Source: a virus
DNA: 32,300 bases
IMG/VR virus record: IMGVR_UViG_3300030389_004514
Coordinates: 1 to 32,300 of that record
Reading direction: 5' to 3' (one strand)
Shown piece by piece: positions 1 through 32,300 of this stretch. Numbering within the stretch: the first letter of the stretch is position 1; each line of letters starts with the position of its first letter. The notes beneath the pieces were generated by a model. The model saw only the letters and a list, made by a program, of their open reading frames with translations. It had not been told where the DNA came from and did not search any database. The position numbers were made by a program, and so were the translations under genes.

Positions 1-641
1 GCGACATTGTATTCACGTTGCATCTCAAGGTCGTGTGGGTGTAGTTCAATAAAGTAATTATCTTTACCAAAGATACTCAACATCCTATCAAAGAAGGCAG
101 TCATCTTATCGGTCTGTTTAGCTTGTAGATACTTGGCCATGTTACTAATAACACAGGTAGTAGTAGCAATCAGACCTTCAGAGTATTGTTCTAACAAGTC
201 CAAGTCGATACGAGGCTTACCGTAGTAACCGTCTTTGTTAGCAAGATAGTTTAAACGAAACAAGTTTTTAAGACCAGTGTCATTCTCAGCTAACAACAAA
301 AGGTGAGCGGCACGAAGTCTTTGTCTGTTCTTCTCTCTAACCTCTGTAGCAGTAAGACCTTTTTTCTCTTCATCGGTAAGGCCTCGTTGGTGCATGTCCT
401 CAACACAATACATCTCATTACCAAGAATGGCCTTGACACCAGCTTTGGTCATCTCATCATAGAACTCATAAACTCCACCCATAGTGCCATGGTCAGTGAT
501 AGCGCATGCTTCCATACCCAACTCAACACAACGAGCGGCATAGTCCTTAGCCTTACCGACACCATCCAACATAGAGTATGTAGTGTGTAAGTGTAAGTGA
601 GTAAAAGTGTTTACTTGTTTTTCATGCAACGGTGTAGTCAA
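1..641 (-). CDS. dnaE: DNA polymerase III alpha subunit (DnaE-type), N-terminal part, cut by window edge
   Basis: About 213 N-terminal residues of a C-family replicative polymerase; the gene runs off the left edge. The PHP-domain signature is clear: FTHLHLHTTYSMLDG near residues 12-26, then AITDHGTMGG, then GNEMYCVEDM, as in bacterial DnaE. The family copies DNA 5' to 3'; the PHP domain can carry metal-dependent proofreading or be structural. The start is not ATG: the frame is open only from a TAA near 667, and I chose TTG at 641 because GGAG lies 6 bases upstream. Other in-frame TTGs lie at 659 and 653. A strong sigma70-type promoter (674-702) precedes it. Polymerase domain motifs lie outside the window, so activity is inferred from the family. 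Confidence in family is high, in exact start moderate. Confidence 0.88.
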   Translation of the reverse strand, partial: MTTPLHEKQVNTFTHLHLHTTYSMLDGVGKAKDYAARCVELGMEACAITDHGTMGGVYEFYDEMTKAGVKAILGNEMYCVEDMHQRGLTDEEKKGLTATEVREKNRQRLRAAHLLLLAENDTGLKNLFRLNYLANKDGYYGKPRIDLDLLEQYSEGLIATTTCVISNMAKYLQAKQTDKMTAFFDRMLSIFGKDNYFIELHPHDLEMQREYNV

Positions 642-673
642 ATCAATCTCCAATCTCAAAAGTTATATATAAT

Positions 674-702
674 AATATAACAAATAATATCAGTTTTGTC
701 AA
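674..702 (-). promoter_or_regulatory. Sigma70-type promoter P1 (before dnaE)
   Basis: On the minus strand TGC-TTGACA (697-702) is followed by exactly 17 bases and TATATT (674-679), continuing ATTAT. This is the same architecture as P2-P5. It lies between the stop of the 52-aa gene (708) and the TTG start of dnaE (641), so the predicted transcript has a leader of about 25 bases. Confidence 0.8.
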
Positions 703-707
703 GCATA

Positions 708-866
708 TTATTCATCATCCCAATCGAGCTCATCATCCATATTAATTGGTTCTTCCTCAAGTTTTTTCTTTACTTCTTTTGCTTTCTCTTCTGCAAAAAT
801 AATAAGCACTAAGAGTAACAAAACAGGAACAAAGATAAAACCTACTAAAAATGTTATTGAGTTCAT
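708..866 (-). CDS. Small single-span membrane protein, 52 aa
   Basis: A short ORF of 52 codons with an ATG start that overlaps the stop of the upstream 163-aa gene (ATGA), the usual coupling in this window. The protein has one hydrophobic helix at about residues 4-24 (VGFIFVPVLLLLVLIIF), then a charged, lysine/glutamate-rich stretch and a strongly acidic tail ending DDELDWDDE. This suggests an inner-membrane protein with a charged cytoplasmic tail. I do not recognise a family. It is the last gene before promoter P1. A candidate protein of similar plan (one helix, acidic tail) follows thyX at 9519-9710. The gene is supported by coupling, coding character and fit in the gap; function is unknown. 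Confidence 0.65.
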   Translation of the reverse strand: MNSITFLVGFIFVPVLLLLVLIIFAEEKAKEVKKKLEEEPINMDDELDWDDE

Positions 867-1354
867 ACGTTATACCACTTTGGCTTAGTGGATTCATCCT
901 TCCATACAGCGATGTGATTCTTTTCTATCTGATAATACTTTCTATAAGCAGCAATGCTGTCACCCTCTACCTTACAATGTGGGGGCATACATTGTGGTGG
1001 TTGAGTAAAATTACCGTAAGGTAAGTTTTTTGGTAGGTGACTAAGAGCGTGTGCAAACTTGATATCACAGAGATGCCTTCTGTTGTATCGGGAATAGTAT
1101 TCTTCACATAGTCCAATGAAGTGTCTATACAACCAACTATAGTTTTCTGTGGTTTGTCTAGTCCATTTGGTAGATGGGTGATTCTTGTGAACCACCCTAT
1201 AGATAGGTTGGCCTGCTACTACTTCAACATTATCAAGAACCCTATGAGCAGTACACAACATCTGAGCACTCTCAAGGGGCATCTTGACAACGTGTTTATC
1301 TAATAGATTAGAAGCGGCAACTACGGGGTCTGTGTCAACATAAAAAATATTCAA
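863..1354 (-). CDS. Conserved phage protein, possibly pyrimidine-dimer-glycosylase-like
   Basis: 163 aa. The N-terminus (MNIFYVDTDPVVAA, then LLDKHVVKMPLESAQML) matches from memory a conserved family common in large phages and environmental bacteria. The DKHVVKM..ESAQ stretch resembles the DKRLGKQRVEA region of the T4 endonuclease V-like Pyr_excise family, so a DNA-repair glycosylase fold is possible, but this is a distant resemblance. The central TENYSWLYRHFIGLCEEY and C-terminal AAYRKYYQIEKNHIAVWK segments are typical of the family. The start is TTG at 1354, chosen because AAGGAG lies 6 bases upstream and promoter P2 precedes it. The stop overlaps the ATG of the 52-aa gene. The existence of the gene is nearly certain; its function is tentative. 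Confidence 0.82.
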   Translation of the reverse strand: MNIFYVDTDPVVAASNLLDKHVVKMPLESAQMLCTAHRVLDNVEVVAGQPIYRVVHKNHPSTKWTRQTTENYSWLYRHFIGLCEEYYSRYNRRHLCDIKFAHALSHLPKNLPYGNFTQPPQCMPPHCKVEGDSIAAYRKYYQIEKNHIAVWKDESTKPKWYNV

Positions 1355-1393
1355 TTATTTCTCCTTATAAGTTTTCTAAAAATTCGTAATAAT

Positions 1394-1422
1394 AATATAA
1401 GGAAATAGTCAAGGTTTGTCAA
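1394..1422 (-). promoter_or_regulatory. Sigma70-type promoter P2 (before the 163-aa gene)
   Basis: Minus strand TTGACA (1417-1422), 17 bases, TATATT (1394-1399), continuing ATTATT. The base pair before the -35 box is GA rather than the GC of the other four copies. It lies directly after the stop of the 141-aa gene (1432) and about 40 bases before the TTG start at 1354. Confidence 0.8.
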
Positions 1423-1431
1423 TCTCTTTTT

Positions 1432-1857
1432 TTAAAAAGATTCTCCCGTATTACAATCGTATAATAGTTTACCTGTTTTTGCACAGTAAATACGATTATC
1501 TTGTTCATTAGAGCTATATTTAGCACATTGACCCAAAGTCATATACTTTGTCATTTCTCTAATGTCGTTACCGAAATCTTTACCTAACTTTTCTAATGTA
1601 CCATAAAAGTATGTGCCAGGCTTTTGCTTTATTTCTTTTGCTGGTTTTATCAAATCAGTTAAATCTGCTCCACCTACTGCCATTTGTTTCCTTCTATATC
1701 GTTCATGTGTTTTTGTTGCTTCGTCTTTTAGTTTCTCTTCTTCCATTCTTTCCAAGTATTCTGTTGAGGGGCTGCTCTTGGGGAGTAGAGCAGCCCGTTG
1801 TTTCTCTAACTTGGATTCAGTATCAATAGTATTTAGTATTTGTCTTGACTTAGCCAT
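1432..1857 (-). CDS. Conserved hypothetical protein, Cys-containing C-terminus, 141 aa
   Basis: I do not recognise this protein. It begins MAKSRQILNTIDTESKLEKQR and has a charged, probably helical N-terminal half (about residues 15-65), then a compact C-terminal part with three cysteines spread over the last 30 residues (GQCAKYSS, IYCAKTGKL, LYDCNTGESF), which could bind a metal or form disulphides. I use the ATG at 1857, which follows the RNR stop codon (1859) by one base; an upstream in-frame TTG at 1872 would overlap the RNR and is less likely. It is the last gene of the replication operon before promoter P2. The tight junction with the RNR suggests co-translation, not necessarily a functional link. 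Confidence 0.75.
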   Translation of the reverse strand: MAKSRQILNTIDTESKLEKQRAALLPKSSPSTEYLERMEEEKLKDEATKTHERYRRKQMAVGGADLTDLIKPAKEIKQKPGTYFYGTLEKLGKDFGNDIREMTKYMTLGQCAKYSSNEQDNRIYCAKTGKLLYDCNTGESF

Positions 1858-1858
1858 T

Positions 1859-3739
1859 TTAACCTGCAGCAATGGCGGTAGATTCAGTTATTTCACAAGC
1901 TCCACCAGCACATGCTAATTCACCTGTCAAATCAGTATTGTCAATTAACTCAACTACTTGTGATACATCTACTTCTTTTAGGGTTGACACTAGTTCAGTA
2001 AACTGTGTTTCATCAATATCTTCAAAAGGTAATTGAGTATAGGTTGAATCAGCGGCAAAGTATGGTAGAACAGAAAGACCGTTATAAAACTCCTTATTGT
2101 CCCACATCCATTTACCGACTAAATCCCATTCATCTTCTTTAACCGAAACAGTGCAAGAAACATTGTGAGTATTATTCCCTGCAACATGACCGTTAGCAAT
2201 CCATCTCTGATAAATGTCCTTCACTCTATCAAGCAACTCTATTGATGTTTCATGTCGTAGAATACCACCGTCTTCTGCTTTCTGTGGAATAGAAATGACA
2301 GCCTGTGTTTCTGGTTTGAAGAAATCATCTTCTACTAGTTCGGGGTGGTTGAGTAACAAGTATGTATAAATTGCTTCGTTCTTACCAACACGAATACGTC
2401 TAATGTAATAATCATTGTGCCAAGCGTGAACACCACTTGATGTCCCCAATACACAAGATGTTGTGCCACTAGGTTTCACAGTAGTTACTCTGGCAGCAGG
2501 GTTGACACCCAACTCATTAGCATAATACTTATTTGTATCAACAGCAAGTTTAGCAGCTTCTTCTAAGTCTAATTTCTGAACCTTACCGCTACCTATACCC
2601 GTCATACCCAAACCAAGTAGTGCATCTTTTTCTGTTGTCCTACGCCACACATCTCTTAGGTAATGAAAATTTGTATAAGCGGCTTGTAGTGTTCCTATCA
2701 AAGAAGCAGCAGAAACTCTGTTGTTTAGTTCTTCTTGTGTTTCTACGTCACTCACATTTATCTCACAAAGATTACAAAACTGAAAAGGTCTTAGAGCAAT
2801 TTCAGCACAAGGGTTAGTTCCCCAATCTTGGTCATTAGTAAAATAAATGCCTGGCTCTCCAGCTCCACTGGCTTTTACTTTTTCCCAAATGTCAAAGAAG
2901 TCACTTTCTTTTACTCTATGTCTTACGACTACAGCAGAGTTATTTGCTCTTGCTCTTTGTGGTTCTGTTTCCCACCAGTTACCAAACTTGGATTGTAACA
3001 TCTCTTTATCGTCAAGAGAGAACAAACTGATAGTAGCACTTCTACGAATACCACCAGACAGCACGGCATCTGCAATCCAACAAATAATGTCGTGTACTTC
3101 TAATGTGGTAAGTTGATCACCGTGTTGTTTTCTATTAAAAATTCTACGAATATTATGAACACAATCTCTGAGCGGTTCTGGACCTGGCGCTTTACCACCA
3201 CTTGTTACTAGTAGAGCACCTTTTGGTCTAATACCACTAAAATCAAAATCGGGGTCTGGCTTTCCAAGAAAATAAGCCTTCATCAACATTTTTATACAAT
3301 CAGCCCAACCTTCAATACTATCACCGACTAAGTATCTACGCTTCTTTGTAGGTATGGTAATAGATGGCAACTTTTCTACATGATGTTTTTGAACAGAATA
3401 ACCCACGCCTGTTCCACCCAATAGTAAGAACATTATTTCACTAAACGCTCTGTAGTCATCAACTGGTAAATAAGCACAATTATAGATTCTTGTAGGTGTT
3501 TGAGAGATTGCAGCACCAGCAAACTGCAATGACCTCATAGACGGTAAGACCTGTTTATTGTATACAAACTCATAAGCCTTTTCTATGTTAGACTTGAGTT
3601 TAGGAAAATTACTTACGTGCATTTCCTTATTACGAGTGATTAATTCTTCCCACGTTTCCCTTCTTTGTTTGTCTGGAATATACCGAGCATACTTCATATG
3701 CACAGTAATCTCAGATAGTATTTGTTGAGTTATGTCCAA
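1859..3739 (-). CDS. nrdJ: Class II (adenosylcobalamin-dependent) ribonucleotide reductase
   Basis: 626 aa. The enzyme reduces ribonucleotides to deoxyribonucleotides using a radical made from coenzyme B12, so no beta subunit is needed and none is seen. Key residues are present: C88 (NCAY), C311 and E313 (TNPCAE), C322 (FCNLCE), and a C-terminal redox pair C610/C615 (LACAGGACEI) that would pass electrons from thioredoxin or glutaredoxin. The ADSTYTQLPFEDI segment near 563-575 and the single-chain layout match the monomeric RTPR type (Lactobacillus leichmannii). At 626 aa it is shorter than that roughly 740-aa enzyme. It lies in the replication operon, 2 bases after the FmdB-like gene, and with dCMP deaminase and ThyX forms a dNTP supply set. 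It implies access to host cobalamin. Confidence 0.92.
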   Translation of the reverse strand: MDITQQILSEITVHMKYARYIPDKQRRETWEELITRNKEMHVSNFPKLKSNIEKAYEFVYNKQVLPSMRSLQFAGAAISQTPTRIYNCAYLPVDDYRAFSEIMFLLLGGTGVGYSVQKHHVEKLPSITIPTKKRRYLVGDSIEGWADCIKMLMKAYFLGKPDPDFDFSGIRPKGALLVTSGGKAPGPEPLRDCVHNIRRIFNRKQHGDQLTTLEVHDIICWIADAVLSGGIRRSATISLFSLDDKEMLQSKFGNWWETEPQRARANNSAVVVRHRVKESDFFDIWEKVKASGAGEPGIYFTNDQDWGTNPCAEIALRPFQFCNLCEINVSDVETQEELNNRVSAASLIGTLQAAYTNFHYLRDVWRRTTEKDALLGLGMTGIGSGKVQKLDLEEAAKLAVDTNKYYANELGVNPAARVTTVKPSGTTSCVLGTSSGVHAWHNDYYIRRIRVGKNEAIYTYLLLNHPELVEDDFFKPETQAVISIPQKAEDGGILRHETSIELLDRVKDIYQRWIANGHVAGNNTHNVSCTVSVKEDEWDLVGKWMWDNKEFYNGLSVLPYFAADSTYTQLPFEDIDETQFTELVSTLKEVDVSQVVELIDNTDLTGELACAGGACEITESTAIAAG

Positions 3740-3741
3740 TG

Positions 3742-3966
3742 TTAGTCTCCGTCATTTGATTGTTGTACATTCTTAGCTGATTGATAACCGTCCTTAAAAA
3801 AACCTGCACCAAACTTAATTGCAGGCGGCGTAAAACTTCTTCTTACATTATCTGATATGCCACACTTGGGACAATTTTGTTTTTTGTCTCTATCGTATTG
3901 ATCTATAGAAACTTTTATCTCAAATGCATTTCCACACTTTTCACATATGAAATCATAGGTTGGCAT
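3742..3966 (-). CDS. FmdB-type zinc ribbon protein, 74 aa
   Basis: Small protein with the start typical of the FmdB/CxxC_CxxC_SSSS family: MPTYDFICEKCG, a second pair in NCPKCG, and the following RRSFTPPAIKFGAGFFKDGY. Cysteines 8, 11, 32 and 35 should bind one zinc ion. Family members are annotated as putative regulators, but the molecular role is not established; phage copies are common. The ATG overlaps the stop of the 81-aa gene by one base (TAATG), and the RNR starts 2 bases after its stop. The C-terminus is polar and probably unstructured. Confidence 0.8.
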   Translation of the reverse strand: MPTYDFICEKCGNAFEIKVSIDQYDRDKKQNCPKCGISDNVRRSFTPPAIKFGAGFFKDGYQSAKNVQQSNDGD

Positions 3967-4211
3967 TACTTACTTTTTTCCCCAATCTTTTCAACACGGT
4001 GTATAAACTCTGTATTACCGTTGTCGTAAGCCAACAAAACTTCATACTCAACTTCTTCATTGGTGTGAAGCCTTTCTCTCTCTATCATTTCATTTGCCAT
4101 TCTTATTACATCGTCTCGTTTTGATTTTGATCGTGATGTGGAGTAAACATTTCTAATATTAGTATCAGAGTTACCCCAACGATGTGTTCTTGTTATTGTA
4201 AACCTATCCAT
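3966..4211 (-). CDS. Hypothetical protein, 81 aa
   Basis: Unrecognised small, charged protein (MDRFTITRTHRWGN...). The middle contains a likely helix (DDVIRMANEMIERERL) and the C-terminal part looks like a beta-strand pair (VEYEVLLAYDNGNTEFIHRVEKI). It starts inside the 3' end of the helicase gene (8-base overlap, 4204-4211) and ends in a TAATG overlap with the zinc ribbon gene, so translation is probably coupled to both. It may be a small accessory protein of the replisome by position only. No signal peptide or membrane segment. Confidence 0.72.
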   Translation of the reverse strand: MDRFTITRTHRWGNSDTNIRNVYSTSRSKSKRDDVIRMANEMIERERLHTNEEVEYEVLLAYDNGNTEFIHRVEKIGEKSK

Positions 4212-5556
4212 TTACTCCGTCCTTGTATGTTCTGTAAAGTGAACCGATCTTGTTCTCGTTAGTGCCATTCAATAGATTACTAAGTTTATCGGTTGTCGTA
4301 AAACCAGTTGGCACGTTTTCATTTAGGTCAATAAAACTTCTATCAGGCTTCATGTCAATGTTGAAGTTGACGTTGGCTTGTCCCATACGATTCTTACCAA
4401 TGTGAAACTTACGTTGTGAAAATGTTCCAAAGAAATCAACTACATGTGCCTTGTTGATGGCTTCACCGACCTTATCAATAGTAATAACATCGTCATTGAA
4501 ACCCTCACGATTACTTTGTGTTGCTGTCCAAATAGGCTTCTTGATTTCCATAGACAAAGCTCTAAGGTCTTCAAAGATACTCTCTAATTCAAATCTCTTT
4601 TGTTCATAACCTCTACGTGACTTCATCAAATCGCCATAGTCAATAATAATAAGGTCCGGCTCAATGTCGTTAGAAATCAAACGACCAATGTGAAACTTGA
4701 TAGTGTTAATAGTAGCAACCTTTGGTGGATACTCTTTGATAAACAACTTACCACCAGAGAATCTCTGCATTTGATTAGCGGCTTCTGATTGTCTTGAGAT
4801 TAATTCCTTAGTTGGGATACCAGTGATACGACTATCATAACGATTACCAACGTGTGATTCAGAAAGTTCAAATGTGTAGTGGACAACATTCTTACCAGCA
4901 GCCAAAGCACCGTAACCAAAGTTGACCAACATAAAACTCTTACCACCACCTGTTGGTGCCATCACTACACCCAACTCACCAGCAGCTAATCCACCATCTA
5001 AAATGTTTTCTTGATCTAACAACGGAAAACCAGTAGGTATACTCTTTCTTGTGTGAACTTGACGGCGTGATTCAAAACTATCAAAGAAGTCTTGGCCTAA
5101 ATCTTGTTCGGTGTTTATCTTCAAACTATTCTCGATAGTGCTTTGAATTTCTTCGTAACGACCTTCCTTAAGAAGATCAACAGACTTTAGGATTGCCTGT
5201 TTCATACTCATATTCTTACAAAACTCTATTGACTTATCTTTAGCATATTCTATCTCTTGACGATTTACTCTTGTCTGAATGTCAAGTAGTACTTCAATAG
5301 TGTCTTCTTTCAATGCTCCATCAGGCATTGTTGATATTTCCACCTTTACTGTTTCGTATGATGGTGGAGTGTTATACTTGTTAAATAACTTTCTTATCTC
5401 TGTCCATAGTGTTTTGTGAGCGTCACTAGTAAAGTAATCATCCTTCAATGTCTCAAATGACTTCTCAAAGAAAACACGGTCAGTGATAAGACCTTGCAAT
5501 ACACAGTTCTGAAAACCAATTCCAAAAGACTCAAATGTATCAGTATTGTTAGACAC
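4204..5556 (-). CDS. gp41: Replicative DNA helicase, T4 gp41/DnaB-like
   Basis: 450 aa RecA-fold hexameric helicase expected to unwind the fork 5' to 3' on the lagging strand. A DnaB-like helical N-terminal domain (about 1-150) is followed by the motor domain: RKSIPTGFPLLD, Walker A APTGGGKS (200-207), Walker B LIIIDYGDLM (about 302-311), and TATQSNREG as the sensor/H3 motif. Length and order match T4 gp41. The start is GTG at 5556, supported by AAGGAG 8 bases upstream. It lies 12 bases after the RNase H gene in the replication operon. No separate primase (gp61-like) or clamp loader is visible in the window. Confidence 0.9.
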   Translation of the reverse strand: MSNNTDTFESFGIGFQNCVLQGLITDRVFFEKSFETLKDDYFTSDAHKTLWTEIRKLFNKYNTPPSYETVKVEISTMPDGALKEDTIEVLLDIQTRVNRQEIEYAKDKSIEFCKNMSMKQAILKSVDLLKEGRYEEIQSTIENSLKINTEQDLGQDFFDSFESRRQVHTRKSIPTGFPLLDQENILDGGLAAGELGVVMAPTGGGKSFMLVNFGYGALAAGKNVVHYTFELSESHVGNRYDSRITGIPTKELISRQSEAANQMQRFSGGKLFIKEYPPKVATINTIKFHIGRLISNDIEPDLIIIDYGDLMKSRRGYEQKRFELESIFEDLRALSMEIKKPIWTATQSNREGFNDDVITIDKVGEAINKAHVVDFFGTFSQRKFHIGKNRMGQANVNFNIDMKPDRSFIDLNENVPTGFTTTDKLSNLLNGTNENKIGSLYRTYKDGVNG

Positions 5557-5568
5557 CTAAATATCTCC

Positions 5569-6531
5569 TTAGTTTTTCAAGATGGAAAATGCCGCTACCC
5601 AATTGTCCAAGTTTGACGGACTCACGTTTTCGTTTAGTAGGTTAATACGAAATTTGTAAGAATTAAACTTGGGTGTATCTCTTTTGTAAGAATTATCTAT
5701 AGCATTGATTGCTGTCATAGATATTTCTAACTCTTGTAGTTGGACGATACTATAATTTAACCTAATCAATTTTTCATTATCAATATACTTTTGATACTTC
5801 TTCTCACTACGAGCTTTCACCCACTCTATAAAGCCATCTACATCATGGTCATTTTTTTCCTGTAGTATTTCTATTTGATTACGAGCTGTTTTTTCACCAA
5901 TACCTTTTACACCTTGTATGTTGTCACTCTTATCACCAACAACTGCCTTGAGTATAGCGTAATTAGCAGGGTGAATGTTTTCTTTTTGATGCATCCACTC
6001 TAAGTCAATGAACTCACCTTGTTTGTTGGTTTTTGTTTTTACTGGTCTGAATACACTAGTATTCTCATCTACTAGTTGTAGATAATCTCTATCAGTGCTA
6101 ACGATAATCTTTTTCCGATCTCTGATAGTATTCTTACACATGTAAGCGATAACATCATCGGCCTCTAAGTATTGTACTGCTACTTGTTTCAACGGTAGAA
6201 ACTCCATAGCTTCTTTTAGAGCACCAAGTTGTCTGGCAAACGCTTCCTTCTCTGTCTCGTCTGATGTCTCAAACCCCCTTCTCATCCCCACCATTTTACG
6301 ACCACTCTTGTAGTCCTGTAACTTCTTTCTTCGTTTCTGAGAGGAGCCAGCACCTTCCCAAGCGATTATACACTCACTTGGTGAAAACTTGTTGATATAA
6401 CTTTGAAGTGCATTTAGACTTCCATAAAAACCACCTACGTGTTCACCATCATCATTGGTCAATGGTATTGATGAAAAACAACGACAATAAAGATTGAGTA
6501 AGTCAATCATTAATACAGGCTTATCGGACAC
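5569..6531 (-). CDS. rnh: RNase H / 5'-3' exonuclease (FEN family, T4 Rnh-like)
   Basis: 320 aa. Flap-endonuclease-type nuclease expected to remove RNA primers from Okazaki fragments. Acidic metal-binding residues are visible in VLMIDLLNLY (near residue 10), YLEADDVIAYM and VSTDRDYLQLV, followed by VVGDKSDNIQGVKGIGEKTA, the DNA-binding helix-hairpin-helix. I start at GTG 6531, which has AAGGAG 6 bases upstream; the longer frame to 6597 would overlap the deaminase gene and has no better site. It lies 10 bases after the deaminase and 12 bases before the helicase. Family assignment is firm; whether it also has flap activity cannot be seen. Confidence 0.9.
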   Translation of the reverse strand: MSDKPVLMIDLLNLYCRCFSSIPLTNDDGEHVGGFYGSLNALQSYINKFSPSECIIAWEGAGSSQKRRKKLQDYKSGRKMVGMRRGFETSDETEKEAFARQLGALKEAMEFLPLKQVAVQYLEADDVIAYMCKNTIRDRKKIIVSTDRDYLQLVDENTSVFRPVKTKTNKQGEFIDLEWMHQKENIHPANYAILKAVVGDKSDNIQGVKGIGEKTARNQIEILQEKNDHDVDGFIEWVKARSEKKYQKYIDNEKLIRLNYSIVQLQELEISMTAINAIDNSYKRDTPKFNSYKFRINLLNENVSPSNLDNWVAAFSILKN

Positions 6532-6541
6532 TTGTTGCTCC

Positions 6542-6946
6542 TTATAATAGGGTAAAGTTAAAACCATTAGATGTAGTGTAGTAGCACTTCTTGACACCGT
6601 AGTCTTTCATTATCTTATAGCAAGACTTACATGGGTGTGCTGGTTTGAGTAAACCGTTTCTATCTTCACGGTAGACATACATTGTTGACCCTTGCAGATT
6701 GTCCTCGTATCGGTAGGGGTTTACCTTTAAGAGCACATCTAACTCAGCATGGATACTGTGTGCGAAAAAGTCATAATGTTTTCTAAGCATAGGGTGACTT
6801 TTATCTTTATTACACCCTACGAAAGTCTTACCATTTTTAAGAATTAAAACTGTACCAAACCTAGTATGATGCATACTTTTCAAGCACTCATTACGAGCAA
6901 TACGAAACCACTTGTGCTTCGTAACTTCTTGTACTGCACTATTCAT
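6542..6946 (-). CDS. dCMP/cytidine deaminase-like protein
   Basis: 134 aa zinc-dependent deaminase. The zinc and catalytic residues are H66-A-E68 (SIHAELDVL) and C106-x-x-C109 (HPCKSCYKIM), the standard HAE...PCxxC pattern. T4-type phages use dCMP deaminase to make dUMP for thymidylate synthesis, which fits the ThyX gene in this window. The sequence between (KNGKTFVGCNKDKSH) differs from the usual dCMP deaminase, so the true substrate (dCMP, cytidine or another base) is not certain. Start ATG at 6946 with AAAGG upstream. The 78 bases before it (6947-7024) hold no clear promoter. Confidence 0.8.
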   Translation of the reverse strand: MNSAVQEVTKHKWFRIARNECLKSMHHTRFGTVLILKNGKTFVGCNKDKSHPMLRKHYDFFAHSIHAELDVLLKVNPYRYEDNLQGSTMYVYREDRNGLLKPAHPCKSCYKIMKDYGVKKCYYTTSNGFNFTLL

Positions 6947-7024
6947 TTTAACCTTTGGTAGAATAAATATAAACTAGAATTTATTGGAAAAATGACTATC
7001 AATCAAAAAAATTTAAAATCATTT

Positions 7025-7294
7025 TTAGGAATCTTTTTTGAAGATATTTTTAATGGCAAGTATGAAGAACCAGATGATTGTCCACTGCCACCAAGCTATG
7101 GTAGGTATACCAAGAGGCGCTATGCCGACATTCCATAGATAAGCAAATATCCATGAAATGCCAGCGACCAACGCGGCAAAACCTACAAATATAGACAAAC
7201 AAATTATACAAAGTATTAATATACCATTGTTAGAATCTTTTACCTTTTCGGCAACTTGATTTTGTATGTCTTCTGGTGTAAGTCTTGCTACCAT
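7025..7294 (-). CDS. Small membrane protein with two predicted helices, 89 aa
   Basis: Unrecognised protein. After a polar N-terminus (MVARLTPEDIQNQVAEKVKD) there are two hydrophobic segments, about residues 24-52 (ILILCIICLSIFVGFAALVA and on) and 65-82 (AWWQWTIIWFFILAI), and a lysine-rich end. It should sit in the host inner membrane as a hairpin. Its ATG overlaps the uvsX stop by one base (TAATG). Small membrane proteins in phage early operons can act in lysis inhibition or host takeover, but nothing here decides this. Confidence 0.72.
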   Translation of the reverse strand: MVARLTPEDIQNQVAEKVKDSNNGILILCIICLSIFVGFAALVAGISWIFAYLWNVGIAPLGIPTIAWWQWTIIWFFILAIKNIFKKDS

Positions 7295-8445
7295 TAGATT
7301 TCTTCTTCTGGTTGTAGTTCTTCGGTGGTTATTTCTTCTTCTCTCTTGTCGGGGTCTTGTTCAATTACAAGAGACTTTTTCACAAGAGCCTTACAATAAG
7401 TATGGGCTTCACTACTTTCTGGTTTACGAATCCACTCTACAAACTTACGATTTTGGAACTCGTATACTTCACCCGTATCCTTATTGGTAATAGATGACTT
7501 CTGAGCACTAATCTTTTCAGCGTGGCCAGCCTTCAGAAGTATGTCTAACCAACTTTCTTCATCTATCAAACCTTTTGTGAAATACATCTTCAATTCTGCT
7601 TCACGGTGAGGCGGCCCCATTCTGTTCTTGATGAGTTTTGGTTTGATACCGACACCAATAACATCTTTACCAGCTTTGACCTTACCACCACTATACAACT
7701 TCATACGAACTGAAGAAAAGAACGGAATAGCCTTACCGCCTGGCGTTGTTGTATCGTCACCAAAGAATACACCAATCTTTTGTCTCACTTGATTTAGAAA
7801 CACAAGAGCAACTCTTTGTTGACCGATAAAACGAATAGACTTTCTAAGACCTTGACCGATCATACGAGCGTGCATTCCAATCGTAGATTCGCCATATTCG
7901 TTTTGTAATTCAACATCAGTAGATGTGCCGGCTACACTATCCCACACTATACAACATAGTTTATCGGGTTCGTTTTCTCTAATCTTACGAATGATGTCTT
8001 CAATGGCTTGGAATACCTTTTCTACCGACTCTACTTGAATGTAAACAAGTGAACCTTCTGGGTAAGGCTTTAAACCAAGTAAGTTTAGGAAATCTTCATT
8101 ACAAGCATTCTCTGTATCAATCAATACAGGAACACCACCTTTGTCTTGACAATCTTTAAGAATCAAATACGACAACAAGGATTTACCTGTGGCCGCCTCA
8201 CCAGATATTTCGGTGAGGCGACCAACTGGTATGCCCCCATCGGCATTTTCATCATTAGAGATGATTGTGTCTAAAACTGTAGAGCCAGTAGATAACCACT
8301 CTTTTACTTCGGGTGGACTATCGCCCTTACCAAGAATGTAGGCTACATCACCAAGTTTCTTGTTAAGACTTTCTACAAGTATTTCATTTAGAACCGAATC
8401 CTTCTGTATAGAGGACTCAGCTGCTTTTATTTTCTTTCTGGCCAT
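7294..8445 (-). CDS. uvsX: UvsX/RecA-like recombinase
   Basis: 383 aa strand-exchange ATPase of the phage UvsX branch. Walker A is GEAATGKS (82-89), Walker B is CCIVWDSV around residues 164-171 with D169, and FLNQVRQKIGVFFGDDTTTP carries the loop that in RecA/UvsX contacts DNA, followed by GGKAIPFFSSVRM. The C-terminus is acidic (EEEITTEELQPEEEI), as in RecA family proteins where it tempers filament activity. It follows the SSB gene with a one-base stop/start overlap, as expected for a recombination-dependent replication operon. No UvsY-like mediator was recognised in the window. Confidence 0.93.
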   Translation of the reverse strand: MARKKIKAAESSIQKDSVLNEILVESLNKKLGDVAYILGKGDSPPEVKEWLSTGSTVLDTIISNDENADGGIPVGRLTEISGEAATGKSLLSYLILKDCQDKGGVPVLIDTENACNEDFLNLLGLKPYPEGSLVYIQVESVEKVFQAIEDIIRKIRENEPDKLCCIVWDSVAGTSTDVELQNEYGESTIGMHARMIGQGLRKSIRFIGQQRVALVFLNQVRQKIGVFFGDDTTTPGGKAIPFFSSVRMKLYSGGKVKAGKDVIGVGIKPKLIKNRMGPPHREAELKMYFTKGLIDEESWLDILLKAGHAEKISAQKSSITNKDTGEVYEFQNRKFVEWIRKPESSEAHTYCKALVKKSLVIEQDPDKREEEITTEELQPEEEI

Positions 8446-9284
8446 TACTTAAAGTCAATGTCCTTGTCTTTACCACCAAGCAAACCATCAAAAGCAGCGT
8501 CAATCTTTTTACTGGTCTTATCTTCTTCAGCGGCAACGGTAGTGGTAGAACCATTACCAAAGTCGCGGGTAGAACCAGCAGATGAATCAGAATCATCAGC
8601 GTTAGGATTGATGTGCTTATCAAGAGCAATCTTCATCTCTTCAGCAGGGCTGTAGTCAAAGAGAGTGTCAACATTTGTAACACTATCAATGATAGTTTCA
8701 ATGTCACTCTTTGAACCAGCCAAAGGCGTTGGCTTAAGAGCAGTAGTAATGGTAGTAGGCATCAACCAACCATTAAAGCCTGGCTCAACTGTAACCATCA
8801 AATCTAAACCTTCAGACGGGTCAGTGATATCAACATTTTGTCGAAGACCACTACGAACGTGATTTAGAACTTCTTTATAAGTAGTACGAGGCGAAATGCT
8901 CCACCAACGAATACCCTTATCTTCTTGACCACGAACCACGATAGGAACGTAAACACGAAGTGTAGGAGCCATTGTCTTAAACATCTCTTTGAATGACTCA
9001 TCACCAGTTTTGGTGAACTCATTCCAACAAGTAGTAGCGAAATCACAAATAGGGTCGGGTTCACCCTTCATTTTATTGGGACATAAAAAAGTACGTCCAC
9101 CAATACGAAAATGAAACCACAACTCTCTGAACGGCATCTCCATATCTTCCTTGTAGGGAGCGATACGAATCTGATGTTCGCCCTCTTCAAGTTTAACCAA
9201 AGCATCTTGGTTTTGATTAGAGCCGCCACCTTTGTTATCAAGGCGATCCAAAGCATTGTTTATCTTGTCCAAACTAATAGGCAT
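8445..9284 (-). CDS. gp32: Single-stranded DNA-binding protein, T4 gp32-like
   Basis: 279 aa. A short basic N-terminal region (SLDKINNALDRLDNKGGG) is followed by an OB-fold core with FRELWFHFRIGGRTFLCPNK and DPICDFATTCW. H58, C68, C80 and C86 could form the zinc site that in T4 gp32 uses one His and three Cys. The C-terminal third is low-complexity and acidic, ending FDGLLGGKDKDIDFK, like the gp32 acidic tail that recruits replication partners. The start at 9284 has AAAGGAG upstream. It is first in the replication operon behind tandem promoters P3 and P4, which suits a protein needed in large amounts. Confidence 0.85.
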   Translation of the reverse strand: MPISLDKINNALDRLDNKGGGSNQNQDALVKLEEGEHQIRIAPYKEDMEMPFRELWFHFRIGGRTFLCPNKMKGEPDPICDFATTCWNEFTKTGDESFKEMFKTMAPTLRVYVPIVVRGQEDKGIRWWSISPRTTYKEVLNHVRSGLRQNVDITDPSEGLDLMVTVEPGFNGWLMPTTITTALKPTPLAGSKSDIETIIDSVTNVDTLFDYSPAEEMKIALDKHINPNADDSDSSAGSTRDFGNGSTTTVAAEEDKTSKKIDAAFDGLLGGKDKDIDFK

Positions 9285-9356
9285 AAGTTATATCTCCTTT
9301 GCCATAATGAAACTGCATGATGGGGTTTGTTTATCATAATAATAAACTACACAAAT

Positions 9357-9385
9357 AATATAAACAAATATCTCTACTCTGTCAA
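9357..9385 (-). promoter_or_regulatory. Sigma70-type promoter P3 (proximal SSB promoter)
   Basis: Minus strand TGC-TTGACA (9380-9385), 17 bases, TATATT (9357-9362), same form as P1, P2, P4 and P5. Predicted transcript start near 9350, giving a leader of about 65 bases to the SSB ATG. Confidence 0.8.
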
Positions 9386-9408
9386 GCATTTTTCTTGTTC
9401 AAAACAAT

Positions 9409-9429
9409 CACATGATTCACCACATGATT
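9409..9429 (-). repeat. Two 9-bp direct repeats between P4 and P3
   Basis: On the plus strand CACATGATT occurs at 9409-9417 and again at 9421-9429, separated by CAC, giving a 12-base period. They lie about 24-44 bases upstream of the P3 -35 box and downstream of the P4 start, a sensible place for an activator or repressor site. No protein partner is known. Confidence 0.5.
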
Positions 9430-9458
9430 GAAAAGGTTTATTTCTGAATCTGGATAGT

Positions 9459-9487
9459 AATATAAGTAATAAGGTAGGTATTGTCAA
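9459..9487 (-). promoter_or_regulatory. Sigma70-type promoter P4 (distal SSB promoter)
   Basis: Minus strand TGC-TTGACA (9482-9487), 17 bases, TATATT (9459-9464). It points the same way as P3 and lies 102 bases upstream of it. No gene is evident between them, so it probably gives a second, longer SSB transcript or a short leader RNA. Confidence 0.75.
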
Positions 9488-9518
9488 GCATAAAATGCAT
9501 GCTGCAATAATTTTTATT

Positions 9519-9710
9519 TCAACACCAACCAATGTAGTCATCCTCTTTGTCTTCTCTATTTTTAGTAATAGTAAACAAAGAAATAGCTAATGGTAATGAA
9601 ATAAGAGCAATAGTGAAAAAAATTAGTTTAGTTTTGAAAGATAACTTCTTCCCACACTTCAGATGTCTTAGGATAGATTTGATGTAAGATGTGCTTAACC
9701 GCCTTGGCAT
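9519..9710 (-). CDS. Possible small single-span membrane protein overlapping thyX
   Basis: 63-codon frame from an ATG inside the thyX 3' end, overlapping it by 83 bases. The part beyond the thyX stop looks like real protein: a hydrophobic helix (LIFFTIALISLPLAISLFTI) followed by a charged tail KNREDKEDDYIGWC. The N-terminal part is basic, as expected for a cytoplasmic anchor. The true start could be further in, but no ATG is available there. It resembles in plan the 52-aa membrane protein at 708-866. The long overlap and lack of a clear ribosome site keep confidence low; the alternative is about 110 bases of non-coding DNA after thyX. Confidence 0.42.
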   Translation of the reverse strand: MPRRLSTSYIKSILRHLKCGKKLSFKTKLIFFTIALISLPLAISLFTITKNREDKEDDYIGWC

Positions 9711-10341
9711 ATTCTCTTATCTCCCACTGAGAGTCTGGTTTATCTCTCAACTCAACAAAGTTCATTAGTGCTTGAAATGATGCTGTCCAGATAACTTCTG
9801 TGTACTGTGACAACGGTAACATAACTCTTGCTTGTTCTTTTGCTACTCCGAGCTTTAACAACTCTTCATAATTATGTTTGATTATTTTTATCGCGTTTTT
9901 GTATCTTTCTTTAGCTTCTTCTTGTAGCGGGATTTCACCCACGCTCGCCTGCTTAGAGTCTGGTGATTGTTGTCGCCATATTTCGGGAAAATAATATTCC
10001 TCAACTGGCACATAGCGGCCACTAATTTCATTCCAAGCATGATCTTTTGTAGAGTGTGATGATGAAGTTTCAATTCCAACTACATGTTTATAGGCCTGTC
10101 TCATAACAAACTCAGGCGCTTTTATGTGTAGTTGAACTATAAGGTGCCTAAACGGTGAGAAGTGTTTATGTTTAGCGAGGTACTTAACGAGCTTTTCATC
10201 TGATTTTTCATATATTTCTTTTCTCTTTCCAAAGGATACACGGGCAGAATTTACTACTGTTAAATCTGTGCCGCAGAAATCTAATAATTGTACAAAACCT
10301 TTGTCAAGAACCTTTGGGGTAATGGAAAAATTACCTTTCAT
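9628..10341 (-). CDS. thyX: Flavin-dependent thymidylate synthase
   Basis: 237 aa. ThyX methylates dUMP to dTMP using methylene-tetrahydrofolate and NADPH with FAD. Recognisable parts are the phage-typical AKHKHFSPFRHLIVQLHIKA, then FVMRQAYKHVVG and HAWNEISGRYVP, the local form of the family signature RHRxxSxNExSxRY in which the RHR part reads RQAYKH and an insertion separates it from NExSxRY. The start is ATG at 10341, within the stop region of the 58-aa gene, with GGAGGAAG upstream; an in-frame TTG at 10368 is less likely. With RNR and the dCMP deaminase it completes dTTP supply. It lies in the operon led by P5. Confidence 0.9.
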   Translation of the reverse strand: MKGNFSITPKVLDKGFVQLLDFCGTDLTVVNSARVSFGKRKEIYEKSDEKLVKYLAKHKHFSPFRHLIVQLHIKAPEFVMRQAYKHVVGIETSSSHSTKDHAWNEISGRYVPVEEYYFPEIWRQQSPDSKQASVGEIPLQEEAKERYKNAIKIIKHNYEELLKLGVAKEQARVMLPLSQYTEVIWTASFQALMNFVELRDKPDSQWEIREYAKAVKHILHQIYPKTSEVWEEVIFQN

Positions 10342-10507
10342 TATATAAATCTTCCTCCAACTCATCAAGCAATTCAGGGTCGTTATAGTCTAGCTTCTTA
10401 ATTGAGTTTCTTGTATTGTTTCTTCTAATCTTGCGTTGATTCTTTTTTACTCCACGATTGGGCTTAACTACTTCACTCGCATCTTTTCTGCGATTTGTCC
10501 GAGCCAT
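10331..10507 (-). CDS. Small basic protein with acidic tail, 58 aa
   Basis: Short ORF between the ligase-like gene and thyX. The first 38 residues are very basic (MARTNRRKDASEVV, then NQRKIRRNNTRNSIKK), and the end is acidic (LLDELEEDLYNER). This pattern suits a small nucleic-acid-binding protein but no family is recognised. ATG at 10507, 12 bases after the stop of the 412-aa gene, preceded by AGAAAGGAA; the stop overlaps the thyX start by 11 bases, which fits the tight packing of the window. Confidence 0.68.
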   Translation of the reverse strand: MARTNRRKDASEVVKPNRGVKKNQRKIRRNNTRNSIKKLDYNDPELLDELEEDLYNER

Positions 10508-10518
10508 TTCTTTCCTTT

Positions 10519-11757
10519 CTAAAATTTGGTCATACCTAATATCTGGTTTATGGGTGCAAACAATCCTGTCAACTTATAAGTGTTTCCCTTATAGTCAAAA
10601 ACGATTCCCTCACTAGGAACAATTTTATTAAAACCGCCGGCCTTCTTAAATCTCTGTATTTGTCTTTTTAGCTGCTTAAGTTTGGTGATATCACCCCCTT
10701 TACGTAGATCGGAAATAGTATTTCCTAAATCCTTCTTCATGTCTTTCACACCCTTTGCGGGTGATACAGCGATAAAATTTTTGGCGTTTTCTAAAACCTC
10801 AGCACCTAGTGAGAGAAATACGTTTTCAAAAGGTGCAACATTTTTCTGAAACAATCCCTTTGAATCAACCTTGTCAAGTTTACTTGCAAAGTTATAAATC
10901 TTCTCATCTTTTAGGTTAGCTTTACTAAGAGCAAAACTCTTGTCACCTTCAGCAAATCTTTTCACTAGTTTTACTTTTAAGTCCCTACTTAGTTTTACTC
11001 TACTCTTACGTGCTTCTCTTTCTATCATTTGTAGCCAAAATTTTCTATGGTATTGTAATAAGTTATCTTTATTTCCTAAACCATATTTTTTCTGTAGTGC
11101 AGAAATTCTTTTGATGTACTTGTCCGCATTCTTTGAGAAATCTTTTGACTTTGGTAATTCAACTGCCTGTGGTCCTCTAATCTCAAAAGTGTCTTGTTTG
11201 TTTTGATTAATTTGTTTTATCATACCAGCAAGTTCTTTACCTTCTTTTGATGAAGAACCAATCTTGCTACCATTAGCATCAAACTCGTTGACACCATGAA
11301 ATTGTAGTAAGTCCATATTATAAGGTATTACATTTCTTGTTGGTTGATAAATAATTTCTATGTTCATCCATTTATGACCGTTGTCAAATATACGACTTCT
11401 TTGTTTCTCTGTCAAGGAAGAAATCGCTTTTTCCAAATCAACCATAGATGAAACAAATGCCTTTTCTAATTCACCTCTACCAGCAAACATCTTCTTCATA
11501 CCTGCAAGAGTCAAACCATTCTCACCAAAGTTCTTACTCTGTGTCTTGTTTCTTGCAGCAACTAATTGACCATTATGCCATGTTATGTTTAGATTTTGAC
11601 CGTCTGTTTTCTCACTTACCTTTTCTATATCCATACCACCAGTAAGTAAGGCACGTATCATCTTCTTCATTTCAGCAAAGGTCATGTCAATGTTTTCCCA
11701 CGGGTGTGCCATATGACCACTAGCGCCACCTTCTTGTAATACGTGTTTTAGTTTCAT
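10519..11757 (-). CDS. Nucleotidyltransferase/ligase-like protein with KxDG motif
   Basis: 412 aa. I see the core motifs of the covalent nucleotidyltransferase (RNA/DNA ligase, capping enzyme) superfamily: motif I EKTDGQN with candidate adenylated lysine K50, a motif III-like WMNIEIIY near residue 133, motif IV SEGIVFDYKG and motif V TYKLTG near the C-terminus. Between motifs III and IV lies an unusually long lysine-rich helical insert of about 200 residues. The likely substrate is a nucleic acid end, with ATP as cofactor; which one is not visible. The N-terminus MKLKHVLQEGG resembles T4 capsid-targeting peptides with a possible LQE cleavage site. It lies between a zinc ribbon and a 58-aa basic protein in the P5 operon. 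The motif match is by eye only. Confidence 0.62.
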   Translation of the reverse strand: MKLKHVLQEGGASGHMAHPWENIDMTFAEMKKMIRALLTGGMDIEKVSEKTDGQNLNITWHNGQLVAARNKTQSKNFGENGLTLAGMKKMFAGRGELEKAFVSSMVDLEKAISSLTEKQRSRIFDNGHKWMNIEIIYQPTRNVIPYNMDLLQFHGVNEFDANGSKIGSSSKEGKELAGMIKQINQNKQDTFEIRGPQAVELPKSKDFSKNADKYIKRISALQKKYGLGNKDNLLQYHRKFWLQMIEREARKSRVKLSRDLKVKLVKRFAEGDKSFALSKANLKDEKIYNFASKLDKVDSKGLFQKNVAPFENVFLSLGAEVLENAKNFIAVSPAKGVKDMKKDLGNTISDLRKGGDITKLKQLKRQIQRFKKAGGFNKIVPSEGIVFDYKGNTYKLTGLFAPINQILGMTKF

Positions 11758-11766
11758 TTATTTTCT

Positions 11767-11967
11767 CTATGCCTGTATATCTAAATTGTCACCAAGATTG
11801 TTTGGGTGTTTTAGTTTTTTTGGCTTTCTCTTATGGTGACAAACTGAGCAAATACCATATCTTGCCAAATTCTTTATTGTATTTCCACACTCAGTACATC
11901 TTGTCTTTTGTTTGGGCGGTATGTATTCAACAAAGTAATCCGTGTTCTTTACTCTTTTTATAAGCAT
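11767..11967 (-). CDS. Small zinc ribbon protein, 66 aa
   Basis: Contains two CxxC pairs, C24/C27 (RCTECGN) and C40/C43 (GICSVCHHKRKPKK), 12 residues apart, forming a zinc ribbon, followed by a basic segment that could touch nucleic acid or protein. Its ATG lies one base beyond the stop of the NMN-adenylyltransferase-like gene and its stop is 9 bases before the ligase-like gene, so the three are probably made together. It could be a subunit or adaptor for one of these, but that is inference from position. Confidence 0.7.
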   Translation of the reverse strand: MLIKRVKNTDYFVEYIPPKQKTRCTECGNTIKNLARYGICSVCHHKRKPKKLKHPNNLGDNLDIQA

Positions 11968-11968
11968 C

Positions 11969-12547
11969 TTAAGCTAGTTTGTTTAACAACATTTTCTCTA
12001 TAGATGGGTTATTAAAACCTGTGATCTGTTTAAAAATATCTTTTCGCTCTTTTGGTGATAGGTCTTTATTCCCAAGAGCTTGACGTATGGCAGTGCCTGA
12101 CATTTCTTGACCATTCACCTTCAAAGATACGTGTGGGACAATGTAGATGTATCCACGGTCCTTGTATGATGAAAGATCCATACCCTTCTTATACTTATCA
12201 AAATACTTACCAGAAACTAATCTATCACCGTCCTTAGCACCGACAGCCCATAAGACAGCTGTATCGTCTGGCAATTTAGATGTAATTTCATCTGACCTAT
12301 AAGGATTTTTTACTTTGACAATTTGTTTTGCGGGTATACCGTAAGCACTGATGACCTTCTTTTTCTCATTGAAGTTTAGTGGACTTTTATCACCAGTTTT
12401 ATCACTAGTAGCAACAAAGACGTTGGCTTTACCAAACTTACTTACTAAATGTTTGTATGCTTGAAAGTGGTGACTTCCCATTGGTTGGAATCTGCCGGGA
12501 TATATGACAACTGTTCTTTGACCTTTTATTGCTTCTTTTAGTTTCAT
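11969..12547 (-). CDS. NMN-adenylyltransferase-like cytidylyltransferase-fold protein
   Basis: 192 aa. Nucleotidyltransferase of the HxGH superfamily, nearest by motif to bacterial/phage NMN adenylyltransferases: YPGRFQPMGSHH (16-27), DKSPLNFNEKKKVI, and the C-terminal MSGTAIRQAL, the usual SSTxIR motif. The first motif is altered: family members usually have GRFQPFHxGH, here PMGSHH. NMNAT makes NAD from NMN and ATP and is used by some phages to restore NAD depleted by host defence; another adenylyl/cytidylyl transfer is possible. I start at ATG 12547 (MKLKEAIKGQ), since the longer frame begins at GTG with no ribosome site. The MKLK start is shared with the ligase-like gene. Confidence 0.72.
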   Translation of the reverse strand: MKLKEAIKGQRTVVIYPGRFQPMGSHHFQAYKHLVSKFGKANVFVATSDKTGDKSPLNFNEKKKVISAYGIPAKQIVKVKNPYRSDEITSKLPDDTAVLWAVGAKDGDRLVSGKYFDKYKKGMDLSSYKDRGYIYIVPHVSLKVNGQEMSGTAIRQALGNKDLSPKERKDIFKQITGFNNPSIEKMLLNKLA

Positions 12548-12585
12548 TTTTAAATTCTCAAGATGGTTTTTGTGAAACACTACAT

Positions 12586-13521
12586 CTATAAATATCTGTC
12601 ACACAACAATAAAAACTCATTTGCTCTATGTGTAGTAGTGTGAAAATTTAAAGCGTGTTCATAACCTTTTCTTGCAATCTCTTCAGCTTTATCTGGGTTC
12701 CCAACATAATAACAAGCTTTGTCTATCAATTCATCTGTATCAGAGTATAAAATTAAATGCTCTTTATTTATAAATGCATTATTCCACTTATAAGGTTCTA
12801 TAGTCTGATACATAACAAGACAACCGTTAGCAATACTTTCCCAAAACCTACCTGTTTGTCTTGCCCCGAAAGCACCGTAAGCATCAACACTTATTCTTGA
12901 CCCAAGTAGTTTTCTAAAATAACCACTGAAATGTCTATCACCTGTATCAACACTAGTAAGAGCATCACCTTCTCTATATTCACCGACAAATACAGTATCA
13001 TCTTTATCAAAGGTATCTTTGAGTGATTTTATAACATCAAAACGCCAAGGTCTTTTATCACAGGCTGACATGATACAAACAAGGTCATCTATTTTGTTTG
13101 ACCAAATTTGTTGGTGTGTATTATTATGAGCAAAGTATCTATCTTCTATACCAAAGAGAAACGGGTGTACATTATCTTCTGATGAACCCATGAACTCTCT
13201 TTTGAGATAGAGTTTATAGTCTGATGGTTTTGCTTCGTATTCATGGCTATCTGAACCATCTAAGAATACATCAACTGATACAGCATTGACCAACGGTGAA
13301 AGTACCTCTTTATACTTTTGTTCTAAGGCAGAATGTGCTAAAACAACAACATCTGTTTTTTCAGCAACCTTGATAGCAGTCTCTACATTAAAAACTTGAT
13401 TCTTAACATAGTTGTGGTTAGTATTAGAAAAAACTTTTATACCGTTTTTTTGTAGTCCTTCCACTAATGTAGCTACACAATGACAATAGTGGTAAGGACT
13501 TATAACAAAAACACTTTTCAT
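12586..13521 (-). CDS. CgeB-like glycosyltransferase (GT-B fold)
   Basis: 311 aa. The N-terminal half is a Rossmann-like domain (SVFVISPYHYCHCVATLVEGL, DVVVLAHSALEQKY). The C-terminal half carries the glycosyl-transferases-group-1/CgeB signature: AYGAFGARQTGRFWESIANGC, then NNAFINKEHLILYSDTDELI and ARKGYEHALNFHTTTHRANE. The donor sugar and acceptor are unknown. It stands apart from the main glycan island, in the P5 operon after the DHS-like gene and a small basic protein, so it may have a separate target. Its ATG overlaps the stop of the 65-aa gene (ATGA). Confidence 0.72.
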   Translation of the reverse strand: MKSVFVISPYHYCHCVATLVEGLQKNGIKVFSNTNHNYVKNQVFNVETAIKVAEKTDVVVLAHSALEQKYKEVLSPLVNAVSVDVFLDGSDSHEYEAKPSDYKLYLKREFMGSSEDNVHPFLFGIEDRYFAHNNTHQQIWSNKIDDLVCIMSACDKRPWRFDVIKSLKDTFDKDDTVFVGEYREGDALTSVDTGDRHFSGYFRKLLGSRISVDAYGAFGARQTGRFWESIANGCLVMYQTIEPYKWNNAFINKEHLILYSDTDELIDKACYYVGNPDKAEEIARKGYEHALNFHTTTHRANEFLLLCDRYL

Positions 13522-13715
13522 CTGTTGGCTTTTCTACTCTCTCTGGCCATCTTTATACGGTTCTTTCTTGTCTTTCTCCAACGTCTTGTATATGGAAACT
13601 TAGTCTTTGGACGAGGTGATCCACCTAACACCTTTTCACCTTGTTCTCTTTCTTTGCCTTCTTGTTCATCAAAGGCATCCATCAACTGTCTTTCTAAACT
13701 GCCAATACTATTCAT
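13518..13715 (-). CDS. Small basic protein, 65 aa
   Basis: Unrecognised. The N-terminal third is acidic and helical (SLERQLMDAFDEQEGKEREQ), the C-terminal half is strongly basic (RRWRKTRKNRIKMARESRKA). It is joined on both sides by overlaps: 8 bases with the DHS-like gene before it and ATGA with the CgeB-like gene after it. The charge pattern suggests a nucleic-acid or protein-binding adaptor, but no more can be said. Confidence 0.62.
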   Translation of the reverse strand: MNSIGSLERQLMDAFDEQEGKEREQGEKVLGGSPRPKTKFPYTRRWRKTRKNRIKMARESRKANR

Positions 13716-14511
13716 TAATTTTTCTTCCTTCCATTATCATTTGATAAAGACGTTCGTAAACTGCCCTGTTATCAGCTCTCCAATATTCTATGTCTTCGGA
13801 TATTCTACCGAAAGTTTTTAGTTGTCTTTCGTAATAACCAGCCTTCTCAGTATCTCTATTTGTATACTCACTACCATCAACTTGGTCTAAAGTAAACAGG
13901 TCACACACTAAACTATCAAACTTACATTCACTACCGTTATTCTTAGCAATAGAAAATGCTTTCTCTATAACCATAGGTGCGAATACTTTACTACCAACAC
14001 AAACAAACAAACCCTTCTTAGCGTTGTCAATAATTTTTGTTAGTCTTCTAAAATCTTCATAAGATGCTTCAGACCAACTAGTCACATCAAAGTTTTGATA
14101 CATTTGAAAAATATCGTGACCGATACCAATGGACACAACAGGTTGTATGTTGTTTTGATGGCAGTGCCAGAATATTGACTTATCTCTGTGTTGTCCCTTC
14201 CAAGCGATAAGACCGGCAACCATCATACCAAGAGATGTTGTCCTACACTGTTTTATGAAACCATTCAACTCCCAAATGACATCTCTATCCCAACCAAACT
14301 TACCTTCCTTTATAGTTGCCTCAACATCTTCACTAGTGTCATCATTGAAGCCAATCTCTGTATCGTGAACAACCGAAGCACCATTGGTAACAATAGCGTC
14401 AATCTTTCCCGTATCAAATAGTGGAATTAGTTGTTCTACACATCTATTCTTTACAGTGTGTGCTCCGAAACCGAGTATTATAGTATCATAGTCATTGATG
14501 TTTTCTAACAT
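13708..14511 (-). CDS. Bacterial deoxyhypusine-synthase-like protein of unknown role
   Basis: 267 aa. Features match the bacterial branch of the deoxyhypusine synthase superfamily: FGAHTVKN (15-22), TNGASVVHDTEI (42-53), SIFWHCHQNNIQPVVSIGIGHDI (112-134; shown in part), then EASYEDFRRL and FVCVGSKVFAPMVIEKA. Eukaryotic DHS binds NAD and spermidine and modifies eIF5A; bacteria lack eIF5A and the C-terminal WGK lysine region of true DHS is not apparent here, so hypusine formation is unlikely. Some bacterial relatives lie near sugar-nucleotide genes (recollection, not checked). I use ATG 14511 with AAGGTGAG upstream; the longer frame to 14574 runs through promoter P5. First gene of the P5 operon. 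Confidence 0.66.
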   Translation of the reverse strand: MLENINDYDTIILGFGAHTVKNRCVEQLIPLFDTGKIDAIVTNGASVVHDTEIGFNDDTSEDVEATIKEGKFGWDRDVIWELNGFIKQCRTTSLGMMVAGLIAWKGQHRDKSIFWHCHQNNIQPVVSIGIGHDIFQMYQNFDVTSWSEASYEDFRRLTKIIDNAKKGLFVCVGSKVFAPMVIEKAFSIAKNNGSECKFDSLVCDLFTLDQVDGSEYTNRDTEKAGYYERQLKTFGRISEDIEYWRADNRAVYERLYQMIMEGRKINE

Positions 14512-14541
14512 TTTTCTCACCTTAAAATTAAATGTGATACT

Positions 14542-14570
14542 AATATAATGAATAGTTAGTATCTTGTCAA
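14542..14570 (-). promoter_or_regulatory. Sigma70-type promoter P5 (before the DHS-like gene)
   Basis: Minus strand TGC-TTGACA (14565-14570), 17 bases, TATATT (14542-14547). It begins 8 bases after the stop of the 83-aa zinc ribbon gene and separates the glycan island side from the thyX operon. The predicted leader to the ATG at 14511 is about 25 bases. Confidence 0.8.
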
Positions 14571-14578
14571 GCACTATT

Positions 14579-14830
14579 TTAAGAAATAATTCTACTTTCC
14601 GCCTTCTTCAAAATAGCATCATAGACTTCTTCTGGTAGTTGAAATGTACGACAGTTAGGACAAACATAGATAGCAATGCCGCCAAGATTCATAGGCAAAA
14701 CTTTACTACCTTTTACTTCCTTCTTTTCCATTGACTCAGTAATTTTATGATTACAAGCATTACACTTCCATAATACTTCATCTGATGTAGTTGCCTTATC
14801 AATAGGAAACTCTTTTATTTTATCATCCAT
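14579..14830 (-). CDS. Small zinc ribbon protein, 83 aa
   Basis: Two CxxC pairs, C23/C26 (WKCNACNHKI) and C57/C60 (VCPNCRTFQLPEE), separated by a 30-residue hydrophobic loop with a GGIAIYV strand, make a zinc ribbon or rubredoxin-like fold. No electron-transfer or nucleic-acid motif is visible beyond that. The ATG overlaps the stop region of the 56-aa gene by 8 bases. It is the last gene before promoter P5, so it probably belongs to the transcript coming from the glycan island. Confidence 0.7.
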   Translation of the reverse strand: MDDKIKEFPIDKATTSDEVLWKCNACNHKITESMEKKEVKGSKVLPMNLGGIAIYVCPNCRTFQLPEEVYDAILKKAESRIIS

Positions 14831-14993
14831 TCTTGGTCACCTTTGGTGTAATCTCTTTTGCTGACCTTATCTCTTCATCAAGTATGAGATTATAAATCTT
14901 CTTTAGTGTGTCAGAAGAAACTTGATCAGAAACTGTTATCAAGATTACTCCCGACTCTTCGTTGTGTAAAACTTGCTCCAATAACCTTTTCAT
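14823..14993 (-). CDS. Small hypothetical protein, 56 aa
   Basis: ORF filling the gap between the SIS-domain gene and the 83-aa zinc ribbon. It starts at ATG 14993 with a strong AGGAG 6 bases upstream and ends 8 bases inside the next gene. The protein (MKRLLEQVLHNEESGVILIT and on) looks like a small alpha/beta domain with charged helices; no family recognised. The good ribosome site and exact fit argue that it is real. Confidence 0.66.
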   Translation of the reverse strand: MKRLLEQVLHNEESGVILITVSDQVSSDTLKKIYNLILDEEIRSAKEITPKVTKNG

Positions 14994-15002
14994 CTTATTC
15001 TC

Positions 15003-15587
15003 CTATTCTACAACTAGTTCTTCTACAATAGCGTGAAGAGCAATCTCTGATGTCAATTCAACTACACCGTAATTATAACTATCTATCTTAACAAAATGAT
15101 CTCTATCGCCATTCAATACAGGCTCTCCATCCATACCAAAAATTGATAAGGTATGTGAGCCAACTTCACCTGCATATTGTAAAGCTCTCATAATATTAGG
15201 GGATTTGCCAGATGAGGATACAGCAATTACATAATCTCTTTTCTTAAGTTCATTTATCTTTAACCATTGTGTCAAGGCATCTTCTTGACTATAGTCGTTG
15301 GTAAGGGCGGTTTGCAGACTATTGTTACTTAGCGTATGTGCCTTCACCTTACATCTCTTATTAAGATCAGTTGAGATATGCTCTGCAATAGCATGACTTC
15401 CGCCGTTACCTATGATAAATACTCTATCAATAGATGTTACTAACATATCGTCACCCTTCTTATAGGCATAAGTGCCTTCTAGCTTTTCTTTTACAACACT
15501 TAATACATCATTATCAAGCTCAGATACACATCTAATGATATCTCTTTTATACTCGCTAATTGTTATAACTCCATTATCATCTGGCAT
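15003..15587 (-). CDS. gmhA: Phosphoheptose isomerase-like SIS-domain protein
   Basis: 194 aa. SIS-domain sugar isomerase: FIIGNGGSHAIAEHISTDL (57-75) is the phosphosugar-binding loop and AVSSSGKSPNIMRAL (122-136) the second SIS motif, both as in GmhA, which converts sedoheptulose 7-phosphate to D-glycero-D-manno-heptose 7-phosphate. The family length (about 190 aa) matches. The adjacent GHMP kinase, whose stop lies one base before this ATG, is the next enzyme of the GDP-heptose route, which strongly supports the assignment. A general phosphosugar isomerase of other specificity remains possible. Confidence 0.82.
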   Translation of the reverse strand: MPDDNGVITISEYKRDIIRCVSELDNDVLSVVKEKLEGTYAYKKGDDMLVTSIDRVFIIGNGGSHAIAEHISTDLNKRCKVKAHTLSNNSLQTALTNDYSQEDALTQWLKINELKKRDYVIAVSSSGKSPNIMRALQYAGEVGSHTLSIFGMDGEPVLNGDRDHFVKIDSYNYGVVELTSEIALHAIVEELVVE

Positions 15588-15588
15588 T

Positions 15589-16623
15589 CTATGACTCCAC
15601 GTTTAACAACACTCTACTACCATAGTGATCAATGTTAAAATTCATTATTTTATAATTACCCAATTTTTTTATCATACCTTCTGTTACTTGTTGTCTCACA
15701 CGTTCCACATAAAACATCATAAAGCCACCACCCCCCGCACCAATTATTTTACCACCTGTAGAACCACCTTCTCTTGCTGTATTATACATTTTCATTATAT
15801 CTTCATTTACAATCTTATCACTAAATTTCAACTTCAAATCCCAATTCATTCTCAAGCTATGACCTATGTTTTGGTATTCGTTGTTTTTTAAGTGTTCAGC
15901 TAACCATTTAGATAATTCTACATTCTCCTTCATGGCGTTTATAGTATCTTCTTTATCCATCAAGTTTTTATTTTGGTCATCTAAAACTGACGAACTTTCT
16001 CTTGTAATACCAGTATAGAACAGAAGTAAATTCTGAGATATTGAATTTAAATCATCTTGTTTCTTTACTAGTGGTGTAACCTTTATTTCATGTCTTTCAT
16101 TAGCTGTATAATCATTTATATATTCATTAGCAGTAAATGTCATTTCATTTAGACCGCCATAAGCAGCCGCATACTGATCTTGATAACCAATAGGTTTACC
16201 ACACAAAACCATCTCTATGTGTGATGCTTGTTGTGCTAACTTTTGTTTACTAACATAATTGCCCTCTAATGTATGAATAGCATTTAGCAACCCAACAAGA
16301 AAACTTCCACTACTACCAAGACCACTACCTTTTGTTGGTATGTCTGCCCAGTTGATAATCTCTAAACCATAATTAACACCCAAATATATAAGTGTCTCTC
16401 TAATGAAGTCATGCTGTATTTTAAATATTGTATTTGTATCTACGACTTCGTTTTCAGAATACTTTAGATAAATTTTATTATCGTGTCTCTTCTTTACCAA
16501 AACATAAACGTATTTGTCTATGGTGGCGTTGATACAGTGTCCGTCATGTTTCTCAAAGAAAGACGGCATATCTGAACCACCACCAGTAAATGTTATTCTT
16601 AGTGGTGTCTTTGTTATAATCAT
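15589..16623 (-). CDS. hddA: D-glycero-D-manno-heptose 7-phosphate kinase-like GHMP kinase
   Basis: 344 aa. All three GHMP kinase motifs are present: N-terminal TPLRITFTGGGSDMPSFF (6-23), ATP loop PTKGSGLGSSGSF (96-108), and C-terminal GGSTGGKIIGAGGGGF (286-301). GKPIGYQDQYAAAYGG (142-157) holds the likely catalytic aspartate D149. This arrangement is that of HddA, which phosphorylates heptose 7-phosphate at C1 on the route to GDP-D-glycero-D-manno-heptose, and of related fucose/galactose-type kinases. The neighbouring GmhA-like gene favours heptose. It overlaps the end of the 97-aa gene by 4 bases. Confidence 0.86.
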   Translation of the reverse strand: MIITKTPLRITFTGGGSDMPSFFEKHDGHCINATIDKYVYVLVKKRHDNKIYLKYSENEVVDTNTIFKIQHDFIRETLIYLGVNYGLEIINWADIPTKGSGLGSSGSFLVGLLNAIHTLEGNYVSKQKLAQQASHIEMVLCGKPIGYQDQYAAAYGGLNEMTFTANEYINDYTANERHEIKVTPLVKKQDDLNSISQNLLLFYTGITRESSSVLDDQNKNLMDKEDTINAMKENVELSKWLAEHLKNNEYQNIGHSLRMNWDLKLKFSDKIVNEDIMKMYNTAREGGSTGGKIIGAGGGGFMMFYVERVRQQVTEGMIKKLGNYKIMNFNIDHYGSRVLLNVES

Positions 16624-16913
16624 ATTCTGCCAGTAATCTCTTTTATTCTGTTTATTGCAACTGTTAGTTCGACAACCTTAGCTTCTAATGAGCTTACCTT
16701 ATCTTTGGCGTCACGGTATTCTCCCCAAGCCTTTGTGGCTTCTTCTTGCCAATCAATCTCTACACCAGATACATCGTCAAAGTTTTGTAGTCTCCTTCTA
16801 TAAATGGTTTTACCATTATCGGGACTTTCATAAATGTATTTATTACCATCATCTTTTTGATTCTTTAGGTTGTCTATTCTTTCTCTGCCTTGTCTGTCAA
16901 CACTAACCGTCAT
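16620..16913 (-). CDS. Hypothetical coiled-coil protein, 97 aa
   Basis: Unrecognised. The middle is polar with several beta-like stretches (KYIYESPDNGKTIYRRRL) and the C-terminal 35 residues form a probable coiled coil (AWGEYRDAKDKVSSLEAKVV and on). It overlaps the epimerase gene before it by 11 bases and the kinase gene after it by 4, so it is part of the same transcript. The CDS looks more like a small phage structural or accessory protein than a sugar enzyme. Confidence 0.65.
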   Translation of the reverse strand: MTVSVDRQGRERIDNLKNQKDDGNKYIYESPDNGKTIYRRRLQNFDDVSGVEIDWQEEATKAWGEYRDAKDKVSSLEAKVVELTVAINRIKEITGRI

Positions 16914-17898
16914 TTGATTCTCCTCTCAATTTCCACAAGTTTTGTACTGTCCTATCAATACCTTCTTCAATGGATAATTTTGGACTCCAACCCCAATCAT
17001 TTTTTGCCTTTGATATGTCAGCTTGAGTAATCTCAGCTTCGTTGGGTTGATCTGGTTTATAGATAACTCCACCAGAGACACCAGAATCTATTTTCATACA
17101 GGCATTATAGACTAATCTTCTTATCTCTAATATTTCATAATTATCTCCACAACCTGCATTGTATGTTTGTGAGTCAACTTTATCTTGTCTATTTTTAAAA
17201 GCAGCATAGTGAAAACTATTTAGATCATCAATGTGTAAGAAATCTCTACGTTTACGACCACTACCAAAAATTATAGGAGTTTCGCCATCAAATAGTTTGT
17301 TTGTAAAAGAGCCTACTACGGGCGGAATATCTCTCTTGAGATTCATTGATGGGCCATAAATATTTGTATACCTAAATAAAGTAGTACCTATACCGTTTGT
17401 TATTCCATAACTTCTAATAAACTGAGATGCTGCCATCTTCGTTATAGCATAGTATCCCAACGGAGTGTTTACATTTGGTGCATCTGTTTCAGTGGTTGGA
17501 TATTTTTCTTCTCCTACAATATTATCATATTCAGCAGAAGTATCGGAAAAATAAAAATGACGAGCATTAGCACACGCCGCAAATTTCAACATATTGAGTG
17601 AACCCTTGACGTTTACATCAATCGCCTCATCAATGTGGTCACGACAATAATATAACTCACCCCTTGCAGCAAGATGCCACACTGCATCAAAATCACCATA
17701 CCCACTATCCCACTCTATATCTCTAATATCTTTTTCGTAAAAAGTGAAAGATGAATCTTCTAAAATGTCTTCTATGTTTTTATGGAAACCACAAGAAAAG
17801 TTATCTATACCTACAACTTCTTCACCATTTTCTAAAAGGGTTCTGGCAAGATTACTTCCTACAAAACCTGCAACACCTGTGATAAAGTGTTTAGCCAT
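16903..17898 (-). CDS. NAD-dependent sugar epimerase/dehydratase (extended SDR)
   Basis: 331 aa. Extended short-chain dehydrogenase: NAD-binding GVAGFVG (8-14), VWHLAARGE, a SDTSAEYD stretch that takes the place of the usual SSxxVYG with serine near 118-121, and the catalytic YxxxK at Y150/K154 (GYYAITK). The C-terminal GSGRKRRDFLHIDDL and TYNAGCGDNYEIL are typical of nucleotide-sugar epimerases. The exact reaction (4-epimerase, C5/C3 epimerase or 4,6-dehydratase on a GDP- or UDP-sugar) cannot be read. ATG at 17898 with AGGAG upstream. Its partner substrates may be the heptose made by the following two genes. Confidence 0.85.
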   Translation of the reverse strand: MAKHFITGVAGFVGSNLARTLLENGEEVVGIDNFSCGFHKNIEDILEDSSFTFYEKDIRDIEWDSGYGDFDAVWHLAARGELYYCRDHIDEAIDVNVKGSLNMLKFAACANARHFYFSDTSAEYDNIVGEEKYPTTETDAPNVNTPLGYYAITKMAASQFIRSYGITNGIGTTLFRYTNIYGPSMNLKRDIPPVVGSFTNKLFDGETPIIFGSGRKRRDFLHIDDLNSFHYAAFKNRQDKVDSQTYNAGCGDNYEILEIRRLVYNACMKIDSGVSGGVIYKPDQPNEAEITQADISKAKNDWGWSPKLSIEEGIDRTVQNLWKLRGESNDG

Positions 17899-17951
17899 TA
17901 TTTTATTCTCCTATTGTTTATTGACATATAGTATAATAAAATAAACGACCT
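17899..17951 (-). promoter_or_regulatory. Weak possible promoter before the epimerase gene
   Basis: The 53-base gap is AT-rich. On the minus strand TTTATA, 17 bases, TATACT can be read as a poor sigma70 promoter; it does not match the TTGACA/TATATT type used elsewhere. This gap is one of the few spaces within the glycan island where a promoter could sit. Confidence 0.25.
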
Positions 17952-19046
17952 TTATAAACTATTGAGTATATCTAAATATTTTTTCCCTATTATCTCTGGC
18001 CTACACACATCATGCCAGTTTTGTTTGGCTCTATCGCTGTAGTATTTATAATCAATACTGCCATCAATAAAGCCTTTCATAATACGAGTATACTCACTAG
18101 TATCATTTGGTAAGACAACAAAACCAGTATCGGCTATTGTCTCTATGTGACCATTGAATGTTTGTCCATAATGTGAGATAACAGGCTTACCGTGGGCTGC
18201 AGCCTCCCAAACATTTGCTGGGTTACACTCTCCATCTTTTCTGGCGTGAGCTAAAACATCAATGGTGTTATAAAATTTACTAAGTCGTTCTTTAGATGTT
18301 GTCTTGTCTATAAACTTAGCATTAGAAATACGAAACCTGCTAATATCATTCCTGCATAAATCGGATGGATTAACAATAACAAAAAAAGTTCTGGAAGTTT
18401 CAACTTGTCCATAAGCCTCCAGATTAATCGGGTCATAAATACTTTCATCGTCTCTTCCTATTCTACCAAAAACAAAAGCGTCATTGGGTATACCAAGTTC
18501 TTCTTTTAGGTTTTCATTTGAGTAAGGGTCTTCTATAGAGTTTCTTAATACAACATGTTTAGGATTATCTCCAAAACCCGCGGCCATCTTAAGTTGTTGA
18601 GATACGTAGATGACTCTTGAAATTTCTATACTGTCATCTTGGTTAGCAAATACTGCTGTACTCAGAAAGTGATTGCTATGTTCTTTTATTTGTGGTACTA
18701 ACGGCCACTCTGGTATACCAGCACTATATCTATGAACAACAAAAGGTTTTAGTTCTTTTATCTTCTCTATCAACTGGTGTTGACTAGTATAACAAAACAT
18801 TCTACTTTGACCAATGGCATCTCTAAAATAAGGTTCTCTTGTTTTATCTCCATCTGACTTGTATGCCAACCAGTGGTCATAGTTCTTATCATACTTTGAT
18901 AACCAACCCAAAAGTATTTGAACCATACCCTCTGTTCCACCAAGACCTAATCCGTTGAGGTGATGAACAACAACCTTCTTAGTTGAACCTGTTTGCCAAT
19001 CAATAGACAAGTTGGCGGTGTTTAGTGTTAATCTTTGATAAGGCAT
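17952..19046 (-). CDS. Glycosyltransferase family 4-like protein (GT-B)
   Basis: 364 aa. GT-B glycosyltransferase: glycine-rich N-terminal loop HHLNGLGLGGTEGMVQ (28-43), nucleotide-binding domain with VFGRIGRDD (192-200), and the donor-binding region DVLAHARKDGECNPANVWEA (263-282) followed by AHGKPVISH (284-292), where E282 fills the place of the conserved EX7E region. It is clearly a paralogue of the C-terminal half of the 603-aa protein at 20442-22253, aligned nearly end to end. Donor and acceptor are unknown; by context a deoxysugar or heptose. ATG 19046, directly after the GT-A-like gene. Confidence 0.84.
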   Translation of the reverse strand: MPYQRLTLNTANLSIDWQTGSTKKVVVHHLNGLGLGGTEGMVQILLGWLSKYDKNYDHWLAYKSDGDKTREPYFRDAIGQSRMFCYTSQHQLIEKIKELKPFVVHRYSAGIPEWPLVPQIKEHSNHFLSTAVFANQDDSIEISRVIYVSQQLKMAAGFGDNPKHVVLRNSIEDPYSNENLKEELGIPNDAFVFGRIGRDDESIYDPINLEAYGQVETSRTFFVIVNPSDLCRNDISRFRISNAKFIDKTTSKERLSKFYNTIDVLAHARKDGECNPANVWEAAAHGKPVISHYGQTFNGHIETIADTGFVVLPNDTSEYTRIMKGFIDGSIDYKYYSDRAKQNWHDVCRPEIIGKKYLDILNSL

Positions 19047-19048
19047 AA

Positions 19049-19843
19049 TTAGGCTGAGAAGTTTGTCCCGTCTGGTCTTCTAATTTCATCTAAGGGGATG
19101 TGTTTGATTTCCTTACCGATAAATCTTGTTATGTTATGTCCTCTTACAATATTATACTCATTCAACTTATTTATGACATCACTAGCTTCATGTAAATGAC
19201 CAAAGGCATACTTTTCTGTAAAACGATATCGTGGGTGACCATCTCTTTGAAACTGCCACCATAAATCATTAGGATCACCGATTGAGTGTAATCCATTTAA
19301 CACCCATTCTTCTACGTTATCAAAACCAAGTTGTGTGCCTTCATATTCATTTTGTAAGAAGTCTATTTCTTTTCTTGGTGGGTATACCTCTGCCTTCAAG
19401 GGTAAAAACTCTTTTAAGAAGTCTCTCTTAAACAACATTAAGTCTGACATTGGAAAGTGATGTGACTTATGTTCACCAGCACCAAATGGTTTTCCACTAG
19501 CAATAAAATCATCAATAAGATTTTCATATCTCTCTTGATTGAAAAAGAATCCATCAAAGTTTGTCAATACAACGATATCTCTATAACCTGCTAATGCAAA
19601 TCTTAAGCCAGCGTTGATAGCATCTAATGCACCATAAGCATAACCTGTGTTTTCTGGAATGGTAATAAAAGTATTCTCACCACAACCACTAGCTATTTTA
19701 TCTAAATCTCCATTGAATACAGCAGTCAACCATAAATCTAATCCATTTGGAAAATTATATCTAATTATTTCTCTATTGATAACATATTCTTTTGTTCTAT
19801 CATAACCAATCAAGATATGATTTATGTTCTTAAAATCAGCCAT
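19049..19843 (-). CDS. Possible GT-A type glycosyltransferase, 264 aa
   Basis: The sequence has a GT-A-like plan: an N-terminal strand and helix (HILIGYDRTKEY), then PENTGYAYGALDAINAGLRF followed by YRDIVVLTNFDGFFF, which resembles the NxGxxxAxNxG...xxxLNxD pattern of GT2-type transferases with the DxD position reduced to FDG. The rest (KSHHFPMSDLMLFKRDFL, NDLWWQFQRDGHPRYRF) is not assigned. It lies between a methyltransferase and a GT4 gene, with 2-5 base spacings, so a role in glycan assembly is likely. ATG 19843 is preferred to TTG 19846; AGAGAGGA lies upstream. Confidence 0.6.
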   Translation of the reverse strand: MADFKNINHILIGYDRTKEYVINREIIRYNFPNGLDLWLTAVFNGDLDKIASGCGENTFITIPENTGYAYGALDAINAGLRFALAGYRDIVVLTNFDGFFFNQERYENLIDDFIASGKPFGAGEHKSHHFPMSDLMLFKRDFLKEFLPLKAEVYPPRKEIDFLQNEYEGTQLGFDNVEEWVLNGLHSIGDPNDLWWQFQRDGHPRYRFTEKYAFGHLHEASDVINKLNEYNIVRGHNITRFIGKEIKHIPLDEIRRPDGTNFSA

Positions 19844-19848
19844 CAAAA

Positions 19849-20445
19849 CTATCCTCTCTTATATACCATTAGGTTAGGTAAGAACCAACCAGCACAATCG
19901 GGTGGATTACCCCACGATTTTATTTCATCTTCAATTTCATTGTCTATATTATAATGATGTTTACCAAATTTTTCAATCCAAGATTCTTTAGGGGCACAAT
20001 TAACATGAAAATCGCCGGCCTGACCAATGGGTGCTGCGGTCATTACAATATGCTTCGGGTAGTGCATTACTATATTCTCTACAAAAATTTCAGAGTATTC
20101 TTTTTCTATGTGTTCGGCCACTTCATAACTTTGCAGTAAATCAACGGGACAGATAACTGGTTGTTCTAATTTATCTCTAAGGTCATGTTTAACAATAAAA
20201 CTATCAGCTGTTTTTGATATTATTTCATCTATATTAGGTGAACCTTCTATACCCCACGCATTTTTTTCCAAGTTTTTCCATAACTCTATTTGTCCACCAC
20301 CCGCACAACCAACATCTAAAACACTTTTTGGTTTCAACAATTCGTTTAATCTTGGTATAACCCATCCACCAAACCTAAACTGCTCTTCTTGGTTATCACG
20401 AAAAAATTGATGACTATATTCACGTAAATCATATCTATCGGTCAT
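19849..20445 (-). CDS. Class I SAM-dependent methyltransferase
   Basis: 198 aa. Motif I SVLDVGCAGGGQIELW (41-56) binds SAM; AWGIEGSP is motif II-like and DLLQSYEVAEHIEKEYSEIF fits the post-motif region of small-molecule methyltransferases (Methyltransf_11/23 type), followed by HIVMTAAPIGQAGDFHVN. Probably O-methylates a sugar residue of the glycan made by the neighbouring enzymes. It overlaps the start of the gene coding the GT2-GT4 fusion's stop by 4 bases and is followed after 5 bases by the GT-A-like gene. Confidence 0.78.
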   Translation of the reverse strand: MTDRYDLREYSHQFFRDNQEEQFRFGGWVIPRLNELLKPKSVLDVGCAGGGQIELWKNLEKNAWGIEGSPNIDEIISKTADSFIVKHDLRDKLEQPVICPVDLLQSYEVAEHIEKEYSEIFVENIVMHYPKHIVMTAAPIGQAGDFHVNCAPKESWIEKFGKHHYNIDNEIEDEIKSWGNPPDCAGWFLPNLMVYKRG

Positions 20446-22253
20446 TGAAGCTCTCTATACATTTTAAGATGTTGTTCAACAATAACTTCTGGTCTTGCTC
20501 TTTCATACCATCTTTGTTTTGCTCTACTACTAAGATAATCATAGTCTATCTGTTTGTCAATGAATCCCTTCATAATACGAGCATACTCTTCGGTATCATT
20601 CTTTATCTGTCCCTTACTATCTTCACAAGTAAAGTTAGGTAGATTGATACTTCTTGCATAATCAAGCACATCGGGTATAGATGATGGATTACCGTCTTGC
20701 CACACGTTATGAAAATTACTTTTTCTCATAACAACAAAACCAGCATCACCAATCTCTTCTATGTGTCCATTGTAAGGAATACCCAAGTGACTAATAACAG
20801 GCTTACCGTGAGCCATCGCTTCCCAGCAATTGCCGGGATTACACTCACCATCCTTACGAGCATGAGCAAGAACATCCATAGTATTATAAAACCTACTTAA
20901 CCTTACGTCATCTAATGTTGGGTCTACCCAACGAACATTCTTTAAACCTAACTCAACAGCCTTTTCTTTTAGACTAGTTGATGGATTCAATGCTATGAAG
21001 TAAGTGTTCTCTTTTTCTACCATAGAGTAAGCATCAAGATTGACAGGATCATATATATCACCGTCATCTCTACCGACTCTACCAAAGACGAAGGCATCAT
21101 TTGGTATATCTAATTCAGCTCTAAGGTCTTGATCAGTTCTTGGTGATTCTACAGGAATACGGATTAGTTCTGCATCGTCACCTGTGTGTCCAGCACATTG
21201 TTGTAAGTTGTTGCTAATATACACACACTTATCAATATCAATAGTTCCATCTCTACTACCAAAGATTGCAGTGGAAACTAAATATTTAGCAAAATCATCT
21301 AGTGGTTTGACAAAAGGAAATTCTGGTCCACCCGCTGTTTGTCTGTGAACTATGTGTGGCTTCAACTCTCTCATAATATATAAGAACTCTGGTGCTGAAG
21401 CAAAACAAATTAAGTTATCTTTACCCAAGTATTCTTCAAAGTATGGTTCTCTTTCTCTTTCACCGTGAGCCTTGAAAGCTAGTGTATGGTGAAACTCATC
21501 GTCTTTGGGAAAGTATTTCGCCAATAACTGTACAACCTTAGCGGTTCCACCCAGACCAAGATGGTGTAGATAGTGAACAATCAACTTTTTATTACTTGAT
21601 ACGTTTATTCTCTTGGCTGTAAGTTTAGCTTCTAACTGATACTGATCATGTTCTCTATCAATACCCCTCTGCTGACGAGCAGCACTCTTACGATGAACAA
21701 TGTGTTGACCAACTAAGGCAGCGTCTTTTGTTGCACCGATTATTCGTTCATGTGTTCTGCCAGAATAACGACAATTTCTTTTGTATATCCTCTGTTGATA
21801 GTCGGGATAGTTTACCCACTGAAAGTATGAAAGTTGCCATCCCTGTCTTTCGACCATTTCTTGGTCTAATCCATCTACAATATTTATTCGGGGTAAACTA
21901 ATACAATCAACACCATTTTTATCAGCCTCCCATATATGCCAAGGCAACTGATTCCAAAGTAGATGTTCTAACTTTTCATCAGCATCTATTAGAACTCTCC
22001 ACTCTTCTTTTGTATTATCAAGGGCAAAGTTCTTCTGAATCTCAAAATCGTGTTGCCACGGTTTCTCTAATACAGTAACCTTATCTTCACCGACATTATC
22101 TCTAAATTCTTTTAGTGTCTCTAAAGTTCCATCTGTAGAGCCACCATCAACAATAACAAAATCGGATACTATGTATGGTCTTACATTATCAAGAGTGTCT
22201 TTGATAGTATCCATATCGTCATATGTGATCATTGCAATTGAATACTTTACCAT
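20442..22253 (-). CDS. Two-domain glycosyltransferase: GT2 (N) fused to GT4-like (C)
   Basis: 603 aa. Residues 1-200 are a family 2 transferase: SIAMITYDDMDTIKDTL, VIVDGGSTDGTLE (33-45), and the metal-binding LIDADEKL with DAD at 90-92. Residues about 222-603 are a GT-B domain: HYLHHLGLGGTAKVVQ, VFGRVGRDD (388-396), DVLAHARKDGECNPGNCWEA (460-479), AHGKPVISH. The C-terminal domain is homologous to the separate 364-aa protein and carries an extra segment of roughly 40 residues (about 511-552) absent there. Fusion suggests two consecutive sugar additions by one protein. ATG 22253 overlaps the GT9-like gene's stop by one base. Confidence 0.88.
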   Translation of the reverse strand: MVKYSIAMITYDDMDTIKDTLDNVRPYIVSDFVIVDGGSTDGTLETLKEFRDNVGEDKVTVLEKPWQHDFEIQKNFALDNTKEEWRVLIDADEKLEHLLWNQLPWHIWEADKNGVDCISLPRINIVDGLDQEMVERQGWQLSYFQWVNYPDYQQRIYKRNCRYSGRTHERIIGATKDAALVGQHIVHRKSAARQQRGIDREHDQYQLEAKLTAKRINVSSNKKLIVHYLHHLGLGGTAKVVQLLAKYFPKDDEFHHTLAFKAHGEREREPYFEEYLGKDNLICFASAPEFLYIMRELKPHIVHRQTAGGPEFPFVKPLDDFAKYLVSTAIFGSRDGTIDIDKCVYISNNLQQCAGHTGDDAELIRIPVESPRTDQDLRAELDIPNDAFVFGRVGRDDGDIYDPVNLDAYSMVEKENTYFIALNPSTSLKEKAVELGLKNVRWVDPTLDDVRLSRFYNTMDVLAHARKDGECNPGNCWEAMAHGKPVISHLGIPYNGHIEEIGDAGFVVMRKSNFHNVWQDGNPSSIPDVLDYARSINLPNFTCEDSKGQIKNDTEEYARIMKGFIDKQIDYDYLSSRAKQRWYERARPEVIVEQHLKMYRELQ

Positions 22254-23251
22254 TATGGACGCTCCTTATTATTAACCATATAATCAAAAATATCAAATAA
22301 ATTTTGTGGTGTTGTTTCTCCATCCATCATTCTGTTAGGTGCAGATTGATATTGTCTATCGGGAACAAATGCTTTTGCTGTAGATACGGGGTTTGTTTCC
22401 AAATATAGATTACCCCATATGTCAGATGGTTCTTGTGGTGTATGTATTGGTATAAAGAATTGGTTTTTCAAAAACATACAAACAGTAGGGACACTCATAC
22501 GTGAAGCGATACCCCATTCCCAACTATTTGTTGTAATACATCCTATAGCATTTTTTAGCAGCGCTGTTGTTTCTTCAATACCCAAACCCATAAAATTCAT
22601 AAATGGTATGGTTTTGGCATAAAGCAAATGAGGAACATTCTGTAAGTCTTTTTCTAAACCCATGAAAACAGGAAGATACCTGTTATCAACTAATATCTTA
22701 CATAACTCTGCCCACTTCTCAGCAGACCAAAATCTCTTCTGTTCTAAGTCGTGATCAAAACCTTCAGCGTTTCCATCTGTTGTAAATGGTTTTATCAAAA
22801 CCGATCTTGACTTTACATAGGTGTCCCAATTTTCTATATTACTAGTATCAACATCAAACTTATAATCATAAGGGAATGCCAACGGATACTTATAAAAGGG
22901 TGGATCTTCATTTTGAAATATCTCTTTACAGAAAGACCAATCTTCGTATATGTCACCTCTTGGTGTTTTTACGTAGTTCTTATTAATAAATTCTTCCATC
23001 TTCTGATGTTGGTTATGATAGATGTAATTTTTTATAGTAGTTGCAGCATAACCTTGACGCTCTATCATTTCTTTTGACAACTTAGGTGACTTACCATACC
23101 CACCAAGCAAGAAAACAATTTTGTGGTTTGGGTATACTCTCTCAACACTTGGCAATCTTGCTAAGTGACTAGTAATATCTCCTATACCACAAAGCGCATG
23201 AATGAAAAATACTGGATCATTGCCTTTGATGGTTTCCAAGAAACTAATCAT
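22253..23251 (-). CDS. GT9/heptosyltransferase-like glycosyltransferase, 332 aa
   Basis: GT-B fold protein with FFIHALCGIGDITSHLARLP near the N-terminus, corresponding to the GxGDxxxxxP loop of ADP-heptose:LPS heptosyltransferases, and NAIGCITTNSWEWGIASRMS in the C-terminal part, corresponding to the donor-binding NDTGxxHxAxAxxxP region, but with the usual D and H replaced (TNSWEWGIA). Sugar transfer from a nucleotide-heptose is plausible, but the divergent donor site makes the substrate uncertain. Start ATG 23251 (MISFLETIKG), overlapping the stop of the epimerase gene by 8 bases with GAGG upstream; the longer frame reaching 23305 is unlikely. Confidence 0.68.
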   Translation of the reverse strand: MISFLETIKGNDPVFFIHALCGIGDITSHLARLPSVERVYPNHKIVFLLGGYGKSPKLSKEMIERQGYAATTIKNYIYHNQHQKMEEFINKNYVKTPRGDIYEDWSFCKEIFQNEDPPFYKYPLAFPYDYKFDVDTSNIENWDTYVKSRSVLIKPFTTDGNAEGFDHDLEQKRFWSAEKWAELCKILVDNRYLPVFMGLEKDLQNVPHLLYAKTIPFMNFMGLGIEETTALLKNAIGCITTNSWEWGIASRMSVPTVCMFLKNQFFIPIHTPQEPSDIWGNLYLETNPVSTAKAFVPDRQYQSAPNRMMDGETTPQNLFDIFDYMVNNKERP

Positions 23252-24290
23252 TATGAACCTCATTCCTATGCATTCTGTCGTATATTGCTGCACAAGTTTC
23301 AGCAATACCTTCTTCTATATTCGTCTGTGGCTTTCCTAAATACTTAATCATCAATCTATTATTACAACACCTCTTTTTCACCAAGTTGGGGTCATGTGAT
23401 TCGTAAGTTATTTCTGACTTTATGTTTGGAACTAACTTACCCATCTCAGCTAACATAACATCTAATAATTCCTTCACAGATGTCTCTACACCTGTGCCAA
23501 TGTTGATAAAGATGTTTCTACACTCGTCATTCTCACAGGCCGCCAGATTTGATCTGGCAACGTCTGTAGAGAAAATCATATCCATAGTTTGTGAACCATC
23601 ACCATAGATTGTAATGTCCTCACCCTTAGCAATAGAACGAATCCACTTTGGAACTATTTGTGTGTATACATTAGCAAGAGATTGTCGTGGACCATAGACA
23701 TTAAAATATCTAAGACCGACAATATTCAAACCCTCTTCCATAAAAGTGCGAGCAATAAACTCTGTAGCAATCTTAGTTGAGCCATACAGAAGTTTATCAC
23801 CATTCAATGGACAATCCTCATCTGTTGGTGTATATGCTGGTTGTCCAAAAACAGAAGCAGAAGATGAATAGATTACCTTCTTTACGTTATAGTCAACACA
23901 AAGTTGAAAAACAATACCAGCACCTAAAGTATTTGTTTTGATTGCCTTTATCGGGGCTTCTTTACTATCTAAGGTCAACATACTAGCACAATGAAAAACA
24001 TAATCTGGTCTATAGTCAGCAAAGGCGTTTCTCATCATCAGTTCATTATCAATACTGACTAGTATCTCTTTTATAAAAATGTCCTTTTCTTTTGCTAAAC
24101 CAAAAGATGTCCGAAGATTTTCAGTATTACCGTTATACATACTATCAACACAAACAATGTTGATATTATCTTTTTGTTTGCATAACTCTTCCACTATGTA
24201 ACTACCTATGTTACCATGTGAGCCAGTAACTAAATAGGTCAATCTATCTTTGGAGTATTTAACAGATGGATTAAGTGTATAGTCTACCAT
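23244..24290 (-). CDS. NAD-dependent nucleotide-sugar epimerase/dehydratase
   Basis: 348 aa extended SDR: GSHGNIG (23-29), VFHCASMLTLD, YSSSASVFGQP (140-151) with catalytic serine, and Y169/K173 (LLYGSTK). C-terminal IYGDGSQTMDMIFSTDVA and INIGTGVETSVKELL are those of UDP-glucose 4-epimerase-like enzymes. Within the family it resembles WbpP/GalE/TDP-sugar types, but substrate is not decidable. The sequence of the start site, ATG directly after the RmlC-like stop codon (TAA ATG on opposite ends of 24290/24291), shows an operon. Two SDR epimerases of different sequence in one cluster imply at least two modified sugars or two steps. Confidence 0.84.
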   Translation of the reverse strand: MVDYTLNPSVKYSKDRLTYLVTGSHGNIGSYIVEELCKQKDNINIVCVDSMYNGNTENLRTSFGLAKEKDIFIKEILVSIDNELMMRNAFADYRPDYVFHCASMLTLDSKEAPIKAIKTNTLGAGIVFQLCVDYNVKKVIYSSSASVFGQPAYTPTDEDCPLNGDKLLYGSTKIATEFIARTFMEEGLNIVGLRYFNVYGPRQSLANVYTQIVPKWIRSIAKGEDITIYGDGSQTMDMIFSTDVARSNLAACENDECRNIFINIGTGVETSVKELLDVMLAEMGKLVPNIKSEITYESHDPNLVKKRCCNNRLMIKYLGKPQTNIEEGIAETCAAIYDRMHRNEVHND

Positions 24291-24857
24291 TTACTTATCC
24301 ACTCTTTCCCACGGCCATAGAGCCATGTGTGGATCAAGTCTTTCTTCATCTGTCCCATCATACTTACTAGTGATGTGGTAAATCAAAATAGCTGGCTCAT
24401 TAGTATAGTTATGACAACCATGCCATAAACCAGTTGGAACAAACAACGGACCTTGACAAGCGTTTCTTTCAGTAAGATAGTGCCATTGTATTTGTGGGTC
24501 TTCTAAACTCCACTGACGGCGTAAAGCTGGTTTACTTTCCCAAATCTCACGCCAACTATCTACAGCCTCTTTTTGTACCTTATCTATATTAACAATCTCT
24601 TTATCAGAAAACTTAGATGCATCATAAGCTAAATTAGGTAGATTACACATACCAACCTTTAGACTTCCCTTGACTACTAGTTGATAATCAGCTTGTCTTC
24701 TATGTCTATGCCAAAGAGCAGTAGCGCCTGGCTCTATAACAGAAACATTAATATCTCCGCCGTTTTCTATCTCTGGAAAAATATCACAATACCTTTGACC
24801 TCTGTCATCTAAGTGATACCTACCACCATATCTCATTTCATCTGCTGGCTGACTCAT
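24291..24857 (-). CDS. RmlC-like cupin (sugar 3,5-epimerase-like)
   Basis: 188 aa beta-barrel protein. SVIEPGATALWHRHRRQADY (39-58) and QLVVKGSLKVGM resemble the RmlC/cupin core with histidines 50 and 52, and LFVPTGLWHGCHN (138-150) corresponds to the IPxGFAHGF motif of dTDP-4-dehydrorhamnose 3,5-epimerases; the ending YHITSKYDGTDEERLDP also matches RmlC. It should act on a keto-sugar nucleotide made by one of the SDR dehydratases. An isomerase of a related sugar (for example C3 epimerase of a GDP-heptose) is equally possible. It lies 3 bases after the methyltransferase gene and directly before the SDR gene. Confidence 0.74.
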   Translation of the reverse strand: MSQPADEMRYGGRYHLDDRGQRYCDIFPEIENGGDINVSVIEPGATALWHRHRRQADYQLVVKGSLKVGMCNLPNLAYDASKFSDKEIVNIDKVQKEAVDSWREIWESKPALRRQWSLEDPQIQWHYLTERNACQGPLFVPTGLWHGCHNYTNEPAILIYHITSKYDGTDEERLDPHMALWPWERVDK

Positions 24858-24860
24858 TAT

Positions 24861-25427
24861 TTACCCCTTATTAAAAAACCATTTTGTTGTCCAATAGCTA
24901 AACTCACCTTCACTATTGTTTGCCAATAAATTTTCACAAGCTGCTTTCACACCCGCATCACGATAGTCATCACCTGCAAGCAACCCACCACTTTTTATTT
25001 TTGGTAACCAACTTATTATATCATTTTCTACTGCTGATTGTGAATGGTCACCGTCAATCATAACAAACTCTAAACTTTCATCTTCATACAAAGTAGCACC
25101 ATCTATAGATGATGCCTTAATAGCCTTATAGTATTTTTCTACTGGCTTCATGTTTTTGGTAAAAGTATCAAACATATCAATGTCTTGAAGTTGTTTTACA
25201 TTTATGTGTTCTGAACTACCAAGCCAATGATCAATAATATCATAATGAATATTCTTTCCAGAATTAGCGATCTCTACCGCCATGTAGGAACTACTTTTAC
25301 CAAGTAAAGCTCCCACCTCTACAAAGTGGGAACCACTTGGAAACCGTTTGACAGCATCTCTCATAATACTAAAGTAGGTGTCATCACTATAGCCAAAAAT
25401 ATTATCGTGGAAGTGTTGTATACCCAT
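24861..25427 (-). CDS. Class I methyltransferase (Methyltransf_24-like)
   Basis: 188 aa. Motif I is FVEVGALLGKSSSYMAVEIA (35-54), and MIDGDHSQSAVENDIISWLP (123-142), with GGLLAGDDYRD after it, is the metal-binding and catalytic region seen in Methyltransf_24 O-methyltransferases. Likely target is a sugar of the glycan, given flanking HAD and RmlC-like genes. The ATG overlaps the HAD stop by one base (25427). A second, unrelated methyltransferase lies at 19849 and a third domain in the 807-aa protein, so the glycan is probably methylated more than once. Confidence 0.76.
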   Translation of the reverse strand: MGIQHFHDNIFGYSDDTYFSIMRDAVKRFPSGSHFVEVGALLGKSSSYMAVEIANSGKNIHYDIIDHWLGSSEHINVKQLQDIDMFDTFTKNMKPVEKYYKAIKASSIDGATLYEDESLEFVMIDGDHSQSAVENDIISWLPKIKSGGLLAGDDYRDAGVKAACENLLANNSEGEFSYWTTKWFFNKG

Positions 25428-25870
25428 TATTCTTCTCTGGGCGTGTAATCTTTTGGATTTATGTTCAACTGATCTAAAATTTCTCTAGCATATGGAAAGA
25501 GTGGATCAAATACTTGAACACCATCAGTATGTTCTTTTGTCTTTACCTTCTCAAGTGCCTTCTCTTCATTTTCCAACCATTCATTTGCATTGATAGCTTT
25601 ATCATCAACAAAGTAATCAACACCGCCGGGCTTTAGGCCAACAATCAACTGATCATAAGGAATACCAAAGTAGTCTAACTGTTTTGCAGTAAAATCTCTC
25701 CAATCAGTTTTTGAAGAAGCACCACGAGCAGTCATTATAATAATGTGGTCACCTCTCTCTTTGTATGCTCTAACCTTAGCAATCGCTTTTGGAATAGGTG
25801 TAGAATTTTTATAATTACTACCACTAGTTTTTACCAGAGTGTTATCTAAGTCAAACAGCCATCTTATCAT
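25427..25870 (-). CDS. HAD-superfamily phosphatase, 147 aa
   Basis: Small HAD hydrolase: motif I FDLDNTLV with D7 and D9, motif II IIMTARGASS with T47, lysine K80 (GLKPGGVDYFV) and motif IV DD at 89-90 followed by KAINANEW. No large cap domain, as in capsular-polysaccharide phosphatases and GmhB-like enzymes. In a heptose pathway the missing step after HddA is removal of the C7 phosphate by GmhB; this protein could supply it, but true GmhB is about 180-190 aa and has CxHxC zinc residues that are not seen here. It overlaps the RmlD-like gene by 4 bases. Confidence 0.78.
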   Translation of the reverse strand: MIRWLFDLDNTLVKTSGSNYKNSTPIPKAIAKVRAYKERGDHIIIMTARGASSKTDWRDFTAKQLDYFGIPYDQLIVGLKPGGVDYFVDDKAINANEWLENEEKALEKVKTKEHTDGVQVFDPLFPYAREILDQLNINPKDYTPREE

Positions 25871-26787
25871 TCTATTCTTCCCATCTCTCTTAGGTATTTT
25901 TGTATGTCTTCTTCGTAAGTAGGTATTTTTTCATTTCTCTCACCAAACGCTCTTTCAAACTTAGTTGGATTTAGTGGTGTCCACTTTGGTCTTGCAAGGT
26001 TGGTGTAAAAATCATCTGTTTTAATCTTTTTTATAGCATCTTCTTGACCAATGTATTTAGCCATTATTCTGGCAGCGTCATACCAAGTATGATTACCCTT
26101 GTTTACAAAGTGATAGTTACCATAGGCATTTTCGCCTTCTTTTCTTATCATCATTTCTAACCATCGTGCAGCAGTTGGTGTATAGGTAAGGTTTATTACT
26201 TGATCTGCTACAACTTCAACATAACCATTCTTTTCTAAGGCAGTTAAAATAATACTTGGAAAACACCTACCGTTTTTTGCTCTGCTACCTTGTTTAGAAA
26301 ACAAACCCGATACTCTAACATTGAAATACTTCTTAGCTGTTGTTGATACTACCTTTTCACCAGCATACTTCAGAATACCGTATAGATTGACGGGATCGGG
26401 TGAATCCATTTCATTATAGTGTTCCAAACCATCAAAACCTGCTCTTGGCATTTGTTTTCCACTAAACACGTAGTTGGTTGAGAAATTTATCAATGTTGTA
26501 TCATATTCATTACAAAGATTTGAAATGTAGTGTAACGAAGTAATGTTGACATCAGCAGCAAGACTTGGGTTAGAGTTTATTTCTTCAACAACATGATAAC
26601 TTGCACCTTGTATCCAAACATCTGGCTTAACATCTTTAAAAACTTTTTCCAAAGCGTCCTTATCTGTAACATCTAAGGACTCTCTATCAAAATCAAACAC
26701 ACGATAACTGAGTGAAAACTCTCTTAGTCTTTCTATTATGTCTGTTGCCAGTTGACCCTTAGAGCCTGTTACAACAATTTTTTTCAT
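25867..26787 (-). CDS. RmlD-like NAD(P)-dependent deoxysugar reductase
   Basis: 306 aa extended SDR of the dTDP-4-dehydrorhamnose reductase type: GSKGQLATD (8-16), the VTDKDALEKVFKDVKPDVWI stretch, INFSTNYVFSGKQ (101-113) and Y136/K140 (LYGILKYAGEK). RmlD-type enzymes reduce the 4-keto group of a deoxysugar nucleotide. With the RmlC-like cupin and the SDR genes it forms a set able to convert a 4,6-dehydratase product to a 6-deoxy sugar. The C-terminal part (RPKWTPLNPTKFERAFGER) is also RmlD-like. It overlaps the DUF4254-like gene by 4 bases at its start. Confidence 0.85.
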   Translation of the reverse strand: MKKIVVTGSKGQLATDIIERLREFSLSYRVFDFDRESLDVTDKDALEKVFKDVKPDVWIQGASYHVVEEINSNPSLAADVNITSLHYISNLCNEYDTTLINFSTNYVFSGKQMPRAGFDGLEHYNEMDSPDPVNLYGILKYAGEKVVSTTAKKYFNVRVSGLFSKQGSRAKNGRCFPSIILTALEKNGYVEVVADQVINLTYTPTAARWLEMMIRKEGENAYGNYHFVNKGNHTWYDAARIMAKYIGQEDAIKKIKTDDFYTNLARPKWTPLNPTKFERAFGERNEKIPTYEEDIQKYLREMGRIE

Positions 26788-27218
26788 AGAGAACCGTCTG
26801 CCATCTTCAAAGAGTGATTAATTACCTCGTCTATTCTCTCAACTAAATCATTTCGTTGTTTATTGGTCACACTTACCTTATCTGCCGCCTGAAGTCTACT
26901 TTTATCAGTGTTTCTTTTATCTCTACGAATATCTTCTAAATCCCATAATTCACAATGTCTAAGATATAAAGAATAAATTAACTCTATCAAATTATCAGAA
27001 TTGGGTTTATCAACATTCTTATCATATTGCTTATGTTTGGCAAAAATGCCTGGCTTCTTACCAGCCTTAGTGTCAATTATAGATTCAGCAATAGAGTTTA
27101 ACAACCACCCATTCTGTTGTTTTAAGTTTGTCTCAACAGCAGTAGATAGGTTGTGTATTAGTTTGTGTCTTCTTACTTCATTGATAATAAGAGTGTCTAA
27201 GTAATATCCAAAGGTCAT
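26784..27218 (-). CDS. DUF4254-like protein, 144 aa
   Basis: The C-terminal half shows the DUF4254 pattern: LRHCELWDLEDIRRDKR (86-102 region), then KVSVTNKQRNDLVERIDEV, which corresponds to the family core HxxNxxLWxxED...RxxVxxxxIDxxNQxRND. DUF4254 proteins occur in bacterial surface-sugar gene clusters near GT9 heptosyltransferases; their activity is not known to me. The N-terminal half (YYLDTLIINEVRRHKL) is helical. It lies directly after the GT2-like/GT9/methyltransferase gene (4-base overlap), which repeats the typical bacterial neighbourhood. Confidence 0.72.
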   Translation of the reverse strand: MTFGYYLDTLIINEVRRHKLIHNLSTAVETNLKQQNGWLLNSIAESIIDTKAGKKPGIFAKHKQYDKNVDKPNSDNLIELIYSLYLRHCELWDLEDIRRDKRNTDKSRLQAADKVSVTNKQRNDLVERIDEVINHSLKMADGSL

Positions 27219-29638
27219 GCTGTTTTCCTCAGTTTTAGAAAGTCCATTTCGGTTCTTTGTTCATCAACCCACATTCCATAATCTTCAAATGTGAAACCGA
27301 CTTTTGTTAGCGTATTAGTCAAACCTTGTCTACTGTATAGTGTAATTATTTCACCGTTACCAATCGCTGGCCATCCTCTTGGATCATACTTGAAACTATC
27401 GTTTTCAATACTGATGTTGTTGAGATATGCAACTCCATCATTTTTGAGAGCTTTATATACATTTTCCAAAAGTTTTTCTGGTCTGCTAACGTATGGTAAA
27501 ATATCACTGAGCAAAATTACATCATATTCGTTTTCGCCAAGGTCTTTAGTGACATCTCTTATTATAATATTATCAGCAATGTTTTTATACTTATCTTTCC
27601 CGTTTTCAACAGAAAATCTATTTATGTCGTAACCCTTGACATTTTTGTATCCGTTACTATCCAAACCGTTAATAAAGATACCCATATTACAACCAACATC
27701 AAGTATACTAGCATCTTTATCAAAACCATCTTCTTTTATCTGCTTGAATACAGGTTCAAAATTATTCTTCCATAGATTAGATGCTTCTTCAGAATAGATT
27801 TGTGAAATATTCAATCTTTGATCGGGGTGATAAAAAGGTCTTTCTCTGTGATGTGAACCATTTTCATCCTTGTAATAAATAAAGCCTGGCGCTATGTCTC
27901 TTTTTACCAAAGTGCCACCAATATTCAATGCGTAACTACTACCATTGTAAGATGAAAACAATTTGTCTATCGCATTCTTTACATCAACAGCGTCAATAGA
28001 ACTTAGACCACTTGATGGGTCTTCTTCAAAAACGGGAACAAATGTAATACCCTGTTCTGCCATACTAAAAAATGTTCTATGTTTTACTCCGTAACCACCG
28101 TTTGTCTTGTTCTCTACGTATATAATCTTATCACGGTTGGGATTACTTAGATATGTAAGAGCAGCCCCATTAATAGAAACACAAGGTTTATTCAAACCAC
28201 GGGCAATGTGCATCGGGCCGTTGTCAGCACCAATATAAAACTCACAATGTGTAAGTAAGTTGACCAACTCACCGAGTGAACAACCACGATACTTAGTTTC
28301 ACTTTCTTCTGTGTACTGAAAGCCTGGCTCAAACACTTTATAACCCATAGACTTTACATACCTAACTACTTCAGCATACTTATCCATATCCCAAGACTTG
28401 CCAGGCCAACCACTACCATCAGCGACAACAACAACATACTTATCATCTACAAGTCTTTCACTTTCACTTACTAGTTCAACGTGTTTATCTTCTTGACTAT
28501 CAAACTCTACACCAGCAACTTTAGCATAGGCATCAATAAACTGACAGTTGTTTCTACTCTCGTATGATAGGTCTAAATCTATCTTTACTTGTTCGGATGC
28601 ATTTTCGCCCAAGTAATCTTTTACTAGTTCATTACCGTCTATCAGTTCTGTCTTATCTGGCTTGTTTTTGAAAAACTCAACTATCTCTGGTTTTGCTGTA
28701 TACAGAGTTATTGGGACATTGGGATATTTTTCTTTTAGTTTTCTAATAATAGGTTCTACCAAGACAACATCACCCATACCCATAGTTCTCTTGATGGCAA
28801 TACTACTTATATCTTCTGTATCTTGAACGACCTTGAGAATATTTTCTGAGAACTCTCTCAAATAAAAGTTGCCAACAATAGTGGGAAAAGACCTAATAAC
28901 CTCAAGGCCCTCTTCTGTTTCAACAACGTCTTCTTCAATCTCTGTTTTAACGGGTGTGCCTACCTGTTGATATAGTTCTTCAAGGTTTCCTTGTGGTGCT
29001 TGATTTCCACCAGCGTTGAGCCATTGAATAACTGTTATTTCTGGAGGTATAGTTCCACGATGTTTTGCTTGAATCCACTGCTTGACAGAATACCCAGCAT
29101 AAAACAAAGGCACACCATCTTTTTCAGTGATACATTGTGACCAATCGGTTTCAACTTCTTTGGCATGACATACTTCATCCAAAACAATCTGATCTGGTTT
29201 TGGTGGATTGTCAATACGAAAACTTAAAGTATTGAAAGGTGAATCAGGCTGTTCTACATTTCTATTTTCTGTATGAGATAAAGCCCACTTAGTACCCTTG
29301 TCTGAATTGAATCCATCAAGGTGAACAGTAATGTGGCGAGGATACCACAAAACATTGTTACAACTTTTATAGAAGATTACTTCACCTTCTGCTAAATCGG
29401 TAAGTTCCTTAAGAAAGTTAGATGATGGTTCGTGGAAAACCCAGCGTGTATCTAACTTAAGTTCAGCAAACTTTGCTTGAATATCTTTTGTTTCATCGGC
29501 ATTTCTAAATGTAGAAACTATAACATCTAAATTCTTATGTGTTCCCTCTAATACATTCTTGTATACATTTAGAAGTTCATCATCACCGTTGTTCTCTCCA
29601 ACGATAATAACAGAGACAAGCGTGTCCTTAGTGTACAT
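27215..29638 (-). CDS. Three-domain protein: GT-A-like, GT9 heptosyltransferase, SAM methyltransferase
   Basis: 807 aa. Residues 1-about 210 look like a family 2 transferase (DTLVSVIIVGENNGDDELLN, LDVIVSTFRN, GEVIFYKSCNNV where the DxD is missing, so it may be inactive). Residues 279-560 are a GT9 domain: AIKRTMGMGDVVLVEPI (281-297), ADGSGWPGKSWDMDKYAEVV (406-425) and IGADNGPMHIARGLNKP (469-485), the donor-binding motif with D472 and H477. Residues about 640-807 are a class I methyltransferase with SILDVGCNMG (644-653), YDVILLSDIL and a C-terminal strand. One chain could transfer a heptose and methylate it. The linker (230-275) is acidic. No signal peptide. ATG 29638. Confidence 0.86.
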   Translation of the reverse strand: MYTKDTLVSVIIVGENNGDDELLNVYKNVLEGTHKNLDVIVSTFRNADETKDIQAKFAELKLDTRWVFHEPSSNFLKELTDLAEGEVIFYKSCNNVLWYPRHITVHLDGFNSDKGTKWALSHTENRNVEQPDSPFNTLSFRIDNPPKPDQIVLDEVCHAKEVETDWSQCITEKDGVPLFYAGYSVKQWIQAKHRGTIPPEITVIQWLNAGGNQAPQGNLEELYQQVGTPVKTEIEEDVVETEEGLEVIRSFPTIVGNFYLREFSENILKVVQDTEDISSIAIKRTMGMGDVVLVEPIIRKLKEKYPNVPITLYTAKPEIVEFFKNKPDKTELIDGNELVKDYLGENASEQVKIDLDLSYESRNNCQFIDAYAKVAGVEFDSQEDKHVELVSESERLVDDKYVVVVADGSGWPGKSWDMDKYAEVVRYVKSMGYKVFEPGFQYTEESETKYRGCSLGELVNLLTHCEFYIGADNGPMHIARGLNKPCVSINGAALTYLSNPNRDKIIYVENKTNGGYGVKHRTFFSMAEQGITFVPVFEEDPSSGLSSIDAVDVKNAIDKLFSSYNGSSYALNIGGTLVKRDIAPGFIYYKDENGSHHRERPFYHPDQRLNISQIYSEEASNLWKNNFEPVFKQIKEDGFDKDASILDVGCNMGIFINGLDSNGYKNVKGYDINRFSVENGKDKYKNIADNIIIRDVTKDLGENEYDVILLSDILPYVSRPEKLLENVYKALKNDGVAYLNNISIENDSFKYDPRGWPAIGNGEIITLYSRQGLTNTLTKVGFTFEDYGMWVDEQRTEMDFLKLRKTA

Positions 29639-29665
29639 AAATAACCTTTCATTTTACAAAACCTT

Positions 29666-30091
29666 TTAGTCAACATTGACCACACTGATTAGCCTTGTGT
29701 TAATCTTTCTTAAAACATTTGTGCCATCATCTTCTTTATACGTAACCAAAACGGTGTTCTTATAGTCTTCCCAATCTACAGAAAACTTTTCATCTAATTC
29801 ACCGTTGTTCTGACTACGAATAACTTCGTTGAGAGCATTTAGTGTGTAAAGGGAGTTGATGTCTTTTTTGCGATGTAAAGAAATAGTGTTCTTTACGATA
29901 TTGCTAAAAAGTGTATCTCCCTTCACAATGTTGTAAGTAAGAATCTTTTTAAACTTATCAGATTCGTCTTGTAAAACAAAAATCTTATTTCCCACTAACT
30001 CAAAATTATCCATGATAAGGTCGATAGTGGTTCTAACATTTCTGGCCTTACAAAACGTAGCTAATAGCAATGTGTCTTTTATATAGTCCAT
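29666..30091 (-). CDS. Conserved phage protein of unknown function, 141 aa
   Basis: I do not assign a function. The sequence (MDYIKDTLLLATFCKARNVR and on) reads like a family I associate with marine phage genomes, with a middle part ISLHRKKDINSLYTLNALNEV and a C-terminal beta-rich part (WEDYKNTVLVTYKEDDGTNV). It looks cytoplasmic, with no membrane segment or cysteine motif. It stands between the large unknown protein (30134-32300) and the glycan island with gaps of 42 and 27 bases, so it could be the first or last gene of either unit. Confidence 0.72.
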   Translation of the reverse strand: MDYIKDTLLLATFCKARNVRTTIDLIMDNFELVGNKIFVLQDESDKFKKILTYNIVKGDTLFSNIVKNTISLHRKKDINSLYTLNALNEVIRSQNNGELDEKFSVDWEDYKNTVLVTYKEDDGTNVLRKINTRLISVVNVD

Positions 30092-30133
30092 TGTTGAACC
30101 TTTCTATCTATTATAATAAAAATGAGTATTTTA
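30092..30133 (-). promoter_or_regulatory. Possible weak promoter before the 141-aa gene
   Basis: The minus strand holds TATAAT about 20 bases before the ATG at 30091 but no TTGACA-like -35 box at 16-18 bases (only TTTAGT). It overlaps a GAAAGG ribosome site region. This might be an extended or activator-dependent promoter, or chance in AT-rich DNA. Confidence 0.3.
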
Positions 30134-32300
30134 CTAAACAATAACACTCTTCAAAAATTTTTGAAGGGCCCTTAGAGATTCTTTTAGGGCTGTTTGAGAT
30201 GCTTTTAGTTTTTTACCAAAACCTTTATGAACCTTAAGGTTAAAGGAAGGGTAGCCGGAATACCCGATACCTTTTTGTCTAATATCAACGGCAGCCAACG
30301 GTATAGCATCACCAGTACCTTGTGCAGAATATACTATTATTGGATTCGATTTTTCATCCTCATCTATACTGAGGCCCTCTCTTATTTGATTAAAATCGGC
30401 AGTGCCAAATAATGATTCACAAGTTTTTCTATCTAAAACCATATCACCTATTGACATTACTTCTTCGCCTTGTGCTGCAGCCTTTATTGGAAATTCATCA
30501 CGTAGAATACCCATTAATCCACCTCTTAATTTATCATTCATCAAAAGGCCTTGTGCCAAATTTTTCTGAAACTGTTTATGTTCTGATGTCATTCTATCAT
30601 ACACCTTTTTAGTTTCATCATTTCCACTCTTACTTACTAACATCGCCATTTTGTTCATTCTACTCGTATCAAAACTAGGTTTTGCTTTTATTTTATTACC
30701 ATCTTTATCAAATTGATTTTCATAATTACCCATTATTTGTGATATTAATTGAGGTCCAATATTTTCCAAATTTTTCTCATCTATTTTTGTATCTGCAGAT
30801 AATGGTGGTTGAAAAGTTTTATCGTTCAGCAGTTTTATCAAATCGGCTCTATCTTTGTCATTCATGTTTGGTATAGATGCCTTAATATTACTCTCATCAG
30901 ATAATACTTTTTGATTATCACGATAAACTAAATTTTGATTGTCTTTGAATTTTTCTGGATTATAATCATCACCTTTTAAGGTCACTCCATCTCTCTCAAC
31001 ATCTGCATAATCTTCTTGTGTTGTATTCCACCCCATCGGAGCACATCCTTTAGGACTTCGTGGGCTTAACTCAACACACTTCGGTTTTAATAGATCACCT
31101 GTTCCGCCATTATAAAACATTACATTAGCATCTTTTTTTAATGAAACCTCTAATAATAAGTCACCATCATGTTGTGGAGTGGATACTGTAAAATAAGCGT
31201 CAGTAGAATATCCCTTGTCTTTATCGTAGTCAGATAGGCCCATTGCCTCGACTTCGCTTTTTAAGTCCCAGCAACCGGAAGTTATTTTTGCGTCGTCACC
31301 ATATGTTGACCTTACGTGTTCCATAGTTGATTTTCTATTCTCCATTGCTGCCTTTACCCAACTTTTATCTAAAACTTGTTTAGTACCTTTTTGTTTTTCT
31401 AAAACTTCAACAATATTATCAGCGAATGTTTGAGCCTCTTTATCATTTGGTATAGAAGTTACCATCATGGTAAGTATTTCACCCGCCTGAGAAGATATCA
31501 TACCAGCGCCAGCGCCATCAATAAAATTTGAAACACTATCTCCTTTTGGGTCTGACAATCCTTCTGTATTAATCATTCTACCCAATACTTGCATATACTT
31601 TTCTGGAAAACGATAGGGTTTAGAAACGCCGGCAGCTGCCTGTTCCATATCTATCTGTTGGTCTTCTGGTCTACCTCTTTTGCTTTTATTCTGCCAATTT
31701 TTAAATTCATCTGGAGTTGGTTCTATATTTGTATCTGTCCACTGCTTAGACTTAATAGGATTGGCCTTTTTATCCAAACTTTTATCTTTACCAGTTACTT
31801 CCTCCAAATATTTCAATTCCTCTTTAATTTGATCGTTGGACATTGGCCCTTCTGGAACTTTCGGAGCTGGAATATCTCCATCTTTTTTATCACTTCCATC
31901 ATCTGGACCTGTGTCCTTTACAGCGTCAGCAGCATCACTACCACTTACTTCATCATCAGCGGCATCAGTATCTTTGGTTGATTTTTTATCTTCTCTATCT
32001 TGCGCTCTTTGGGCTTGCTTCTTGAATTTCTTTATTTCATCTTGTACACTATCTGGCAAATCTTCTGTATCAAAACCAGAATTTTTCTTATTCGCTTCTT
32101 TGTCTATTAATCCAATAGCTTGTGAATAAGAGGCGCTTTGATTGCCGTCCATTTGGCCATCTTGAGCATATTGTAATGCACCACGTATGGATATTTTTCT
32201 ATCTGGTTTGCCATCGTCATACTTTCTTGTTACTAGCTTTTTACCTAAAAATTCTTCGTAGTCGGAGTCTTCTTTCAATGACTTTACCGTAGCCTCTACT
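30134..32300 (-). CDS. Large protein of unknown function, 5' end beyond window
   Basis: Open frame of at least 721 codons; the frame stays open upstream of the TTG at 32278 to the window edge (GTA GAG GCT ACG GTA AAG TCA), so the true start is outside. The N-terminal third is low-complexity and highly charged (Lys/Asp/Glu-rich), the middle and end look folded. I see no motif with certainty. The region around CWDLKSEVEAMG, then DAYFTVSTPQHDGDLLLEVSLKKD, could be a D...ExSxK arrangement as in some PD-(D/E)XK-like nucleases, but this is weak. The C-terminus is basic (KGFGKKLKASQTALKESLRA). Candidate virion or DNA-packaged protein. Sequence composition differs from the sugar genes beside it. Confidence 0.7.
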   Translation of the reverse strand, partial: VEATVKSLKEDSDYEEFLGKKLVTRKYDDGKPDRKISIRGALQYAQDGQMDGNQSASYSQAIGLIDKEANKKNSGFDTEDLPDSVQDEIKKFKKQAQRAQDREDKKSTKDTDAADDEVSGSDAADAVKDTGPDDGSDKKDGDIPAPKVPEGPMSNDQIKEELKYLEEVTGKDKSLDKKANPIKSKQWTDTNIEPTPDEFKNWQNKSKRGRPEDQQIDMEQAAAGVSKPYRFPEKYMQVLGRMINTEGLSDPKGDSVSNFIDGAGAGMISSQAGEILTMMVTSIPNDKEAQTFADNIVEVLEKQKGTKQVLDKSWVKAAMENRKSTMEHVRSTYGDDAKITSGCWDLKSEVEAMGLSDYDKDKGYSTDAYFTVSTPQHDGDLLLEVSLKKDANVMFYNGGTGDLLKPKCVELSPRSPKGCAPMGWNTTQEDYADVERDGVTLKGDDYNPEKFKDNQNLVYRDNQKVLSDESNIKASIPNMNDKDRADLIKLLNDKTFQPPLSADTKIDEKNLENIGPQLISQIMGNYENQFDKDGNKIKAKPSFDTSRMNKMAMLVSKSGNDETKKVYDRMTSEHKQFQKNLAQGLLMNDKLRGGLMGILRDEFPIKAAAQGEEVMSIGDMVLDRKTCESLFGTADFNQIREGLSIDEDEKSNPIIVYSAQGTGDAIPLAAVDIRQKGIGYSGYPSFNLKVHKGFGKKLKASQTALKESLRALQKFLKSVIV
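30149..30190 (-). repeat. Two adjacent inverted repeats at the 3' end of the large gene
   Basis: 30149-30166 is a perfect 18-base palindrome (CTTCAAAAATTTTTGAAG). 30168-30190 begins GCCCT and ends AGGGC (with a 13-base loop). Both lie within the last codons of the large gene. They resemble paired hairpins at a gene end, but no T-tract follows on the minus strand, so an intrinsic terminator is not supported. Confidence 0.35.

Follow-up and report, generated by a model that had tools for sequence, protein, structure and literature searches.

What does a phage gain from a single protein chain that joins a transferase-like region, a GT9 heptosyltransferase-like domain, and a methyltransferase? 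The question was raised by a 32.3-kb viral record (IMG/VR IMGVR_UViG_3300030389_004514, positions 1 to 32,300), which in its whole length is called the window here; the source of the 807-aa protein it encodes is an uncultured T4-like phage. A preliminary description of the locus, made from the sequence, had recognised three joined domains in an order with no known characterised precedent, and had suggested that the protein could add a heptose and methylate it in one step, which would leave a glycan end masked or closed to extension. We therefore examined the reading frame, its domains, its relatives, and its genomic neighbourhood; all window features given below lie on the minus strand.

Three domains in one reading frame

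The open reading frame starts with ATG and has exact bounds of 27215..29638, an interval in which the plus strand carries many stops. Sequences simulated from the window with a first-order Markov model (n = 100) contained no stop-free run longer than 208 codons, and a frame of 807 codons is therefore not a product of chance. Pfam matched the middle and C-terminal parts directly (PF01075 and Methyltransf_23), and the N-terminal part was linked to GT2 enzymes through a profile of its relatives. The frame, profile, and fold matches, together with full-length relatives, thus bear out the three-domain composition. The structure model of the whole chain (mean pLDDT 70.8) found its best fold matches in TibC, 3tov, WaaF, and WaaC, followed by class I methyltransferases, and its pTM of only 0.56 makes the placement of the three domains relative to each other unreliable.

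The middle domain (residues 272–567; 27938..28825) is a GT9 heptosyltransferase-like GT-B domain, identified by PF01075 (6.4e-13; 49 bits against a gathering cut-off of 22), by profile comparison with 3tov, WaaF, and TibC, and by fold search. Alignment with 3tov placed Asp-290 of the N-lobe segment GMGDV (residues 287–291; 28766..28780) with the LGDV of GT9 enzymes, in the catalytic-base region. Structure and family alignments identified Lys-414, within DGSGWPGKSW (residues 407–416; 28391..28420), as the conserved Lys of the GT9 donor site. The DxGxxH signature of GT9 corresponds to GADNGPMHIA (residues 470–479; 28202..28231), which the preliminary description had rightly read as intact. Asp-290, Lys-414, and DNGPMH are all kept and align with 3tov and partly with WaaF, so that the GT-B fold and its N-lobe GDxV, Lys, and DxGxxH elements are in agreement across alignments, fold search, and conservation. 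The nearest relative, L048, has DNGNIH at the same position; hence, the Pro-Met pair in the signature is not strictly required. The best sequence matches were heptosyltransferases of the lipopolysaccharide (LPS) core, namely RfaQ (1e-14) and heptosyltransferase III (7e-12). All scores were below the equivalog cut-offs, with 54.1 bits against 467 for RfaQ, 45 against 170 for heptosyltransferase III, 30.8 against 185 for I, 29 against 135 for II, and 24.8 against 200 for the TibC/Aah model TIGR04414.

The C-terminal domain (residues 639–783; 27290..27724) is a class I SAM methyltransferase according to Pfam (Methyltransf_23, 9.5e-14), profile search, and fold search. Alignment and inspection of the sequence located methyltransferase motif I, LDVGCNMGIF, at residues 646–655 (27674..27703), intact as first described. 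Profile matches of this domain span N-, O-, and C-methyltransferases, and its substrate specificity cannot be read from them as a consequence. It is the least conserved of the three domains, and an LEH-type segment found in some relatives is LPY in the window protein. The methyl group could go to a sugar other than the added heptose or to another acceptor.

For the N-terminal 262 residues (28853..29638), Pfam gave no credible match. A profile built from this domain in ten relatives matched two GT2 enzymes, heparosan synthase B in its GT2 domain (3.2e-6) and SpsA (0.0064), and both were also the best matches of the predicted fold (3e-9 and 9e-9, respectively). The predicted structure of this part reached a pTM of 0.71, with 10-residue blocks of residues 1–120 at pLDDT 74–95. 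Profile and predicted fold agree on a GT-A nucleotide-binding fold of the GT2 type, in a degenerate form. At the DxD position of GT2 enzymes, profile and family alignments place KSCNN (residues 91–95; 29354..29368), which aligns with DSDD of heparosan synthase B and TDDN of SpsA. The preliminary description had noted no evident DxD; the motif is absent from the window protein and from every relative that has a GT-A domain, where the sequences fit [KR][ST]x[NT][NP] (KTxNN and similar). Invariant polar residues in the domain are E124, R141, N144, D154, E155, and H158. Structure prediction, on which the preliminary description had made its view of the two flanking regions depend, thus returned a GT-A fold on the N-terminal side and a class I methyltransferase fold on the C-terminal side.

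A family of fused proteins in phages

Relatives were detected using the GT9 part as a sub-query on viral contigs, after a scan of viral contigs with the whole protein had given none. Full-length relatives of 797–835 aa with 37–56% identity occur at the same locus in eight viral lineages besides the window (L048, L014/L015, L016, L005, L003/L004, L010, L007, and L012), which brings the three-domain form to nine phage lineages. Recurrence of the identical domain order across many contigs rules out a fusion produced by chance or assembly. Two further phages encode a GT-A and GT9 protein without the methyltransferase, L063 (591 aa; 5191–6966) and L064 (575 aa; 5227–6954), in both cases at the same locus and directly behind the same upstream gene as the three-domain form. 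In L066, the GT9 domain follows a different N-terminal part. The L066 record also has an open reading frame at 3537–4988, before the GT9 frame at 4999–6894, that resembles the GT-A part by eye, and the two frames may together represent a relative of the fusion in split form.

In a tree of the GT9 domain, a supported branch (98/95) separates all three-domain proteins from the remaining members; the position of the root is not set by independent evidence. This topology is consistent with a single fusion, that is, one gain of the methyltransferase, and alternatively the methyltransferase may have been lost in the two-domain phages. For L014/L015, an unsaturated pair, the dN/dS ratio of each domain was 0.03–0.08; pairs with L016, where dS is high, gave 0.04–0.14. 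As judged from these coding-sequence comparisons, all three domains are under purifying selection among L014, L015, and L016.

Autotransporter heptosyltransferase TibC contains an iron finger formed by Cys-339, 342, 358, and 370 (PMC4358343). Four Cys residues are similarly placed in L007, L010, L012, L063, L064, and L066, with a spacing of C-x2-C-x18-C-x7-C in L007; in the clade that includes the window, some or all of them are absent. Since the window protein has none of the four Cys (0/4), an iron finger of the TibC type was rejected for it; these residues speak to ancestry and are not a feature of the protein studied here.

The order GT-A, GT9, methyltransferase was not found in any described enzyme among solved structures, a whole-protein tblastn search against phages and plasmids gave no match, and a literature search for a phage heptosyltransferase-methyltransferase fusion returned nothing on such a protein. 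A pattern scan of bacterial and archaeal genomes yielded distant GT9 matches only; its sensitivity is limited, and a bacterial counterpart is possible. All of these searches are in line with the claim that the order is without a known characterised precedent, and the search for the architecture itself, proposed for both bacteria and phages, was thus answered in viral contigs and only by distant GT9 matches on the cellular side. Fusions of glycosyltransferases with methyltransferases are, as a class, already annotated in viruses.

A glycan island with heptose-nucleotide genes

The gene for the 807-aa protein sits at one end of a glycan island. Comparison with phage genomes defined the borders as a conserved phage gene of 141 aa (29666..30091) on this side and the gene for the ssDNA-binding protein (8445..9284) on the opposite side, where a recombinase gene also lies outside the island. 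The distance between the two border genes, about 20 kb in the window, is below 2 kb in Microcystis phage Mel-JY01, Flavobacterium phage immuto, and the uncultured phage LR756508. Sugar genes and other accessory genes occupy the intervening segment of the window (9285–29665; about 20 kb).

Directly downstream of the fusion gene is a DUF4254 protein of 144 aa (26784..27218; Pfam and neighbourhood comparison), whose start codon overlaps the stop of the 807-aa frame (ATGA). At each three-domain locus examined, DUF4254 comes next after the fusion gene, with a 230-aa methyltransferase-like frame between them in one lineage; the two-domain phages L063 and L064, whose records are few and fragmentary, showed no DUF4254 gene. 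Among 14 control genomes the family was detected only in a Bacteroides, and a literature search on DUF4254 gave a single mention, in a protein-family survey.

Profile matches assigned the next genes as an RmlD-like sugar-nucleotide reductase (25867..26787) and a HAD phosphatase of the capsule EcbF/BcbF subfamily (25427..25870), which may possibly fill the role of GmhB. The island also encodes a SIS-domain isomerase (15003..15587) with GmhA as its best match (56 bits against a cut-off of 209), a further gene identified by profile match (15589..16623), two epimerase/dehydratase-like proteins, a cupin, and further glycosyltransferases and methyltransferases. A weak match indicates a divergent second GT9-like protein (22253..23305), adjoining a GT2 and GT4 protein (20442–22253). 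In L014, L017, L018, and L022, by contrast, one protein holds both the GT9-like part and the GT2 part, and the island therefore reshuffles transferase domains. Elsewhere in the island, a gene at 13708–14574 has a weak, below-cut-off match to deoxyhypusine synthase (PF01916, 1.5e-4), and in L017 a TalC-type fructose-6-phosphate aldolase/transaldolase gene (13629–14294) adjoins a GmhA-like gene.

The window island contains GmhA-like and HddA-like genes, and RfaE domain II was not found in the window record. Across 14 related records, GmhA-like genes occur in 6/14, HddA-like genes in 8/14, and RfaE domain II in 7/14. The sister phage L048 carries the SIS isomerase, the HddA-like kinase, and the ADP-heptose-forming RfaE domain II, the last of which is also present in four other lineages. 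At least one heptose-pathway gene accompanies the three-domain form in eight of its nine lineages, including the window, and the ninth, L016, ends inside the island. HddA-type kinases act in the synthesis of GDP-heptose, whereas RfaE domain II acts in that of ADP-heptose, so that the pathway would be a mosaic. The preliminary proposal of heptose addition thus gains from the GT9 signature residues and the linked heptose-nucleotide genes, as far as sequence can indicate it, and loses in certainty because the assignments of these genes are all below curated equivalog cut-offs. No GmhA-like, HddA-like, or RfaE domain II gene was seen in L063, L064, or L066 (few records, all fragments), and in view of the two two-domain phages the GT9 domain may not depend on the pathway. 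The association of heptose genes and DUF4254 with the three-domain form is a lead only.

Proposed function and comparison with known enzymes

On the observed architecture, motifs, conservation, and island context, we infer, with a probability of roughly 0.55, a multi-domain glycan-modifying enzyme in which GT9-catalysed heptosyl transfer is combined with methylation of a sugar and a non-catalytic GT-A module, on a target reached from the cytoplasm. The GT9 domain would probably move heptose from a nucleotide-heptose, likely ADP-heptose, which enzymes of the island would make, at least in part. Having lost its DxD, the GT-A domain most likely has a role in structure or acceptor binding and is not a second active transferase. 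The methyltransferase may act on a sugar of the same glycan, probably the newly added one or its neighbour, and the single chain would keep the transfer and methylation steps together, presumably in that order. The product is most likely located on a target such as a protein of the virion or the host's inner-core LPS. A simple hydropathy scan of the sugar-cassette genes (9628–27218) gave no transmembrane segments, which favours such cytoplasmic targets over an exported polysaccharide, and the window fragment showed no flippase, no polymerase, and no membrane-bound initiating transferase. A fuller version, in which a phage-made heptose is added and methyl-capped with the inactive GT-A domain recognising the acceptor, leaving a terminal methyl-heptose on the phage's own virion proteins or the host surface that masks against rival phages or host recognition, appears quite unlikely as a whole.

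Narrowing the target to host LPS, so that a methyl-capped heptose on the inner core changes the receptor and excludes other phages, is a tentative alternative to the virion-protein version. It would be in line with the LPS-core enzymes among the best GT9 matches and with the cytoplasmic location of LPS-core heptosylation, for which a phage needs no flippase of its own; however, the island is far bigger than a single core modification requires, and the top fold match, which is not decisive, is the protein O-heptosyltransferase TibC. The linked RmlD-like, epimerase/dehydratase-like, and cupin genes, as well as the below-cut-off scores of every heptose assignment, would also accommodate a different GT9 donor such as a deoxysugar. 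We consider this unlikely, since characterised GT9 enzymes mostly use heptose donors and RfaE domain II, GmhA-like, and HddA-like genes recur alongside the three-domain form.

If the GT-A domain were a working, metal-independent glycosyltransferase, the protein would make two glycosidic bonds and a methyl ether. The invariant polar residues and the purifying selection on the domain fit this idea, but acceptor binding or a structural role would also yield conservation, and with the DxD missing in every relative that has the domain, a second active transferase seems improbable. Modification of phage DNA bases rather than of a protein or lipid glycan is highly improbable. T4-like phages do glucosylate DNA and the island adjoins replication genes; yet the window showed no recognisable gene for a hydroxymethylase or for any other base hypermodification, and no GT9 enzyme is known to act on DNA.

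The family points to stepwise domain fusion in phages, with a DxD-less GT-A domain kept under selection before GT9 and a methyltransferase present behind it in one clade, in a gene near phage-borne heptose-nucleotide genes. If active, the protein would allow a single chain to produce methylated heptose, and the reason why marine T4-like phages carry heptose genes would become testable.

The kinds of parts are known, namely GT9 heptosyltransferases, viral glycosyltransferase/methyltransferase fusions, and phage heptose genes, and the three-domain order is a variant on them. SpsA and heparosan synthase B share the GT-A fold with the N-terminal domain and differ in their DxD, which KSCNN replaces in the phage protein. 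WaaC, WaaF, and RfaQ (1psw, 2h1h, 3tov) share the GT-B fold, GDxV, conserved Lys, and DxGxxH; in contrast, they stand alone, without a GT-A domain in front or a methyltransferase behind, and the phage protein falls far short of their equivalog cut-offs. The TibC/Aah autotransporter O-heptosyltransferases (PMC4358343) supply the top fold match for the whole-chain model, although TibC carries a beta-barrel at its N-terminus and lacks the DxGxxH signature, whereas the window protein has a GT-A fold in front of GT9 instead. Catovirus A0A1V0S9B9 and the 'Aah/TibC' protein of an uncultured Caudovirales (A0A6J5SVC1; 924 aa) are also annotated as fused glycosyltransferases and methyltransferases, a likeness at the level of annotation; global TM-scores are low (0.18–0.27). 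Phage-borne heptose metabolism has been described with gmhA as an auxiliary metabolic gene in marine viruses (PMC9238414) and with waaC/F/Q in Lake Baikal viromes (PMC8066274); there, unlike here, the genes were reported as separate, with no fusion described in the literature searched.
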